A stretch of DNA of 64,000 nt from Hyphomicrobiales bacterium (lineage in GTDB: Bacteria; Pseudomonadota; Alphaproteobacteria; Rhizobiales; Rhizobiaceae): the NCBI GenBank assembly GCA_900467685.1, contig UBQX01000031.1, positions 1 to 64,000 on the forward strand. The letters are read 5' to 3'. Numbering within the stretch: the stretch's first letter is position 1; each line of letters opens with the position of its first letter. This document shows positions 1 through 64,000 of this stretch, piece after piece. The position numbers were made by a program, and so were the translations under genes. The notes under the pieces were generated by a model. It was not told the DNA's origin. It was given only the letters and a program-made list of their open reading frames with translations, and searched no databases.

Positions 1-547
1 CTTCCGCCGCGACGACGAAGCCCTCGTATTTCAGCGATCGCACGATCCCGTAGACGAGGCGCGCATGCCACGGCCACCAGACGGTCGCCATCGCGATCAT
101 GGCATAGAGCTGCGAGGGTTTGGCGAGGCCGAGGATTGCCATGGCCAGCACGAGCGACGGGATGGCCAGAAAGATGTCGGTGATCCGCATCAGCACGAGC
201 TCGGTCTTTCCGCCGAGATAGGCGGCGGTCATGCCAACCGCGGTGCCGATGGTGATCGAGATCGCGATGACGACGGCTCCGAGCATCAGCGAATTACGGA
301 AGCCGAAGATGATGCGGCTCAAGACATCGCGTCCGACCGTATCCGTCCCGAGCCAGTATTTGGCGCCCGGCGGCTGGTTGGCATCGAGGAAGTTCACCAC
401 CACGCCTGCGTGTTCCGGATAAGGCGCCACATAGGGCGCAAAGATCGCGCAGAAGAAGACAACTGCAATCAGGACTGCGCCGAGGACCGAAAGCTTGTTG
501 CGCGCAAATCGGCGCCATCCACGCCAGCGCGCCGAAGACTGAGTCAT
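1..547 (-). CDS. Dpp/Opp-type ABC transporter permease C (partial, runs off the left edge)
   Basis: Inner-membrane permease subunit of a peptide-type (nickel/peptide/opine) ABC importer. The visible 182 residues begin MTQSSARWRG, pass through a first membrane segment (about residues 22-42), then the periplasmic motif WLGTDTVGRDVLSRIIFG that is typical of DppC/OppC N-terminal halves, then several membrane helices. The C-terminal third, with the EAA-loop ATPase contact, lies beyond base 1. The ATG overlaps the stop of the preceding permease gene by four bases (ATGA), so the two are translationally coupled. DppC proteins are usually near 290 residues, so about 110 are missing. The ATPase genes that should follow it are at the opposite end of the window. 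Confidence 0.93.
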   Translation of the reverse strand, partial: MTQSSARWRGWRRFARNKLSVLGAVLIAVVFFCAIFAPYVAPYPEHAGVVVNFLDANQPPGAKYWLGTDTVGRDVLSRIIFGFRNSLMLGAVVIAISITIGTAVGMTAAYLGGKTELVLMRITDIFLAIPSLVLAMAILGLAKPSQLYAMIAMATVWWPWHARLVYGIVRSLKYEGFVVAAE

Positions 548-1557
548 GACGATTTCAACCTGATTTTGGGATCGATGAAGGAGACGACCGTATCGACGAT
601 CATGTTGACGAGAACGAAGAAGAACGAGATCACCATGACGACGCCCACCACCGCGTTCAGATCCTTGCGGACGATGGCGTTGACGCCGTATTTCGCAAGC
701 CCCGGCCACATGAAGATCGTCTCGACGAGGAAGGCATTACCGAGCAGCGCCACGATCTGCATGCCGAGGATCATCAGCGTCGGAATGAGAGCGGGCCTCA
801 ACGCCCATTTGAAGGCCACCGAGGCCTCGCTGAGACCGTAGGCGCGGGCAAACTCGACATAGGGCCGGTCGTAGCTGTCGACCATGTTGGTTCGGGTGAG
901 CCGTGATATCTGCGCCATGCCGGAAAGTGACAGGGCGAAGGCCGGCAGGATGATATGCAAAAGGGCGTCGAGCGCCGCGCCCCATTGGCCGGCGATCAGC
1001 GCATCCAACGTATAAAGCCCGGTGACATGCGGCGGCGGCGTGAGCCACTCGCTGAGCCTGCCGCTGAGCGGCAGCCATTGATACCAGAAGGCAAGCACGA
1101 TCATCATCAGCAGCGCCCAGACGAAATTCGGCAGGGCGACGCCAAGCAGGGAGAACAGTCGGGCGGCATTGTCCAGCCATCGATCCTTATAGTGGGCACT
1201 GGCAATGCCAAGACCGACGCCGAGGATCGTCATGCTGAGACCGGAATAGAGCACCAGTTCCAGCGTCGCCGGAAAGCCGGCCGCGATGTCGGACGACACC
1301 GGCTGATCGGTATAAAGCGAGCGGCCGAAATCGAATTGCACCGCACCCGTTATGAAGCGCGCGTATTGTTCGACCAGCGGCCGGTCGAATCCCATCTGCT
1401 GGCGCATGGCCTCGACCTGTTCATTGCTCGCTTCCGGCCCGAGCGCCAGGCGTGCGGGATCACCCGGGATGACGCGCGCCAGGAGGAAGATCAGGATCGA
1501 AACCCCGACGATGACGATAAGACCGCTCAAGAGGCGGTAGGACAGAAATCGGATCAT
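544..1557 (-). CDS. Dpp/Opp-type ABC transporter permease B
   Basis: First permease of the importer, 337 residues, normal for DppB. It opens MIRFLSYRLLSGLIVIVGVS, a membrane anchor, followed by the family motif RVIPGDPARLALGP at about 30-43 and further helices; the C-terminal half carries the EAA-like ATPase-contact region (ARAYGLSEASVAFKWALRPAL). I chose the ATG at 1557 over an in-frame TTG three codons upstream because it matches the usual DppB N-terminus; no clear ribosome-binding site separates the two. It lies about 100 bases after the binding-protein gene and overlaps the next permease. Confidence 0.93.
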   Translation of the reverse strand: MIRFLSYRLLSGLIVIVGVSILIFLLARVIPGDPARLALGPEASNEQVEAMRQQMGFDRPLVEQYARFITGAVQFDFGRSLYTDQPVSSDIAAGFPATLELVLYSGLSMTILGVGLGIASAHYKDRWLDNAARLFSLLGVALPNFVWALLMMIVLAFWYQWLPLSGRLSEWLTPPPHVTGLYTLDALIAGQWGAALDALLHIILPAFALSLSGMAQISRLTRTNMVDSYDRPYVEFARAYGLSEASVAFKWALRPALIPTLMILGMQIVALLGNAFLVETIFMWPGLAKYGVNAIVRKDLNAVVGVVMVISFFFVLVNMIVDTVVSFIDPKIRLKSS

Positions 1558-1659
1558 GGGTACCAATGCTTTCGATGCCGCATTGAAGACGGGATGTCCG
1601 GGGCCGATCGTAATCCGACCCCGGCCGTTTCATCCACCGGAAAACCGGCTCTCACCGCC

Positions 1660-3285
1660 TCAGGTGGTCATGCTCATGCGGTCGTAACGGTAGTTGCCCG
1701 CCATGATCGGCACGGACTGTTTGGGATCGACGAGACCGGGAACGCGCAGGTAATTCTGGTAGGCGGCAAGGTCGATCGGCTGGTAGAGGTAGACCGAAGG
1801 ATATTGCTCGCGGATGACGCCAGCGAGCTCCTTGTAGATATTCTCGCGTTCGTGCCGATCGGTAACCGTCCGCGTCTTCTCGAGCATGGCATCGATGTCC
1901 GGCGTATGCAGCCAGTGCATCGACAGATAGGTACCGGCAGCCGAGCTGTGATATTCGCCCCAGAGCATGGAATCGACATCGGTCGTGGAAAGCGACGTGG
2001 CGACAGAGCAGATATGCGGCGAGGATTCCGGCTTGGTGGCCATCTCGACGATCTGCGGCCAGGGTGCGGAATTGATGTTCACCTTGATGCCGAGTTCGGA
2101 GAGATTGGCCTGGAGCAGCAGCGCAAACTTCTCCTGCAACGCCACGGACTTGAACCAGACGAGATCGAGGCTCAGATCCTGGCCCGCATATTTGGAAGCG
2201 GCAAGCGCGGCCTTGGCGGCTTCGACATCCCGCTTGATGAGCGGCACATCCGGATCGTAGCCGATCACGCCCGCCGGGATCGGCCCGCGGATCGGCAGGC
2301 CCTGCTTATGGCCGGCCACCTCGAGCAGGCCGTAGAGCTGGTCGTAGTCGAAGGCGAGCGCGATCGCCTTGCGGACGTTGACGTCGTCGAGCGGCGCCTT
2401 CTGGGTGTTGAGCTTGAAGTGGAAAATGCCGGGCTTCATGTCCGAGCCGACGGAGATGCCCGGCGACCTGGAGAGCGCCGCGACGATTTCCGGCGGCAGC
2501 GGCAGGCGGGTGAGATCGATCTCGCGGCGCGGCATCAGCTGGCGGACCGCGACGGCTTCCACGCCGAACTTCGAACGGATCATTTCCGGGGCATTTTCCG
2601 CGGAGCCGCCGAAATAATCCTTGTTGATCTCCATGACCGTCTCGACCTGAGGGTTGTGGCTGACGATCTTGTAGGGCCCGCTGCCTGCATCGGCACCGCC
2701 CAGGAAGGCTTCGCCATAATCGCCGAACTCGCCGAAGGTCCCGTCCTTCTTGTTCGCCATGACGAGCGCCTTGTTCACCACGGCCAGCCTGACCAATGCC
2801 GCCAGGAACGGGGCGAAGGGCCTCTTGAGCGTGAAGACGACCGTGTTCGGAGCGGTTGCCTCCACCTTACCGATATCAGAGAACAAGTAGGCGTAACCCC
2901 GCTTCATGGTAGTCATGCGGTTGGCGGAGAAGACCACGTCGTCGGCCGTCAGCGGCGTGCCGTCATGGAACTTCACGCCGTCGCGCAGCTTGAACGTATA
3001 GGTCTTGCCGTCATCCGAAATCGTCCAGGATTCCGCCAGCGATGGCTGCAATTCACCGCCCGGAAGCGGGCGGACGAGGAAGTCGTAGAGATTGAACATC
3101 AGAATGGAGCCCGGAAAATCCACGGGCTTGTGCGGGTCCGCCTGGCCGATATTGCCGTCCGCCAGACGGAGCACGCGTTTCTGCTGGGCAAGAGCAGGGA
3201 CAGCGGACATGCCGAAACCGGCCGCCAGCCCGAACGCCGCCGTGGTTCCTAAAAGCTGCCTGCGCGATAGATTGATATCTGACAT
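1660..3285 (-). CDS. ABC transporter substrate-binding protein, family 5, Tat-exported
   Basis: Periplasmic solute receptor (SBP_bac_5) of 541 residues that captures the ligand for the DppBCDF importer. The N-terminus has a twin-arginine motif (SRRQLLG, residues 7-13), a hydrophobic stretch and a probable signal-peptidase site after VPALA, so export by the Tat system is likely; this is common for the family in rhizobia. Family hallmarks include PSLAESWTISDDGKTYTFKL and VKFHDGTPLTADDVVFS. It is the first gene of the operon, transcribed away from the divergent DUF917 gene. The ligand cannot be read from sequence; the family covers peptides, opines and other small polar compounds. Context suggests a cyclic ureido or hydantoin-like compound. 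Confidence 0.93.
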   Translation of the reverse strand: MSDINLSRRQLLGTTAAFGLAAGFGMSAVPALAQQKRVLRLADGNIGQADPHKPVDFPGSILMFNLYDFLVRPLPGGELQPSLAESWTISDDGKTYTFKLRDGVKFHDGTPLTADDVVFSANRMTTMKRGYAYLFSDIGKVEATAPNTVVFTLKRPFAPFLAALVRLAVVNKALVMANKKDGTFGEFGDYGEAFLGGADAGSGPYKIVSHNPQVETVMEINKDYFGGSAENAPEMIRSKFGVEAVAVRQLMPRREIDLTRLPLPPEIVAALSRSPGISVGSDMKPGIFHFKLNTQKAPLDDVNVRKAIALAFDYDQLYGLLEVAGHKQGLPIRGPIPAGVIGYDPDVPLIKRDVEAAKAALAASKYAGQDLSLDLVWFKSVALQEKFALLLQANLSELGIKVNINSAPWPQIVEMATKPESSPHICSVATSLSTTDVDSMLWGEYHSSAAGTYLSMHWLHTPDIDAMLEKTRTVTDRHERENIYKELAGVIREQYPSVYLYQPIDLAAYQNYLRVPGLVDPKQSVPIMAGNYRYDRMSMTT

Positions 3286-3525
3286 TATGAGTTCCCCTTG
3301 TTTCGGCGTCCGCGATTCCTTTTAAGACCCGCGACCGAGGGCGATCCCATCGCTCGCAAGTTCCTTTTTTGGCGGGTCTTTCCGATGTGACACAGAACAG
3401 TAACAAGCGATGCCGCACTGCAGAATACGTGCAAGCCCTTACCGCATGAAGCTCCGTAGCAGCCCTTATTTTCACAGCACCGCCGAAAGGTATCCTCAGG
3501 TCCTCTGTAAATGTAAGAGGGACGA
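3286..3525. promoter_or_regulatory. Divergent intergenic control region with inverted repeats
   Basis: This 240-base gap separates the importer operon (minus) from the first DUF917/HyuA operon (plus), so it should hold both promoters. It contains a 9-base inverted repeat, AAGACCCGC (3324-3332) and GCGGGTCTT (3372-3380), and a single TACGTG (near 3426), the half-site of the perfect dyad in front of the monooxygenase gene at 7231. These may be operators, possibly for the LuxR-type fusion protein encoded at 6289. No open reading frame is credible here. Confidence 0.4.
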
Positions 3526-4602
3526 ATGCGTCAATTTCTCGAAAGCGAGATAGAACCCCTGGCGATCGGCGCCTGGGTTCTTGGAACGGGTGGCGGCGGC
3601 AGCCCTTATCACGGGTTTCTCAATCTGAAGAAGCTGTACCGCGAGGGCCGGACGGTGCAGTTGATCTCACCGGAAGAACTGGCCGACGATGCCAATGTCG
3701 CGGTCGTCTCCTCCATGGGCGCCCCCATGGTGGGATTGGAACGGCTGACCGATCCGGAGATCCTCGTTGAGGCCGTCCGGATGATGGAGGAATATCGCGG
3801 CGTGAAGTTCGACGCGATCATGTCGGTCGAAATCGGCGGCGGCAACGCCATTCAGCCCTTCCTCGCCGCAGCATTGATGGGCCTGCCGGTGGTCGACGCC
3901 GATGCGATGGGCCGCGCCTTTCCGGAGGCGCAGATGACCAGTTTCGCGATCGCCGACCTGCCGATGTTTCCCCTGACCCTTGCCGACGTCCGCGACAACG
4001 CCGTCGTCGTCGCACGTGCCGCGTCGTGGAAATGGATGGAACGCATCTCGCGCAAGGTCTGTGTCGAGGTGGGCTCCGTGGCAGCGACCTGCAAGGCGCC
4101 GAGAACGGGACGTGAAGTCAAGGATTTCGGTATCCACGGAACCGTGACCCAGGCGGTCGCGATCGGCAACGCCGTGCAGCGGGCGCAAAGGGAACATCGC
4201 GATCCGGTCCAGGCGATCCTGGAACAGGAAGACGGCAAGCTCGTCTTCGTCGGCCGCGTGTGGGATGTCGAACGGCGCACGACCGAGGGCTTCCTCCGGG
4301 GCAAGACGCTGATCGACGGGCTGGGCGACTATCACGATCAGCAGATCCTGATCAACTTCCAGAACGAATATACGCTGGTCTCGCGCAACGGTGAGCCACT
4401 CGTCACCACACCCGATCTCATCTGCGTCCTCGACACCGTCTCCGGTGAAGCGATCGGCACCGAAACGCTCCGTTACGGGCAGCGCGTCACCGTGATCGCC
4501 ATGCGGGCCGCTCCGATCCTCACCACGCCGAAGGGACTGGAACATGTCGGCCCCCGCGCCTTCGGGCATGATGTCAATTTCAAATCGGTTTTCCAGTCAT
4601 GA
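3526..4602 (+). CDS. DUF917 family protein, copy 1
   Basis: A 358-residue DUF917 protein with the N-terminal glycine signature LGTGGGGSPYHG (about 19-30), the conserved VVSSMGAPMVGLE block and the MSVEIGGGNAIQP motif near residue 105. DUF917 proteins are usually encoded next to hydantoinase/oxoprolinase A proteins, as here; I recall one clade being described as S-methyl-thiohydantoin desulfurase, which I cannot verify. A role in processing a cyclic ureido or thiohydantoin compound in the cytoplasm is therefore inference. It overlaps the following HyuA gene by four bases (ATGA), so the two products are probably made in step and may form a complex. A paralogue of similar length (361 aa) lies at 10913. 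Confidence 0.9.
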   Translation: MRQFLESEIEPLAIGAWVLGTGGGGSPYHGFLNLKKLYREGRTVQLISPEELADDANVAVVSSMGAPMVGLERLTDPEILVEAVRMMEEYRGVKFDAIMSVEIGGGNAIQPFLAAALMGLPVVDADAMGRAFPEAQMTSFAIADLPMFPLTLADVRDNAVVVARAASWKWMERISRKVCVEVGSVAATCKAPRTGREVKDFGIHGTVTQAVAIGNAVQRAQREHRDPVQAILEQEDGKLVFVGRVWDVERRTTEGFLRGKTLIDGLGDYHDQQILINFQNEYTLVSRNGEPLVTTPDLICVLDTVSGEAIGTETLRYGQRVTVIAMRAAPILTTPKGLEHVGPRAFGHDVNFKSVFQS

Positions 4603-6158
4603 AGCGTATCGGTATTGATGTCGGCGGCACCAACACGGATGCCGTCCTCCTTGACGGAAAAAGAGTGGTCGCCGGCGTGAAGGCGCCGACCACCGCGGAT
4701 GTCATGTCCGGCGTGATCGCCTCCCTCCAGAAGCTCAAGACCGCTGCCCCCCAGGCGCTCGACGTCAGCGCCATCATGATCGGCACCACTCATTTCACCA
4801 ATGCCGTGGTCGAGCGCCGCAATCTCATGCGCGTCGGCGTGATCCGCATCTGCCTGCCGACCTGCGCTTCCCTGGAACCCCTCTGCGACTGGCCCGACGA
4901 CCTTCGCGCAGCCGTCGATCCGATGAGCTTCCTCGTGGCCGGCGGTACGGAATATGACGGACGCGATATCGTTCCTCTGGATGAGGGCGCGATCCGGGAA
5001 GCGGCGATGAGGATACGGGACGCTGGTATCCGCGCGGTCGCCATCACCGCCGTCTTCTCGCCCCTGCGCAACGATTTCGAATTGCGGGCAAAGGAAATCG
5101 TCGAGGAGATCTGCAAGGGCATCTTTATCACCTGCTCACACGAAGTCGGCCGCATCGGCTTGCTGGAGCGGGAAAACGTGACGGTGCTCAATGCCTGCCT
5201 CGGAAGACATGGGTTCGAGACTGTCCGGGCATTCAAGAACGCGCTGTGGGTCGCAGGCATCGATGCCCCGTTCTATCTGACGCAGAATGACGGAACCGTG
5301 CTGCAGGCGGATACTGCCGCCCGCTTCCCCGTTTTCAGCTTCGCCTCGGGCCCGACCAATTCCATGCGCGGCGCGGCCTTCCTCTCCGGCATCGAGGACG
5401 GCGTGGTCTGCGACGTCGGCGGAACGACGAGCGACATCGGCTATCTGGTGAAGGGTTTCCCGCGGGAGGCGAACAGCGTCGTCAAGATCGGCGGGGTGCG
5501 CACCCTCTTCCGGATGCCCGATCTGGTATCGCTCGGCATCGGCGGCGGATCGCTGATTGCGAAGAAAGGACCGAAGGTCGGACCGGAAAGCGTCGGTTTC
5601 CGCCTGCCCCAATCGGCACTCGTCTTCGGCGGCAATACGCTGACCATGACGGATATCGGCGTGGCCGCGGGCATGATGGACATCGGCGACAGATCGCTCG
5701 TCTCGCATCTCGACCGCACACTGGTTCAGGCGGTCCTGAAATCGGTCAAGGAACGGCTGGAAGATGCGGTCGACCAGATGAAGACCTCGCCCGAGGACGT
5801 CGAACTGATTGCGGTCGGCGGCGGCGCGCCGCTCATTCCGGAGATCATGGAAGGCGTGTCCCGCGTCGTGCATTGCGAACACGGCGGCGTCGCCAATGCG
5901 GTTGGAGCGGCCTCCGCCATGATTTCCGGCGAAGTGGACCAGATCGCCAGCGGCGTCGATCGCGACAAGGCGCTCGCAGACGCGGAAGAGCTTGCCCGGT
6001 TGCGCGCGATCGAAGGTGGCGCCGACGAAACGACGCTCACCATTGTCGATATCGAAGACGTGCCGATCGCTTACCTGCCGGGAAATGCGCGGCGGGTCCG
6101 CGTCCGGGTCGTCGGCGAGATCGCCGGCTGGCAACCGCAGACCGATGCCGCGGAATGA
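4599..6158 (+). CDS. Hydantoinase/oxoprolinase A family protein, copy 1
   Basis: A 519-residue member of the HyuA/acetone carboxylase beta/5-oxoprolinase family, which opens cyclic amide rings using ATP in characterised members. It shows the ASKHA phosphate-binding loop RIGIDVGGTNTDAVLLD at the N-terminus, the GTTHFTNAVVERR motif near residue 63, a second glycine motif DVGGTTSDIGYL near 273, and the terminal AVGGGAPLIP block. No HyuB subunit is encoded nearby; the DUF917 protein takes the place where HyuB would be expected. It is the last gene before a strong intrinsic terminator. Its copy at 9315 has exactly the same length. Confidence 0.92.
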   Translation: MKRIGIDVGGTNTDAVLLDGKRVVAGVKAPTTADVMSGVIASLQKLKTAAPQALDVSAIMIGTTHFTNAVVERRNLMRVGVIRICLPTCASLEPLCDWPDDLRAAVDPMSFLVAGGTEYDGRDIVPLDEGAIREAAMRIRDAGIRAVAITAVFSPLRNDFELRAKEIVEEICKGIFITCSHEVGRIGLLERENVTVLNACLGRHGFETVRAFKNALWVAGIDAPFYLTQNDGTVLQADTAARFPVFSFASGPTNSMRGAAFLSGIEDGVVCDVGGTTSDIGYLVKGFPREANSVVKIGGVRTLFRMPDLVSLGIGGGSLIAKKGPKVGPESVGFRLPQSALVFGGNTLTMTDIGVAAGMMDIGDRSLVSHLDRTLVQAVLKSVKERLEDAVDQMKTSPEDVELIAVGGGAPLIPEIMEGVSRVVHCEHGGVANAVGAASAMISGEVDQIASGVDRDKALADAEELARLRAIEGGADETTLTIVDIEDVPIAYLPGNARRVRVRVVGEIAGWQPQTDAAE

Positions 6159-6170
6159 ACTCCTTCAAAG

Positions 6171-6203
6171 AAAGGGCAGATGCGGCCGCACCTGCCCTTT
6201 TTC
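6171..6203 (+). terminator. Rho-independent terminator after DUF917/HyuA operon 1
   Basis: AAAGGGCAG (6171-6179) pairs with CTGCCCTTT (6192-6200) and the segment between is itself nearly self-complementary (TGCGGCCGCA), giving a long hairpin with one mismatch, followed at once by TTTTTC. It ends the DUF917/HyuA transcript before the AroM-LuxR gene. Confidence 0.85.
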
Positions 6204-6249
6204 TCCTTGCGCGGCTGGAAGAGTGACATAGGATGGCGACATGGGAGGT

Positions 6250-6283
6250 ATGTTCAACCAGCGCTAGCTTGATTGGAGAACAT
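6250..6283. promoter_or_regulatory. Inverted repeat before the AroM-LuxR gene
   Basis: ATGTTC (6250-6255) and GAACAT (6278-6283) form a spaced dyad that covers the ribosome-binding site (GGAG, 6275-6278) of the regulator gene. It could be an autoregulatory operator; short arms make chance possible. Confidence 0.3.
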
Positions 6284-6288
6284 CGGAG

Positions 6289-7224
6289 TTGGAAAAGCGC
6301 GTATGCTTCGTCACCTTGGGGCAGTCTCCCCGGCCGGAGCTCATCTCCGAGGTGATGCGGACAGTCGGCGGGAACGTCGTCTTCGATCAGGTCGGCGCTC
6401 TGGACGGCCTCACCGCCGAAGAAGTCGCCAAGCACGCGCCAAAACCCAACGAACATCCCTTGGTAACCCAGGTGAAGGACGGCCGTCAGGTCGTTGTCTC
6501 GGGCCCTTTCATCGAAGAGCGGCTGTCGACCGTCATCGCTCATGTCGACCGGCTTGGCTATGAACTCATCATTCTGCTGTCGAGCGGCATCTTCAGGCAC
6601 TTTCCCACGTCCACACCCTTTCTGCACGGCCAGCTTGCCGTGGACGAATGGATCGCCTCGTTTATCATGGGAAGCGCCCAGCTCGGCGTGGTCTTTCCGC
6701 TTCGCCGCCAGGCATCCGATCCCTGCAGTCTCAACGAATACGGCATTCTCATCCAGAATTCCCGCAGGGTGGACTATTCCGGCGAGGCGAACCGGATCGA
6801 GGAAACCGCGCTGCTCCTCGGTTCGGCAGACATCATCCTCATGCATTCGGTCAGCTACACGGAGGAAATGGCGAAGCAGCTCGCGGCAGTCACCCGCAAG
6901 CCGGTCATCACCGCCCGCCGCGTCATCGCCGGAGCGCTGCATCTGCGGCTGATGGAATCGCATGCCCCGGCGATCGCCGGCGCCATCCAGGCCAGCGAAC
7001 TCAATCTGATCGAGCGGCTGCCTTCGCCGAACGAGCCGCTGACGGGCCGCGAGCAGGAAGTTCTGGCGCTCGTGCTGGCCGGCAAATCGAATAAGGAAAT
7101 CGCCAAGGAACTCGGCATCAGTCACCGCACGGTGGAAATCCACCGCAGCCGGGCCATGGGAAAATACAATGCCACGACGGCAATGCAGCTCATCCGCCGG
7201 GCCATGATCCAGACGCATCAATAG
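6289..7224 (+). CDS. AroM-like (Asp/Glu/hydantoin racemase fold) domain fused to a LuxR-type DNA-binding domain
   Basis: A 311-residue two-domain protein. Residues 1 to about 225 align with the AroM family (CFVTLGQSPRPEL, GALDGLTAEEVAKHAPKPNE, DRLGYELIILLSSGIF), related to Asp/Glu and hydantoin racemases. Residues 251 to about 305 are a LuxR/FixJ helix-turn-helix (LTGREQEVLALVLAGKSNKE, then ISHRTVEIHRS). Both positions where racemases carry catalytic cysteine are non-cysteine (S98-S99 and H186-S187), so the first domain probably binds ligand without turning it over, making this a one-component sensor-regulator. The start is TTG with GGAG ten bases upstream; no in-frame ATG would keep the N-terminal motif. 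It sits between the two catabolic modules it may control. Confidence 0.85.
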   Translation: MEKRVCFVTLGQSPRPELISEVMRTVGGNVVFDQVGALDGLTAEEVAKHAPKPNEHPLVTQVKDGRQVVVSGPFIEERLSTVIAHVDRLGYELIILLSSGIFRHFPTSTPFLHGQLAVDEWIASFIMGSAQLGVVFPLRRQASDPCSLNEYGILIQNSRRVDYSGEANRIEETALLLGSADIILMHSVSYTEEMAKQLAAVTRKPVITARRVIAGALHLRLMESHAPAIAGAIQASELNLIERLPSPNEPLTGREQEVLALVLAGKSNKEIAKELGISHRTVEIHRSRAMGKYNATTAMQLIRRAMIQTHQ

Positions 7225-7230
7225 CCCGGC

Positions 7231-7246
7231 TACGTGCGTCCACGTA
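7231..7246. promoter_or_regulatory. Perfect TACGTG-CGTC-CACGTA dyad before the monooxygenase operon
   Basis: A perfect 6-base inverted repeat with a 4-base spacer, seven bases after the AroM-LuxR stop codon and about 70 bases before the flavin monooxygenase gene. It is followed by TTTTTCTC, so it could act as a weak terminator, an operator for a LuxR-type regulator, or both. A single TACGTG half-site also occurs in the 3286-3525 control region. Confidence 0.45.
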
Positions 7247-7313
7247 TTTTTCTCTTCCCTGCCCTCTTCTAAGCTGCTGCCATCAACAACGCGAAAAGAA
7301 CAGGGGACGCGCG

Positions 7314-8666
7314 ATGCCGGGATCAGAGAAGATGATCAAGCTGGGTGCCTTTCTGACCGCGACGGGCCAGCATATTGCGGCCTGGCGCCATCCGGACGTC
7401 AAGGAGGATGGCGGCGTCAACCTTCAGGAATACATCAGGATCGTGAAGGTCGCCGAACGCGGCAAGTTCGACATGATGTTCCTCGCCGATAACGCCGGTG
7501 TCTGGGAACGGGACATCGACTCCGATGGCCGCAGTTCGCGCGCAGCCTATTTCGAACCTATCACGCTGCTTTCCGCGCTCGCATCCGTCACCGAGAATAT
7601 CGGCCTCGTCGCCACCGCGACCACGACGTTCAACGAGCCCTATAACGTCGCCCGCAAATATGCCTCTCTCGATCACTTGAGCGGCGGGCGCGCCGGCTGG
7701 AACCTCGTCACCTCGGCCAACGAAGCGGAAGCCTATAATTTCGGCTTCGACGTGCATCTCGCCCATGCCGAACGTTATAAGCGCGCACGGGAATTCGCCG
7801 ATGTCGTGTTCGGCCTATGGGATAGCTGGGAAGACAATTCCTTCATGCGCGACAAAGAGAGCGGCCGTTATTTCGATCCGGCGACGCTCCATATCCTGCG
7901 TCATAAGGGTGACTATTTCTCCGTACGTGGCCCGCTGAACGTGCCGCGTACGCCGCAGGGCCGGCCGATCGTGGTCCAGGCCGGCTCCTCTGAAGACGGC
8001 ATGGATCTGGCGGCCCTTTGCGCCGACGTCGTCTTCACCGCCCAGCCGACGCTGGAAGACGGCGCCGCCTTTTTCAAGGCTCTGAAATCCCGCCTGCCAG
8101 CCTATGGCCGCAATCAGGACGACCTGAAAATCATGCCGGGCCTCTCCCCTGTCGTCGGGCGGACCAAGGCTGAAGCCGAAGACAAATTCGCCGCGCTCCA
8201 GAACCTGATCGACCCGATCGTCGGCCTCGGCCTCCTCTCATCGATGGCAGGATACGATCTCAGCGGCTATGACGTCGATGGCCCCTTCCCCGATATTGCG
8301 GATAGCAATACGGGCAAGGGCCGGCTGAAGGTACTGAAGGATACGGCCCATCGCGAAAACATGACGATCCGGCAGCTCTATATGCGGATCGCCGGCACGC
8401 GCGGCCATCACCTCGTCATCGGCACGCCCCAGGAGATTGCCGACAAGATGGAGGAATGGTTCAAGGGTGATGCGGCGGACGGCTTCAACATCATGCCGCA
8501 GTCCCTCCCCGGCGGCCTGACGGATTTTGTCGACCTGGTCATTCCGGAACTGCAGCGGCGCGGCCTCTTCCGCACGGAATACGAGGGCAAGACGCTTCGC
8601 GCCAACCTGGGACTGCGCTGGCCGCAGAACCGGTTTGCCTCCGTCACGGATCACGCTGCGGAATGA
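7314..8666 (+). CDS. Flavin-dependent monooxygenase, NtaA/SnaA/DszA family
   Basis: A 450-residue bacterial-luciferase-like monooxygenase of the NtaA/SnaA/DszA class, which uses reduced FMN and oxygen to attack C-N or C-S bonds (nitrilotriacetate, sulfone and related substrates in known members). Family features include the TGQHIAAWRHP N-terminus, FLADNAGVWERD, the LDHLSGGRAGWNLVTSANEAEAYNFG block (about 121-146) and PIVVQAGSSEDGMDLAA. The start ATG has AGGGGA six bases upstream; an internal ATG lies six codons later. The FMN reductase gene that should supply its reduced flavin follows after 58 bases. It heads the second catabolic operon, behind the TACGTG dyad. Confidence 0.92.
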   Translation: MPGSEKMIKLGAFLTATGQHIAAWRHPDVKEDGGVNLQEYIRIVKVAERGKFDMMFLADNAGVWERDIDSDGRSSRAAYFEPITLLSALASVTENIGLVATATTTFNEPYNVARKYASLDHLSGGRAGWNLVTSANEAEAYNFGFDVHLAHAERYKRAREFADVVFGLWDSWEDNSFMRDKESGRYFDPATLHILRHKGDYFSVRGPLNVPRTPQGRPIVVQAGSSEDGMDLAALCADVVFTAQPTLEDGAAFFKALKSRLPAYGRNQDDLKIMPGLSPVVGRTKAEAEDKFAALQNLIDPIVGLGLLSSMAGYDLSGYDVDGPFPDIADSNTGKGRLKVLKDTAHRENMTIRQLYMRIAGTRGHHLVIGTPQEIADKMEEWFKGDAADGFNIMPQSLPGGLTDFVDLVIPELQRRGLFRTEYEGKTLRANLGLRWPQNRFASVTDHAAE

Positions 8667-8724
8667 CGCTTCGCCGTTCTCGTCGAGAACCGTACTCCCC
8701 ACAACCCGACCGGAAGAAAATCTC

Positions 8725-9288
8725 ATGACCTTGCCTAGAATCCTCGGCATAGCGGGCAGCACGAGCCGTCCGTCGAAGACCCGCGCTCTCGTTGCGCATA
8801 TCGTGGACGATGTCGCCCGCAAAACCGGTGCGTCCGGCAAGGTCAGCGACCTGACCGAAATCCTGCCGGAACTCGGCACGACGACCATGCGCTCCACGGC
8901 TCCGGAAAGACTGGAAGCCATGCTCTCTGCGATAGAAACTGCGGATGCGCTGGTATTCGGCAGCCCGATCTACAAGGGGTCCTATAGCGGCCTCTTCAAG
9001 CATCTCGTTGACCTCGTCGATCCGCTGGCTCTCGTCGGAAAGCCTGTCCTCATCTGCGCGACGGGCGGCGGGCAGCGGCATGCCCTCGCGGTCGAGCATC
9101 AGATGCGCCCGCTTTTCGGTTTCTTCAGCGCCGCCACGGTGCCCTCCGCTATCTACGTCTCTGAAGCGGATTTCGAAAACGGCGTGCTGACGGCCGGTCC
9201 CGTTCGCGAGCGCTGCGAGACTGCCGCCCGCCAATTGGCCGGCATGCTGGGCGCCATCATACCCGCACCGATATCCGCCACCCTCTGA
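8725..9288 (+). CDS. NAD(P)H-dependent FMN reductase (MsuE/SsuE-like)
   Basis: A 187-residue flavodoxin-fold reductase that would supply FMNH2 to the upstream monooxygenase. It begins MTLPRILGIAGSTSRPSKTR, the FMN phosphate-binding loop, and keeps ADALVFGSPIYKGSYSGLFKHLVDL and a glycine-rich CATGGGQRHALAV loop near residue 110. The reading frame stays open upstream to 8527, but the ATG at 8725 with GGAAG twelve bases before it matches the family start. It is the second gene of the plus-strand operon, 26 bases ahead of HyuA copy 2. Confidence 0.9.
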   Translation: MTLPRILGIAGSTSRPSKTRALVAHIVDDVARKTGASGKVSDLTEILPELGTTTMRSTAPERLEAMLSAIETADALVFGSPIYKGSYSGLFKHLVDLVDPLALVGKPVLICATGGGQRHALAVEHQMRPLFGFFSAATVPSAIYVSEADFENGVLTAGPVRERCETAARQLAGMLGAIIPAPISATL

Positions 9289-9314
9289 GAAGACCACATC
9301 GAAGGAGAAGAAGC

Positions 9315-10874
9315 ATGTTTCGTGTAGGTATCGACGTCGGCGGAACCAATACGGATGCGGTCATTATGTCCGACCGCACGGTGGTTGCGGGCGTGAAGGC
9401 GGCAACCACCGAAGACGTCATGTCCGGCGTCGTGGAGGCACTGGAAAGCGTGCTCGCAAAGGCCGGCATCGCGCGGGAACGGATCACCCATGTGATGATC
9501 GGCACCACGCATTTCACCAATGCCGTCATCGAGCGCAAGCATATCAGCCCGGTTGCGGCGATCCGCCTCGGCCTGCCGGCCACTGCCTGTCTGCCGCCGA
9601 TGGTCGACTGGCCGGCGGACCTGCGCGCGGCGACGGGCATGCATACCTACATGGTTCGCGGCGGTTATGAATTCGACGGGCGCGAGATCGCCACCCTCGA
9701 TCTGGACGAACTGGACCGCATTGCCGGCGACATGAAAGACAAGGGGTTGACTGCGGCGGCTATCACTTCCGTCTTCAGCCCCATCAACAGCAAGATGGAA
9801 CAGGCCGCACGCGATCGCCTGCTGCAGAAATGCCCGGGCGCCAAAGTCGTGTTGTCAAGTGATATCGGTCGCATCGGCCTCCTGGAGCGCGAGAGCGCCG
9901 CGATCATGAACGCCAGCCTGCTGACGCTCAGCGCCCGCACCGTCGATGCCTTTGCCGAGGCCCTGGCCGCCGCGGGCATCGCCTGCCCTTTCTTCATCAC
10001 CCAGAACGACGGGACGCTGATGGCGGCGGAAACAGTCAAGCGCTTTCCGGTCCTGACCTTTGCCTCCGGCCCCACCAATTCGATGCGCGGCGCAGCCTTT
10101 CTGACCGGCATCCGCGACGGCATCGTCGTGGACATCGGCGGAACGACGACGGATATCGGCGCGCTGCAGCACGGCTTTCCGCGGCAGGCGGCAACGGTAG
10201 TCGATATCGGCGGTGTCAGGACCAATTTCCGCATGCCGGACGTCTTCTCGATCGGCCTCGGCGGCGGCTCGCTGGTCCGGCAGTCGGATGACGGCCGCGT
10301 CACGGTCGGCCCGCAGTCCGTCGGCTACCGGATTTCGAAGGAAGCGCTGGTCTTCGGCGGCAGCGTGCTCACGGCAACCGACATTGCCGTCGCGCGCCGT
10401 GAAGCTTCGGTCGGGGACCGCAACGCTGTGACGTCGCTCGGGCCTGCACTTCTCGACGAGGCGCGTGTCGAAATGAACGCGATCCTCGAACGCGGCGTTG
10501 AGCGCAGCCGCATTTCGCCGGTCCCGATCCCGGTTATCGCGGTCGGCGGGGGATCGATCCTGATGCCGAGCCATATCGGCGACCTGCAGGTCGTGCGGCC
10601 CGAGAATTTCGCGGTCGCGAACGCGGTTGGTGCAGCGATCGCACAGGTCAGCGGGGAGATCGATCGTGTCTTCTCGCTCACCAACGGATTGACGCGCGAG
10701 ATATGCCTCAAGCAGGCGGAAGAGGAGGCGCGCGGCAAGGCGATCGCAGCCGGCGCCAAGCCGGAAACGGTAGAGGCGATCGAACGCGAGGACGTGCCAC
10801 TCGCCTATCTGCCCGGCAATGCCACCCGCATCCACGTCAAGGTTGTCGGCGAGATGGCCGGCACCGGCTTCTGA
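9315..10874 (+). CDS. Hydantoinase/oxoprolinase A family protein, copy 2
   Basis: A 519-residue paralogue of the protein at 4599, with the same landmarks: FRVGIDVGGTNTDAVIMSDR, MIGTTHFTNAVIERKH, FFITQNDGTLMAAETVKRF, DIGGTTTDIGAL and AVGGGSILMPSHIGDLQ. ATP-dependent ring opening of a cyclic amide or ureide is the family expectation; the substrate is not known. It is preceded by a good ribosome-binding site (GAAGGAGAAGAAGC). Here HyuA comes before its DUF917 partner, the reverse of module 1, with a 38-base gap instead of an overlap. Confidence 0.92.
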   Translation: MFRVGIDVGGTNTDAVIMSDRTVVAGVKAATTEDVMSGVVEALESVLAKAGIARERITHVMIGTTHFTNAVIERKHISPVAAIRLGLPATACLPPMVDWPADLRAATGMHTYMVRGGYEFDGREIATLDLDELDRIAGDMKDKGLTAAAITSVFSPINSKMEQAARDRLLQKCPGAKVVLSSDIGRIGLLERESAAIMNASLLTLSARTVDAFAEALAAAGIACPFFITQNDGTLMAAETVKRFPVLTFASGPTNSMRGAAFLTGIRDGIVVDIGGTTTDIGALQHGFPRQAATVVDIGGVRTNFRMPDVFSIGLGGGSLVRQSDDGRVTVGPQSVGYRISKEALVFGGSVLTATDIAVARREASVGDRNAVTSLGPALLDEARVEMNAILERGVERSRISPVPIPVIAVGGGSILMPSHIGDLQVVRPENFAVANAVGAAIAQVSGEIDRVFSLTNGLTREICLKQAEEEARGKAIAAGAKPETVEAIEREDVPLAYLPGNATRIHVKVVGEMAGTGF

Positions 10875-10912
10875 AACAGACCAGTTCACGCTCACGCAGG
10901 AGATAGCATCCT

Positions 10913-11998
10913 ATGTCATCCTTCTCGGTCGGAAGCCGCGATATGGAAGCGATCGCGCTCGGCGGCGCATTCATGGGAACGGGCGGTGGCGGCGACCCTT
11001 ACATCGGCAAGCTGATGGCGCAGGCCGCAATCACCGAGCACGGCCCTGTCACCGTCATCGATGTCGACGATATCGCCGACGACGCCCTCTGTGTACCAGT
11101 CTGCATGATGGGCGCGCCGACCGTCATGCTGGAAAAGCTGCCTAACGGCCAGGAAGCCCATCAGGCGCTCCAGAAGCTCGAAGCCTATCTCGGCCGGCGC
11201 GCTGACGTGCTGGTCTGCATAGAGGCCGGCGGGTTGAATTCGACCATTCCCTTCGCGGTCGCGGCGGCGACCGGTCTGCCGCTCGTTGACGGCGACGGCA
11301 TGGGCCGCGCCTTTCCGGAGCTGCAGATGGTTTCCTTCACGATGTTCGATATCCCTGCGACGCCGATGGTCATCGCCGATGAGAAGGGCAATAGTTCGGT
11401 CATCAACGCCATATCGAACCGCTGGACCGAGCGGCTGGCACGTTGCCAGACTGTCGAAATGGGAGGTGCGGCCTTGGTCGCCCTTTATCCGATGAGCGGG
11501 GCGCAATTGAAGCGTGGCCTGCTCCGCCGCACGGTTTCGCTCCTGAAAGAGATTGGCGAGACCATCGCATGCGAGCGCAAGGCGAACCGCAATCCAGCCG
11601 ATACGCTGACGAGCCGGCTGAACGGCCGAAAGCTCTTCACCGGCCGCGTGGTCGATATCGACCGCCGGACAGTCGGCGGTTTTGCGCGCGGCAAGGCGAC
11701 CTTCAAGGGCATGGATGCAAGTATCGGTAAGACTTTCACCGTCGATTTCCAGAACGAATTCCTGGTCGCATCGGATGAGAACGGCGCGCTGCTTGCAACG
11801 ACGCCGGACCTGATCTGCGCCCTCGATGCCGACGGCGGCCTGCCGGTGACAACGGAACAACTGCGTTACGGCCTTGCGGTCACCATGCTCGGCATTCCCT
11901 GCGCGGGCTTCTGGGCAACGGATGCAGGCATAGAACTCGTCGGCCCGGGCTACTTCGGTTACGAGCACGCCTATGTGCCGCTGCGCCAATTGACCTAA
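10913..11998 (+). CDS. DUF917 family protein, copy 2
   Basis: A 361-residue paralogue of the protein at 3526. It has the glycine loop MGTGGGGDPYIGK (about 21-33), VCMMGAPTVMLEKLP, VCIEAGGLNSTIPFAVAAAT and DGDGMGRAFPELQM. It closes the monooxygenase-reductase-HyuA operon; AGGAGAT lies upstream of its ATG. The two DUF917 copies are clearly diverged (for example MSVEIGGGNA against VCIEAGGLNS), which fits successive steps or different substrates better than a recent duplication. Function is inferred from family and neighbourhood only. Confidence 0.9.
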   Translation: MSSFSVGSRDMEAIALGGAFMGTGGGGDPYIGKLMAQAAITEHGPVTVIDVDDIADDALCVPVCMMGAPTVMLEKLPNGQEAHQALQKLEAYLGRRADVLVCIEAGGLNSTIPFAVAAATGLPLVDGDGMGRAFPELQMVSFTMFDIPATPMVIADEKGNSSVINAISNRWTERLARCQTVEMGGAALVALYPMSGAQLKRGLLRRTVSLLKEIGETIACERKANRNPADTLTSRLNGRKLFTGRVVDIDRRTVGGFARGKATFKGMDASIGKTFTVDFQNEFLVASDENGALLATTPDLICALDADGGLPVTTEQLRYGLAVTMLGIPCAGFWATDAGIELVGPGYFGYEHAYVPLRQLT

Positions 11999-12000
11999 TA

Positions 12001-12449
12001 GGTCTTAACATGTACGCGCGACGACAGCCTTAGGTCAAAGTTGAGCACGCGCCAGCTAGTCGCGGGGGCGGCACGTTAAAAGACCTTCTATTAAGCCTGT
12101 TAATCTTATTACTTTTTGCTCTTGAAGGGTATCGAACTCTCGACCTGGATAAATCAAAGCAGGAAATACAATGACTTCGCATTGTCTTTCACGGCTAAGG
12201 CATTGGCATGGCAGTGCATTTGGCGCAGGCGTGGGAGCAACCGTTAGAAGCGCTCCACCAGCACGTTTGCGGCTCCGTTTTCGGCGCCGCAGTTCCCGGT
12301 TCTTTGGGCATCGTGATTGAAGTCTCGCTGAGCGACCCGGCCAGCTATCAGGACAGGCATGCGCGCCGATACATTGGTCACTGCTGACATTCCAGAAGGA
12401 ACAAAAGCCACAGGCGAAGAGCCTCACTCCTGCTTTTAATGGACAGAAT
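12001..12449. other. Intergenic stretch, no gene recognised
   Basis: About 450 bases after the end of the catabolic operon with no credible reading frame. At 12118-12145 a segment (GCTCTTGAAGGGTATCGAAC followed by TCTCGACC) matches 21 of 28 bases of another at 31012-31039 in the same orientation and looks loosely like a tRNA 3' end on the minus strand. This may be a remnant of an integration boundary. Confidence 0.5.
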
Positions 12450-12707
12450 TCAACCGTCGCGGCCGTACTCGAGTTCGGTGATCGCATCCTCAAGTTTTGC
12501 AAGCTGTCGGGCGATAGCTTCTTCCGAAGGCGGGGGGTCGATTTCTGCAAGACGTCGCAGTACGGCTTCGCGGGCTCTTGCGTAGACCATCATCCTTGCC
12601 TCTTGTGTGTCCGAAGCAAGATTCTCGACAGTGGGCCTAAGGATTGCAAGAAACGCGTTCAAGGCAACTCCGGCAGCACCCGAACACGATACTTGGCGGG
12701 CGCTCAA
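12450..12707 (-). pseudogene. C-terminal remnant of a small helical protein
   Basis: The frame encodes FLAILRPTVENLASDTQEAR, then MMVYARAREAVLRRLAEIDP and EEAIARQLAKLEDAITELEY. This resembles a short helical module often seen at the ends of alphaproteobacterial proteins (a VYDRAR...L...DPP...E....LE.AI..VE pattern). No ATG or good ribosome-binding site precedes the conserved part; only TTG codons are available and the first residues look like random translation. I read it as a 5'-truncated remnant in a region full of insertion scars. Function unknown. Confidence 0.45.
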
Positions 12708-12938
12708 GTATAGCGTACCGGACCATAGTTACCAAAAAGTCTCCAGAGGAGGCCGCGCACTGGAGTGGGCAATGGGTTGGTCGGCTGAAGACAGCGAGAC
12801 ACGACGCCATCGGCTGCGCCTGCACGCTGCTTCTGCCGAAGGACCGATCTCCTGTCCGCACTTGCAGTCCGGGACTTGCGATCCATCTCTTCGTCCAAGC
12901 CATCGGGATAGCAACCTATGATCCTGAAAGCAGCTTTT

Positions 12939-13817
12939 TTATCCCCACAGGCGCAATAGCTCCGATGGTGCGGAGATGGTAGCTTCGACGACATAGGGAT
13001 CCGAGCCCCTTGCCGCCGCTCTTTTGGTGACAGGCAGTCCATGACCGAGATGGTCTATCGAGTAGAAGGCCAAGCTCCGGCCGTCCGAAGCCCGCCATCG
13101 CTGCAGTCTCCCCCACGTCTTCTGGTCCTGGACAAACCGATCCTTCGGGATGTCCATGACCTCGAGCCATTGGTCAACGCAGGCTTGCGCGTTCGACGGA
13201 TTTAACGTGCGATCCTGATTTCCCGGCCAGATCGTGATCGCAGGCCATGACGAAGTATCCGGTGAGATGTCCTTGACGGGCTGCCCCCAACCACCCAACG
13301 GCCGGTGAGCCCCGGACTTCATCGCCCGAAGAGCCGACATCGCGTCACGAGATGAGCCAAATGGCATTCCGGCAACCATTGCGACGCCGGCGAACAGGTT
13401 AGGATAGTTCGCAACAACGGAGGCAGTCATTGCACCGCCGGCTGAAAGGCCGGCAATGAAGATGCGCGATCGATCCACTCGATACCGACGGCATGCTTCC
13501 TCGATCATCTGTACGATCGACAACACCTCGCCCCGGTCACGCGCTACCGCACTCGGACGAAACCAGTTGAAGCATCCATGCGAATTGTTGGCCCTGGTCT
13601 GCTCTGGGTAAAGAAGAACAACGCCTCGCCTACCGGCGAGCTCGGAAAAACCGGACGCGGCATCAAAGCTCTCGGGAGTCTGTAGACATCCGTGCAGCAG
13701 GACGACCAATGCGGGGTTCTTAGGCAAACCGCGGGAGGGAACTGCAACCTTCATCACAAGCCGTCCAGGATTGCTGCCGAAACCTGTAACTTCGGTAAGC
13801 GAGAAACTCTTGGTCAC
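12939..13817 (-). CDS. PHB depolymerase-family esterase (N-terminus frameshifted)
   Basis: An alpha/beta-hydrolase of the type-1 PHB depolymerase family, 292 residues as read. It has the oxyanion motif LVVLLHGCLQTPESF, the lipase box GLSAGGAMTA (nucleophile Ser), PEQTRANNSHGCFNWF, the acidic region ITIWPGNQDRTLNPSNA and the catalytic His segment IDHLGHGLPV. The visible start is GTG at 13817. An upstream frame (13814-13939) encodes a lysine-rich segment (VLKAQKRLAKLVEKAGKPRS) like the N-terminus of homologues, but one base out of phase, ending in a TGA that overlaps this GTG. A frameshift is therefore likely, and the IS6 element cuts the gene just upstream. It may still yield a shortened enzyme. 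Confidence 0.75.
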   Translation of the reverse strand: MTKSFSLTEVTGFGSNPGRLVMKVAVPSRGLPKNPALVVLLHGCLQTPESFDAASGFSELAGRRGVVLLYPEQTRANNSHGCFNWFRPSAVARDRGEVLSIVQMIEEACRRYRVDRSRIFIAGLSAGGAMTASVVANYPNLFAGVAMVAGMPFGSSRDAMSALRAMKSGAHRPLGGWGQPVKDISPDTSSWPAITIWPGNQDRTLNPSNAQACVDQWLEVMDIPKDRFVQDQKTWGRLQRWRASDGRSLAFYSIDHLGHGLPVTKRAAARGSDPYVVEATISAPSELLRLWG

Positions 13818-13939
13818 TGCCCTGCTTTTGAGCCCGTCGGCCTTTGGCTCCTGGGCTTACCCGCCTTCTCAACAAGCTTCGCAAGCCTTTTCTGGGCCTT
13901 CAAGACTCGCAGCAGAGGGTTTCCGAAGCCGAACTTCAC
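13814..13939 (-). pseudogene. Frameshifted N-terminal piece of the esterase gene
   Basis: GTG-initiated, 41 residues, basic (NPLLRVLKAQKRLAKLVEKA). It fits the basic leader of PHB-depolymerase-family esterases and lies directly upstream in the neighbouring frame (stop TGA 13816-13814, overlapping the GTG at 13817). It begins 20 bases from the IS6 left end, so the original start is probably lost. Confidence 0.5.
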
Positions 13940-13958
13940 GTGAGCGATCTGTTCTGAC

Positions 13959-14765
13959 GGTGATGTCACGTTGTTTCACCGAAGCCAGACGAGGCGTCTG
14001 CCAGCGAACTTATGCAGTTGCGCCGGTCACAGCTTCCCACTGGGCCATTGCGCGGATCCGATGAATGTGGGTGGCGAGGGCGGTACGTTTCTGATGCGGC
14101 GGCACGAAGAGATTTCTGATCGCTGAAAAGACCGAGATAAAACGTTGCAAGCCGCCGACGGATCGGAAGCCCTGCATCACCCGTTCTCGTTTTCGCAGCG
14201 GTAGGTGAGAATTTTCCGCGCGATTGTTCAGGCCCTTGTGCGATCGGTGTTCGACGCCGGGCATCACATCCCGTCTTGCCGCTCCGTATGAGCGCAGCTT
14301 GTCTGTGACGATGCGCCTTGGCGTCAGGCCTTGCTTCTTCAACAGCCTGACCAGCAATCGCTTGGCAGCCTTGGTATCGCGGCGGCCCTGGACGATCTCG
14401 TCGAGAACGTGACCGTTCTGGTCAACGGCACGCCAAAGCCAATGCTTTCGTCCGCCGATGGAAATCACGACCTCGTCCAGATGCCACATATCCTTGCGCG
14501 ACGGCTTCTTTCTGCGCAACTGCCTGGCGTAAGTTGCCCCGAATTTACAGCCCCATCGCCGTATCGTTTCGTAAGACACGACGATACCGCGCTCCAGAAG
14601 CATTTCCTCGACCAGCCGCAGGCTCAAAGGAAACCGGAAATACAACCACACCGCATGGGCGATGATCTGTGGCGGAAATCGGTGGTTTTTGTAACTGATC
14701 ATCGGCGAGCTCATCCCAGCCCAATTATCCGCCAACCGTTGAGCCACCAACAACGTGACATCGCC
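13959..14765 (-). mobile_element. IS6-family insertion sequence (807 bp)
   Basis: The ends are imperfect inverted repeats: GGTGATGTCACGTTGTT (13959-13975) against the reverse complement of 14749-14765, GGCGATGTCACGTTGTT, one mismatch in 17. The GG terminus and about 800-base length fit the IS6 family. The flanking octamers (GTTCTGAC on the left, CCCCAGGC on the right) do not match, so there is no 8-base target duplication. The element therefore probably marks a recombination joint: a broken esterase lies on one side and a broken metallophosphoesterase on the other. Confidence 0.85.
14010..14714 (-). CDS. IS6-family DDE transposase
   Basis: Transposase of the element above, 234 residues from the ATG at 14714 (MSSPMISYKNHRFPPQII); the frame stays open to 14795, but that part lies outside the inverted repeat. 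It has the N-terminal helix-turn-helix (RGIVVSYETIRRWGCKFG) and a DDE catalytic core: Asp in WHLDEVVISIGG, Asp in RIVTDKLRSYGAA, Glu in NNRAENSHLPLRKRER. The frame is intact to its stop, so the element could be active. Confidence 0.9.
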   Translation of the reverse strand: MSSPMISYKNHRFPPQIIAHAVWLYFRFPLSLRLVEEMLLERGIVVSYETIRRWGCKFGATYARQLRRKKPSRKDMWHLDEVVISIGGRKHWLWRAVDQNGHVLDEIVQGRRDTKAAKRLLVRLLKKQGLTPRRIVTDKLRSYGAARRDVMPGVEHRSHKGLNNRAENSHLPLRKRERVMQGFRSVGGLQRFISVFSAIRNLFVPPHQKRTALATHIHRIRAMAQWEAVTGATA

Positions 14766-14770
14766 CCCCA

Positions 14771-15606
14771 GGCATCCGCTACGGGCTCGGAACAATCGCC
14801 TTCTGCCTTTCAGCGTTCGCCGTTTATCAGGCTACGCGCATACCGCCATTGAAAGGATGTCGGGATCACCATCCCCGAGCTGCCTGCTGGCTTCGAAGGA
14901 TATCGACTGGTGCAACTCACCGACCTCCACCTCAGCCGCCTTTTTCCGGCGTTCTGGGTAGAAGAGGTGGTGAGACGCACGAACGAACTGGATGCCGATC
15001 TCATCGTGATGACCGGCGATCTGATCGATGGCGATCTCCAACGTCGGCAGGAAGACGTACGGCCTATGGCGGGCTGCGCGCACGCGACGCGGTGTATGCC
15101 ACGCCGGGCAATCATGAATATTTCTTCGCTTACGACGAATGGATGAATGAATATACGCGTCTGGATATGCGTACGCTTCTCAACGCCCACACGGTCATCC
15201 GTCGCGGCGATGAAGCTCTCGTCATTGCCGGTGTTACTGACCTTACCGCCGTCCGCACCGGCGCGACGCCGCCCGATGTAAAGGCGGCGATTGCCGGGGC
15301 GCCGTCGGGCGCGCCCATCTATTGCTCGACCACCAGCCAAAGCTTGCTGCTGGCGCCGCTGCCGCAGGCGTCGCGCTGCAGCTTTCCGGACATACCCATG
15401 GCGGCATGGTGACGGGTCACGACCGCATCGTTGCCCGCGCCAATAACGGTTTCGTCTCCGGCCTTTACCAGGTCGGATCCATGAAGCTCTACGTGAACAA
15501 CGGAACAGCTTTGTGGCCGGGTTTTGCATTGCACATCGGCACGCTTCCAGAGCTGACCCGCATCACCTTGCGCCGAGTGAGAACACCACAGGCTTCGTCG
15601 CCTTAA
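14771..15606 (+). pseudogene. Metallophosphoesterase gene broken by three frameshifts
   Basis: Fragments of one calcineurin-like membrane metallophosphoesterase appear in order across three frames: a membrane anchor GTIAFCLSAFAVYQATRIPP; then VQLTDLHLSRLFPAFW and IVMTGDLIDGDL; then AVYATPGNHEYFFAYDEW; then LQLSGHTHGGMVTGHD through GTALWPGFALHIG. The metal-binding motifs (DLH, GD, GNHE, GHTHGG) are each intact, but frame changes near 14853, 15055 and 15330 make it non-functional. The 5' end is cut six bases from the IS6 right end. Confidence 0.85.
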
Positions 15607-15725
15607 AATTAATCAGGCTAGAGTTTGTCAGTTTTAGTTTGAAGCATATCATGCATCCTTGGGATAGTTAGAGCATTCGTGGAGGCTGAAAGCCTTCAGG
15701 AGTTCTCCAACGCGTCTCCACGTGT

Positions 15726-16085
15726 TTATATAGTTCTCTCATCCGCCTTTCTGACGAGTGTCTTGAACTTGGCAAGCCTCGTGTCTATGGGATTAAGGTC
15801 GGGGCTGTATCACGGCAGGAATAAGGGGTGCGTTGGTACCAGCCGCAAGTACGCGTCACCTTTGGGTGGCGCAGGTCTGGCCGACGAAGAACAAACTGTC
15901 CGGATCAAGCTGATGTTGATGGGCCTTTTATCGCATTTAGGGACCGGGCCACCTTCGGATGGTTCTTCTCGCTTGCCACCAGTGTTTTTTGTGAAGATCT
16001 TGCCCACACTGCGCAGGACGCGCCAGACGGTGTCGTAAGACACTTTAATCCCTGCTGACTTCAGTGCGCACTCAGCCTTGCCCAA
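15726..16085 (-). pseudogene. IS630-family transposase remnant
   Basis: A single frame carries an IS630-like helix-turn-helix end (AGIKVSYDTVWRVLRSVGKI), a large internal deletion, and then, after an in-frame TGA, the C-terminal block YSPDLNPIDTRLAKFKTLVR. The usual final catalytic Glu (LNPIE) is Asp here. The middle of the catalytic domain is missing. Its start overlaps the end of the Gfo/Idh/MocA gene at 16061, whose last few codons come from the insertion. Confidence 0.8.
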
Positions 16086-17224
16086 GACCCGGTTCGGCTG
16101 GATTCGACTGCAGCCTCGATGAAGGCCAACCCGACAATGCCCTCACGGATGCCGGGATAGACAACCTCAACTCCGGGCAGGATTCCCAATCGGGCAGCGA
16201 CTATTGCATCCGCCGCCTCCCGGTAGATATTCGCAAAACCTTCCAGATAACCTTCCGGATGGCCGGACGGCACACGGCTCACACGGTTGGCAGCAGGTCC
16301 CGCGCCGGCACCGTTCCGGGTGATAAGCCGCTTGGGTTCACCATAGGGCGTGAACCAGAGCTGGTCGATGGCGCCGTGATGCCATTCAAGCCCACCCTTC
16401 TCGCCGTAGACACGCAGCGAGATGGCGTTTTCGTTGCCGACGGCGATCTGGCTCGCCCACAACATGCCCTTCGCGCCGCTTGCATAACGCAGCAATATGT
16501 TGGCGCTGTCGTCGAGAGCCCTGCCCGGCACGAAGGACGTCAGGTCCGCATAAAGACGATCAGGCGTCTCGCCGGTGACGAAGGCTGCGGCGTTGAACGC
16601 GTGCGTTCCGATATCGCCGATCGCGCCGCCTGCCCCTGATCGGGCGGGATCGGTGCGCCATTCCGCACCCTTGGCGCCCGTCGTCTCGACCGCTTCCGTC
16701 AGCCAGTCCTGCGCATATTCCGCCTGCACGTGGCGCAGCTTGCCGATCATCCCCGCGGCGATCATCTCGCGCATCTGCCGCAGCATCGGGTAGCCGGTAT
16801 AATTATGAGTGAGGATAAAGAGCCTGCCGGACCGTTCGATGATGCCGGCCAGTTCCTTTGCCTCGGCAAGCGTCGTCGTCACAGGTTTGTCGCAGATGAC
16901 GTGGATACCCGCTTCGAGGAAGGCGCGGCACGGGCCGAAGTGGAGATGGTTCGGCGTGACGATCGCAACCACCTCTATCCCGTCAGGCCTTGCGGCCTCG
17001 GCTTTCGCCATGGCGTCGAAACCGGAATAGGAGCGGTCGTCCGCAATGCCGAGGTCCTGCGCGGAGGCCCTCGAACGCTGGGCATCGGAGGAAAAAACGC
17101 CGGCGACAAGTTCGTAGCGGTCATCGAGCCGTGCCGCGATCCGGTGAACGCCGCCGATAAAGGCGCCCTGCCCGCCGCCCACCATGCCGAGGCGGATCCG
17201 GCGGCCGAAATTCTTCTGTGTCAT
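16061..17224 (-). CDS. Gfo/Idh/MocA-family oxidoreductase, copy A
   Basis: A 387-residue NAD(P)-dependent sugar or cyclitol dehydrogenase. The Rossmann start is RIRLGMVGGGQGAFIGGVHR, followed by the family signature HVICDKPVTTTLAEAKEL with the catalytic Lys in CDKP, and GGAIGDIGTHAFNAAAFVTG in the C-terminal domain (His of the active site). It is the last gene of the sugar-acid operon, 12 bases after the TIM-barrel isomerase. Its final residues (SWARLSAH) run into the IS630 remnant, so the natural C-terminus has been replaced by a few residues; the catalytic parts are intact. Confidence 0.9.
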   Translation of the reverse strand: MTQKNFGRRIRLGMVGGGQGAFIGGVHRIAARLDDRYELVAGVFSSDAQRSRASAQDLGIADDRSYSGFDAMAKAEAARPDGIEVVAIVTPNHLHFGPCRAFLEAGIHVICDKPVTTTLAEAKELAGIIERSGRLFILTHNYTGYPMLRQMREMIAAGMIGKLRHVQAEYAQDWLTEAVETTGAKGAEWRTDPARSGAGGAIGDIGTHAFNAAAFVTGETPDRLYADLTSFVPGRALDDSANILLRYASGAKGMLWASQIAVGNENAISLRVYGEKGGLEWHHGAIDQLWFTPYGEPKRLITRNGAGAGPAANRVSRVPSGHPEGYLEGFANIYREAADAIVAARLGILPGVEVVYPGIREGIVGLAFIEAAVESSRTGSWARLSAH

Positions 17225-17236
17225 CGATATGACCCC

Positions 17237-18286
17237 CTATAGACCCAGCAGCCGGCGATTGGCCGCCGCGTCCGTGCCGCCACTGGCGAAATCGTCGAAC
17301 GCTCTCTCGGTCACCCGTATAATGTGGTTGTTGATGAAGAGCACGCCTTCCCGCGCACCGTCCTCGGGGTGCTTCAGGGCGCATTCCCATTCGAGCACGG
17401 CCCAACCGTCGAAATCATGCTGGGTGAGCTTCGAAAATACGGCGCCGAAATCCACCTGCCCGTCACCGAGCGAGCGGAACCGCCCGGGGCGGTCGACCCA
17501 TCCCTGGTAACCGCCGTAGACGCCGGACCGGCCGGTGGGATTAAATTCAGCGTCCTTGACGTGGAAGGCGCGGATGCGCTCGTGGTAGATATCGATGAAA
17601 TCCAGATAATCCATCGCCTGCAGCACGAAATGCGACGGATCGTAGAGAATGTTGGCGCGTACGTGGTTGCCGACTGCCGCCAGAAACCGCTCGAATGTCA
17701 CGCCGTCATGCAGGTCTTCGCCCGGATGCAACTCATAGCACAGGTCGATGCCGCTTGCCTCGAAGGCGTCGAGAATAGGATACCAGCGGCGGACCAGTTC
17801 CGAGAACGCCTCCTCCACCAAGCCGGCCGGACGCTGCGGCCACGGATAAACGAAAGGCCAGGCAAGCGCGCCGGAAAAGGTGGCGTGGCTTTTCAGACCG
17901 AGATGTTCGGAGGCCTTGGCGGCACATTTGATCTGGTTGACGGCCCAGACCTGCCGCTCGCCCGGCTTTCCGCGCAGATGGGCGGGGGCGAAACCGTCGA
18001 ACATCGCATCATAGGCCGGGTGCACGGCAACGAGCTGGCCCTGGATATGCGTCGACAATTCGGTGATCTCGACACCGGCCTCGCCCAGCCTTCCCTTCAC
18101 ATCGTCGCAATAGGTTTTCGATGCGGCAGCCTTTTCAAGGTCGAAGAAGGCGGGATCGGTCGGAAGCTGGATGCCCTTGTAGCCGAGCGACGCCGCCCAC
18201 CGGCCGAGATTGTCCAGAGTATCGAAGGGCGCCTTGTCGCCGATGAACTGGGCGAGAAAAATGGCCGGGCCTTTGATCGTTTTCAT
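17237..18286 (-). CDS. Sugar phosphate isomerase/epimerase (xylose isomerase-like TIM barrel), copy A
   Basis: A 349-residue AP endonuclease 2-type TIM barrel. Metal-ligand segments are visible: DLCYELHPGEDLHDG (Glu, about 190), ILYDPSHFVLQAMDYLDFI (Asp/His), IRAFHVKDAEFNPTGR (His) and WAVLEWECALKHPEDG (Glu). Such proteins isomerise or epimerise keto-sugars or inosose-type compounds; the exact reaction cannot be told. It is flanked by two Gfo/Idh/MocA dehydrogenases, a common pairing in sugar oxidation-isomerisation pathways such as inositol-like or 3-keto-sugar routes. Confidence 0.9.
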   Translation of the reverse strand: MKTIKGPAIFLAQFIGDKAPFDTLDNLGRWAASLGYKGIQLPTDPAFFDLEKAAASKTYCDDVKGRLGEAGVEITELSTHIQGQLVAVHPAYDAMFDGFAPAHLRGKPGERQVWAVNQIKCAAKASEHLGLKSHATFSGALAWPFVYPWPQRPAGLVEEAFSELVRRWYPILDAFEASGIDLCYELHPGEDLHDGVTFERFLAAVGNHVRANILYDPSHFVLQAMDYLDFIDIYHERIRAFHVKDAEFNPTGRSGVYGGYQGWVDRPGRFRSLGDGQVDFGAVFSKLTQHDFDGWAVLEWECALKHPEDGAREGVLFINNHIIRVTERAFDDFASGGTDAAANRRLLGL

Positions 18287-18325
18287 GACTTCACCTCTCT
18301 GGACAACAGGTTCGGACGACCGGGA

Positions 18326-19309
18326 TCAGGCTTCGCCGGGATAGGAGAGACCGATCTCTCTCCGGATCGCGTCCAGAGTTTCGATGATCGCTACCGACTG
18401 GGAGGGCGGCATCAGGGCCGACTGACCGCCTTCGCGCACCAGGCGTTCCATCTCGAACGCCTGGAACTGCATGCCGCGGCCGGAGACGGTCAGGTCGAAT
18501 TCCTCGATCAGCTCGTTCTTCTGGCCAAGCACCCGGAAGGATGTCGGCGTGTACCAGATCGAACTGATCTCGATCCGGGCCTTCGAGCCGTTGATCACCG
18601 CAACATTCGATCCCGCGCAGTTCATCACGGCCGTGCTGGTCGAAATCCGCCCGCCTTCGTGCTCCATGATCACCGCGACTTCCGTATCGACGCCGGTTTC
18701 CTTGAAGCGGGCCGAGGCCTTGATCGAGGTCGGCGCGCCGAGAATGTCAAAGGCGAAGGAGATCGGATAGATGCCGAGATCGAGCAATGCGCCGCTGCCG
18801 AGTTCCAGCGCATTGACCCGGTGTTTCGGATCAACCGGCAGGAACTGGCGATGTTCGGCGGAGACGGAAAGAAGGTCGCCCAAGGTTCCGGAACCGATGA
18901 TGGCGTGGATCCGCGCCATATGCGGCAGGAAACGGGTCCACATGGCCTCGAGCACGACCAGTTCCTTTTCGCGCGCCCGTTCGACGATCCGTCTCGCATC
19001 GCTGCCGGTCAGCGCAAAAGGCTTCTCGATCATGACATGCTTGCCCGCATCCAGCGCCAGGAGCGCCGCCGTCACGTGATAGGGGTGGGGTGTGGCGACA
19101 TAGACGATATCGACGGCCGGATCGGCGACGAGCTCTTCATAACTGCCATGCGCATTAGCGATCCCGTAACTTTCGGCAAAGGCCTGCGCGTTATCCAAAG
19201 AGCGGGATCCGACTACGGCAACCTTGAGCCCCGCTGCACGCAAATCCTGCGCGAACAGTCCAGCAATCCACCCGGTGGCAAGAATGCCCCAGCCCAAATC
19301 CTTGGTCAT
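18326..19309 (-). CDS. Gfo/Idh/MocA-family oxidoreductase, copy B
   Basis: A 327-residue sugar dehydrogenase from the ATG at 19309 (MTKDLGWGILATGWIAGLFA); a GTG three codons upstream is an alternative. The binding fold is followed by IVYVATPHPYHVTAALLALD, KHVMIEKPFALTGSDARRIV with the catalytic Lys in EKP, and ALLDLGIYPISFAFDILGAP. The WILATGWIA cofactor loop and EAMWTRFLPH segment resemble the trans-dihydrodiol/xylose dehydrogenase branch. It lies between the first TIM-barrel isomerase and a VOC protein. Confidence 0.9.
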   Translation of the reverse strand: MTKDLGWGILATGWIAGLFAQDLRAAGLKVAVVGSRSLDNAQAFAESYGIANAHGSYEELVADPAVDIVYVATPHPYHVTAALLALDAGKHVMIEKPFALTGSDARRIVERAREKELVVLEAMWTRFLPHMARIHAIIGSGTLGDLLSVSAEHRQFLPVDPKHRVNALELGSGALLDLGIYPISFAFDILGAPTSIKASARFKETGVDTEVAVIMEHEGGRISTSTAVMNCAGSNVAVINGSKARIEISSIWYTPTSFRVLGQKNELIEEFDLTVSGRGMQFQAFEMERLVREGGQSALMPPSQSVAIIETLDAIRREIGLSYPGEA

Positions 19310-19327
19310 CGTCTGCACCCGATCGTC

Positions 19328-19753
19328 TCAGTTGCGGGCGGCGATCGCCCGGGACTGCATGCTGTCGGACATCATCTGCATGATCTCGATGCGGTGCCCA
19401 TCTGGATCCTCGATCCAGCACTGCCAGTTACCGTCGAGACCGAGCACCTTCGGTCGGCTCAACTCAATCCCGGCATCCTGAAGTTCGGCCACGGATTTAT
19501 CGATATCCGGGACGGAGAGGCACAGATGGTTGTAGCCTGTGACCTCCGGGCCGGGTGCCCGGTCGCCGACACCATCAAGGAACAGTTCGATGAACTGGTT
19601 GTCGGTGACGCGCAGGTAGACGAGCCACAGCTTGTCGTCGCGATCGAGATGCATCAGCCGCTCGAAGCCGAGCTTGCTGACGTAAAAATCCAGGGCCCGG
19701 TCGATATCGGTCACACGGATGGCCACATGCGCGAGGCCGGAAACAGTAAGCAT
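19328..19753 (-). CDS. VOC (glyoxalase/bleomycin-resistance fold) protein, copy A
   Basis: A 141-residue vicinal-oxygen-chelate protein with two beta-alpha-beta-beta-beta units. Likely metal ligands are His9 (GLAHVAIRV), Glu in NQFIELFL, His in TGYNHLCLSV and Glu in DGHRIEIMQM, the glyoxalase I arrangement. The WIEDPDGHRIEIMQ tail is typical of lactoylglutathione-lyase-like enzymes. In this operon it more likely acts on a sugar-derived 2-keto intermediate than on methylglyoxal, but that is inference. Confidence 0.85.
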   Translation of the reverse strand: MLTVSGLAHVAIRVTDIDRALDFYVSKLGFERLMHLDRDDKLWLVYLRVTDNQFIELFLDGVGDRAPGPEVTGYNHLCLSVPDIDKSVAELQDAGIELSRPKVLGLDGNWQCWIEDPDGHRIEIMQMMSDSMQSRAIAARN

Positions 19754-19788
19754 TTTGAACTCTCTTGGTATGAAAAGGCCGGGGGGAG

Positions 19789-20544
19789 TTACGCCGCAAG
19801 GCGCCGGATATAGTCGATCGACCGCTTCGCAAAACGCGGCCAGTCGGTCGGATTGTCATGTTCGACGACCAGTTGGTCGGCCGCGGTTGCCGCGAAAAGC
19901 GGCGCCAATACTGGCCAGTCGATGACGCCGTCACCGGTCGCCGCCCAGCCGTCCTCTTCCGTTGTGCCGGCGGGCGCCAAATCCTTGAGCTGGATGGCGA
20001 CGATCTGCCCGGCGAATTTTCGCAGCTCGGCCGTCGGATCGGCGCCGGCGCGCGTTACCCAGCCGCAATCGATCTCAAACCGAACCGAGGGATCGGCGCC
20101 GAGGATATGGTCAATCGGGCGGCTACCGTCCTCCAGTACCTCGTATTCGAAATCGTGATTGTGCCAGGCGACGCGGAGACCGCGACGTGCTGCCTTCTGA
20201 GCGCCTTCCGCCAACCGATCGCCCAGCGATTTCCAGTAGCCGACGCCCGTGCCTCGGTCCTCGGGCTTGACAAAAGGCGGGATCAAAAGCGTGGTTCCCA
20301 GGGTCTCGGCAATGTCGAAGAACCGCTCGGGTTCGTTCACGAGCCCGGTAAGCGGCATGTGAAAGCCAAGGCATGCCAACCCCGCATCTTCCAGCTGCCG
20401 GCGAAACAGAGCAGGATCGGCTTCATATGCCGGAAGCCAAGGCTCGACCGCATCGTAACCCATGGCCTTAAGACGCGGAAATTGCGCCGGCAGGGGCGGA
20501 AAATTCCGTGACGAATAGAGCTGGTAGGAGATTTTGTAATCCAT
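19789..20544 (-). CDS. Sugar phosphate isomerase/epimerase (TIM barrel), copy B
   Basis: A 251-residue xylose isomerase-like TIM barrel. Active-site segments are LRVAWHNHDFEYEVLEDG (His and Glu, about 125-142), VRFEIDCGWVTRAGADP, QIVAIQLKDLAPAG and ADQLVVEHDNPTDW (final Glu). It belongs to the hydroxypyruvate isomerase/inosose-dehydratase-like group and differs clearly from copy A in length and sequence. Its ATG overlaps the stop of the upstream VOC gene (TAATG). Confidence 0.9.
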   Translation of the reverse strand: MDYKISYQLYSSRNFPPLPAQFPRLKAMGYDAVEPWLPAYEADPALFRRQLEDAGLACLGFHMPLTGLVNEPERFFDIAETLGTTLLIPPFVKPEDRGTGVGYWKSLGDRLAEGAQKAARRGLRVAWHNHDFEYEVLEDGSRPIDHILGADPSVRFEIDCGWVTRAGADPTAELRKFAGQIVAIQLKDLAPAGTTEEDGWAATGDGVIDWPVLAPLFAATAADQLVVEHDNPTDWPRFAKRSIDYIRRLAA

Positions 20545-21023
20545 TATTTCACCTTGTCCCGATCAAATTCGAGCAGTTCGACAAGTGCGCCGAGCTCCTT
20601 GGTTGTATCGTAGTAGGCGTAGCGGCCGGTGCCGCTCTGGAACTCGCCCTTCTGCAGCCGTTCATGTCCTTGGCCGGTCAGGTAGGCGTCCCTTTCGGCA
20701 AGGTTGCGTGTCTTGATCGCGATGTGATGGCAACCCGGCCCACGCTCTTCCAGAATATCCCGCCACGCACTCTTTTCCGGGCCGGGTTCGAGAAATTCGA
20801 GATCAATATTGCCGAAATGGAACATCATAATCTTGCACGAGACCTCGGCGGGCTCGCCGCGATATTCGGCCTGTGCCTTGTCGTGATCGGCGGAGAACGT
20901 CATCTCCGGCATCGACTTTCCGGTGAGATCGGAGAACCAGGTCGCGGACTTCACGGCATCATGCGTGACGAAACAGATCTGGATGACGGTATCCTCATCG
21001 AGGAGGCGACGATCGAATGTCAT
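20544..21023 (-). CDS. VOC-family protein, copy B
   Basis: A 159-residue VOC protein with a methylmalonyl-CoA-epimerase-like look: VIQICFVTHDAVKSATWFSD at the start and GPGCHHIAIKTRNLAE in the second half. The frame is open further upstream, but the ATG at 21023 (MTFDRRLLDEDT) gives the natural N-terminus and falls four bases after the stop of the ATPase gene, which supports translational coupling. Two different VOC proteins in one sugar operon is unusual and may point to an epimerisation or C-C cleavage step on an enediolate intermediate. Confidence 0.82.
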   Translation of the reverse strand: MTFDRRLLDEDTVIQICFVTHDAVKSATWFSDLTGKSMPEMTFSADHDKAQAEYRGEPAEVSCKIMMFHFGNIDLEFLEPGPEKSAWRDILEERGPGCHHIAIKTRNLAERDAYLTGQGHERLQKGEFQSGTGRYAYYDTTKELGALVELLEFDRDKVK

Positions 21024-21027
21024 GCGC

Positions 21028-22083
21028 TCACCCGCCGATCCGCTTGCCGGTCTTGGTGTCGAAGAGGTGCAGCTTTTCCCGGTCGAGGCTGACACGAATC
21101 GTCTGCCCTGCGGCAACGTCGATGCGTTCGCGGAAGACGCCGACGACGTCGTGGCCGCAAAAGCGCATCATGACCTGGGTCTCGGCGCCCGTCGGTTCAA
21201 TGGTGATTACCTCCGCCGGCAATCCTTTGAGGTCGATACGGAAATGTTCCGGGCGCACGCCGAGGGTGATCTTGTCGACGTTGATGTTTCCGACATCGGG
21301 GAGCGCAATTTTCGACCCGTCCGAAGCCGAGAACTCGGATTGCTGAAGATTTCCGGCAAGGAAATTCATTGCCGGAGAACCGATGAAGCCGGCGACGAAC
21401 ATGTTAGCCGGGCGGTCATAGAGTTCGAGCGGCGTGCCAATCTGCTCGATCCTGCCGGCATTCATGACCACGATCCGGTCCGCCATCGTCATTGCCTCGA
21501 TCTGGTCGTGGGTGACATAGACGGTAGTCGTCCGCAGACGCTGGTGGTTTTGCTTGATCTCAGAGCGCATCTGCACACGAAGCTTGGCATCAAGGTTGCT
21601 GAGCGGTTCGTCAAACAGGAAAACCGCGGGATCACGCACGATGGCGCGGCCCATGGCAACGCGCTGCCTCTGTCCGCCAGACAGGTGCTTCGGATAGCGC
21701 TGCAGGTAGGGTTCTAGCCCGAGGCTCTTGGCGGCAACGGCGACGCGGCTCTTGATCTCCGCCTTCGGCGCACGGCTGAGCTTCAGCGAAAAGCCCATAT
21801 TCGCCTCGACCGTCATGTGCGGATAAAGCGCATAGGACTGGAAGACCATGGCGATGTCACGTTCCTTCGGCGGCTTGGTGTTGACCACCTGTCCGTCGAT
21901 CAAAACTTCGCCTCCGGTGATCGCTTCCAGCCCGGCCAGCATGCGCAGCAGCGTAGACTTGCCGCAGCCCGAAGGGCCGACGAGGATGACGAATTCACCA
22001 TCGGCGATATCGACCGAAACCCCGTGCAGGATCGGCAGGGCGCCGTAGGATTTGTGGACGTTGCGTATGCTCACTGAGCCCAT
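21028..22083 (-). CDS. CUT1 sugar ABC transporter ATP-binding protein (MalK/UgpC-like)
   Basis: A 351-residue ATPase energising the sugar importer of this operon. It shows Walker A GPSGCGKSTLLRM (about 36-48), the Q loop MVFQSYALYPHMTV, the signature LSGGQRQRVAMGRAI, Walker B VFLFDEPLSNLDA and the switch His in VYVTHDQIEAMTMAD. The C-terminal TOBE region (from about residue 240) is present as in MalK/UgpC. It is separated from its permease genes by the aldo/keto reductase gene, so transporter and enzyme genes are interleaved. Confidence 0.95.
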   Translation of the reverse strand: MGSVSIRNVHKSYGALPILHGVSVDIADGEFVILVGPSGCGKSTLLRMLAGLEAITGGEVLIDGQVVNTKPPKERDIAMVFQSYALYPHMTVEANMGFSLKLSRAPKAEIKSRVAVAAKSLGLEPYLQRYPKHLSGGQRQRVAMGRAIVRDPAVFLFDEPLSNLDAKLRVQMRSEIKQNHQRLRTTTVYVTHDQIEAMTMADRIVVMNAGRIEQIGTPLELYDRPANMFVAGFIGSPAMNFLAGNLQQSEFSASDGSKIALPDVGNINVDKITLGVRPEHFRIDLKGLPAEVITIEPTGAETQVMMRFCGHDVVGVFRERIDVAAGQTIRVSLDREKLHLFDTKTGKRIGG

Positions 22084-22137
22084 GTTCTATCTCCTCGGCT
22101 CTTTGCCGATTGTCGTTCGGTGGCGGGCGGGCTGGTC

Positions 22138-22950
22138 TCAATCGTCCCAGGTGGGAGATTTTTCCGGATTGATCATCCGGTTTGCGCGATCAAGACCGCG
22201 GATCGCCTCCATGTCTTCGGCATCGAGCCTGACCGTAGAGGCCGCCCAGTTGTCCTTCAGACGTTGCATGTTGGCGGATGAAGGAATGACCACGTGGCCT
22301 TCCTCCATCAGGAAGGCGAGTGAAATCGCGGCCGTGGTGACACCGTGTTTTTCGGCAATTGCCGCCAACACCGTGTCGTTGGCAACCGCCCCTTTAGCGA
22401 GCGGCATATAGGCCGTGAGCTGCAGTCCCGCCCTGCGCGCATAGTCGCGGACGCGGGGGCTCTGCAGATAGGGATGGATCTCAATCTGGTTGGTGACAAT
22501 TTCCCCCTTCCCGAGGATCGTTTCCGCGTGCTCCAGCAGCATGATGGGGAAATTCGAGACACCGATATACCGTGCGAAGCCGCGCGCCTTGGCCTCGCCC
22601 AGCGCCTTTATGTAATCCTCGAACGGCACGATCTCCTCACGGGTCGGCCAGTGGATCAGCAACAGGTCGACGTAGTCGATATCGAGGATTTCAAGGCTTT
22701 TCTCGACGCTCGGCATGAAAGAGGAAAGGGCAAGATTGGTGTCTGCGACCTTGGTGGTGACGAAGAGCTCGTCGCGACCAAGCCCGGACGTCTTCAGGGC
22801 ACGGCCGACGGTGATCTCCGTACCATAGCTCTGCGCGGTGTCGAGATGCCGGTAACCGATCTCGATGGCGGACAGGAGAGCCGCCAGCCCCTCGTCGCCC
22901 AGACGGCCATAGGTGCCGAGGCCAATGGGAGGAATGATGGAAGCGGACAT
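22138..22950 (-). CDS. Aldo/keto reductase (2,5-diketo-gluconate reductase-like)
   Basis: A 270-residue NADPH-dependent reductase starting MSASIIPPIGLGTYGRLGD. The catalytic tetrad is visible: Asp and Tyr in YRHLDTAQSYGTEITVG, Lys in ELFVTTKVADTN and His in VDLLLIHWPTREEIVP. The cofactor region is HVVIPSSANMQRLKDNW. Members of this branch reduce keto-sugars and keto-sugar acids, which fits an operon with mannonate dehydratase. The gene lies between the inner permease gene (5 bases after it) and the ATPase gene. Confidence 0.9.
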   Translation of the reverse strand: MSASIIPPIGLGTYGRLGDEGLAALLSAIEIGYRHLDTAQSYGTEITVGRALKTSGLGRDELFVTTKVADTNLALSSFMPSVEKSLEILDIDYVDLLLIHWPTREEIVPFEDYIKALGEAKARGFARYIGVSNFPIMLLEHAETILGKGEIVTNQIEIHPYLQSPRVRDYARRAGLQLTAYMPLAKGAVANDTVLAAIAEKHGVTTAAISLAFLMEEGHVVIPSSANMQRLKDNWAASTVRLDAEDMEAIRGLDRANRMINPEKSPTWDD

Positions 22951-22955
22951 AGGCC

Positions 22956-23807
22956 TTACCCCTTGGTTGCACCGGCGGTCAGGCCACCGACGAACAGTTT
23001 CTGCATGGTGAGGAAAAGAAGCGCGATCGGCAGCGTCATCACCAGTGAAGCAGCCATGACGGCCCCCCAATCCGTGTTGAACTCGGTCGAAAACTCTGCA
23101 AGCCCAATCGGAAGCGTCTTGACGGAACTGTCCGTCGCAAAGCAGAGCGCGAAGATGAACTCGTTCCAGGTGGTGACGAAGGCATAGACCAGAACCGCGA
23201 TGATACCCGGTGTCGAGAGCGGCAGGGTGATGCGGAACAGCACTTCCAGCCGGGACGCACCGTCGACTATGGCGGCTTCCTCGAGTTCGACCGGAATGGC
23301 CCGGAAATAACTCGTCAGCATCCAGACCGACAAGGGCAGCGTGATGATCATATAAACCAGGATCAGGCCCCAGAAAGTGTTCACCAGGCCGAGGACCCGC
23401 AGCGTGATAAACAGCGGCACGATGATCGCGGCTGTCGGCATCAGCTGTCCAACGAGCACGAAAGACTGCAGCGCCGCCTTACCCCTGAACTCGAAGCGGG
23501 CAAAACCGTATGATGCGAAGATGGCGAGGATCAGCGCCAGCCCGGTCGCCCCCACCGAAATGATCACGCTGTTCAAGAAGTAGCGCGGGATATTGGATTT
23601 GAAGAGCACCGTATAATAGTTGTCGAGCGTCGGCGCGGCTGGCCACCAACTTGGCGGGATCGTGTAGAGCTCACCGAGCGTCTTGATCGACGAGATCGCC
23701 ATCCAGATGAAAGGGAAGAGCGAGATCAGGACCAGAAGGATAGCGCCGATGACGATAATCGGCAGCGGCATGCCAGTGCGTGTCGGAGTGTTGACCTGAG
23801 TGTTCAT
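22956..23807 (-). CDS. CUT1 sugar ABC transporter permease (MalG-like)
   Basis: A 283-residue inner-membrane permease. It has an N-terminal anchor (PLPIIVIGAILLVLISLFPF), about six helices and the EAA loop VELEEAAIVDGASRLEVLFR (about 178-197) that docks on the ATPase; the tail KLFVGGLTAGATKG is typical of MalG. Its ATG overlaps the stop of the partner permease gene (ATGA), so the pair is coupled. Confidence 0.95.
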   Translation of the reverse strand: MNTQVNTPTRTGMPLPIIVIGAILLVLISLFPFIWMAISSIKTLGELYTIPPSWWPAAPTLDNYYTVLFKSNIPRYFLNSVIISVGATGLALILAIFASYGFARFEFRGKAALQSFVLVGQLMPTAAIIVPLFITLRVLGLVNTFWGLILVYMIITLPLSVWMLTSYFRAIPVELEEAAIVDGASRLEVLFRITLPLSTPGIIAVLVYAFVTTWNEFIFALCFATDSSVKTLPIGLAEFSTEFNTDWGAVMAASLVMTLPIALLFLTMQKLFVGGLTAGATKG

Positions 23808-24664
23808 CGCGCTCCTCCCGAAGGGCTCTGCACAAGCCTGACGTAGAAGAAGACAATCACGATCGCGACGGCGAAGAAGAGCACCGAAAGTGCCGCGGCC
23901 TGATTGAACTGTACAGCGTCGAAGGCAAGGCGGAAGATCTGGATTGGGGTGATCAGCGTGCGGTTGGCGGGTCCGCCGCGGGTGATCGCGTAAATGATGG
24001 TGATGGAGTTCAGCCCCCAGATGACCAGAAGCAGGGTCACCGCGGTGATGACGGAGCGCACCTGCGGTAGCATGATATGCCAGACCTCCTCCCAGAAATT
24101 GGCGCCATCGATGCGGGCCGCCTCATAGAGGTCGTTGGGAATGGACTGCAAGCCGGCCAGGACCATGACCGTAACGAAGGGAAACATCTTCCAGACGTTG
24201 ATGGCGATAAGCACCGGCATGACAGTATCGCGATTGGTCAGCCAGCCGATCGGCGCTTCGATCAGCCCCGGCGCCGTCATCATGTAGTTGATAATGCCGA
24301 ACTCGGTATGAAACATCCATGCCCAAGTGGTTGCCGCAACGATGCCCGGAACCACCCATGGAATGATGGTGATCGAACGGACGATGGCACGGCCGGTGAA
24401 GTTCTGGTTGAGCAGGATGGCGCCGGCAGTTCCGAGGATAACCTGGAAAACGATCGAGGCGCCGACGAAATAGACCGTATTCCAGAAAGCCTGTGGGGTT
24501 GCCCGGGCGGCGAGAACGGTGGCGAAATTGCGCGCGCCGACGAAATTTCCCTGCTGGTCGCTGACGCTCAGCAGGCCCGTATAGGCAAGCGGATAGGCGA
24601 TCAGCATGGCGAGGACGATCAGTGCTGGAAGCACGAAGACAAGTCCCGTCGATTGGCGGACCAT
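23804..24664 (-). CDS. CUT1 sugar ABC transporter permease (MalF-like)
   Basis: A 286-residue permease partnering the MalG-like subunit. It begins with a membrane helix (FVLPALIVLAMLIAYPLAYT) and carries the EAA loop DLYEAARIDGANFWEEVWHI near residue 195. I chose the ATG at 24664, which has AGGAG seven bases upstream, over a TTG at 24670 that sits too close to it. It follows the binding-protein gene after 67 bases. Confidence 0.94.
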   Translation of the reverse strand: MVRQSTGLVFVLPALIVLAMLIAYPLAYTGLLSVSDQQGNFVGARNFATVLAARATPQAFWNTVYFVGASIVFQVILGTAGAILLNQNFTGRAIVRSITIIPWVVPGIVAATTWAWMFHTEFGIINYMMTAPGLIEAPIGWLTNRDTVMPVLIAINVWKMFPFVTVMVLAGLQSIPNDLYEAARIDGANFWEEVWHIMLPQVRSVITAVTLLLVIWGLNSITIIYAITRGGPANRTLITPIQIFRLAFDAVQFNQAAALSVLFFAVAIVIVFFYVRLVQSPSGGAR

Positions 24665-24731
24665 TCGCAAACTCCTGTTTCAGGGATTGCGGGCATTGAG
24701 CCCGCAATCTTCTGGTTTGTCTTTCGGTCGA

Positions 24732-25958
24732 CTACTGCTTCTGGTCCAGAAGCGCCTGGATTTCCTCGGCGGCACCATCCATGGCCTCCTGAACGTCCTC
24801 GTCGCCAAGCAGAATACGCTGGATGCCGTCGAAATAGGCCTGGCTGATCTGCACCCAGTTGCGGTTGGCGGGCAGCGCCCGGCCATAGGCCAGCATATCT
24901 TTGAAAGGATTGAGCAACGGATCCTGGAAGCGTTCGGCGTTCATGCCGGAATTGCGCGCCGGAAACGTGTCAGTCAGAGCGGCCTGGTTCTTGGCTTCCG
25001 CCAGGAATTTCAGCAGAGTTTTTGCATCGGTCGGGTTTTTCGCATGCGCCGGAATGACAAGGCTCCAGCCGCCGATGATGCTGGCGGTCTTGGCGCCTTC
25101 CGGATGTGGAATGGCCATGGCGCCGACTTCGATCTGCGGGTTTTCCTTCTTGATCGAGGTCACGTCAAACTGGCCGGACTGGTACATGGAAACCGTGCCG
25201 GCGATGAACAGGCGGCGGTTGGCCGTTCCGTCATTCTCGAGCGTCGAGGCCGGGGAAACCTTCAGCTGGGTGAACATGTCGGTATAGAACTTCACCGCCT
25301 CGACGGCCGCCGGCTGGTTGATCGTCGCGGTCTTCTGGTCCGCGGAGATCATGTCGCCGCCCTTCATCCAGACGAAGGGAAGCGAACGGAAGATCGTGTT
25401 GCCGACCTCACCGCCACCGGTAATGGCAAAGCCGTAGCGGCCGTTCTTGGTCAGCGCCTGCGCAGCTTTCGTCAACTCGGTCCAGGTCTTTGGCGGGTTT
25501 TCCGGGTCAAGACCGGCATCGCGGAAATGCTGCTTGTTAAAGATGATCGCGTGCGATTCGACGCGATAGGGAATGGCCCAAAGGCTGCCGTTCAGCGTGC
25601 CGTAGTCGAGACCGGCGGAAACATAATCCGCCCGGTCCGTCAGCACGTCATCGACCTGCGTCAGGAGCTTGTTCTGCGCGTAACCATTGATCCAGCCATG
25701 GGCGACGTCGATGAGATCAGGGGCGGCTCCCGACTGCAGCGTGGTCAGGATGCGCTGCGGCAGGCCATCGGCAGTGGTGATCTCAAGCTTGACCTTGATA
25801 TCCGGGTTCTGCTTCTGGAACTCTTCCACCAGCCCGCGCGCGCGCGCCTCATTGAAATTCGGCGTCCACCACGTCACCTCGCCGGCGAAAGCTGTGCCGG
25901 CTCCCAGTGCGAGACCTCCTGCGATGATGGCTCCGAATGTATATTTCAGTCTGGTCAT
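24732..25958 (-). CDS. Sugar ABC transporter substrate-binding protein (family 1)
   Basis: A 408-residue periplasmic receptor. The ATG at 25958 follows a strong GGAGGAGAG site; the signal peptide is MTRLKYTFGAIIAGGLALGA with probable cleavage after TAFA. The mature part starts EVTWWTPNFNEARARGLVEE and has GAAPDLIDVAHGWINGYAQN and AIPYRVESHAIIFNKQHF, typical of sugar-binding proteins of CUT1 systems. It supplies the importer of the sugar-acid operon. Ligand identity is open; the enzymes point to a hexuronate, hexonate or oligo-glycoside. Confidence 0.94.
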   Translation of the reverse strand: MTRLKYTFGAIIAGGLALGAGTAFAGEVTWWTPNFNEARARGLVEEFQKQNPDIKVKLEITTADGLPQRILTTLQSGAAPDLIDVAHGWINGYAQNKLLTQVDDVLTDRADYVSAGLDYGTLNGSLWAIPYRVESHAIIFNKQHFRDAGLDPENPPKTWTELTKAAQALTKNGRYGFAITGGGEVGNTIFRSLPFVWMKGGDMISADQKTATINQPAAVEAVKFYTDMFTQLKVSPASTLENDGTANRRLFIAGTVSMYQSGQFDVTSIKKENPQIEVGAMAIPHPEGAKTASIIGGWSLVIPAHAKNPTDAKTLLKFLAEAKNQAALTDTFPARNSGMNAERFQDPLLNPFKDMLAYGRALPANRNWVQISQAYFDGIQRILLGDEDVQEAMDGAAEEIQALLDQKQ

Positions 25959-26001
25959 GACCTCTCCTCCCTGAGTGGCGATCGATGATGGTTGGGTTGT
26001 T

Positions 26002-27105
26002 TCAGGCTGCCAGGCCGGGCAGCACGGTCTGTGGTCCCAGCGTATGGGCATTCGCCACGAGCGCCTTCATGAAGCCGATCGTGTAGGCATTGCCGGCATG
26101 CCACGGTGCGGGGCATGCCATGTCCGGGACATGGTCGGGCACGAGCACGCCGTCATATCCCTCATCCCGCAGAATCCGGACGATCTCGGCCATGTCGATA
26201 TCGCCGTCATCCACGAATGTTTCCTGGTAATTCGGCACTTTGCCGCGCACATTGCGGAAATGGACGTAGCCGATGGCCTTGCGGCGGGCAAAATGGCGCG
26301 TCGCCGCGTAGACATTGCCCGTCTGCATTTCCTGAATGGATCCGATGCAGAATTCGAGCGCATTGGCCGGGCTCGGCACCGCGTCGAGAAGGCGGTCGTA
26401 TTTGTGGGGCTGGTTGACCAGACGCGGCGTGCGGCGCAGCCGGTCGACCGGCGGATCGTCCGGATGGGCGGCAAGCCGGACCCCCGCCTCTTCCGCCACC
26501 GGCACCAGTTCGGCCAGAAACCATTCGAGCCGCTGCCAGAGTTCGTCCTCGCTGATATCGATGATCTCTGCCGAGGAAAGTGCCGCCCGGTAGCGCATGT
26601 TGCCGACCATGCCGTCCGGCACGGGGCTGTCCGCCGGAATTTCTGCCATGTTGAACACGGCCGTCACAGCACCTCCGCGCGCCACGGGCTTGCGCTGCCA
26701 TCCCCAGACGCCGGCAATCGAGAAATTGTAGCCGAGCACGGGAATGCCCGCCCGGCCGGCATCGCGGATCAGCCGCTTCATGCCGTCCATCTGCCGGCGC
26801 TTGTCCGGGCCGTCGAGCAGGATGTCGGACCAGAAGTTCGGGGAGACGTTTTCGATTGCGGCGGGGCGGATATCGTGGCGCGCCAGCATGGCGACCAGAT
26901 CGGACATGGTCTCGTAGGTCCAGAGCGGCGCGTCGATGCACTCGCCGAGGATCGGGCCGACGCCTCCGGCAAGATAGCTCGCATTGTCGGAATTGCGCGC
27001 ATAGTCCGTCGGGTGCAGGACAACGTCCCTGACCCCGAGCTGCGCCGCATACCGCGCGCCGTCCTCGTTGAGGGTCTTGCCGAACAAACTCATTCCAACG
27101 AGCAT
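26002..27105 (-). CDS. uxuA: Mannonate dehydratase (UxuA family)
   Basis: A 367-residue TIM-barrel enzyme that dehydrates D-mannonate to 2-keto-3-deoxygluconate, or a close relative. It shows AAIENVSPNFWSDILLDGPD, LGYNFSIAGVWGWQRKPVAR, the metal-site segment VRLAAHPDDPPVDRLRRTP, YVHFRNVRGKVPNYQETFVD, and a terminal His segment VLVPDHVPDMACPAPWHAG, all matching UxuA. It is the first gene of the twelve-gene minus-strand operon, facing the IclR regulator across a 329-base control region. Confidence 0.88.
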   Translation of the reverse strand: MLVGMSLFGKTLNEDGARYAAQLGVRDVVLHPTDYARNSDNASYLAGGVGPILGECIDAPLWTYETMSDLVAMLARHDIRPAAIENVSPNFWSDILLDGPDKRRQMDGMKRLIRDAGRAGIPVLGYNFSIAGVWGWQRKPVARGGAVTAVFNMAEIPADSPVPDGMVGNMRYRAALSSAEIIDISEDELWQRLEWFLAELVPVAEEAGVRLAAHPDDPPVDRLRRTPRLVNQPHKYDRLLDAVPSPANALEFCIGSIQEMQTGNVYAATRHFARRKAIGYVHFRNVRGKVPNYQETFVDDGDIDMAEIVRILRDEGYDGVLVPDHVPDMACPAPWHAGNAYTIGFMKALVANAHTLGPQTVLPGLAA

Positions 27106-27434
27106 AAATCCTCCACCTGGCGAGCCTCCCGAGCTTCAGTTCAAATATGAACATCTCTAGTTCTGTTTCTAAGCATAGGGATGAACGTCTGCGCTTGTCA
27201 ATTGGCGTGAACGCATTTGTTCAAGCCTTCAATGAGTCGATAAACTCCGGAGTTAAAGTACGCAATTTCAATATATTAAATGCGTTTCTCTCAATTTCCC
27301 CAAGGCGCAATATGGAAAATGCCGCAATGACCGGCGACTTGAAACACCAGCCAAAATTTTACGCAACCATTCCTATTTGAACTTCACCTGATCAAATTCC
27401 TGTGCTAATCCGAACCTATCGGAGGAGAGCGAAA
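27106..27434. promoter_or_regulatory. Divergent uxuA / iclR control region with three dyads
   Basis: This low-GC gap holds three symmetrical elements: GTTCAAATATGAAC (27139-27152, five-base arms) close to uxuA; AACTCCGGAGTT (27243-27254, perfect 12-base palindrome) in the middle; and TATTTGAAC (27373-27381), an inverted copy of the first nine bases of the first dyad, close to the regulator. They are good candidates for IclR-type binding sites that control both directions. No gene fits here. Confidence 0.5.
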
Positions 27435-28220
27435 ATGCTGGAACTGGACGCCAACGACGACGCAGTGCAGAAACATCGCGTGCCGGTCATCGACAAGATG
27501 ATGGACGTGCTCGTGCATCTGGAGCGGCGACCGGGCGTAACGATCAGCGACATCGTGACGGGCCTCTTGGTGCCGCGCTCGACGATATACCGAATCCTCA
27601 ACACGCTTCAGCTGCACGACATGGTCCGGCGCGATGCTGATGGCGGCTATTTTCTAGGCCGGCGCCTCCTCAGCCTTGCCGCGCATGTCGGGCCGGGTGG
27701 GCAGGAACTCGATCTCATCACGCTGGCCCAGCCGCATCTCGACCGCCTGTCGAACGAGCTCGGAGAGGCCGTCAAGCTTTCAATTATGGACGATGCCGGC
27801 ATTCTCGTCCTGGCGGCCGTACAGGGCAGGCGAGAATACGCACTTTCGGTCGCACCCGGCCAGCGTATGCCGATCCATGCCGGCGCGGCGAGCAAGCTAC
27901 TACTCGCGCATTTGTCGGACGAGCAAATCATGACCTGGCTTGCAAGGCCGCTCGCGGCCTTCAGCAGCAAGACGATCACCGACCCGAAACGCCTGGAGAC
28001 GGAGCTTGCCCGCATCCGCAAGCAGGGCTGGGCGGAAGACAAGGGCGAGAACGGACCGAGCATCCAGGCCTTTGCCGCCCCCGTGTTCGATGCCAGCGGG
28101 AAAGTCGTCGCCGCAATCAGCGTGCCGTTTCTGGCCGGCACGCCGGCCGAGAGGATGACGGCCATTCGCCTTGCAGTGATCGACGCAGCTCGAATCATGA
28201 CGGAAAGCATGCCGCGCTGA
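27435..28220 (+). CDS. IclR-family transcriptional regulator
   Basis: A 261-residue regulator with an N-terminal winged helix-turn-helix (VIDKMMDVLVHLERRPGVTI, then LLVPRSTIYRILNTLQLHDM; about 15-70) and the IclR effector domain (about 80-255: LSIMDDAGILVLAAVQGRRE, RMPIHAGAASKLLLAHLSD, AFAAPVFDASGKVVAAISVP). The ATG at 27435 has GGAGGAGAG upstream. It probably senses a sugar-acid intermediate and controls the uxuA operon and its own. The genes behind it on the same strand look like part of the same pathway. Confidence 0.92.
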   Translation: MLELDANDDAVQKHRVPVIDKMMDVLVHLERRPGVTISDIVTGLLVPRSTIYRILNTLQLHDMVRRDADGGYFLGRRLLSLAAHVGPGGQELDLITLAQPHLDRLSNELGEAVKLSIMDDAGILVLAAVQGRREYALSVAPGQRMPIHAGAASKLLLAHLSDEQIMTWLARPLAAFSSKTITDPKRLETELARIRKQGWAEDKGENGPSIQAFAAPVFDASGKVVAAISVPFLAGTPAERMTAIRLAVIDAARIMTESMPR

Positions 28221-28257
28221 ATGGGCCCGTCGAGGGCAGGCGCATCGGAGGAAATTC

Positions 28258-29454
28258 ATGAAAATCGTAGATCTGAAATGTGCTGTCATCGGCAAGAGCC
28301 CGATCGTGCGCATCGTGACGGATGAAGGCATCAGCGGCTACGGTCAGGCCGAAACCTGGAAGAGTTATCTTAAGCCGCACATCCTGGCATTTCGCGATGC
28401 GCTCATTGGCGAGGATCCCACCAATGTGGAGCGCGTCATGTTGAAGATCCGCCAGCGTGGCGGGTTCAAGCCGTGGGGTTCGGCAGTCTCCGTCATTGAA
28501 ATGGCGCTCTGGGATGTAGCCGGCAAGGCGGCGGGCCTTCCGGTGCACAAGCTGCTCGGCGGCCGGGTGCGCGATCGGGTGCGCGTCTATAACGGTTCGA
28601 TCCGCTTCCCCATGCCCGACCATTCTCCTCAGTCCCTCGCAGCCGACATCAAGCGGATGATGGAACTGCCAGAGGGCTTCACCATGATCAAGCAGCCGAT
28701 CGGCTTCCATTCCGCCATGAAGCGGGAAGTGGCCGATTTCTATTACGGCGAGCCGAACAAGAGCCCCTTCCATGGTGCGCTGGATCGCGGTCCGATCACC
28801 GAAAAGGGCCTGAACCATTTCGTTGATTGTGTCGCAGCCATGAAGGAGGTGATGGGCGACAAGGTCGGCCTCGCGCTCGATGCCGGCCCGGGCTGGATGC
28901 TGCCCGACGCGATAAGGCTCGCACGCAAGCTGGAGCCCTATCATCTGCTCTGGGTCGAGGACTTGCTGTCCGGCGACTACACGCCCTGGGTCAATGCGGG
29001 GGTCTACCGCGAGCTGACGCGGGCCACCTCGACACCCATCCATACCGGAGAGCAAATCTATCTACGGCAGAATTTCAAGGAACTGATCGAAGGCCAGGCT
29101 GTCAGCGTCATCGGCCCGGATCCGGCGGATGTCGGCGGCATAGCCGAGCTCAAGTGGATCGCCGAATATGCTGACCTGCACGGTATCATGATGGCCCCAC
29201 ATGGCACCGCAAACGGGCTTCTTGGCCTCGCGGCCCTCATTCAGGTCAGCGCCACCCTGCCCAACAACTTCCTCGCCTTCGAATACACGACCGGCGATCC
29301 GCCCTGGTGGTACGACATCGTCGAGGGCTTCCCGAAAACGATCGTCAAGGACGGTTTCATCGACGTTCTGGAACGTCCCGGCATGGGCGTCGACCTCATA
29401 CCCGAGGCGGCGTGCGCCTATCTGGCACCGGAAGACCAGACATTTTTCGATTGA
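28258..29454 (+). CDS. Enolase-superfamily sugar acid dehydratase (mandelate racemase/muconate lactonizing group)
   Basis: A 398-residue barrel enzyme of the mandelate racemase group. It has the N-terminal capping domain (KIVDLKCAVIGKSPIVRIVT), AVSVIEMALWDVAGKAAGLP, metal ligands at Asp in LALDAGPGWM, Glu in HLLWVEDLL and Glu in IHTGEQIYLR, and the catalytic His region MMAPHGTANG. Members dehydrate hexonates, galactarate-type acids or epimerise dipeptides; with uxuA nearby, acid-sugar dehydration is the best guess. The gene follows iclR by 37 bases with GGAGG upstream. Confidence 0.88.
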   Translation: MKIVDLKCAVIGKSPIVRIVTDEGISGYGQAETWKSYLKPHILAFRDALIGEDPTNVERVMLKIRQRGGFKPWGSAVSVIEMALWDVAGKAAGLPVHKLLGGRVRDRVRVYNGSIRFPMPDHSPQSLAADIKRMMELPEGFTMIKQPIGFHSAMKREVADFYYGEPNKSPFHGALDRGPITEKGLNHFVDCVAAMKEVMGDKVGLALDAGPGWMLPDAIRLARKLEPYHLLWVEDLLSGDYTPWVNAGVYRELTRATSTPIHTGEQIYLRQNFKELIEGQAVSVIGPDPADVGGIAELKWIAEYADLHGIMMAPHGTANGLLGLAALIQVSATLPNNFLAFEYTTGDPPWWYDIVEGFPKTIVKDGFIDVLERPGMGVDLIPEAACAYLAPEDQTFFD

Positions 29455-29472
29455 TCGCGGAAGGAGAAAACC

Positions 29473-30450
29473 TTGTTCAGAATCGGTATCCTTGGCGCGG
29501 CGGGGATCGCGCCGCGCTCCATCATCGAGCCGGTACGTCGCCGGGACGACATCGTGGTCCACGCGGTCGCGTCCCGCAGGGCTGATGCGGCGCGCAATTA
29601 TGCGGACAGGCATGGCATCGCACTTGCCTACGACAGCTACGAGAAGCTGCTGTCCGATCCCGGGATCGACCTCGTCTACAATGCCTTGCCACCAGCCGGC
29701 CACGCGGAATGGTCGATTGCGGCATTGAAGGCCGGAAAGCATGTCCTCTGCGAAAAACCGATCGCCATGAACGTGGCGCAGGCGCGCGCGATGTATGCCA
29801 CCGCGCGAGAAAGCGGGCGAATCCTCATGGAGGCGTTTCACGACCGTTATCATCCCGTCTTCCAGCATCTCATGGCGCTGAAAAAGGACGGCCTTCTTGA
29901 GGGCGTCCGGCACGTCAAGGCAGAGTTCTACGTCAACATTCCTTTCGACGAGAAATCCATCCGCCACGACCCCACGCAGGGCGGCGGCTGCATGATGGAT
30001 TTGGGATGTTACCCACTGCATTGGCTCAGAAGTTTCTTCGCGTCCGAGCCAGAAATCCTCTCGGCCTCTGCCAAAAAAACGCCGCTCGGCGTCGATGAAA
30101 GCATGACTGCCGAACTGCGTTTTGGGAGTGTCGCCGCGACCCTGATCGCCGATATCGCCCGACCACCCTTCGAGGCTCGGTTAAGGGTCGATACAGAGAC
30201 CGGGTTCATCGAAATCGATAATCCGGTCCTGCCGCACAAGGGCCACGCCATCCGTCACGACCTGAACGGAGCACTCAAGGAGTTCACGCTGGCCGGCGGC
30301 ACGACTTACGATTACCAGCTCGCGGCTTTTCTGGACGCCGTAAAAACGGGCCGCGAACCGATCACCGGCTCCGAAGACTCCATCAACAACATGATCGCGC
30401 TCGAACGCATCTATCACGCGGCGGGATTTTCCCTTCCGCTGTCGAAATAG
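29473..30450 (+). CDS. Gfo/Idh/MocA-family oxidoreductase, copy C
   Basis: A 325-residue NAD(P)-dependent dehydrogenase, third of its family on the plasmid. It starts at TTG with AAGGAG six bases upstream: FRIGILGAAGIAPRSIIEPV. The signature is KHVLCEKPIAMNVAQARAMY with the catalytic Lys, then GGGCMMDLGCYPLHWLRSFF. It resembles the dihydrodiol/xylose dehydrogenase subgroup. It lies in one plus-strand operon with the dehydratase and the DUF336-type protein and probably oxidises a sugar or sugar acid of the same route. Confidence 0.9.
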   Translation: MFRIGILGAAGIAPRSIIEPVRRRDDIVVHAVASRRADAARNYADRHGIALAYDSYEKLLSDPGIDLVYNALPPAGHAEWSIAALKAGKHVLCEKPIAMNVAQARAMYATARESGRILMEAFHDRYHPVFQHLMALKKDGLLEGVRHVKAEFYVNIPFDEKSIRHDPTQGGGCMMDLGCYPLHWLRSFFASEPEILSASAKKTPLGVDESMTAELRFGSVAATLIADIARPPFEARLRVDTETGFIEIDNPVLPHKGHAIRHDLNGALKEFTLAGGTTYDYQLAAFLDAVKTGREPITGSEDSINNMIALERIYHAAGFSLPLSK

Positions 30451-30468
30451 TAAGCAGGAGGCAAGGAC

Positions 30469-30936
30469 TTGCCAATACAGGATCCGACACTCGCCGAACT
30501 TGCCGATGAGCTCAAGTCTCTGGAAATCGACCGATTTGATCACGAATTCGCCTGGGATCTCGGTACACGCATCCGACGGCGAGCGAGCGAAGCCGGCCAT
30601 GACGTCGCCATCGAGATCCGCCACGGCAACGACGTCATCTTCGCCACGCTGGTGGGCCGGGCGACGATCGACAATTTCGACTGGACGAGGCGCAAATGCG
30701 CTGTGGTGCATCGTTTCCAGCGCAGTTCACTCGCCATGCGGCTGGAGGCAGAGCAGAGCGGGTATGACTTCAATACCCGCTTCCGCCTGCCGCAGGCAGA
30801 CTTCGTCGCCAGCGGCGGCGGTGTGCCTCTTATGCTAAAAGGCGGTACATTCATTGGCTCGGTTGGCGTGAGTGGACTGCCGAATGTTGAGGACCATCGC
30901 CTGATCTCAGAAACGTTGAAAGTCGTGCCGGCATAA
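30469..30936 (+). CDS. Heme-degrading-domain (DUF336/UPF0303-like) protein
   Basis: A 155-residue HbpS-like protein, UPF0303 type, with GHDVAIEIRHGNDVIFATLV and FVASGGGVPLMLKGGTFIGS, the glycine-rich block of the family. The start is TTG preceded by CAGGAGG seven bases upstream. Such proteins often sit at the ends of sugar or aromatic catabolic operons; their biochemical role is poorly defined (ligand-binding or accessory). It is the last gene of the plus-strand sugar operon. Confidence 0.85.
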   Translation: MPIQDPTLAELADELKSLEIDRFDHEFAWDLGTRIRRRASEAGHDVAIEIRHGNDVIFATLVGRATIDNFDWTRRKCAVVHRFQRSSLAMRLEAEQSGYDFNTRFRLPQADFVASGGGVPLMLKGGTFIGSVGVSGLPNVEDHRLISETLKVVPA

Positions 30937-31257
30937 GGCAGAGATCTCGTTAGCAACCTTATACCTGATGAGGGCAAATTAGCGAATTCGCCTTCCGCTG
31001 ATCTGATCTAAGCTCTTGAAAGGATACGAACCAGCGACCCCCGATATCCGTGCAGGGTTTTTCTTATCAAACTGAAGAATCTCACCTTTTTGGCCAAGTG
31101 ACAATTACAGAACTTTGGCCCGCCATTTCGCGATGATAAATGACGATAGGCCGACCACTGCGTCGCGGCCACGCCGTCCTCCAGAGGGCGGCAGCAGACA
31201 ATCGTGATTTCACGTCTTTCCGCGTGGCGGCGAGTGGGATCGAGCGGTCGCCAGTCG
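30937..31257. other. Intergenic stretch between sugar island and defence operon, no gene recognised
   Basis: About 320 bases with no credible gene. At 31012-31039 lies the partner of the 28-base repeat seen at 12118-12145. The stretch marks the switch from the metabolic to the defence module; I see no clear T-tract terminator for either converging transcript. Confidence 0.5.
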
Positions 31258-31815
31258 CTACTCCGCTCGGTCGTCCACCAATTCAAAGGTTCCAAGAACC
31301 GCGTCAACCAAGATGGCAATGGAGGAAACCACTGGACCGTCGACTAGCAAGCCACATTCGAGATTTGCCTTCTTCGAGCGCCAGAGGAAGTTTGCCGATC
31401 CAACATATGCGTCGCTGCCATCCGCGAGCACTATTTTGGAATGGAAGGTCTCATCCGTGTCGCCACCACCATAGAACCGGATGCTGGTGGAGAGGTCGCG
31501 CAGCGCGTTCTCATCCACACCGGGCTTATAAAGTTCGGCTTGCGACTGAAGTACGAGGATTCTCTCTGAAGCGGTCGTATAGCTGAACATATCGAGGACC
31601 CAGGCGCACCCGGCCGCGTCCATGTACGGTGACATGATCACCAGGCGTCGCTGAGCCTTCATCGCTAGATGACGGAAGGCGTCGCTAGTGTCCGTGAAGG
31701 CAAGCAGCTTAGCTGCGGGCGAGGCCGCAAGAATGCTCTCGATACGACTGGGAGATGGGGGCATCGTCACAACCAGGCGAGCCCTGCCCTGCGGCGCCAT
31801 GGAAGTGTCGGTCAC
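31258..31815 (-). CDS. drmC: DISARM protein DrmC (phospholipase D-like domain)
   Basis: A 185-residue protein with a single PLD-type motif, FHSKIVLADGSDAYVGSANF (HxK...D followed by GSAN, about 124-143), preceded by LVIMSPYMDAAGCAWVLDMF. Small PLD proteins at the end of a drmA-drmB operon are DrmC. The start is GTG overlapping the drmB stop (GTGA); a methionine six codons in is an alternative. DrmC was reported to be dispensable in some DISARM systems, as I recall. It is the last gene of the five-gene operon. Confidence 0.85.
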   Translation of the reverse strand: MTDTSMAPQGRARLVVTMPPSPSRIESILAASPAAKLLAFTDTSDAFRHLAMKAQRRLVIMSPYMDAAGCAWVLDMFSYTTASERILVLQSQAELYKPGVDENALRDLSTSIRFYGGGDTDETFHSKIVLADGSDAYVGSANFLWRSKKANLECGLLVDGPVVSSIAILVDAVLGTFELVDDRAE

Positions 31816-34031
31816 GTATCGAGCTCCGAACCGAAGTAGCCGACGATGTCAGCAGAGCCAGGAGCCTCCCATTCAGGCGCCGGGCCGCCTTTCAGGACTG
31901 ATCTGGAAAGCAACAGGTTTGACGCGCTGCATGAAACTTCGCTCACCATTATACAGGCTGGGCAGGCGCCGCCGCGGCTGTCACAGAGACTGCCTGAGCC
32001 GCATCGAAGCATTCGTGGATTGATCGAGCGGCGCAGGAAATCCATGGCGTGGTTTCGCCACATGGCCGAGATGTTGGCCAGATCCGGGGTCATTCCCTTC
32101 CGGTAGATCGTGAATGCGAGATCGGCGGGGAAAATGTACTCGCCGATGCCATCTCGGTCGAGGCCGGATGCATCCGCCAGTGAGTGGATAAGCTGGTGGG
32201 ACAGGGAGTGGAGGAGCATGTAGACGAACGGCGCGAGCTCGCGCGATCTGCCCTGTCGTTCCTTGTTCTTGTACTTGTCGAGGAACTGGCCGAAATCTTG
32301 GTAGGATTCTAGATACGCTCTTGCGAGGTCTGATCCGGAGGCGGGGAGACCTTCCACATTGTTTATCTGGAGCCATCTCAGGACGCGCTGCTCGTCAAGC
32401 TTGATATAGAGCGCCTCGTTTTTCTGCTGGGTGACGTAAATCGGCCTGTCACCATCGCGCATCGTATCGAACGCTACCAGGCGCACGGGCATTGGGACTT
32501 TGCGGTTGTTAGACTCACGCTGGTACACTGGCGTCGCCGAAACGCGGGTGTAACCGAAACTGTACTCGCAGATCGGCAGGCTCCGGAGCAGATACATCTG
32601 GCTGATACCGGTCTTTCCGAATAGGTCCTTGATTTCCGCCTGATAGCGCTTCAGCTCGTCTGCTACGCCAGCCTTCTCCATGAGTGTGATATCGGGATTG
32701 AGGACATCAAGGGCCGTCTTCCGCACCCCGGCCTGCCCGTCCTGGATGTGTTCCTCCACGAAGGCTGCGTGTTCAATCGTCAATCTGATAGGATCGAACT
32801 TCCGAGCCCAATCCTTGCGGATCCCGACAGCGAACTCGATTGCCTCGCTCTGCAGTCTTCCTCTCTCGAGCAAACCTGCGTCGAACCAACCTTCGCGGAG
32901 CTTTCGCATCGCGTTGCCGAGATCGGCGCGATCGGGTGCTCCTTCGGCCCGCTTCTGGAACATCTTTCGAAGAGACGTATACTCTTCCCAATCGTCCTGC
33001 TTGCCAGCTTTCTCCAGGATGGACTCGATCTCCGCATCGGACGGCTCCTGATACGGTATGGAATGAATCTCGGCGAGCTTTTGCAGAAGCTCTTCCGTAT
33101 GTGTCGTCCTCATCAGCTCGACGACCTTGGTCTCCCGAAGTTCGATAAAGCTAGCGCGCTGCGGATAGAAGGCGCTGCTTGCTCGATACGATACCGGCAG
33201 CATATCGATTTCGATCCACTCGAAGGACTTGCCGCCAGGCTGTAAACTGTCGGTTTTGAGCTTCTGGAGGACATGCCGTTCGGCCTTTTTGAGATCGCGC
33301 GGCGTCCCGCATCCTTCGCAGACGTACCTCCATTCCGAAAACACAGGAGCGCTGTTTTTCAGAGTAAAGTGCTGCCACCCGCATGTGCAGTGCGTAATCT
33401 GCCGAGTCGTGCCCGTGCGATCGTCGAAGGTATAGTTATAGGGGCTCAGCGGCTCGATTGTGCCGTACCAGTGTGCGTATACCACGTCGACTTGCGTCCA
33501 GCGGGATTCGTGGTCCTTGCAGCGAGCAGGTAGTTTCCTGTCGGCCAGTTCCGCGACGCTCTTGTATTCCCGGACGGTCCCACAATCCCCGCACTGAAAC
33601 AATAGCGGATAGGGTACGTAACCCACGACGTTCGGCTGGTTTAGAACGAAGTCGGTTTGGTTGACTCTAACTTCCTTGGTGGCGAGGTCGTAGAAGGCGT
33701 CGTCGAGAATAAATTCGTCCGGCGCATCTGGGCACCCGTCCTTCGCTCTCTCCTTCCAGCTTTCCGCGAATTCCCGGACACCCTCGAAGATGGTGTCGCT
33801 CACGTTTCTGGGCAGCCGCTGCGAAAACGGCATCTTGATCGGGACCGACTTGCAGATACCCCGCCCCCCTTCCCATGTCATCAGGACACCGGGAGCATAG
33901 GAAGTAGCGATTTGCGCCCGCGAGCGCTGCATGACTGGCGGCGCCGCCTTCTTTGCCGCTTCGGTCTCTTCGGCAGATGGATAGCGCTTCCGGCCGCGCT
34001 CCATGTCCAGCGTCTTCGCCCCACCGCTCAT
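31812..34031 (-). CDS. drmB: DISARM protein DrmB (DUF1998)
   Basis: A 739-residue protein of the DUF1998 class that pairs with the DrmA helicase. Cysteine pairs suggest zinc sites: CGDCGTV near residue 145, CTCGW and CEGCG further on, and a C-terminal cluster CGSGSLCDSRGGACPACIM near 684. The DUF1998 core LLHSLSHQLIHSLADASGLD is clear. I start it at the ATG at 34031, which has GGAGGG upstream and lies one base after the drmA stop; the frame is open for 15 more codons. In DISARM, DrmA and DrmB form the core complex that blocks incoming phage DNA. Confidence 0.85.
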   Translation of the reverse strand: MSGGAKTLDMERGRKRYPSAEETEAAKKAAPPVMQRSRAQIATSYAPGVLMTWEGGRGICKSVPIKMPFSQRLPRNVSDTIFEGVREFAESWKERAKDGCPDAPDEFILDDAFYDLATKEVRVNQTDFVLNQPNVVGYVPYPLLFQCGDCGTVREYKSVAELADRKLPARCKDHESRWTQVDVVYAHWYGTIEPLSPYNYTFDDRTGTTRQITHCTCGWQHFTLKNSAPVFSEWRYVCEGCGTPRDLKKAERHVLQKLKTDSLQPGGKSFEWIEIDMLPVSYRASSAFYPQRASFIELRETKVVELMRTTHTEELLQKLAEIHSIPYQEPSDAEIESILEKAGKQDDWEEYTSLRKMFQKRAEGAPDRADLGNAMRKLREGWFDAGLLERGRLQSEAIEFAVGIRKDWARKFDPIRLTIEHAAFVEEHIQDGQAGVRKTALDVLNPDITLMEKAGVADELKRYQAEIKDLFGKTGISQMYLLRSLPICEYSFGYTRVSATPVYQRESNNRKVPMPVRLVAFDTMRDGDRPIYVTQQKNEALYIKLDEQRVLRWLQINNVEGLPASGSDLARAYLESYQDFGQFLDKYKNKERQGRSRELAPFVYMLLHSLSHQLIHSLADASGLDRDGIGEYIFPADLAFTIYRKGMTPDLANISAMWRNHAMDFLRRSINPRMLRCGSGSLCDSRGGACPACIMVSEVSCSASNLLLSRSVLKGGPAPEWEAPGSADIVGYFGSELDT

Positions 34032-34032
34032 C

Positions 34033-37000
34033 TCAACCCTCCAGTCTTTCGATCTCGCCATCGGTTTCCGCGGCATCCCCGCGCTGCCGTCGGATTGCCC
34101 TCATGACGGCGGCGATGGCAGCGGCATCCATTATGCGCGTGTTTCCTGAGGCGTTGCGGTCGAAGTCCGCGGCTACGATCAGGCCGGCCTCGTCCACGTC
34201 GCGAAGGGAGGTCATCGGCTTCTTGAGCGTCGAATCCTGCTCTTCCCAGTAGCGCCGCAACTTGGCCTCGTAATTCAAATCCCTAATCGCTCTGCTGAGG
34301 TTCTGGGACGCGGCGGCGGTGCGGCTTCGGTAATATTCCCCCGCAACGGGCTCGCCGAGCGCATCGGGGCCTTTTCCGGCGAACCCCATCGAGGCGAGCA
34401 TGAAGGAGCCGATGTCGTTGGCGAAGCCAAGTGTATCCTTCGCGGCCAGTCGGCTCAGTATTGTGGTCGAGTCCCGGGTGACGAATTCCAACTTCCGACT
34501 ATCGGGCAAGTTGAGAAAGTTGCTGGCGTCACCGAGCATCGCCCAAGTCTGGAGGTATGACGCACGGACCCGGTCGATCGCAGCGTCCGACCACCGCTCC
34601 ACGGCAGGCGGGGCGATCATTCGCTCCAGGAAGCGGTGAAAGATGTCGTGGGTTTCGATCACATACCGGTCACGGCGGCTTTGCGGGGTGGGAAGCAGCA
34701 TGACGAATCCAACGTGAGTTCGGCCGACGCGGCTTGAGGCCTGGATGTATTCTGCGATGTCGGAAGGCAGCCCCGCAAAGAACATACTGTTGAACCTGTC
34801 CACATCGACTCCATGACTGATAGCCGAGGTGGCGACGATGTTCCTGAGCGTCTCGCCGATCTCTGGATATCCAGTGTGAGCGAATGACGTCTCGGCGTCC
34901 TTCATCACGCTCTGGATTTCCTGCATGTCGATGCCGCCGGAGATCAGTCTGCTGCGGAACTTGGTCTGAGGAATTCCCGCAACCGCGTGCTTCTGTACCA
35001 CGGCCGAGTGAAGAGCGTCGATGATCTGATCGCCGCCCTTCTTGTTGGTCACGTAGGCGAGCGCAATTCGATGGAGGTCCACGAGAGCCATGATCTCGTC
35101 TTCGCGTCCCTCGGTCGTAGCGCGCTCGATCGCGGCACGTCTCCAGACACCTAGAATTCCAGGCGATACCGATGCGGCGAGTTCGCTGATGGCGGCCTGA
35201 GTGCGGGCGGGATCGAGCAGATCTCTCCAGAGATGGGAGATGACGGTGTGGAACGAGCTTAGGACTCCGACCGTAGTCACGGTATGGGTAGCGTCATTCG
35301 TCATCAGTGAGACATAGAGACGCATCCACGGCGCCGTCGCCTCCGGGGCGAGGTGGCTCGGCAGTTCCCTAGATTGAGCCACGCGTTCGCCATTTATCGG
35401 CGGGGCGCGATCTGGCTCGGCGAAGAATGAGCGATAGATGTCAGGGCCGGGGTACGGGTACCGCAGTGGCTTTCGCTGGTAGAGTGTCCTGAGCTGCCGA
35501 TCGGGATCGCTGATGGTGGCGGTTGCCGCCACGATCTTCGGAAGACGCGGAACGAGCTTGTTGGAAACATCCCTGTATCGACTTACAGCCAATTTCTCTC
35601 CGGCCATCTGGTCGATTGTCGTGAAGGTGTTGTCGAGCAGGGTGTCGAACAGACCACTGAACGTGCCCAGGCTTTCTTCGAGAAGGTGTGCTTCGTCCTG
35701 GATTATCAGCGATGGGAACGGGTCGACGAACACCTTGCTACCGTGCTCGTAGGCGGGAGCGACGCCACGGGAACCAACGGCCGCTGGGCCGTACTGCAGC
35801 GACTCCCTATCGGAGGGGCTGGACAGATGCCCGTCCGGACCAATCCACCGGGCAAGCCCGAACATGCCAAGGATTTCTGTAATGGTCGATGTGCTCTGGC
35901 CAAGCATTGCGAGCTTGTCGACGGTGCCGAGAACAATCGCGGGAGCGCGCTGGTATATGGTGTCATCGGTAAGAAGAAATGGAAGCGGGCTTAAGCCCCC
36001 ATGTGCCTTGTTCCACTCGCATTTCGCATCGAAGCAGATGATAGCGGCGAACTCGGCCTTTCCGCCGGACGCCTTGAACTTCCGCAGCCCGGTCGGTTGA
36101 TCGCAACATGGGCAGGTAGGGATCTTGTTGTAGGAAGCCTGGACTTCCTGGTACCGCTTGGCCTCCATGCTCCGGCCGTAGCCGATTTCCTGGTCGTCCG
36201 GGTAGTCGGCCAGATCCGGCAAGGCCGCCTTCATTTGGCTGAAGCGGTTTGGCGTGTTCGACGATCCGACCCAGAAACCGATCTCTATCGGCCAGTTTCC
36301 GACGTTCTTTTCCTTGCGAACGACTTCGCTCCACACGATGAGCCGCAAGAGGCGTTGCGCCTGCTGAAGAGTAAGGAGTCGAAGCGGATAGCGGATCATC
36401 GCGGTTATGCCGCGGTCCTTGCCCCGAAGTCTGTCAAGGAAGATGGCAAACACCAGTGCGCCGTAGAACGCCTCGGACTTGCCGCCGCCCGTGGGGAAGT
36501 AAAGTAGGCTTGCGGCCAGTTCATCGCGTTCGACGTCGAAGGCTTCCGCATATTCCTCCATTCGGGATGCGAAGGTCGGAATGTGGGCCAGTATGAAGGC
36601 AAGTTGAAATAGGCGCCAACCTCTTTCGGGGTCCTTGCGATCGCGTCGCGCAAAGGACTCATTCATCATCAGCCACGCTTGCCACGGCACCGCTTTCCGC
36701 CGAAGCCTGTCCGCCTCCGCTCCCATCGCTTGCCTAGCGGCGAGCGCAGCCTCGCGGGCGGAGATCAGCAGCCGTACGCCCTGCTCGATATGGCGCGCCT
36801 CCAGTCGCTGCCCGGCGAGGTCGGTTGCAAAGCGTTCCCGTTCTCGTGCCGCGTCCTCGTACGAAAGCCCTCGTGCGATTTCCGGTGCGAGATCCCGTTC
36901 CTCTCCATCGATCCACTTGCGATATTCGTCGACGAGAACGAGCAGATTGGAGACGTCATAACCGTCAGCCAGCGGTCGGAACCGGTATTCGACACGGTCA

Positions 37001-38367
37001 ATCCGACGCGGAACTATACGAGGCTGATTGAAACGCGGCGACCACGTGGTCGAGAGCTCGAGGCGTCCGTCCTCGATCTCTTGGCTCTCTACGCCGCAGT
37101 TCAAGCCTATTGCCGGGTAGGTCATGAAATCGCGGTATCTATATGATGGCTCTACGCGGTCGAGCTGAACTGGCCTGTGATGGCCTCGGACCATGTTCAG
37201 GGAGACGCTCGTCCCGAAGATGGCATTGCACTTGTACCGGGCCTCGACTTTGGAAAGCTCGGTGCAGCCGTTGTCGAGTGTGACACGGATCGATGCGCGA
37301 GAGGGATCCACGAAGTCTCGCTGTCGTTCGGCACGGAGGGCTACCGCCCTAAGGTCGGGGAGTATTTTCGGATCGGCGGGCGCCTTCAATAGCTCGGCGA
37401 TGAAGTTGTTCCAATCGGCTTCGCTGGCGGCGTTCGCTGGCGAGACGGTCTGGTCCCGCCAAGCGATTTTCGCGCCCTCTCCACGGAGCCATTCTGCAAG
37501 CTGCGCCAGCACCTCAGTGATCATGGTATTCGAGAACTGCTCGAACTGTTCCTTTAGGGCGCTTCCGGAAAGTGCCGCCGACCAGGTGAAACTAGGCAGC
37601 TTGAGGTCGATCCGCTTCCATTTCGGCGGGATGGCCGCGGGCGACAGCAGGGCCGTCGGGATCTGCGCGCCGCCGGTCACGAGCCTGCCAATGGCCGGGG
37701 ATGGAGCTGCATCTGGATCTTCGGTCCCATCTAGGGGAGCAGCTCCATCCGTCTCTTCCGTCTGACTACTTTCGGAGCTTCCGAAGCTGTCGAGGCTCGC
37801 CTTGTCCAGGATGATTCCATGCTTGCCGTATACACTAAGGCGAAGGCTGTCGCGGATCTCGCGTCTGCGCAAGTGAAGTGCCTCCCTCTCCTCCTGCGAC
37901 AACTCGTTCCAGTCCGAGCGATCTAGTTTCTCCTGGGCGTAAAGTTCCTGGCGACGTTCGCGGATCTCGTGGTCGATCTCCTGCTTCTTGTCCTTTCTCA
38001 TCTTGAAATCGATTGCGATACCGAACCGATCGGTGGAGATTTCCTCCCAAGTGGGAAGGACGCGTACGTAGACGGAAAACCGTGGAGTTACGGTGAGCTC
38101 GGACGAACTCTCTGCGTCGATGTTGAAGTCCATGCCGATCGCGGCAATCTTGATATCGGACGTTTCATCCTCGTTTTCACGCGACATCCTAGGCAGAAGC
38201 TGGCCTGAGAATGCGCTTCTGCGTGGGCTCTTGCCATAGACGATCCGGCCCGCCTCGTCGGTACCGCTTGCCCTTTGGGTGATCATGTTAACCAGCGCGT
38301 CGCATACAGCTTCCTTTAGCTCGACATCGATGCCAGAGAGTTCGGCGGGTGTCTTGGCCGTCATCAT
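34033..38367 (-). CDS. drmA: DISARM helicase DrmA
   Basis: A 1444-residue superfamily 2 helicase. Motifs in order: Walker A LLYFPTGGGKSEAFYGALVF (about residue 625), motif Ia-like IRYPLRLLTLQQAQRLLRLI, DEAH box LIIQDEAHLLEESLGTFSGL (about 890), motif III KIVAATATISDP (about 950), NIVATSAISHGVDVDRFNSM and motif VI YIQASSRVGRTHVGFVM (about 1210). A CPCCDQ...C zinc-like segment lies between motifs Ia and II. Length and neighbours match DrmA. Its ATG overlaps the stop of the upstream gene (ATGA). Confidence 0.88.
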   Translation of the reverse strand: MMTAKTPAELSGIDVELKEAVCDALVNMITQRASGTDEAGRIVYGKSPRRSAFSGQLLPRMSRENEDETSDIKIAAIGMDFNIDAESSSELTVTPRFSVYVRVLPTWEEISTDRFGIAIDFKMRKDKKQEIDHEIRERRQELYAQEKLDRSDWNELSQEEREALHLRRREIRDSLRLSVYGKHGIILDKASLDSFGSSESSQTEETDGAAPLDGTEDPDAAPSPAIGRLVTGGAQIPTALLSPAAIPPKWKRIDLKLPSFTWSAALSGSALKEQFEQFSNTMITEVLAQLAEWLRGEGAKIAWRDQTVSPANAASEADWNNFIAELLKAPADPKILPDLRAVALRAERQRDFVDPSRASIRVTLDNGCTELSKVEARYKCNAIFGTSVSLNMVRGHHRPVQLDRVEPSYRYRDFMTYPAIGLNCGVESQEIEDGRLELSTTWSPRFNQPRIVPRRIDRVEYRFRPLADGYDVSNLLVLVDEYRKWIDGEERDLAPEIARGLSYEDAARERERFATDLAGQRLEARHIEQGVRLLISAREAALAARQAMGAEADRLRRKAVPWQAWLMMNESFARRDRKDPERGWRLFQLAFILAHIPTFASRMEEYAEAFDVERDELAASLLYFPTGGGKSEAFYGALVFAIFLDRLRGKDRGITAMIRYPLRLLTLQQAQRLLRLIVWSEVVRKEKNVGNWPIEIGFWVGSSNTPNRFSQMKAALPDLADYPDDQEIGYGRSMEAKRYQEVQASYNKIPTCPCCDQPTGLRKFKASGGKAEFAAIICFDAKCEWNKAHGGLSPLPFLLTDDTIYQRAPAIVLGTVDKLAMLGQSTSTITEILGMFGLARWIGPDGHLSSPSDRESLQYGPAAVGSRGVAPAYEHGSKVFVDPFPSLIIQDEAHLLEESLGTFSGLFDTLLDNTFTTIDQMAGEKLAVSRYRDVSNKLVPRLPKIVAATATISDPDRQLRTLYQRKPLRYPYPGPDIYRSFFAEPDRAPPINGERVAQSRELPSHLAPEATAPWMRLYVSLMTNDATHTVTTVGVLSSFHTVISHLWRDLLDPARTQAAISELAASVSPGILGVWRRAAIERATTEGREDEIMALVDLHRIALAYVTNKKGGDQIIDALHSAVVQKHAVAGIPQTKFRSRLISGGIDMQEIQSVMKDAETSFAHTGYPEIGETLRNIVATSAISHGVDVDRFNSMFFAGLPSDIAEYIQASSRVGRTHVGFVMLLPTPQSRRDRYVIETHDIFHRFLERMIAPPAVERWSDAAIDRVRASYLQTWAMLGDASNFLNLPDSRKLEFVTRDSTTILSRLAAKDTLGFANDIGSFMLASMGFAGKGPDALGEPVAGEYYRSRTAAASQNLSRAIRDLNYEAKLRRYWEEQDSTLKKPMTSLRDVDEAGLIVAADFDRNASGNTRIMDAAAIAAVMRAIRRQRGDAAETDGEIERLEG

Positions 38368-41120
38368 GGCTTGAATCTCCGGGTGGCTCTGACTGGCGAC
38401 ACGTATTCTTCCGCGAGGCGTATCAGCCGGGCGATTTCGTCGGCGCGCTTGGTATCCCTGGCGAAAGCGAGAGAGGCGTCTGGATCAGTCAAGATGTTGA
38501 GGTAGGCGTCGTGGAACTCCATTCCGGCCTTCATTCTGAAGCTGCGCTGGGCGCGGACGCCCCAGTGCCAGAAGCGGTTCGCAAGATTGGTGGGAATCCC
38601 CAGTGCGGCCGTGAACTTGCTGAAGGTCTCGGGCTGTCGTGGGGCTTGGGTGACCACATCCTCCAGTCGGGCCTGCAGCTGCTTTTCGAGGTGAACCCAT
38701 CGACGAACTGTTGCGATCTGAAGATTGGCATCGCCCATCTTGTCTATGAGGGTTCGGATCTTGTCGCTCTCATGAAGTCCGCGCAGCTTTGCAAAGCGGT
38801 CCGCCACCTCTTCGTGGTAGTCGCGAATAGCTTCGGACGCATTCGCCTGGATGCTCAAAAGGAGGCGTGCTCGGTCAACGAAGCTGGAGCTGATGACGCA
38901 TATGTTATCCCGCTCGTGGACATCCCTGGCGTCAATTTTTCTAAAGGTCTGGATCGACCGCGAGGTGTCCAGGCGCACGAGTGCCGAACCGGGGCGAGCG
39001 ATAATCGTCTGACCGCCCTCCATCGTGAGCTCGATCAGTTCGCCGTCGGATTTGCTATAAGGCCCCACGAGGTTGATGACCGACTCTGACGGAAAATGTA
39101 CTTCCTCTGGCAGCTCCGGCGTCTCGGAGAGCTTGATCGGGGCCATGCCTAGACCGGTCACATCCTTCTCGGCATTGTCGGCGAAGAGTCGAAGTCTGGA
39201 CGCGATCTCCGGCTCCTGGATCTGCTCTGCCAATCGGGACGCGTCCCGCGCCGAATATTTGAGAGTGTCTCCGTCGGCAAGAACGATGACCTCGACGGGC
39301 AGCCATGTTCTGGCAAAGAAACTTAGAACTCCGTCGCGAGGCGGAGATACGACGAAGATCCTCTTGAATCTGTTTCGCTCGGACGGAGCGAGGCCAGCTA
39401 TGTCTGTGAGGCCTCCGGGGCCGGAGAAGACGATCATCTCGTTTTCGAGCTTGGCGCGCAAATCCGGGATGGCCCGGCAAAGATAGTCTTCTGCGAACTC
39501 GGCAAGGGTCTGCTTTCGGAACATGAAGAGTGTCTTGGACGACGAGTTAATGACCCTCCCGACGGCGTGCTCCAACATTCTCGACATCGGCGTTTCCCGA
39601 TTGAACGCCGTCATCACCGCCGATGCCTCCTGCAACGAGGCTGCCAGCTCGGACCCGCCGACGACAAATGCTCGCTGGGAAGGCTGCTGAAGCATCTGCA
39701 CTTGCGGTGCGACGCGGTAGTTCTCGATTACGTCCGCCGCAGCCGCCTGGCCATGCTCGTTGAAAAGGTACCGGTTGAACGCTGAAAAGGAGCCGGGAAG
39801 GCACGAGGTCCGGCGCAGCTTCGCGATGATCTCGTTGATCGCGGCAAGCCCGGCGGGATCGCCTCCCCGCTTCACCCGATGACGCACCGCCCGCAGGTCG
39901 TCCATGACCTTCCGCCCAGGCCCATTGAAGCCCTTGACTTGGACACTCCCTACCTGGGACCACGCGATCGCGTCATCGCGAGGTTTGAAAACCAGCGAGG
40001 AGAGTGCCGTGATCGTCTTGGATTTCGCAGGCTGGGGTTTGCGACCACGCAGTTCGTTCATCTCACTGAAGATCTCAAACCGTGCCTTGTCAAAGGTCCA
40101 CGGATCCTCAGTGATGGCGACGAAACCTGTGCCGGGAAATGCCATCCGCAGCAGCTTGTAAGTGCGGATGGCCCGATCGACCCAATCCTCGCCGAGCCGA
40201 CCTCTGCCTGTCCGTGTAAGGTCGAAGAGGATCAGGTTCAGGCCGCCACGTACCTTTCGCACCGCGTGTTCCTCTCCTCTTTTGAGGCCATAGAGGAAGT
40301 ACTCGGCTTGATTTCCATCATTTGCGTGCTTGCTGACGGTATTGTGTTCTCTGAGATCGGTTCTCGATGCTGTCCGCCAGAGAAGCGACCCGTTGGAGTG
40401 GACGATCCCGTCGCAACCGCCGTGGGGCAGGATTTCGTCCAGGGTCGGGTGCTCGAACTCAGGGCGTACGGTACCATCCCTGCCCTTCCCGGAAAGCGTC
40501 GAAACGCGGCTTAGTATCTGATGATAATCCTTGAGGGATCGGGCATCGTCATTTTCGACACTGTGTCTGTGCAGATGGTCGAGATGGGTGCGATGAAGGT
40601 ATTTCCGGTCGACTTGGATATCGCGGGCCTGCTCGTGAGTGGTTCTCGCGTACGGGTAGATCAAAGCCTTGAAGCCCTTAGGCCGTTCAAATGACTTCAC
40701 CTTTACGCCGTATCTGTCGATCGTGGTTTCCGGAGCCACGGCGATGTTAGCAAGGGTAAGCAGCGACGCGATAGCTGATAGGCAGATGTCTCGCTCCGGC
40801 CAGGTCATCAGGACCGTCGGCTCGCCCTTCTCCGATGCCTCAATTGCTGCTCTCAGGATCTCATTGTAGACGTCGGAAAGTGGCTGAGGGTCTTCGCCAA
40901 CCGGCCGAAGCGGAACGTTGGCAAGCGCGGCAAGACGCGCATCGGCAATGGCGGCAATCCTGGAGTTTTCGTTGGCCAGATCTTCGCCCAGGAAGCGCTT
41001 TTGCGCCTTCTCGGTTGAACGAGCGGCAAGCAGAGCGCTACGATGCTTCGCGTTCTCTTCACGCTGGCGCAGGCGGTCGGACAGCGATGTGTTGGGGGCT
41101 CCTCGGAAGCTGCCTCTCAT
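38364..41120 (-). CDS. DrmE-like DISARM component (918 aa)
   Basis: A large protein without Walker A, DEAH or other SNF2 motifs, so it is not DrmD. Visible features are a charged N-terminus, VLMTWPERDICLSAIASLLT near 105, LNLILFDLTRTGRGRLGEDW near 290, VINSSSKTLFMFRKQTLAEF near 530 and a C-terminal helical block with FSKFTAALGIPTNLANRFWH and DAYLNILTDPDASLAF. Size, lack of helicase motifs and position beside drmA fit DrmE, the class 2 component, but I judge this by eye. It starts at the ATG overlapping the methyltransferase stop (TGATG) and overlaps drmA by four bases, so it belongs to the same coupled operon. Confidence 0.55.
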   Translation of the reverse strand: MRGSFRGAPNTSLSDRLRQREENAKHRSALLAARSTEKAQKRFLGEDLANENSRIAAIADARLAALANVPLRPVGEDPQPLSDVYNEILRAAIEASEKGEPTVLMTWPERDICLSAIASLLTLANIAVAPETTIDRYGVKVKSFERPKGFKALIYPYARTTHEQARDIQVDRKYLHRTHLDHLHRHSVENDDARSLKDYHQILSRVSTLSGKGRDGTVRPEFEHPTLDEILPHGGCDGIVHSNGSLLWRTASRTDLREHNTVSKHANDGNQAEYFLYGLKRGEEHAVRKVRGGLNLILFDLTRTGRGRLGEDWVDRAIRTYKLLRMAFPGTGFVAITEDPWTFDKARFEIFSEMNELRGRKPQPAKSKTITALSSLVFKPRDDAIAWSQVGSVQVKGFNGPGRKVMDDLRAVRHRVKRGGDPAGLAAINEIIAKLRRTSCLPGSFSAFNRYLFNEHGQAAAADVIENYRVAPQVQMLQQPSQRAFVVGGSELAASLQEASAVMTAFNRETPMSRMLEHAVGRVINSSSKTLFMFRKQTLAEFAEDYLCRAIPDLRAKLENEMIVFSGPGGLTDIAGLAPSERNRFKRIFVVSPPRDGVLSFFARTWLPVEVIVLADGDTLKYSARDASRLAEQIQEPEIASRLRLFADNAEKDVTGLGMAPIKLSETPELPEEVHFPSESVINLVGPYSKSDGELIELTMEGGQTIIARPGSALVRLDTSRSIQTFRKIDARDVHERDNICVISSSFVDRARLLLSIQANASEAIRDYHEEVADRFAKLRGLHESDKIRTLIDKMGDANLQIATVRRWVHLEKQLQARLEDVVTQAPRQPETFSKFTAALGIPTNLANRFWHWGVRAQRSFRMKAGMEFHDAYLNILTDPDASLAFARDTKRADEIARLIRLAEEYVSPVRATRRFKP

Positions 41121-42781
41121 CACGACGCCTCCGAAAACGATTGAACGTAACCGTTTCGGTAGGCAGCGACGGCGGCCTCCTCTATGTCGCCGGTCTCCTG
41201 TAATGCAGTTCGGAATGCGTGTGGAGATGGGAGATCGAGCGCACGCAGCAGCGTCACGGAGACAGTGGCGGTTCCCGAAACTGCGCGATAGCGTTCATCC
41301 ACGGCCTTAGTATTAAGGAGCGACACGAGAAGGTCGAGATCCGCGGCGTCGGACGCGGAAAGGACGATGGTGTGGTTTTCCGAGACAAAGCCCTTCCACG
41401 GAGCAATCGCATCCCGGTCAACTGTTGCGGCGACGATGCGGCGGGGCTGGCTGCTATTCGTGACGCGCTGCACGATGGCGGCAGGTCCGTCGATGATTGC
41501 GGTGCTGCCGGGAGGGACGCGGACGAAGTCGACGCCGTCACCACTGCGGTTCAAGGGACGGCAGAGGCTCTTTGCCCTGACATTTTTCGCCCAGAACAAG
41601 GGGTACGCCTGCTCGTCGGCAGGATCGCAAATTCTGTCCCATTGGCGGTTCCATACGAAGTACCCTGATTTCGCCGAGACGCCATAGTCCGACAGGGTTG
41701 CGCCGCCGCGATCCTTCCGCGCGTCGGTTCCTGCCAACCAGGGGGACGATATGTCCTTGGGAAGCGGGCCAGCCGGGACAGGGTGTGAGACACCCGCCCC
41801 CGTTATTGCCGGAAACTTCACCCGATGCTTGGTCCGGTGAGGAGCGCCCCTCCTAACCAGTAAGACACTGACGTCTTGCGCAACGTCGGCAAAGACGTCG
41901 TCCCGGTTCGTGACCGTCCCCAGCGCCAGGATCTGGCCCTGGCTTGCAACATAAGACCTCATGCGGTCATACAGCGGGCCACCTCGGAAGCTGGATGGAA
42001 TGACGAGTGCGACGAGACCGCCCATCTTCACCAAGCGCAGGCAAAGCTCGGTGAAGACGGCGTACTTGTTGATGTGGTTGCCATGCGCGACCTTCCCCCA
42101 AGTCTCTTCCGCCAGTTCGTCCGGTCTCATGCGCCCGTATGGAGGATTGGCAATCACAAGATCGTAGGATCCGTCCGTCCTTGCGTGGATGCTGTCTCCA
42201 ACCTTGACGATCTGGCGACTCCGGAAGCCTTCAAGCTGTTCGGCGATTAGAAATTCCGACATTCGTGCAAGGCGCTCGTCGATCTCGATGCCGTTCAAAC
42301 GGTTGGCGATGTCTATCTTCGGAACGCCAGCACGGTACATCCTGTCCGCAATCAGTGAGAGAAACGCAGCTCCTCCGGCGGCAGGATCCAGGACGTCGTG
42401 CTTTCGGACATCGAAGCCATGGTCCGATGCCATGTCGATGACGGCGTTCGCCAGATACGGCGGCGTAAAATAGGCGGCCTGCGCCCGGCGATCCGCAGGC
42501 GACATCATCAGCGTATAGAGCGTGCCACGCCAATAGTTGCGGTCATGAGGCGACAATGCGGCGAGTCTGGTCCTGAAGATCGCAACTTCCTTGTGTTCGA
42601 AAGGATTCAGGTCAATGCAGACGGTGTCGATGTCACAATGGTCTGGCAGATTCTTTAGAAGCGCGCGCGCAGCGGCTTTCGCGACCGTGAGCATCGGCCA
42701 CACAGTTTGTCCCCTCGCCGTCAAATCCCCAGCCTCGCACTTCCCGCACTCCAGCGGTATCGCTGGCGCCGTCCCAAGCAA
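41120..42781 (-). CDS. Adenine-type DNA methyltransferase of the DISARM operon (DrmMI-like)
   Basis: A 553-residue class I DNA methyltransferase of the N6-adenine/Eco57I-like type. It has AAYFTPPYLANAVIDMASDH, the AdoMet motif I DVLDPAAGGAAFLSLIADRM (about 131) and the catalytic motif IV VIANPPYGRMRPDEL (about 212), then a target-recognition-like C-terminus. There are no C5-cytosine (PCQ) motifs. I take the TTG at 42781 because AGGAAGGA lies a few bases upstream; an ATG at 42694 would lose 29 residues. It is the first gene of the defence operon and should mark host DNA as self. Confidence 0.85.
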   Translation of the reverse strand: MLGTAPAIPLECGKCEAGDLTARGQTVWPMLTVAKAAARALLKNLPDHCDIDTVCIDLNPFEHKEVAIFRTRLAALSPHDRNYWRGTLYTLMMSPADRRAQAAYFTPPYLANAVIDMASDHGFDVRKHDVLDPAAGGAAFLSLIADRMYRAGVPKIDIANRLNGIEIDERLARMSEFLIAEQLEGFRSRQIVKVGDSIHARTDGSYDLVIANPPYGRMRPDELAEETWGKVAHGNHINKYAVFTELCLRLVKMGGLVALVIPSSFRGGPLYDRMRSYVASQGQILALGTVTNRDDVFADVAQDVSVLLVRRGAPHRTKHRVKFPAITGAGVSHPVPAGPLPKDISSPWLAGTDARKDRGGATLSDYGVSAKSGYFVWNRQWDRICDPADEQAYPLFWAKNVRAKSLCRPLNRSGDGVDFVRVPPGSTAIIDGPAAIVQRVTNSSQPRRIVAATVDRDAIAPWKGFVSENHTIVLSASDAADLDLLVSLLNTKAVDERYRAVSGTATVSVTLLRALDLPSPHAFRTALQETGDIEEAAVAAYRNGYVQSFSEAS

Positions 42782-42834
42782 CCGTGATCCTTCCTCGGAG
42801 CTGCACTAGACGCACGAACCCCGCATCCCAGAGT

Positions 42835-42894
42835 AGTATTTGCATTTCTCTGAAGATGTCAAAGTTTAAAACGAGTTTGCGGACGCAATTGCGT
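42835..42894 (-). promoter_or_regulatory. Putative promoter and palindrome of the DISARM operon
   Basis: On the minus strand TTGACA (42862-42857) and AATACT (42840-42835) are spaced by 16 bases, about 50 bases before the methyltransferase start. Twenty bases upstream of the -35 lies ACGCAATTGCGT (42883-42894), a perfect 12-base palindrome that may be an operator. Confidence 0.5.
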
Positions 42895-42985
42895 TCGCTC
42901 CTGGAGACAGCTAGAGGCTGTGGTAGTCTTTCTATGAATGCGGTGCACTATATCACGGGGTTGACAGTATCGTCCTAACAAGTGT

Positions 42986-43183
42986 GTGCCCTTGGCATTG
43001 CAGCGTGCCTTAAAGGTGGGCGAACTGAGGAAGAACACGTGTGAGGTCTGCGGCAACGCAGCGGTCGATGCCCATCACGATCAATATGATGAGCCTTTGA
43101 TAGTCCGGTGGCTATGTCGTCGCCATCACACGAGGCTTCACCATTCCGGCGAGGACCTGTTTCCCATCCGGTCATGTTGTTAG
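42986..43183 (+). CDS. Small HNH/zinc-finger-like protein
   Basis: A 65-residue frame starting at GTG, with the pattern CEVCGNAAVDAHHDQYDEPL then VRWLCRRHHTRLHH: two cysteine pairs or Cys/His ligands and the HH core seen in small HNH-like proteins of phages and plasmids in alphaproteobacteria. A TTGACA at 42961-42966 lies upstream but the ribosome-binding site is poor. It diverges from the DISARM operon. It may be a mini HNH protein or the remnant of a larger phage gene; function unknown. Confidence 0.5.
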   Translation: MPLALQRALKVGELRKNTCEVCGNAAVDAHHDQYDEPLIVRWLCRRHHTRLHHSGEDLFPIRSCC

Positions 43184-43279
43184 CGCTCATCAAAGAGGTG
43201 CGCAGAAGAAAACGTGAGCCTGCGAAGCCAGGGCTACGGGAAAACAGCGTCACAGACGGCGGCAAAAGAACTTATTTGA

Positions 43280-44413
43280 CTAGACAATCCCCCACGCCCG
43301 AAACCTCCCTCTCCCGGTCATCTCCCTCAAACCAAGCTCCTGCACGATCCGGCGCGCTCCCTGCGGCGTCACCTCAAGTGTCTTCGCCACCATGCCGGCC
43401 GAGATCAACGGCCGCGCCATGACGAGCTCGACGAGCTCTGGCAGCCTGGATGACGTTCGCCGTCCTTCGAGTTTGCGCATCATCATCTGCCGCGCCAGCA
43501 CCAGGCGATCATGTTCTTTCAGCCCCGTCTCGGCGGAGTTTGTCAGCGCCCTTGCTATCGCCAGCAACCGCGTCTCCCGATCTCGATGCCGGCGCCGATC
43601 GACAGGAATAGCCTTGAACCCCAAATTGATCGCCGCGAGATGTCCGCCGGTGGTCACACCGCCTTCGCGAAGCACCGAGGCGGCCAATAGCCGACCGAGC
43701 CAAGGCGCATGCTGGAGCACGGCGATCTCATTCCAGGCGTCGAGGGCGACGATGGCCTGCAGGACCGGTGGCAGATCCTGGGACCGCGCCAGCACGGCCT
43801 GCCACTCCGCCAGCCGCTCGTCCTCATCCCAGTCGAGGTCGTAGACGAACGGATCCTTGTCCGAAGTGTTTTTCGCGCGCCCCGGCTTCTTCGCTTCTTC
43901 AATCGCGGCGTCCGAGCGGGCAAGAACCGCATCGATCGCGGCAAACGCATCACCCAGACCATCATTGTCGGGATCCTCCGCCTCCCCTACCTCTGCCCCA
44001 GTGCCGCCCACCTCAACATTGTTATCCGGCAGCCCCTCCCCGTCGCCACCCAATGATGCAGCGGGCCACGCCCGCCCGCGCAGCGAAGCGAGGCCTTGAG
44101 CGGAGAGCGCCCAACCAGGCGGATGGGCGGCGATGCGGCGTCGGGTTTTCAGGATGTCGCGGGCGATGGTGAGTTCGTGCGTGGGTGCGCGGATGTCGCG
44201 AAGCGCGTCGTGCAGGACGAGGTCCTCGAGATGGACGAGTTCCCCATCGACCCAGAGCGAGGCATGCGCCTCAAGGAAATGCGAGCGCTCCAGAAAGCCC
44301 TCGCCGACGGCAGAACGGGCAATGCGCTCATCAAGACGGGCAAGCGCGACGGCGGCCTCGGAAATCGGCCGCAGCAGGCTCTGGATGGGCAATTTCGTCA
44401 GATTGTAAGACAT
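43280..44413 (-). CDS. RHE_PE00001-type plasmid protein (DUF1612 with helix-turn-helix)
   Basis: A 377-residue protein of a family found mainly on rhizobial plasmids. The N-terminal half ([60 protein letters not shown]) is a Fic-like/DUF1612-associated region. The middle is low-complexity and acidic (about 125-165). The C-terminus has DUF1612 and a helix-turn-helix ([20 protein letters not shown], about 340-359). Such proteins are probably DNA-binding and often lie near repABC. A long inverted repeat 84 bases upstream of its ATG may be its operator. Confidence 0.82.
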
Positions 44414-44496
44414 TGAAATTATGGTAAATGATTCGTTAAGAGAAAGCTATATGTTGAATAGGGTTCTGTACTCCTCATTAGTGCTCCCGGAGTGCC

Positions 44497-44529
44497 TCAC
44501 TTCCGATAAGTAACCCTTATCGGAAGTGA
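44497..44529. promoter_or_regulatory. Perfect 14-base inverted repeat (TCACTTCCGATAAG / CTTATCGGAAGTGA)
   Basis: TCACTTCCGATAAG (44497-44510) and its exact reverse complement (44516-44529) are separated by TAACC. Outer bases GCCTCA and TGAGGC (44494-44499 and 44536-44541) extend the symmetry. There is no T-tract, so an operator or protein-binding site is more likely than a terminator. It lies between the divergently placed RHE_PE00001-type gene and the 3' end of the PemK-like toxin gene. Confidence 0.6.
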
Positions 44530-44628
44530 TTGATTTGAGGCAGGTGAAGGCTTAGAGTCGTGGTAACCACGTCCGGAACAGAAGCTGGACGGCGGAGCTT
44601 GAAGGCGAACAACAGGATGACGAACTAT

Positions 44629-45060
44629 TCAATCGCTGCGAACGGTGGCTTTGTGACGCTGGCTTCGGGCGAGCTCCACAAACCGGCGCTTCACCTCCTC
44701 GAACAAGGCCGGGGGCAGCGGCCCGTGATATCCGCTCTCGCTGTCAACAGGGCGAACGTCAGGTCCCGGCCAAACAAAGCGGTTGCTTTCGGTCAGCACG
44801 ATCCACGACCGTTCGTCATCGAGACCCAGGCGGCGCTTGGTGGCAGGGGGGATTTCGATTGCTTCGCTGGGATCGGACGGTGGGGAATGCGTGATCGGCA
44901 AAATACGTACCGCGGGTGTCCCGTCTTCAAGCGTCGCAACAATCGCCAGTACGAGCGCAGGGCGGTCCTTGTCCCCTTCCTCCCGTCCTTCCAGATGCTG
45001 CCAATGCCAAAGATAGGAATAGCGAAAGACCCAGCCGACCTTGGGTTCAGTCGGCAACAT
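44629..45060 (-). CDS. PemK/MazF-like toxin
   Basis: A 143-residue protein with a PemK-like start (PKVGWVFRYSYLWHWQHLEG, then DKDRPALVLAIVATLEDG) and the core VRILPITHSPPSDPSEAIEI. Such proteins are growth inhibitors, usually ribonucleases, in plasmid addiction modules. The gene overlaps the 3' end of the upstream antitoxin gene by 14 bases, the normal arrangement for a coupled antitoxin-toxin pair. Length is longer than classic PemK (about 110 residues) because of an extra C-terminal helix. Confidence 0.72.
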   Translation of the reverse strand: MLPTEPKVGWVFRYSYLWHWQHLEGREEGDKDRPALVLAIVATLEDGTPAVRILPITHSPPSDPSEAIEIPPATKRRLGLDDERSWIVLTESNRFVWPGPDVRPVDSESGYHGPLPPALFEEVKRRFVELARSQRHKATVRSD

Positions 45061-45325
45061 TCTTGTCCATCAGCAGTTCGCCGTTGAGATGATCAAGGCC
45101 CGTCTCCATCGTCGAAGCCTCAATCGCGGCCAGCTCGTCATCACTGATCGCAGCCGTCAGATCGACGCGTCGGTCCCGCTTGGCCAGCCGAAGGTAGTCT
45201 TCATAGGCCATGAGCACTGTGCGGGGCCGACCGTTCTTGGTGATGATCACTGGCTCTCGCACGGCGGCATCCTGATATGCACCGAAATTCTTCGAAACCG
45301 CAGCTGCTGTCACAATCGACGTCAT
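45047..45325 (-). CDS. Phd/YefM-type antitoxin
   Basis: A 92-residue antitoxin starting MTSIVTAAAVSKNFGAYQDA, followed by EPVIITKNGRPRTVLMAYEDY, the Phd/YefM DNA-binding fold. Its C-terminal part (DDELAAIEASTMETGLDHLN) would wrap the PemK-like toxin encoded next. It probably represses its own promoter; two TTCCGGAA palindromes lie just upstream. The frame is open further upstream, but this ATG fits the family start. Confidence 0.85.
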   Translation of the reverse strand: MTSIVTAAAVSKNFGAYQDAAVREPVIITKNGRPRTVLMAYEDYLRLAKRDRRVDLTAAISDDELAAIEASTMETGLDHLNGELLMDKNVAD

Positions 45326-45340
45326 GGCAGATCTCCTTTG

Positions 45341-45366
45341 TTCCGGAATATACGGGCTTTCCGGAA
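45341..45366. promoter_or_regulatory. Paired TTCCGGAA palindromes, antitoxin operator candidate
   Basis: Two copies of the 8-base palindrome TTCCGGAA (45341-45348 and 45359-45366), 18 bases apart start to start, lie 16 bases before the antitoxin ATG and 37 bases before the divergent integrase-DUF736 gene. The spacing suits cooperative binding of antitoxin dimers. Confidence 0.55.
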
Positions 45367-45402
45367 TTTTTGCAAATTCTCTAAAGAATCTACAATCACA
45401 AG

Positions 45403-46239
45403 ATGAAGACAAAAGCTCCAAACGCCCTTTCCAGCAGCGAAACACTTGCGCGCCGGGTGGAAGAGCTCGATACCATCGCGTCCGTCTTGCCGATGGAGCG
45501 GCGTGACGAACTCGCCGAGTTGCTGACGGATCAGGATGTCGAGACGCTGCGCCATCTGGTCAATCAGGGAATGGGAGAAAATACCCTTCGAGCCCTGACG
45601 TCAGATCTTGCCTATCTGCAGGCTTGGTCGCTGGCTGCGATAGGCCGCTCCCTTTCCTGGCCGGCACCCGAAGCCCTGCTTTTGAAGTTTGTGGCGCATC
45701 ATCTTTGGGATCCAGAAAAACGTTTGCAGAATCCTGACCACGGGATGCCACTAGATGTCGAGGATAAGCTTCGGCTCCAGGGTCTACTACGATCGACTGG
45801 ACCTCATGCGCCTGACACTGTGCGCCGGCGCCTTGCCACCTGGTCGACGTTGACAAAATGGCGCGGGCTGGATGGCTGTTTCAGTTCCCCTGCCCTCAGG
45901 TCCGCAATCCGATTGACCAACTTCATCCAGTTCGACAAAGACGACATCGACAACGCCAAGGGAACCGGCCTCATCTCCACCATCGACCGGGACCTGGACA
46001 TCAAGGTTACACCGTTCGACTCCACCAACGAAAAGGCTCCAACGCATCGCGTCTATGCCAAGTCACCTCGCGGCCACGACATCGAAGTTGGCGGCATCTG
46101 GAAGAAGACTAACGGAGAAGGGAAGCCGTACTACACCCTCTCCATCAAGCGCCTCGGTTTCAACGCCAACTTGGGCCGCTACCCCGGCCAAGATGACCTG
46201 GCACTGCAGGCCATCATCGAATGGGAACCCCGCGATTGA
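45403..46239 (+). CDS. Chimeric protein: integrase N-terminal part fused to DUF736
   Basis: A 278-residue open frame made of two unrelated parts. Residues about 35-171 match the N-terminal SAM-like region of rhizobial tyrosine integrases (NQGMGENTLRALTSDLAYLQ, ALLLKFVAHHLWDPEKR, APDTVRRRLATWSTLTKWRG) and stop before the catalytic domain. Residues about 173-278 match DUF736 (GTGLISTIDRDLDIKVTPFD, VGGIWKKTNGEGKPYYTLSI), a small plasmid protein of unknown role. The join near base 45916 is in frame, most simply from a deletion between an integrase gene and a DUF736 gene. It has no recombinase activity; whether the DUF736 half functions is unknown. Two hairpins follow it. Confidence 0.8.
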   Translation: MKTKAPNALSSSETLARRVEELDTIASVLPMERRDELAELLTDQDVETLRHLVNQGMGENTLRALTSDLAYLQAWSLAAIGRSLSWPAPEALLLKFVAHHLWDPEKRLQNPDHGMPLDVEDKLRLQGLLRSTGPHAPDTVRRRLATWSTLTKWRGLDGCFSSPALRSAIRLTNFIQFDKDDIDNAKGTGLISTIDRDLDIKVTPFDSTNEKAPTHRVYAKSPRGHDIEVGGIWKKTNGEGKPYYTLSIKRLGFNANLGRYPGQDDLALQAIIEWEPRD

Positions 46240-46246
46240 TCGCTCT

Positions 46247-46325
46247 GGGAGGCCCGATCTCTGATCGGGCTCCCACCATAAAGAGCCGCTTACCCCGCAT
46301 TCGCTGGATATTCGGCTCTTTTTGT
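46247..46325. terminator. Two hairpins after the chimeric gene, the second with a T-tract
   Basis: GGGAGGCCCGATC and GATCGGGCTCCC (46247-46274) form a strong stem with one bulged base and no T-run. AAAGAGCCG (46280-46288) and CGGCTCTTT (46313-46321) form a second stem followed by TT, making a T-rich end. They separate the DUF736 chimera from the VbhA/Fic pair. Confidence 0.6.
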
Positions 46326-46357
46326 GCTAAGTTGAATAGTAACTGGAGGCTCTACCA

Positions 46358-46564
46358 ATGAACGTTCATGCCCCTCGCCCCGATCGCTCTCCGGAAGCTG
46401 TTGCAGCCCGACAGAAAGCCGTCGATCAGGCTCGTGCTGCCAATATGCGGCAGGGTTACACTGGCGATCCGGTTTTGGAAGAAGCAAACGGCCGTTACGT
46501 TGCGGGAGATATCACTTCCGAGGAAATGCGCCAAGAGTTGTTGGCCCGCTTCAAGCGGGCTTGA
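46358..46564 (+). CDS. VbhA-like antitoxin of a Fic toxin
   Basis: A 68-residue protein aligning with VbhA: AVDQARAANMRQGYTGDPVL, then EEANGRYVAGDITSEEMRQE. VbhA blocks its Fic partner by inserting a helix with the motif S/TxxxE(G/N). At that position this protein appears to read A28-N-M-R-Q32-G33, so both the Ser/Thr and the inhibitory Glu seem to be replaced. The partner gene follows after a terminator-like hairpin. The alignment is by eye from memory of the family. Confidence 0.75.
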   Translation: MNVHAPRPDRSPEAVAARQKAVDQARAANMRQGYTGDPVLEEANGRYVAGDITSEEMRQELLARFKRA

Positions 46565-46587
46565 TCATCACTTAGATATTTCTCGCG

Positions 46588-46617
46588 GCCGCCTGTGATC
46601 TCAGGCGGCTTTTTTGC
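46588..46617 (+). terminator. Intrinsic terminator between antitoxin and Fic toxin
   Basis: GCCGCCTG (46588-46595) and CAGGCGGC (46602-46609) form a perfect 8-base stem with a 6-base loop, followed by six T. The Fic ATG begins three bases after the T-run. Most transcripts should stop here, which would keep toxin levels below antitoxin levels. Confidence 0.85.
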
Positions 46618-47694
46618 ATGAGGTTTCGCTTGGCCCGCGATGATGAAGCCAAAGGCTCCTACACCTATCCAAACACTTCAGAGGATAAGGATTTCAGGGA
46701 TGTTCTGAAGAACAAGCTGGATATCAGAAGCCATTCGGCGCTGCGTGAGGCCGAATACGCTTTCACGGCTTTGAGGCAAACGGAGCTGGCTGAGGGAAAA
46801 GGTCCGACCGGTAATCACGACGCAGCGCATCTGAAGGCTCTGCACGGCTACATCTTTCAGGATGTCTATGAATGGGCAGGACATACGCGAAATGAAAGTC
46901 CTGTCGTCGATGGCCAGCGGGTAGAGCCGGTAGGTGGGCTTTCGAAGGGCGACACAACTTTCCTCCCCGGCTCGCGCATCGAAATGGGTCTCAACGAGGC
47001 GCTGAGGCCCGCCAGAGACGATCAGGGCCTAAGAGCTGCGACACCTGAGCAATTTGCCGAGAAAGCCGCGCACGTCCTTTCTGAGCTGAATTACGTTCAC
47101 GCTTTTCGGGAAGGCAATGGAAGGGCAAACGAGGCGCTAGTGGTCTCGTTGGGCCGCACCTACGGTCATGACATCGATCTTACCGTCATCACCAAGCCTC
47201 GCATGATCGAGGCATCCATTGAGACCACCAATGATCCGTCCAGTCCGGCGATGAAGCATCTCATCCAGGATGCGATGGATCCTAACCGCCGCGAGGCTAT
47301 CCGCAGTGCCATGTCAGATCTTGAGCAGGCTGGCGAGAATCCGTTCGAGCACAACATCCGGACGGCCCGCCCGGGCGAAGTGATCGAAGGGCAGGTTCTC
47401 GGGCACGACAATCGCGTGGCGAGCCTCGTGACCGACAGGGGGATTGTGGCCGTTGACCGCGCTGACCTTCCCGAGCGAATGCCTCCCGACGACGAGGAGG
47501 TGAAGTTCACCGCTCGATCTGATTTCAAGACTCTGGGGCGGCCGGAACAGGTCCAAGATGCCCAATCGCCGCCAGGTCAGCAAAAGGCCCAAGAGCCTCA
47601 GTCGCAGCACATCAACGCCGAGCTTAAGGCGATCGAAGCGCAGCAGCTTGCCGATCGCCAGCGAAACCGCGACCAAGACGACCGAGAGCGCTGA
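46618..47694 (+). CDS. Fic-domain protein, VbhT-like, with altered Fic motif
   Basis: A 358-residue protein: Fic domain (about 1-200), an OB-like segment (VIEGQVLGHDNRVASLVTDR, about 257-290) and a charged tail ending RQRNRDQDDRER. The Fic motif reads HAFREGNGRANE (161-172). Canonical HPFx(D/E)GNGRxxR keeps catalytic His and the first Arg, but the Pro is Ala and the second Arg, which holds the ATP gamma-phosphate, is Glu. No BID domain is present, unlike Bartonella VbhT. The ATG lies directly behind a terminator with no Shine-Dalgarno; a TTG at 46630 is an alternative start. The tail resembles that of the relaxase at 56046. Confidence 0.85.
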   Translation: MRFRLARDDEAKGSYTYPNTSEDKDFRDVLKNKLDIRSHSALREAEYAFTALRQTELAEGKGPTGNHDAAHLKALHGYIFQDVYEWAGHTRNESPVVDGQRVEPVGGLSKGDTTFLPGSRIEMGLNEALRPARDDQGLRAATPEQFAEKAAHVLSELNYVHAFREGNGRANEALVVSLGRTYGHDIDLTVITKPRMIEASIETTNDPSSPAMKHLIQDAMDPNRREAIRSAMSDLEQAGENPFEHNIRTARPGEVIEGQVLGHDNRVASLVTDRGIVAVDRADLPERMPPDDEEVKFTARSDFKTLGRPEQVQDAQSPPGQQKAQEPQSQHINAELKAIEAQQLADRQRNRDQDDRER

Positions 47695-47914
47695 CCTGCG
47701 GCCCGGTCGCTGCAGTGAGGGCCTGTGTCATTGGCCGGGGTGCCGGAGCTCTGCGCCCTCCCCTGTCCGTTGGATGATTTGACGGACAAACTACGATAGC
47801 CCCTCCCCCATTCAACCGCTGCGCGGTCCTACACTCCGTTGCGGCCCTACGGGTGCATGGGGTCGTTTCGCTATCTTCGGATCTTTGCCGTCAACCAACG
47901 AACAGGAGACGGCG

Positions 47915-48784
47915 ATGCAGAGCGTAAAGGACACCTACCAGCGGATAACCGACACCATCATTCAGCAGCTCGAGGCCGGCACCAAGCCTTGGATCCGGCC
48001 ATGGCGCGGAAACAGCCGCAGGTCGGCTACGCCGCTCCGCGCCTCCGGCGAAGCCTATCGCGGCATCAACGTGGTCATGCTGTGGCTCTCCGGGCAACTT
48101 GCCGGCCACGACGAAAACACATGGATGACTTACCGGCAGGCTCAGGAGCTTGGTGCTCAGGTCCGCAAGGGCGAACAGGGAACCCTCGTCGTCAAGTACG
48201 GCACCTTCACGCCGAAGGAGCAGGAGGCGGACGATCGTGCAATCCCCTATCTCAAGGGCTACACCGTCTTCAACGTCGAGCAGATCGACAACCTGCCTGA
48301 CCGCTTCAAGAGCCCGGCCGAGGCGGCGTCGATCGAGCCGGTTCCGGTTATCGACCATGTCGAAACCTTCATTCGGGCCACAGGCGCAAAGATAGCCTAC
48401 GGCGGAAAGCAAGCCTGCTATCGGCCTGGCCCCGATGACATCCAACTGCCGGAGCGCGGTCGGTTCCTCAGCGAGGTTCATCTTTACAGCACGATTTTTC
48501 ATGAGCTCGGGCACTGGAGCGGCGCAAAATCACGCCTTGATCGTGACCTTAGCGGGCGGTTCGGGAGCGAGACCTACGCAATGGAGGAGCTTATTGCCGA
48601 AATGTCAGCCGCGTTCGTCTGCGCCGATCTTGGCATTGAGCATGATCCGCGAGACAACACCGCGACTTACGTTGAAAACTGGCTCAAGGTGCTGAAGCAG
48701 GATTCACGTGCAGTCATCACTGCCGCCGCGAAGGCTCAGGCAGTCGCTGACTATCTCCGACAGTTCAGCTCTTCTACAGGGTAG
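47915..48784 (+). CDS. ardC: ArdC-family antirestriction protein
   Basis: A 289-residue protein with the ssDNA-binding ArdC N-terminal domain (DTIIQQLEAGTKPWIRPWRG, GINVVMLWLSGQ, KGEQGTLVVKYG) and a C-terminal zinc metallopeptidase-like domain with HExxH in YSTIFHELGHWSGAKSRLDR (about 190-209). ArdC helps entering plasmid DNA avoid restriction. The ATG at 47915 has AGGAGA upstream; the frame is open ten codons earlier. It is transcribed towards repA and separated from it by regulatory palindromes. Confidence 0.92.
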   Translation: MQSVKDTYQRITDTIIQQLEAGTKPWIRPWRGNSRRSATPLRASGEAYRGINVVMLWLSGQLAGHDENTWMTYRQAQELGAQVRKGEQGTLVVKYGTFTPKEQEADDRAIPYLKGYTVFNVEQIDNLPDRFKSPAEAASIEPVPVIDHVETFIRATGAKIAYGGKQACYRPGPDDIQLPERGRFLSEVHLYSTIFHELGHWSGAKSRLDRDLSGRFGSETYAMEELIAEMSAAFVCADLGIEHDPRDNTATYVENWLKVLKQDSRAVITAAAKAQAVADYLRQFSSSTG

Positions 48785-48827
48785 GGCCCTTCGCAAAACT
48801 GTCGGGCCTCATGCGCATCGATCCAAA

Positions 48828-48879
48828 ACTTTACAACTGTAAAGTCGGGCATCCTTGATGCGTTAACTTCTTGTTAACG
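48828..48879. promoter_or_regulatory. repABC upstream palindromes (partition-site or operator candidates)
   Basis: ACTTTACAACTGTAAAGT (48828-48845) has perfect 8-base arms round AC and resembles repABC parS palindromes, although the outer GTT/AAC and central GC of the usual consensus differ. CGTTAAC and GTTAACG (48861-48867, 48873-48879) form a second dyad round TTCTT. Both lie in the 179-base region that should hold the repA promoter. Confidence 0.45.
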
Positions 48880-48963
48880 AAAAACGCCTTGAAGAATCGG
48901 AGTCAGTCTGGCATCCCTGACGGAAATGATCTCGTAAAGTGATCAGAACCGTCAGAGGTTTGA

Positions 48964-50178
48964 ATGTTGCAGCCAGCTTCTCAGAGCGTCAGAGACACTG
49001 CGTCGAAGATCGAGGTCTACACCTCGAAACTCTCTGCGGAGCTGAACGATATGCGTGAAGCTGTCTATCCACCCTCTGCGCAGAAAACATTTGGCCGGAC
49101 ATTCTCAACCCTTGACCTAGTGAGGCTACTCAAGGTTCCGGAAAGTACTCTTCGCCAGTTGACGCTGGAAGGGAAGGGGCCTTTGCCCGAGCGCGCAGAA
49201 AACAATAGGCGAACGTACACGATAGAGCAGGTCAAGGAACTGAGGCGATTCCTGGCCGAACTTCGTCCTGACGAAGCTGGCGAGATGCTTCCGCATCGTC
49301 GCAAAGGGGAAAAGCTTCAGGTAATTGCTACGGCGAATTTTAAAGGTGGTAGTTCCAAGACAACCACTTCTATCCATCTCGCACATTTTCTAGGGCTTCA
49401 GGGTTATCGGGTCTTGTGTCTGGATCTTGATCCGCAAGCATCGATGACTGCGCTATTTGGTATTCAGCCCGAGTTCGATCTCGGCGAGAACCAGACAGCC
49501 TATGCAGCCATTCGATATGACAATGAGAGGCGGCCGCTCGCTGAAGTGATCCGGCCAACTTATTTCCCAGGTGTCGATCTAGTTCCTGGCAATCTGGAGC
49601 TAATGGACTTTGAGTTTGATACCCCGTCCTATCTGACCTCGAAAACCAGAGATGACCTGGGTTTGTTTTTCGAGCGGTTAAGCAGTGCCCTGGCCCGCGT
49701 CGATGATCGATACGATATCGTTATCATCGACACCCCACCGTCCCTTGGATACTCGACACTCGCTGCTCTTTATGCAGCCACGTCCTTAATCATTACCGTT
49801 CACCCGGCGATGCTCGACGTTGCATCGTGCAATCAGTTCCTGATCATGATCTCCGATCTATCGGAGGTGCTGGGGCAGTTTGGAGCTAAATTCGAGCATG
49901 ACTTTTTCCGCTTCCTGCTCACGCGCGTGAACCCGAATGACGGGCCGCAGAAGTACATGTCCGGAGTCATGCGCCGATTGTTTGGTGATGATGTACTCGT
50001 TGCGGAGGCGCTCGAATCGACGGCAATCGCCGGTGCAGCGGTAGCGAAGAAGACCCTATACGAGCTTGAGTCGGGTGAGGTCGGTCGTGAAGCGTTGAAG
50101 CGCGCAATTGAGAGCGCTGACCGAGTTAACTCCGAGATCCTCGACCTCGTTCACAAAGTTTGGGGACGTAGCACATGA
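48964..50178 (+). CDS. repA: RepA, ParA-type partition ATPase of the repABC operon
   Basis: A 404-residue partition ATPase. Residues about 35-105 form the DNA-binding N-terminal part (LDLVRLLKVPESTLRQLTLE). The deviant Walker A is FKGGSSKTTTSIHLAHFLGL (about 124-143), followed by VLCLDLDPQASMTALFGIQP and IVIIDTPPSLGYSTLAALYA. It segregates the plasmid together with RepB and represses the operon. Its stop overlaps the repB start (ATGA). Confidence 0.96.
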   Translation: MLQPASQSVRDTASKIEVYTSKLSAELNDMREAVYPPSAQKTFGRTFSTLDLVRLLKVPESTLRQLTLEGKGPLPERAENNRRTYTIEQVKELRRFLAELRPDEAGEMLPHRRKGEKLQVIATANFKGGSSKTTTSIHLAHFLGLQGYRVLCLDLDPQASMTALFGIQPEFDLGENQTAYAAIRYDNERRPLAEVIRPTYFPGVDLVPGNLELMDFEFDTPSYLTSKTRDDLGLFFERLSSALARVDDRYDIVIIDTPPSLGYSTLAALYAATSLIITVHPAMLDVASCNQFLIMISDLSEVLGQFGAKFEHDFFRFLLTRVNPNDGPQKYMSGVMRRLFGDDVLVAEALESTAIAGAAVAKKTLYELESGEVGREALKRAIESADRVNSEILDLVHKVWGRST

Positions 50179-51188
50179 AGAAAAGCATCCTTCAGCAAAT
50201 GGCGGCCGCCGAAAGCCGGACGGAATCTCCTGTGTTGTCGGACGCGTCCGACAAGCCCTCCCTGGCGCGGCGGCACTCTTCACCTGTCATTTCCAATGTG
50301 GGTCGGGCACTGACACAGCTCACAGAAGATAGTGTCATTTCACTCGATCCTGACCGTATCGACCGCTCCCCCTATAGAGATCGCTTTGGCAACGACGAGG
50401 ACGCGGCCAAAGAGCTCGAGGCGCTTAAGATTTCAATCGCAAGTGAAGGCCAAAAAATTCCAGTTCTTGTTCGGCCGCATCCGACGAAAGCGGATCATTA
50501 TCAGCTTGCCTACGGTTACCGTCGATGGGCAGCGATCAAGGCCATAATGGCAGAATCGGATCGCCCAGAGACCATAAAGATCCGAGCCTATGTTCGAGAA
50601 CTTTCCGATCGGCAGTTGATTGAAGAGCAGTCACTCGAGAATGGTGTTCGGGAAAACCTGACCTGGATTGAGCAGGCAATGTGGGCCGTACAGCTGAAAA
50701 GTGCTGGCCTTTCCCATCGCGCCATGTGCCCAATCTTGGGAGCTTCAGAAGCGGCAATATCGCATCTTTTTCGAGTGACGGAGGCGGTTCCCGAAGACAT
50801 CATTCTTGCGATCGGAAGAGCAAAGGGAGTTGGTCGACCGAAATGGACCGCATTTGCCGAGTTGCTGAAAGATCCGAGCAGCGCAGCACGTGTTCGTAAA
50901 ATAATCGACACGGTCGAGTTTCGAGGCGCTGACAGCTCCAGCCGTATTGCCCAAGCGATACGAGCTGCAAGTTCGGCGGCCGACAAAGTGACTACGGAGC
51001 CAGCTGAAGAGATTGTTGACTTCGCCGTGGGTGACCGAGTTTTTGGCCGCATGAAGAGTAATTCGGCTGGAACTACGGTCTCAATCCCGAAGCAGGAACG
51101 CGCTTTCGCGCGCTGGCTCGCGGACCGAATGCCTGATCTTCTAAGCGAATACAACAATCGTTCAGATCCAACTCACCAAGAGGTGTGA
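50175..51188 (+). CDS. repB: RepB, ParB-type centromere-binding protein
   Basis: A 337-residue ParB-like protein. It shows the N-terminal RepA-contact region, the ParB core (IDRSPYRDRFGNDEDAAKEL, EGQKIPVLVRPHPTKADHYQ, LAYGYRRWAAIKAI, LIEEQSLENGVRENLTWIEQ; about 60-165) and a helix-turn-helix (GLSHRAMCPILGASEAAISH). It binds parS and works with RepA in segregation. The gene is coupled to repA and followed by the ctRNA region. Confidence 0.95.
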   Translation: MKKSILQQMAAAESRTESPVLSDASDKPSLARRHSSPVISNVGRALTQLTEDSVISLDPDRIDRSPYRDRFGNDEDAAKELEALKISIASEGQKIPVLVRPHPTKADHYQLAYGYRRWAAIKAIMAESDRPETIKIRAYVRELSDRQLIEEQSLENGVRENLTWIEQAMWAVQLKSAGLSHRAMCPILGASEAAISHLFRVTEAVPEDIILAIGRAKGVGRPKWTAFAELLKDPSSAARVRKIIDTVEFRGADSSSRIAQAIRAASSAADKVTTEPAEEIVDFAVGDRVFGRMKSNSAGTTVSIPKQERAFARWLADRMPDLLSEYNNRSDPTHQEV

Positions 51189-51231
51189 TCGAGACACTCG
51201 TTAATTGGTCAAGAGGAGAGACCGCGACAAA

Positions 51232-51286
51232 AGAAAAAGGCCCCCAAAACGTTTCCGTCATGGAAGCCTCTCTCAATTCCTAGCAA
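51232..51286 (-). ncRNA. Counter-transcribed RNA controlling repC
   Basis: In the repB-repC gap the minus strand carries TTGACT (51320-51315) and GATTCT (51297-51292) spaced by 17 bases, then a transcript of about 55 bases with a hairpin, AGGCTTCCA pairing with TGGGGGCCT through two G-U pairs, followed by TTTTTCTTTT. Position, length and structure match the antisense RNA of repABC plasmids, which limits RepC synthesis and determines incompatibility. End points are estimates. Confidence 0.8.
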
Positions 51287-51379
51287 GATCGAGAATCGCA
51301 TTTCCATGAATCCCAGTCAAGAGTCTTTGGCATCGTTTTGGTGAGCGGATTTCTTTTGCCTGAAGAAAGGTGAAGGAAT

Positions 51380-52618
51380 ATGCAGACGGGAAATGTGACG
51401 ACGCCCTTTGGGCGGCGGCCGGCTGTGCTTGCTCTTGTAAAGAGGCAGCTCCAGACGTCCGAGACGAAACCAAGCCGCCCGGTCGAAAAATGGAGAGTGT
51501 TTCGCGACGCTTGTGAGGCCCGTGAACGCCTTGGCCTCCAGGACAGGGCGCTGACTGTGCTGGACGCATTGCTGACGTTTTATCCAGAGAGCGAGCTCAA
51601 CTGCGATAGTGGATTGGTGGTTTTTCCATCCAATGCTCAGCTGTCTGTCAGAGCGCACGGTATAACCGGAACGACCTTGCGGCGGCATTTGGCTGCCTTG
51701 GTCGAAGCCGGGCTCATCCAGCGCAAGGATAGTCCGAACGGCAAGCGCTACGCTCACCGGGACAAGGGTGGCGATATCGAGCAGGCTTTTGGATTCGATC
51801 TTTCTCCACTTTTGGCTCGCGCTGCGGAACTTGCAGGTCTGGCACAGGAAGTCGCTGCCGAGCGCCTGCAGTTCAGACGAGCCAAAGAGGCGCTGACTAT
51901 CTGCCGGCGTGATGTACGCAAGCTAATTTCCGCCGCGATGGAGGAGGGGGCCGACGGCGACTGGGAAGCCATCGAAGACATGTATGTCGGCATTGTCAGC
52001 CGACTCCCCCGCAATCCTGACCGTCGCCAGGTGGAGGCAATCCTCGACGAGATGCAGCTTTTGCGCACCGAAATCCTCAACCTTCTGGAAAATCAGTTAG
52101 ATTCTCAAAATATGGACGGCAATGCTGTTCAAAATGGCTGCCACATACATAATTCAAAACCCGAATCCATCTATGAACTTGAACCTAGCTCTGGAAAAGA
52201 GCAGGGCGGAGCCGTCGAGCTGGAAGTAGCACCCAAAGCGGTTGCTGAGCCCTTGGCAAAGCCGGAACAGATGAAGGCGTTCCCGCTGTCGATGGTCCTG
52301 AAAGCCTGCCCGCAGATTTCGGACTACGGGCCCGGGGGCACGATCTCCCATTGGCGCGAGCTGATGGCGGCCGCGGTGGTGGTTCGATCAATGCTTGGCG
52401 TCAGCCCGTCGGCCTACCAGGAGGCGTGCGAGATTATGGGTCCTGAGAACGCGGCGGTTGCTATGGCCGCAATCTTGGAGAGGGCAGGGCATATCAACTC
52501 GGCAGGTGGATATCTCCGCGATCTCACGCGCCGAGCGAGGGTAGGGGAGTTTGGGCTGGGACCAATGCTGATGTCGCTGATGCGTGCAAATGCGAACAGC
52601 GACCGGAAAACGGGGTGA
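51380..52618 (+). CDS. repC: RepC, replication initiator
   Basis: A 412-residue initiator. Family landmarks are TTPFGRRPAVLALVKRQLQT, KWRVFRDACEARERLGLQDR, LTVLDALLTFYPESELNCDS, VFPSNAQLSVRAHGITGTTL and LAALVEAGLIQRKDSPNGKRY (winged-helix N-terminal domain), and a C-terminal domain with AAILERAGHINSAGGYLRDL. RepC binds the origin, which in this plasmid class lies inside repC itself. Its translation is controlled by the antisense RNA in the preceding gap. Confidence 0.96.
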   Translation: MQTGNVTTPFGRRPAVLALVKRQLQTSETKPSRPVEKWRVFRDACEARERLGLQDRALTVLDALLTFYPESELNCDSGLVVFPSNAQLSVRAHGITGTTLRRHLAALVEAGLIQRKDSPNGKRYAHRDKGGDIEQAFGFDLSPLLARAAELAGLAQEVAAERLQFRRAKEALTICRRDVRKLISAAMEEGADGDWEAIEDMYVGIVSRLPRNPDRRQVEAILDEMQLLRTEILNLLENQLDSQNMDGNAVQNGCHIHNSKPESIYELEPSSGKEQGGAVELEVAPKAVAEPLAKPEQMKAFPLSMVLKACPQISDYGPGGTISHWRELMAAAVVVRSMLGVSPSAYQEACEIMGPENAAVAMAAILERAGHINSAGGYLRDLTRRARVGEFGLGPMLMSLMRANANSDRKTG

Positions 52619-52641
52619 GGGGGAGTGCCGACGTACCAAGT

Positions 52642-52666
52642 TGTGGGCTCGATCGAATAGCCCACA
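52642..52666. terminator. Hairpin between convergent repC and the XRE gene
   Basis: TGTGGGCT (52642-52649) and AGCCCACA (52659-52666) form a perfect 8-base stem with a 9-base loop, in the 105-base gap between two converging genes. There is no clear T-tract, so termination is only likely from its place. Confidence 0.4.
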
Positions 52667-52723
52667 GCGAAGAGGGATGGCGCGTTCCTAGATGGCCATC
52701 ACTTGACGGCCGTTTTCTGTTCT

Positions 52724-53347
52724 TCAATCGTCTGTCGGGGTTTCGACCTTGGATGATTTGCGACCTGGTGGCCGGCCCGGAGGACGGCCTTTCCTGCTGA
52801 CTCTCGCCGCTTTTCTAGCCAGTCGTTGTCGTTCAGCCTCAGCTTGGGCTTCGGCCTCCGCTTCCGCTTTCTGCCGAGCTTCAAGGACATCCTTAGGCGT
52901 CAGTTGGCCAACTATACCGATCAAACTGCGTATGGTGTCGTGGGGAAGGTCATGAATGAGTCTGAAGAGTTCAACCCGATCGTCGGCCTCTTCAGGATTT
53001 TTTCCGTAGAGATGAGGTGCAGCGGCATGAACCATCTGCATCGGCAGAAACCCGAGGAGCTCGGAAAGGTGGATCATCCGAGAGACGGTCAGTCGCGAAA
53101 TATTCAGTTCGTAGCGGCTATAGACCACTCGAGCGAGACCAGCCAGGGTCGCGAAATCGCTCTGGGTCAGACCAGTTTTCGCGCGTTCGTCCAAGAGGAA
53201 TGCGGAAAGTTTTGCGTCAATCTCGCCGAAGCTGACTATGCCGTCGAATCCCTCCTTGCGGTACAGGGGTCTCTGGAAATCTGGATCTGTGGTCTCAACC
53301 AGTTCCCTCGATTTGATATAGTCGGATAGATTCCGCACCGTAGGCAT
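52724..53347 (-). CDS. XRE-type regulator with coiled coil and AT-hook tail
   Basis: A 207-residue protein. The helix-turn-helix is at about 60-95 (ERAKTGLTQSDFATLAGLAR, VVYSRYELNISRLTVSRMIH). A long Ala/Glu/Arg helix (ARQKAEAEAEAQAEAERQRL, about 160-180) follows, then an AT-hook-like tail GRPPGRPPGRKSSK (about 186-199). I start at the ATG at 53347; a TTG five codons upstream is possible. This layout suggests a nucleoid-associated or plasmid-wide regulator. Next to repC it may tune copy number or transfer. It is transcribed towards repC, in the same direction as the virC operon. Confidence 0.75.
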   Translation of the reverse strand: MPTVRNLSDYIKSRELVETTDPDFQRPLYRKEGFDGIVSFGEIDAKLSAFLLDERAKTGLTQSDFATLAGLARVVYSRYELNISRLTVSRMIHLSELLGFLPMQMVHAAAPHLYGKNPEEADDRVELFRLIHDLPHDTIRSLIGIVGQLTPKDVLEARQKAEAEAEAQAEAERQRLARKAARVSRKGRPPGRPPGRKSSKVETPTDD

Positions 53348-53525
53348 TCCCTCAGTCCCCAAATCCGCCTGTGGCAGATATCACGCACCATATCGTGCCA
53401 TTAAGGCACTGTCATCCTTCGCACCAGTTACAAAACCCTCACAAAATTGGGGGGAATGACGTGGGCATGGATCTCTTGGATGCGAAATGTGCAACTCAGA
53501 GGCGCGTTGTCCGTCATGCTTAAGA

Positions 53526-53942
53526 TTAACCGCGCGTATTCCTATTGACCGCTTTCGCAGCAATCAGATTCCAGCCGTGGGCATTGGATTGAAAGACGCC
53601 TTCGAGGGTCCTCTCTTCGGTGACCCAACTCAACTTCACGCGCATTTCGCATGCCACGGAGAGCTGGTCGATGCTGATGCATCTTGTGATGCGGAGCTCA
53701 GACCTTGGTCCGTATGCCTCGAAATCCCACATTGCAAACCGGAACAGCTCACGTTTGGCGCGATCGTCCGTTGGCCAGTCTGTTTGCTTGAAAGGCTCCG
53801 GTGGAGAGGCGGCGAAACTGGGTAAAGTTCTCTCTATGGCGCGAGTATCGATCCCGACCTTCTCCGCCGCTTCAGGGTTGATCAAAAATCCAAGGGTTGT
53901 GCCTACCGCTACCCCCGCCAGAAATCTAAGGTCGAGGATCAA
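53526..53942 (-). CDS. Unknown protein with N-terminal membrane anchor, third gene of the virC operon
   Basis: A 138-residue protein not recognised. A hydrophobic N-terminus (LRFLAGVAVGTTLGFLINP, about 5-23) looks like an uncleaved signal or membrane anchor, followed by a soluble domain with alternating strands (ELRITRCISIDQLSVACEMR). It starts at a TTG overlapping the VirC2-like stop codon (TTGA), so it is coupled to the virC operon. Possibly an envelope protein linked to DNA transfer, but nothing in the sequence proves it. Confidence 0.6.
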   Translation of the reverse strand: MILDLRFLAGVAVGTTLGFLINPEAAEKVGIDTRAIERTLPSFAASPPEPFKQTDWPTDDRAKRELFRFAMWDFEAYGPRSELRITRCISIDQLSVACEMRVKLSWVTEERTLEGVFQSNAHGWNLIAAKAVNRNTRG

Positions 53943-54385
53943 TAACCATTATCCTTCAGGAACTGGTCGATCGCGGCCTTGACGATTACCGTCATTTTCA
54001 AGTCGTTGTCAGAGGCTGCTCGCTCCAGACGCTTCTTGGTGTCGTAATCAAGGGGGCAGTTGACGAAGTGTTTGCTCTCCCGCGCTTTGTTCTGCTTCAG
54101 CTCCTGCAGTCGTATTCTGGACGCCTCACGCTCCAACGATTTGTTCGTCGCTCTCTCCCGGCGAGCCTCCGGTGATGGCAGGATCAAACTCGACCTTGGT
54201 GGCACCTGAACGTCAGGAACCTTAGCGGCAGCTTCTCCTAAAGCGACTTGGTCCAGATGATCGCTGGGCACCACATTTTCTGCTTCATGGTCTATGGCCG
54301 GTTGCGACATTGGATTGGGCACATTCCCCCGCGACCGTCGCGGTGCAACGGGAAAATCAGATATACTTGAAGTCCCTTTAGCCAT
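53939..54385 (-). CDS. virC2: VirC2-like relaxosome accessory protein
   Basis: A 148-residue protein with a disordered, Pro/Ser-rich N-terminus and a C-terminal ribbon-helix-helix-like domain (FVNCPLDYDTKKRLERAASD, then KMTVIVKAAIDQFLKDNGY, about 110-148). In Ti plasmids VirC2 binds the overdrive sequence near T-DNA borders and boosts processing. It overlaps the VirC1-like gene by 8 bases. Assignment rests on order, size and fold rather than strong identity. Confidence 0.7.
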   Translation of the reverse strand: MAKGTSSISDFPVAPRRSRGNVPNPMSQPAIDHEAENVVPSDHLDQVALGEAAAKVPDVQVPPRSSLILPSPEARRERATNKSLEREASRIRLQELKQNKARESKHFVNCPLDYDTKKRLERAASDNDLKMTVIVKAAIDQFLKDNGY

Positions 54386-55091
54386 TTTGCGCCCTCTTTT
54401 GCTCGTTTGGCAGGAAACGTTCAATTTCTTGCATCATGGCCATAACCTCACTCCGGGCCTTTTTGACAGAGTCGCTGAGCTCCAGCATTTGCAGTGTCCC
54501 ATATCCAAGTCTGATGTCGCGATACGGGTTTCGCTCATAAAGCTCGGTGTCGAGGAGGTGTGAATCATATCCCTGCTCCTGCAGGTTTGCGATGAAGGGG
54601 CGGATTAGGCGGTAAGCTTCCAGTGAGCGGCCGGGGAGAGTGATCCGGGTCCTGAAGTTGAGGTGAGGAATGTTTCGTCCGGTCCGATCGCAGGCGTCAG
54701 CTACGTCCATTGCGGCCTGGCCAGCTGCAAGGATCTCGTCCTGATTTGGTTGGATCGGCGTCATAACGATGTGCGAGCCGGCGATGATCGTGTCTCGTAG
54801 CACTGTGTCTTGACCGGGTGAGTCGATTAACACGACGTCAAACCCGACGGTTTCGTTCTCCAGAATATGCTGCAGTGATGCGTTGGTTACCGCCGTGCGA
54901 AGCTCAATGCCGTCTGGCCTGTTGTCTTTCGCCTCGGAGCGGGACCACCACTCATTCAGGTTTTGTCGTCCGTCCGCATCAATCAAAAGCACTTGCTTAC
55001 CATGAAGCGCATATTCCCCAGCGATCAGGATAACGGCGGCTGTCTTCCCCGCGCCGCCCTTGCCGCTTACCAGCGATATGCAGATTGCCAT
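54378..55091 (-). CDS. virC1: VirC1-like ParA-family ATPase
   Basis: A 237-residue ParA/MinD-type ATPase with a deviant Walker A at the very N-terminus (ICISLVSGKGGAGKTAAVIL), QVLLIDADGRQNLNEWWSRS and DVVLIDSPGQDTVLRDTIIA. Short ParA proteins of this kind, placed in front of a VirC2-like gene near a relaxase, are VirC1-like and bring the DNA-relaxase complex to the coupling protein at the cell pole. It is distinct from RepA, which is longer and has an N-terminal DNA-binding part. A GTG four codons upstream is an alternative start. Confidence 0.82.
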   Translation of the reverse strand: MAICISLVSGKGGAGKTAAVILIAGEYALHGKQVLLIDADGRQNLNEWWSRSEAKDNRPDGIELRTAVTNASLQHILENETVGFDVVLIDSPGQDTVLRDTIIAGSHIVMTPIQPNQDEILAAGQAAMDVADACDRTGRNIPHLNFRTRITLPGRSLEAYRLIRPFIANLQEQGYDSHLLDTELYERNPYRDIRLGYGTLQMLELSDSVKKARSEVMAMMQEIERFLPNEQKRAQNG

Positions 55092-55103
55092 TTCACGATC
55101 CAC

Positions 55104-55640
55104 TTCCAGTCTAACAGTGCACCCCGCCCCCTAGCAGTCCAACGAGTGCTCAATCGGTAAAGCCATATCGTCGTTAAGATCATAACATCGATGCGAAACT
55201 AACATGTGAATGCACGCAGGTTAAGATCAAAACCACCGTGTGAACACACGGTAATATGCCGTTACTAAACCACACGAGTTAGTCGTGTGGTTTAGTCGAG
55301 TGCTCCGGTCGAGTGGTGAACCCCGGAGCCGCGTAAGGCCTCACTTGGCGCTCGCACGGAAGGCGCAAGGGCGAAGAGCGAAGCGTCCCTTTCGCCTGAG
55401 TACGAGGGACAGACAAAGGCCTTCAGAAGCGGTTTTGGCGGTGAACCCTGGTGAGCGTTCCAACGGAAATAACGCGAAGCGAAGCGGAGCCAGTCAAGGG
55501 GTGGAATTAGATTGATATTTGGAAGTGGTGCTTTAAGTTGAGAGTGGCAGGATACGCAAAAATGTTTTACATTTTGCATTACGATCGTGGGACAAGCCCA
55601 CGATGAGGGTCGCAAAGCTCCAGGAAGGCCTAGTTGATTG
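55104..55640. other. Hairpin-rich intergenic region, probable origin of transfer
   Basis: This 537-base gap lies between the divergent virC operon and the mobC-relaxase operon. It contains ACCGTGTG-AA-CACACGGT (55235-55252); a 14-base inverted repeat ACTAAACCACACGA / TCGTGTGGTTTAGT round GTTAG (55264-55296); a GC-rich stretch with GGCGCAAGGGCG (about 55353-55365); a near-palindrome GCAAAAATG...CATTTTGC (55556-55577); and ATCGTGGG-ACAAG-CCCACGAT (55584-55604). The position beside mobC and the density of dyads fit oriT plus MobC-binding and promoter sites. The nick site itself cannot be fixed by eye. Confidence 0.6.
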
Positions 55641-56042
55641 ATGAGCGAGGACACAATCGAAGTGCCGACAGCCAAGCAACGCAAGGGGCGTCTAATCAAC
55701 GTCCGCGTCAGCGATGCAGAGCATTCGGCAATCGAAGAAGCGGCAAAGTCGGCCGGTATGAGTGTGTCTGCTTTTTTCCGTTCGCTGCTCCTCGAGGGGG
55801 CTGGCGTTCGACCCCTTCTGACTGCGGAAGACAGGTTGATCATGGCCGCGTTGCTCGAAGACATGCGGATGATCGGCATCAATTTGAATCAGGTAGCCCG
55901 CTCCCTGAATGCAGGAAAGGGTGTCCATCCCTCAGAGCTGGACATCAACCTTGGCAACGTCCAGCGGATTCAGGCGGCTGTAATGAGTGAGCTGCGGACA
56001 CTTTCGCGCCGTGCCGGGCATGAGCGCCGAGGCGAGGTGTAG
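55641..56042 (+). CDS. mobC: MobC-like relaxosome protein
   Basis: A 133-residue DNA-binding accessory protein. It has a ribbon-helix-helix N-terminus (LINVRVSDAEHSAIEEAAKS, then MSVSAFFRSLLLEGAG) and the MobC signature MRMIGINLNQVARSLNAGKG near residue 80. It should bind oriT beside the relaxase and help open the nick region. The ATG follows AGGAAGG; its stop lies three bases before the relaxase start. Confidence 0.88.
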   Translation: MSEDTIEVPTAKQRKGRLINVRVSDAEHSAIEEAAKSAGMSVSAFFRSLLLEGAGVRPLLTAEDRLIMAALLEDMRMIGINLNQVARSLNAGKGVHPSELDINLGNVQRIQAAVMSELRTLSRRAGHERRGEV

Positions 56043-56045
56043 GCC

Positions 56046-58523
56046 GTGGAGTTCTTTTTCGGCACTTTCACAAGCGAATGGGAGCAAAGGCGCGCGGCGC
56101 TATTGCACGAAATGACGCTCGGCGGCCGTGGGAGGGCTGTCGAGGAAGAGCTTGAGAAGAGACTGAAGAATCTGCAGCATCAGGTTGGGATGTCTAAAGG
56201 CGGGTCGGGATCTAGGGGAGGGGTGAGAACTTCGGCATTCAATGTGTCATCGCCTTCGAGGACGATGGCTGCCGGTTCGGGTGCTATGCGATCAATGGAC
56301 GTTCGTCTTGCGAGCGTTGCCAAAGGGAGCCAGCCAGCAGTTGTCAAACTGGCTTCCTACGGTGGTGGCGCCCGCGTCGGCTCGATGCTCAACTATGTTT
56401 CCAGAGGGGGAGAGCTGAAGGTTGAGAACGAGAACGGCGAGACGTTGCGTGGCCGTGAGGAGCTGGCGCGTCTCCGTGGCGATTGGGATCACCTTTTCCA
56501 AAACAGGACCGAGAGCCGCGATATCGGCGGGTTTAGCGTCGAGGTGAGCGTTTCCGGCGGCTCGAACTCGCATGAGCAGGTACGGGACATTCTCAGCAGT
56601 GGCTTTGGTGATCGACGCTACGCTTACTCTGTCGAAACCCGAAACGACGGATCGCTGAAGGTCGAAGGCTATGTTGTGTTGCGCAGCGGGCAGGGCGAGC
56701 GGCTGACGGCTGACGCGAAGGCGGCCGCCATCGTTCAGGAGCGTTTCAACGCCAGCGCCGTTGCGAAAGAGGCCCCCGCAGCTTTCTCGTTCACAGGCTA
56801 TGGCAATGGCGTGGAATATGGCGCTGCCAAGTTGCGAGACTTGATCGCGCAGCGGAACGACGTTCGAGACGATCAGGGACGTTCGATTGCCGATGACAAG
56901 GCTGCGGGCGACCTGGTGCAAAAGGAATGGCGGGATGAGCTGCACAGCCGCAAGAGCCGTGACGTGATGCACGTGATCATGTCGGCCCGTGCCGGCACGG
57001 ATGCTGTCGCGTTCGAAGGAGCTGTTCGCGACTTCCTGGCTGAGCAGTTTGCGGGCCATCGTTACGTTTTCGCTATGCACGATCCGGAGAACGATCCGAA
57101 AGAAGCAGGGGAGGGGGGCAAGCGGCCGCATGTTCATGCCCATGCCATCGTTACTATGCGTTCGGAGTCGGGCGACCGGATCGAGACGACTCCGGCCACC
57201 TTCCGGCAATGGCGTGAGGTCATGGCCGAGAAGGCGCGTGACCACGGCATCAATATGGAAATGACCGATCGGCGAGAGTTCGCCACTCCGCCAGCTTTCA
57301 CGCGAAATCAGGTTCGCGCCGTCAAGCATGACGGTCGAACCGAGCATGTCGGCACCAGCGATCCGGCGCAGGCGCGATATGACGCAAAGCGAGCTGGTCG
57401 GCGCGTGGTGGCGACGAGCCAGAGAAGCCGCCAGTACATCCTAAAAGCGCAGGAGACCTGGCAGAAGATTGCAGTCAACGCCGGCGACACAGTGGTTGCG
57501 GCCTACGCCGCTCAGCATCGCTCCTATCTGGAAAACGGCCTTGCCCAAACGGATCAATCGCCTGCTGGTGCAGTCATTCATGCAGATTTCGGCGGTGATT
57601 ACCGCTCCAATATGGTAGCAATCAGAGACATGTTGTCGGAGGCAAAGGACATGCGCGAGCAGACACGCCCAGAGTTCGAAGCGTACGAGAAGACGGTTGA
57701 AACGGCTCTATTCAACCTTCAGCGCAGCGCTGGTCCAGAGGACCGGTCAGGCTTCGAAGAGGTTTCCTCCCTCGCTCGCGAGATCGTCGATCTGCGCAGG
57801 CAGATGCTCGAAATGAAGGAGCGTGGGCTTGATGAGCAGGATGGTCGAAACGCTGCTGGCGACGTCTCCAGAGAAAGTGGTGCCGCGCCGGAAAGAACGG
57901 CATCTGAGGTGCAAGAGCAGACGAATGCTAACCTCCAGTGGGAGGCAGCTGTTGCCAAGCATGGAGAGGCTGTCGTTGAGGCTGGTAACGATGCGATGGC
58001 AAATGTGGAACACTATCGCTCCGGCCTCGCCCATATCGAAGCTGGCGAGCTCGGAGACGAGAACCGGGAGCAGTATGAGAAGGGCCTTGAGGCTTCGCTT
58101 CATCATGCAGCTCAACTCGCCGCTACCGGAAACGGCTATCTCCGGGATGTTGCCAACGAAGATCCGGAACTGCGCGCGGAGATCGAGACCATTGAACGCA
58201 ATGAAGAGCGTGGGGACGAAAACAAGTCAAACAAGCAGCCGATAACAGCGGATACTGCCGACGATCGCCAACGCGATCTCAGGGTGGATCTGGAAGAGGA
58301 ACGTCCGATCGGGCAAGCGGAGCGTGAGGCTCATCAGCTCGCTGAGACGGTGGACGCTACTCAGAGGCAGCAAGATCGTGTAAACAGAGACAGGGAAGCG
58401 GCCAAGCAGGGCGGCGAGACCACGCGGACTGATCCCGCGCAACAGCACATTCCTCGTCTCGAGGAGTTGGAGCGTGAACAGGTTGAACAGAGGGAGCGTA
58501 ATCGGGACGACCGTGATCGCTAA
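56046..58523 (+). CDS. MOBP-type relaxase (VirD2/TraI-like)
   Basis: An 825-residue conjugative relaxase. Motif I with the probable nicking Tyr is MLNYVSRGGELKVENE (about 115), and the histidine triad motif III is KRPHVHAHAIVTMRS (about 357-371). A long N-terminal extension (1 to about 100) precedes the catalytic domain, and the C-terminal third is coiled-coil and highly charged, ending EQRERNRDDRDR. The start is GTG with GAGG eight bases upstream. It nicks oriT and is carried into the recipient; the Arg-rich end is a likely secretion signal for the VirD4 partner. Confidence 0.88.
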   Translation: MEFFFGTFTSEWEQRRAALLHEMTLGGRGRAVEEELEKRLKNLQHQVGMSKGGSGSRGGVRTSAFNVSSPSRTMAAGSGAMRSMDVRLASVAKGSQPAVVKLASYGGGARVGSMLNYVSRGGELKVENENGETLRGREELARLRGDWDHLFQNRTESRDIGGFSVEVSVSGGSNSHEQVRDILSSGFGDRRYAYSVETRNDGSLKVEGYVVLRSGQGERLTADAKAAAIVQERFNASAVAKEAPAAFSFTGYGNGVEYGAAKLRDLIAQRNDVRDDQGRSIADDKAAGDLVQKEWRDELHSRKSRDVMHVIMSARAGTDAVAFEGAVRDFLAEQFAGHRYVFAMHDPENDPKEAGEGGKRPHVHAHAIVTMRSESGDRIETTPATFRQWREVMAEKARDHGINMEMTDRREFATPPAFTRNQVRAVKHDGRTEHVGTSDPAQARYDAKRAGRRVVATSQRSRQYILKAQETWQKIAVNAGDTVVAAYAAQHRSYLENGLAQTDQSPAGAVIHADFGGDYRSNMVAIRDMLSEAKDMREQTRPEFEAYEKTVETALFNLQRSAGPEDRSGFEEVSSLAREIVDLRRQMLEMKERGLDEQDGRNAAGDVSRESGAAPERTASEVQEQTNANLQWEAAVAKHGEAVVEAGNDAMANVEHYRSGLAHIEAGELGDENREQYEKGLEASLHHAAQLAATGNGYLRDVANEDPELRAEIETIERNEERGDENKSNKQPITADTADDRQRDLRVDLEEERPIGQAEREAHQLAETVDATQRQQDRVNRDREAAKQGGETTRTDPAQQHIPRLEELEREQVEQRERNRDDRDR

Positions 58524-58529
58524 AGTGTC

Positions 58530-58742
58530 ATGCAGGACGGTAATCAGAACACCTACCTGGTGGAAGTAAACGACCCCAAGTCTGCCGACATCGTCGGCAA
58601 GATGATGGTGTGGGGTATGGTCTCCGTTGGGATCCTCGCGATCCTGATCAAGGTCTACGGGACCGTGATCGGCTGGTATCATGCTTCTGTGGCTTGGCTA
58701 ACAGAGGCGGGTCATTACGCAGCCAGCTTCTGGCCCTTCTGA
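58530..58742 (+). CDS. Small single-span membrane protein behind the relaxase
   Basis: A 70-residue protein with one clear membrane helix (IVGKMMVWGMVSVGILAILI, about 21-40) and an aromatic C-terminus (IGWYHASVAWLTEAGHYAAS, then FWPF). It follows the relaxase stop by six bases and converges on virD4, with seven bases between the ends. Not recognised; it could anchor the relaxosome or coupling protein to the membrane, which is inference from place only. Confidence 0.6.
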   Translation: MQDGNQNTYLVEVNDPKSADIVGKMMVWGMVSVGILAILIKVYGTVIGWYHASVAWLTEAGHYAASFWPF

Positions 58743-58749
58743 ACCTGAA

Positions 58750-60837
58750 TTAGCGGCCGGCCTGTTCCATGATTGGATCAGGAACGGTCGCTGCGAATAG
58801 CTCTTCCAAGCTCTTCCTCTTGCGCGGTGATTTGCCTTCGGCTTCCCGTTCGACGACCTCCCTAAGGCGACTAACCCGATCATTGTGCGCTTTTTCGATG
58901 TCGTTCTCTGAGATGGGTGTTGTGCGCTTTTCGGGAGCGGGCACAGCTGCCTTTGCAGGTTCCGGAGTGCCCCCGGCGCTGACCTTCTTGTTGGCCAAGG
59001 CGGATGGATTCACAACGCGAGCGGGCGAGGTGGATGGCGCTGGCTCTTTCGGAGCCTCCTCCTGGACAGGCGCCCGCGGCTCCTCCGCTTTCGCCGCAGT
59101 CACAGGCTTTGTCGCTTCCGCTTGTTCAGCCTGTTCCTGGCCTGCATTGGCATAGGCTGGCGTGGTCGCTGGAACAGGTTTAGGTGGCAGGTAATCGACA
59201 GTTGGAACGGTCGGTATGTGCGTCTGAGAATAGGCCTCCGCCTCCTTGAAGGGCTGCGTCTTAAAGAAGCGCAGCTTGTCTCCAAAGATTGGCCGCTGAC
59301 CCTCCACCAGCAAGATCATCTTGTTCTCGGGCATCTGGCGCACTTCCTGCGGCATCATCAGGTCCCGATCGCGAATTTGCTCGACCTTTGTTCGGCGCGG
59401 GAGCCCCATAAGCTCGATAGTGCGAGATTCAGACTGATATCGTATAGTTCTCTTGCCAAGCGCGCGGGAAGCATACTCTGCCGTGGCCTGGTCATTGGCG
59501 CCAAGTATGAGCTGATAGCCGCAATTGCCAAGGAGCGAATGTCGGGACGTCTCACCATAGATCTCATCCAGGTTCTTCAGGTCCTGGATGATGAAGGCGA
59601 GCTTGATCTTATAGCCGGCCACATAGGGCAGCTTCGTCATGATCTCGTCCATGCGCTTCAGCTGGCGAAACTCATCCAGCAGGAAATAGACCGGCACCGA
59701 GTTTGGATCATGCTCAAGGGTAAGTATGTCCATCACCTGTTGAACGAACAGCGTCAGCAGCGGCCTAAGAAGCGTGATGTCGGTGATGTTCGGGGCAAGG
59801 TAGATTGTGATGGGGCGACGCTTCATGGATCGAAGGTCCATGTCGGTCATGTTCGTTGCGGCCACAACGCGTTCGTTCTTGAACGGCCTCATCGCCTTCT
59901 GGATATCAAGCAGTGCCGAGGCCGCGGCCCGATCCGAGAGAGACAGGTAGGAATTGAAGCTCTCCATCGTGAACTTCGACAGGTATGGCTCCTTCTCCTT
60001 GATGTACTTCATCAAGGCCTGCAGATCGATCCCGCTGTTGAAGAAGGAGTTGATCTCGCCGAGGTTCCTGCGCCCTTTGTAGAAGGGGCTTTCGAGAACA
60101 TAGCTGATGGCGCCGGCGAGAACCTGTTGAGCTGTGGCCTGCCAAACTGAATTCTCGGATTCGGTGTTTTCCGGTACAAGAATGCTGGCGATATTTTGAA
60201 TGTCAGTCGTGCGATTGCCTCGCTCAGGACGAACGAAATCCAAGGGATTATAGCTGTTGGTCGTCTCGGAACCCGGCGCGAACAAGAAGACCTGGCTCCC
60301 GTTGCGCTTCCGATAGCCGGCGGTTGCCTTGTACACCTCGCCCTTCAGATCCGTGACGATCATAGAGCCTTCGTGCATGAGAGCGTTGGGGATGACGTAG
60401 CCCGCGCCCTTACCGGATCGCGTCGGGCCAATAATGAGGTGGTGGCGATCGTCATACGCGCGGAGGACGTTGCTCCCGATGCGGCCGAATATGTGACCTC
60501 GTCTGCCAAACCACTTCCCGCGCCGAAGGGTTGCAAGATCCTGAAAGGCCGCATCACCCAATGGATTGCTGGTAGGTTTGAGCCCAAGGTAAGCAATGAG
60601 GCCTGATACGAGCAGCGCGGGCACTACGGAGCCGAGCGCGACTTTTTGTAGGGAAGGGGAGGAGCTATAGGCCCAGAACTGCTGAATTGGCGCGAATGGG
60701 TTTGAGGTGATTGTCGCCTCGAGGATCCTAGCGTCACCGTAGAAAAGCTGAAGCCCCGCCCCGTACGCCAGCATCCAGACTAGAAATGCGATCAACAGGC
60801 AGAAGAACAGATAGAAGGCCTGTAGCCCCTTACTCAT
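58750..60837 (-). CDS. virD4: VirD4/TraG-type conjugative coupling protein
   Basis: A 695-residue type IV coupling ATPase. Two N-terminal membrane helices (about 7-30 and 68-86), Walker A LIIGPTRSGKGAGYVIPNAL (about 135-154), DLKGEVYKATAGYRK, and Walker B VPVYFLLDEFRQLKRMDEIM (about 395). The C-terminus (about 560-695) is a Pro/Ala/Glu-rich extension ending in a basic segment. It docks the relaxosome and pumps DNA or protein to the secretion channel. It is coupled to the truncated VirB11 gene (ATGA). Confidence 0.93.
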   Translation of the reverse strand: MSKGLQAFYLFFCLLIAFLVWMLAYGAGLQLFYGDARILEATITSNPFAPIQQFWAYSSSPSLQKVALGSVVPALLVSGLIAYLGLKPTSNPLGDAAFQDLATLRRGKWFGRRGHIFGRIGSNVLRAYDDRHHLIIGPTRSGKGAGYVIPNALMHEGSMIVTDLKGEVYKATAGYRKRNGSQVFLFAPGSETTNSYNPLDFVRPERGNRTTDIQNIASILVPENTESENSVWQATAQQVLAGAISYVLESPFYKGRRNLGEINSFFNSGIDLQALMKYIKEKEPYLSKFTMESFNSYLSLSDRAAASALLDIQKAMRPFKNERVVAATNMTDMDLRSMKRRPITIYLAPNITDITLLRPLLTLFVQQVMDILTLEHDPNSVPVYFLLDEFRQLKRMDEIMTKLPYVAGYKIKLAFIIQDLKNLDEIYGETSRHSLLGNCGYQLILGANDQATAEYASRALGKRTIRYQSESRTIELMGLPRRTKVEQIRDRDLMMPQEVRQMPENKMILLVEGQRPIFGDKLRFFKTQPFKEAEAYSQTHIPTVPTVDYLPPKPVPATTPAYANAGQEQAEQAEATKPVTAAKAEEPRAPVQEEAPKEPAPSTSPARVVNPSALANKKVSAGGTPEPAKAAVPAPEKRTTPISENDIEKAHNDRVSRLREVVEREAEGKSPRKRKSLEELFAATVPDPIMEQAGR

Positions 60838-61424
60838 GATGCATCCCGTGCGAAGTAGATTTCGGAAACCCCGCGCTTGCCGCCTTCCCGCCTGAGCTGG
60901 ATCACGATCGGAATGACCATTTGGATGTAGGACATCAGATCCTGCTTGGAGTAGCCGGCGGACATGCCGGACTGCTGCATCATCATGGCGAGCTGTTCAT
61001 AGGCGCCGAGCGGCGTATCGGCGTGTACTGTCGACATGCTGCCCGGGTGGCCTGTGTTGATGGCGCGAAGGAATGAAAAGGCCTCAGCTCCACGAATCTC
61101 GCCAACAAAGAGGCGATCCGGCCGCATCCGAAGCGCCGATTCAAGAAGGTTTTGAATCGTCACGTTCGCAGTGCCTTGCCCACCTTTGGAGGCGATCAGG
61201 TGGACCGCGTTCTTCTGTGGTGGGAATAGCTCACGAGTGTCTTCAAGCGTCAGGATCCGCTCATTCAGGTCTACAGAGTTCAGGCACGCGTTCAGAAACG
61301 TGGTTTTGCCCGACGACGTGCCGCCACTGATCAGGATCGAAACCCGCTTCGTGATGGCCGTATGGATGAAGTCGTAGATCTTCTCCGCGCGTAAGGCGAC
61401 GCCACCATTTGAACGAGTCCTCAT
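60834..61424 (-). CDS. VirB11-type ATPase, N-terminal domain missing
   Basis: A 196-residue protein corresponding only to the C-terminal ATPase half of VirB11 (full length about 340). It has Walker A ISGGTSSGKTTFLNACLNS (about 33-51), ILTLEDTRELFPPQKNAVHL, RMRPDRLFVGEIRGAEAFSF (Walker B region) and the His-box SMSTVHADTPLGAYEQLAM. The N-terminal hexamer-forming domain is absent and the frame begins at an ATG overlapping the stop of a 49-residue ORF. Either a deletion product or a shortened ATPase; no other virB genes are in the window. Confidence 0.85.
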   Translation of the reverse strand: MRTRSNGGVALRAEKIYDFIHTAITKRVSILISGGTSSGKTTFLNACLNSVDLNERILTLEDTRELFPPQKNAVHLIASKGGQGTANVTIQNLLESALRMRPDRLFVGEIRGAEAFSFLRAINTGHPGSMSTVHADTPLGAYEQLAMMMQQSGMSAGYSKQDLMSYIQMVIPIVIQLRREGGKRGVSEIYFARDAS

Positions 61425-61570
61425 CCTAGCTGAAAGAGGTTGCTCGTGGTCGTAAGCTCGCCCGTGTCGAAGACATGCTGCGGAAGGGGTTTATCGAGAT
61501 CATACATGCTGAGATCCCCGAAGCGCGCCTCCAGTTGGGACAAGGCCACAAGCGGATCTACCAGGGACAT
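61421..61570 (-). CDS. Short ORF coupled to the truncated virB11 (49 aa)
   Basis: Encodes MSLVDPLVALSQLEARFGDL, then SMYDLDKPLPQHVFDTGEL and a short end; stop and virB11 start overlap (ATGA). The composition looks like real protein, but I do not recognise it. It may be the surviving N-terminus of a gene that a deletion joined to virB11, or a natural small protein. It lies at the border between transfer genes and the catabolic island. Confidence 0.4.
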   Translation of the reverse strand: MSLVDPLVALSQLEARFGDLSMYDLDKPLPQHVFDTGELTTTSNLFQLG

Positions 61571-61644
61571 CTATGCCTAAGATCTAAAGATGAAGGGCTG
61601 ATCGCGTGATCAAAAGCGCGCACCGCTGACAACATTAGATAGTG

Positions 61645-62439
61645 TCAGGAAATCGATTGGGCATCGCATTCCCGGAAGTGCTGGATGAAACCGCTCGCAT
61701 ACGAGACGATATAATCGGTGAATTCCTTGCCGATCCCGGCATTCGAAAGGCCCGCATCCCCGCCGATCAGCCCATGTTCGTTGACGTCGAAAACGTCGAG
61801 CGGGACGAGGACTTCGCTCTCGCCGTACCGGACGGCGGAAAGTCCCGAGGTTTCAAGTCCGAAAGCCTTGTTGGCGCTGCTCTTCTCGATCAGGTCCGGC
61901 CGCATCAGATCGGGAAAGAGGTAATAATAGACGGAGGTGATCGGGTCCGCCCCGTGGCCGCCCGCCCGCTCACCGAGATCGCCGTGCAGCCTCTGCCAGA
62001 GGCTGGAGGGGATCGCTTTCCAGATATTGATCGAGGGAATGATGATCCCGTGCGACTGCTTGAAGCCACGCACGGTCTGGTCGATCAGTGCTGTATTCCC
62101 GGTATGGCCGTTGAAGAGCACGATATGCGTGAGCCCGTGATCGAGGAAGGCGATGATGGCATCTTCGAGCAGCGCGCAGAATGTCGAGGCGCGAAGCTGG
62201 ATGCCGCCCGGCACGCAGCGGAACACGTCGGCATATCCGAAGGGGATCGTCGGCGCGATCAGCGCTCCGGAGGCTTCCCCCACCAGTTCGGCGAGCCTTT
62301 CGGAGAGCATGTAATCCCCCATGGGAGCATGCGGGCCCTGCTCCTCCTGACTTCCGAGCGGAATGACGATGACGGGTTTTTCCGCCAGGCGTTCCCGGAA
62401 CTCCACGAATGTCATGTCCTTGATGGCGACCTTGGTCAT
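61645..62439 (-). CDS. Creatininase-family amidohydrolase
   Basis: A 264-residue member of the creatininase family (cyclic amide hydrolases and relatives such as MftE and FAPy deformylase). Metal-site motifs are VIPLGSQEEQGPHAPMGDYM (Glu, His, Asp; about 27-46), LFNGHTGNTALID (His; about 118) and GERAGGHGADPITS (about 173). It would hydrolyse a cyclic amide or ureide in the cytoplasm. The ATG overlaps the stop of the upstream ATPase gene (ATGA), so it is made with the importer and is probably the first enzyme to meet the imported compound. Confidence 0.88.
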   Translation of the reverse strand: MTKVAIKDMTFVEFRERLAEKPVIVIPLGSQEEQGPHAPMGDYMLSERLAELVGEASGALIAPTIPFGYADVFRCVPGGIQLRASTFCALLEDAIIAFLDHGLTHIVLFNGHTGNTALIDQTVRGFKQSHGIIIPSINIWKAIPSSLWQRLHGDLGERAGGHGADPITSVYYYLFPDLMRPDLIEKSSANKAFGLETSGLSAVRYGESEVLVPLDVFDVNEHGLIGGDAGLSNAGIGKEFTDYIVSYASGFIQHFRECDAQSIS

Positions 62440-63437
62440 GCCTTCTTTCTTTCCAGTTTTTCGGCTTGCAAATTCACGATAGGCTCGGAGGCTTCCGGCC
62501 GCGGATTGAAGCACGCGTAGCGGTGATCGCTGCTGCCGTGCATATCTGGGAACTCCTGTCCGCAGCGCTCGACGGCAAAGGGACAGCGCGAACGGAAGGG
62601 GCATCCTTCCGCCGGGTCTCCGCCGCTTTTCACCTCCGCATCCCAGGGCCAGTCGGGCCTGAATGCATCGTCCTCCTCCGAAACCGTCGGAATGGAGGCC
62701 AGCAGAAGCTGGGTGTAACGATGCCGCGGCGAATGGAAGATCGCGGCGACGCTGCCTTCCTCGACAACTCTGCCCCGATACATCACCACGACGCGGCTCG
62801 CGACGACCCGCACAACACCGAGATCGTGGGTGATGAACAGGTAAGCGAGATCGAATTCTTTCTGCAGATCCCGCAAAAGCCGCAGGATATGAGCCTGCAC
62901 GGACACATCGAGCGAGGAAGTAGGCTCATCGAGCACCAGCAAGTCCGGATTGGTGGTCAGTGCACGGGCAATTGCCACGCGCTGCCGCTGGCCGCCGGAA
63001 AGCGCGAGCGGCCGCCGGTCGCGATGCCCGGCATTGAGGCCGACCTTTTCCAGAAGCTGCCCGATCCGCCGCCTGCGCTCGGCACGGCTGCCGATGCCGT
63101 GAACATCGAGCGGCAGCCCGATCGCCTGACCGATCGATTTGCGGGGATTGAGGGTCGAATAGGGGTTCTGCTGCACCAGCCCGATCTTCCGCCGGACGGC
63201 TTTCGACCGGCGGCCTTTAAGCTGTTCTCCCGCCAACTCCACCTCGCCGCTGGTCGGCACCTCGATGCCGAGGATCAGATTGGCGAGCGTCGTCTTGCCG
63301 GAGCCGGATTCGCCGACGATGGCGACTGTCTCCCCTTTGTTGACCGTCAGACTGATGTCGGTAACGGCATGTATCGTCGCGCTGCCCACATGAAAGACCT
63401 TGTTGACTTTGGTAACCTTCAGCAAGGGCGGGCTCAT
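62436..63437 (-). CDS. Dpp/Opp-type ABC transporter ATP-binding protein F
   Basis: A 333-residue ATPase of the peptide-type importer. Walker A VAIVGESGSGKTTLANLILG (about 40-59), Q loop GLVQQNPYSTLNPRKSI, signature LALSGGQRQRVAIARALTTN, Walker B LLVLDEPTSSLDVSVQAHI and switch His YLFITHDLGVVR. The C-terminal oligopeptide-transporter extension has the cysteine pattern GCPFRSRCPFAVERC...C that probably holds an iron-sulfur cluster, as in other DppF proteins. It overlaps the preceding ATPase gene by four bases. Confidence 0.93.
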   Translation of the reverse strand: MSPPLLKVTKVNKVFHVGSATIHAVTDISLTVNKGETVAIVGESGSGKTTLANLILGIEVPTSGEVELAGEQLKGRRSKAVRRKIGLVQQNPYSTLNPRKSIGQAIGLPLDVHGIGSRAERRRRIGQLLEKVGLNAGHRDRRPLALSGGQRQRVAIARALTTNPDLLVLDEPTSSLDVSVQAHILRLLRDLQKEFDLAYLFITHDLGVVRVVASRVVVMYRGRVVEEGSVAAIFHSPRHRYTQLLLASIPTVSEEDDAFRPDWPWDAEVKSGGDPAEGCPFRSRCPFAVERCGQEFPDMHGSSDHRYACFNPRPEASEPIVNLQAEKLERKKA

Positions 63438-64000
63438 GCAAACTCCTCCTGGTGGATGCAGGCCACGCGCTGCGTTCCGAATTCGCGCAACGGGATCGGC
63501 TGCAGGCACTCATCGGTGGCGAGCGCGCATCTGGGTTTGAAAGGACAGCCCTTGATCGGCTCCCGCGGGTCGGGCACCGAACCTTCGATCGGCTCCGGCA
63601 GCTCGTTGCTGGAAAGCCGCGGGACGGAGGCCAGGAGGGCGCGGGTATAGGGATGACGCGGATTGGCGAAAAGCTCGGCTGTCGAGGCCTCTTCGACGAT
63701 ACGGCCCGAATACATCACGCAGACCCGGTCCGCGAATTGCCGCACGACGCCGAGGTTGTGCGAGATGAACAGGATCGATGTGCCGTAGGATTCCGACAGC
63801 CGCTTCATGATCAATAGCGTCTGCTGCTGCACAGTCACGTCGAGCGCGGTGCCCGGTTCATCGGCAATCAACAGACGTGGCCGGCTGATCAGGCCCATGG
63901 CGATCATCACGCGCTGGTTCAAGCCGCCGCTGAGCTGAAAACTGTAGCTGTCGAGAACGCGGGTCGGATCGACGATCGACACGTCGCGAAGCGCCTCGCT
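63434..64000 (-). CDS. Dpp/Opp-type ABC transporter ATP-binding protein D (partial, runs off the right edge)
   Basis: C-terminal 188 residues of the first ATPase. Visible are the signature [20 protein letters not shown], Walker [21 protein letters not shown] (Gly where Thr is usual after DEP), switch His [13 protein letters not shown] and the C-terminal cysteine block [17 protein letters not shown]. Walker A and about 140 N-terminal residues lie beyond base 64000. The gene that should precede it, permease C, is cut off at base 1. Confidence 0.93.

Follow-up and report, generated by a model that had tools for sequence, protein, structure and literature searches.

Organization of the operon and of its carrier plasmid

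The window (the whole stretch of DNA analysed, 64,000 nucleotides of contig UBQX01000031.1 from a Hyphomicrobiales bacterium) carries, on the minus strand between positions 31258 and 42781, five tightly packed genes arranged head to tail. They encode a predicted N6-adenine DNA methyltransferase (MTase; 41120–42781), a large protein designated here as E (38364–41123), the helicase DrmA (34033–38367), DrmB (31812–34076) and a DrmC-like protein (31258–31815). The original prediction placed the upper end of the operon at 42862, which lies 81 nt past the first start codon. It also described the gene order as fully start/stop-overlapping, and this is nearly right: three junctions are 4-nt overlaps (GTGA for MTase/E, ATGA for E/DrmA and GTGA for DrmB/DrmC), but the DrmA/DrmB overlap measures 44 nt, or gives way to a 1-nt gap if ATG 34031 is the start of DrmB. 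The latter start may be the genuine one, as it corresponds to the DrmB start in relatives. Two other starts are alternative: the MTase ORF counts 553 aa from a TTG and its conserved start is probably ATG 42694, and the E ORF counts 919 aa from a GTG and 918 from the next ATG.

The location on a plasmid, already proposed from the letters, is borne out by replication and partition genes repABC on the plus strand (48964–52618; Pfam AAA_31, RepB and RP-C) and by a traG gene (58750–60837; Pfam), both within the window. Beside the operon, the region 43280–52618 encodes an RHE_PE00001/DUF1612 protein, a Phd/YefM antitoxin, a DUF736 protein, a Fic protein and an ArdC-like antirestriction protein in addition to repABC, so that one plasmid groups defence and antirestriction genes.

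A divergent DISARM core

The assignment of three of the genes to the DISARM core holds by the HMMs of both PADLOC and NCBIfam, although DrmA, DrmB and DrmC are divergent and all score below the NCBIfam curated cut-offs. DrmA (1444 aa), a YprA-family SF2 helicase, matches NF038325 (1.6e-114, below cut-off) and the PADLOC DrmA model (2.6e-97), and keeps intact the motifs PTGGGKS, DEAH, TATI and QASSRVGR; the profile of its clade matches the DrmA of PDB entry 7s9v (7.2e-77). DrmB (754 aa), which has Cys clusters at both ends, is encoded by an ORF separate from and adjacent to that of DrmA and matches the PADLOC DrmB model (1.4e-20) and NF038324 (1.3e-16, below cut-off). The DrmC-like protein (185 aa) belongs to the phospholipase D (PLD) family, with a single HKD motif (HSKIVLADGSDAYVGSAN) and matches to NF038319 (3.2e-12) and Pfam PLDc_2 (2.4e-8). 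The operon thus possesses the core proteins of DISARM in general, i.e. a DrmA helicase, a separate DrmB and a PLD-family DrmC.

In the DrmA tree, which carries long-branch warnings, the clade of the window DrmA is monophyletic with a support of 100 and groups with the DrmE-associated DrmA of haloarchaea, separate from class 1. The clade profile aligns with the haloarchaeal DrmE-associated DrmA over nearly its full length (19–1388), whereas it aligns with class 1 DrmA over 330–1256 only.

E, a remote relative of DrmE

The original prediction held that E lacks helicase motifs and resembles DrmE. Indeed, E shows neither a conserved Walker A nor any other recognised catalytic motif. It is without match in PADLOC, Pfam, NCBIfam or the PDB sequences; a search of the PDB sequences with the E profile returned chance matches only. 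The HMM comparison that had been proposed as a check settles the case of DrmD, as E has no match to it in PADLOC and hhalign gives 0.1%. For DrmE the outcome is different: the DrmE HMMs (PADLOC DrmE, NF038316 and NF038323) are negative on E, the DrmE_fam model has no match in the genome, and kinship appears by profile-profile comparison only.

For this comparison, the E profile was built from 14 relatives gathered from plasmids and genomes. The DrmE references came from haloarchaeal plasmids (L016, PADLOC 2.4e-90; L022, NF038316 9.3e-30), to which three weaker ones from Cyanobacteria, Haladaptatus and Streptomyces were added. The two families match in hhalign with a probability of 98.1% (E 8e-14), and the match is collinear (columns 399–876 versus 287–791), covering about 480 C-terminal residues; against haloarchaeal DrmE alone, the E family reaches 95.8% (E 7.6e-9). 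A shallow E profile had given 56% in a first hhalign run, a value that rose to 98.1% with more sequences. As controls, the full E profile was compared with nine unrelated proteins and with the DrmA, DrmB and MTase families, and no probability exceeded 1.2%; column shuffles of the E–DrmE comparison stayed at or below 0.4%, and the profile in reverse reached 3.3%. One subgroup of E matches DrmB at 23%. Because the match to DrmE stands so far above the controls, E qualifies as a remote homologue of DrmE over its C-terminal part.

The AlphaFold model of E, computed from four sequences, has a mean pLDDT of 37.7, too poor for a fold search, and we therefore infer both the fold and the role of E. The DrmE profile matched a designed protein, and this match was discarded.

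A type II adenine methyltransferase

The MTase carries DPAAGGAAF as motif I and NPPYG as motif IV and matches Pfam Eco57I (5.1e-12) and N6_Mtase (1.2e-11). A profile of 12 of its relatives, all of which keep NPP[YF], matches solved adenine MTases of the PDB, including BseCI and TaqI. The adenine-type assignment originally made from NPPYG is thereby supported, and C5 specificity, the competing outcome, did not emerge. In PADLOC the enzyme falls in family PDLC03338 (2.1e-93), and no DrmMI model is found among the best 25 of 54 PADLOC matches. In a related genome (G022), the neighbour of a BsuBI/PstI-type restriction enzyme is a PDLC03338 MTase that shares 32% identity with the window MTase over 459 residues. 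Judged from these matches, the MTase is a member of a type II (PstI/BsuBI-type) family, neither DrmMI nor DrmMII.

No cognate restriction endonuclease lies beside the MTase, whose neighbours are E, DrmA, DrmB and DrmC on one side and an RHE_PE00001 family gene on the other. A C5-cytosine MTase acting in trans was considered and rejected, as PF00145 has no match anywhere in the genome that carries the operon, the control search being positive in 10 of 14 genomes. M.PstI and M.BsuBI are adenine methylases of the site CTGCAG. From family kinship only, CTGCAG is therefore a candidate m6A site of the MTase; its count in the window (33 observed versus 35 expected) matches expectation and is uninformative on the site.

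Conservation and distribution of the operon

In every one of the 14 distinct loci whose flanks are known, drmA directly follows the gene for E; these are the loci of the window, Rhizobium sp. J15, S. americanum, R. alarense, Mesorhizobium AR07, G036, G817, Sphingomonas YK209, R. phaseoli, R. johnstonii 3841, Polaromonas CJ2, Afipia OM5, G1011 and G350; a fifteenth locus (G135), cut by a contig end, is outside this count. In 12 of the 14, from both alpha- and betaproteobacteria, the gene next upstream of E codes for an MTase. As to the remaining loci, the MTase gene of R. johnstonii pRL10 lies downstream of drmC, and R. phaseoli carries E, drmA, drmB and drmC without an adjacent MTase gene, its only N6-type ORF being distant and on the other strand. 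The MTase of Afipia OM5 is 16% identical and belongs to a different lineage, and the MTase is therefore not a fixed marker of the clade. Overall, the pairing of an adenine MTase with a diverged DrmE recurs in at least 12 other genomes.

Comparisons of the window with its nearest relatives gave dN/dS values of 0.06–0.11 for the MTase, E, DrmA and DrmB (for DrmB against one relative only), and the MTase, at 0.06–0.07, is the most strongly constrained of these four genes. All four are under purifying selection. Since the cassette is found in 13 other distinct loci and four of its genes show such constraint, the operon is more than a chance assembly.

Some copies are incomplete. In Rhizobium sp. 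J15 (L004), the MTase, E, drmA and drmB genes are intact and no drmC follows position 19312, which suggests that DrmC is not essential or comes from another source. A decaying copy of the operon lies on plasmid A of S. americanum CFNEI 73 (L007, 17534–23385): its drmB is interrupted by IS66-type insertions, and about 21 codons are left of its drmC. In R. alarense TRM95111 (L006, 8287–9989), the MTase is encoded in two overlapping ORFs (443 and 124 aa) instead of one. With drmC missing or truncated in two relatives and this MTase split, some copies may therefore decay or dispense with parts.

The operon is patchily distributed. With the clade DrmA profile, 4 of 298 Rhizobiaceae genomes score 2191–2297 bits and every other DrmA at most 226; likewise, 4 of 398 genomes of the phylum score 1423–2289 bits and the rest at most 215. 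A search of viral contigs for relatives of E and of the clade DrmA found none. In the annotated relatives examined, the parts are named hypothetical protein, N-6 DNA methylase, DEAD/DEAH box helicase or helicase-related protein, and DISARM is absent from the annotation. Because its parts bear such names only, a whole DISARM lineage is missed by annotation.

Relationship with known systems

DISARM has been described as two fixed packages, an adenine MTase with DrmD and a cytosine MTase with DrmE (PMC9252829, PMC9142583), and the class definitions used here are those of these two papers. In PADLOC, type I requires DrmD and DrmMI, and type II requires DrmE and DrmMII (PMC9252829); by the PADLOC models, the operon is of neither type.

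The operon resembles class 2 by its DrmE-like protein, encoded directly upstream of split DrmA and DrmB, by its PLD-family DrmC and by its DrmA, which is nearest to the haloarchaeal DrmE-associated DrmA. It differs from class 2 by a DrmE too diverged for the DrmE HMMs and recognised by profile-profile comparison only, and by the replacement of the C5-cytosine MTase DrmMII, which was not found, with an adenine MTase of another family. With class 1 it shares an adenine-type MTase and DrmA, DrmB and DrmC, but neither class 1 hallmark is present. The genome lacks DrmD, the SNF2 helicase of class 1, as the sole candidate, a weak helicase-domain match on another contig, was rejected. The MTase is a type II enzyme of 524–553 aa whereas the MTases of the class 1 loci examined (L018, L076, L080, L081 and L083) have about 1260–1480 aa, and the operon's DrmA stands outside the class 1 clade. 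Kinship with PstI/BsuBI restriction-modification (R-M) systems is limited to the MTase, which is of PstI type and in the same PADLOC family; the operon differs from them by having no restriction enzyme and by the linkage of the MTase to a DISARM core.

The operon also shares a YprA-family helicase with ARMADA, Druantia and Dpd, and ARMADA includes a methyltransferase as well. By the descriptions in the YprA-family survey PMC12458937, the operon differs from these systems by having DrmA and DrmB as separate genes, by its PLD-family DrmC and by the absence of a RapA-like helicase, of a fused C-terminal nuclease and of a base-modification cluster. The marks of ARMADA (a RapA/BrxHII-like helicase, a PglX-like MTase and an unsplit YprA helicase) were not found in the operon, and none of ARMADA, BRIGADE and TALON, as the survey describes them, fits it; the tree of the survey may already contain the operon's clade, unnamed.

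The pairing of an adenine MTase with a diverged DrmE thus lies outside the two textbook classes, and the operon is a conserved mixed-class DISARM. The original prediction of a hybrid or third class stands as regards this position outside both classes. Since the MTase is of type II and not DrmMI-like, the operon is not simply a class 1 MTase joined to a class 2 DrmE, and "third class" is a naming choice; the literature searched, of partial coverage, gave no description of this arrangement as a known DISARM class or otherwise.

Proposed function and alternative explanations

Taken together, these comparisons make it probable that the five genes form a complete anti-phage system of the DISARM type, in a lineage of its own, in which a class-2-like DrmE core would use a PstI/BsuBI-type N6-adenine MTase, in place of a C5-cytosine enzyme, as DNA marker. 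The mechanism proposed here draws on the solved structure of class 1 DrmAB (PMC9142583). By analogy, the MTase would place m6A marks at a short site in the DNA of host and plasmid, and DrmA and DrmB would form a split helicase that inhibits itself as long as it has not met unmarked DNA with single-stranded 5′ ends; loading on the single-stranded or 5′-overhang ends of incoming unmarked DNA would switch it on. As no catalytic motif is recognised in it, the diverged DrmE would most likely be a non-catalytic adaptor or DNA-recognition subunit of the DrmA/DrmB complex. DrmC, lost in some copies, may for this reason be an accessory nuclease. Between loci the MTase differs in lineage or in position, whereas the order DrmE-DrmA-DrmB is constant; the MTase is therefore probably a self-marking component that can be exchanged.

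A different target is conceivable, although rather unlikely: the chief target of the operon could be competing plasmids and other DNA that arrives by conjugation, not phages. The operon and many of its relatives are plasmid-borne (a plasmid collection having been searched on purpose), and PMC9142583 mentions that DISARM acts against conjugation, yet such exclusion is compatible with phage defence and the present data do not separate the targets.

We consider it somewhat less likely still that the MTase is an independent orphan or an R-M remnant beside a diverged class 2 DISARM, whose DrmE-DrmA-DrmB-DrmC set would be functional with self marked otherwise. Its membership of a PstI-type R-M family would fit such an origin, as would the arrangements of R. 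phaseoli and R. johnstonii and a haloarchaeal Haloplanus locus (L016) in which DrmE-DrmA-DrmB-DrmC stands without adjoining MTase. Against this speak the GTGA overlap with E, the adjacency to E, on its upstream side, in 12 of 14 loci across two proteobacterial classes, the strongest constraint among the tested genes and the lack of a restriction enzyme in the operon. Finally, repair enzymes do occur among YprA-family helicases (PMC12458937), but a YprA/MrfA-type DNA-repair or housekeeping helicase operon is highly improbable given the split of DrmA and DrmB, their association with DrmC, a DrmE-like protein and an MTase, the patchy distribution and the plasmid location.

The chances are about even that Proteobacteria harbour a third natural DISARM class, which arose when a type II (PstI-like) adenine methyltransferase was captured by a DrmE-type core. 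If so, the DISARM effector would be indifferent to the chemistry of the self-mark, and DrmE (or DrmAB) would read DNA structure, with the methyltransferase as an exchangeable module. A DrmE core with a different mark offers a direct test of what DISARM takes as self and of the role of DrmE.

Other DISARM-like loci

The searches also retrieved several unusual loci. On Streptomyces cellulosae plasmid CP109198.1 (L030, 2494–13606), a DPPY-motif MTase gene is divergent from genes for a DrmE-like 829-aa protein, DrmA, DrmB and a PLD-family DrmC. This non-C5 MTase beside a DrmE-like protein means that the textbook pairing is not strict, and MTase exchange in DrmE systems may therefore be general. 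An odd DISARM-like locus (L082, G382:C89, 613–13000) encodes DrmA and DrmB after two other proteins, the first of 1792 aa, weakly AAA-like at its N-terminus and DrmE-like at its C-terminus, and the second of 580 aa and NERD/UvrD-like. In Haladaptatus sp. QDMS2 (L029, 3991–16005), the DrmE-like protein is enlarged to 1144 aa and a pentapeptide-repeat gene comes after the DISARM core. Lastly, Roseomonas sp. OT10 (L017, 7317–14347) and genome G913 (L075) carry a separate DrmA/DrmB lineage with no DrmE-sized gene upstream; the Roseomonas locus has a sigma-70-like gene before drmA and a C5 MTase gene after drmB.
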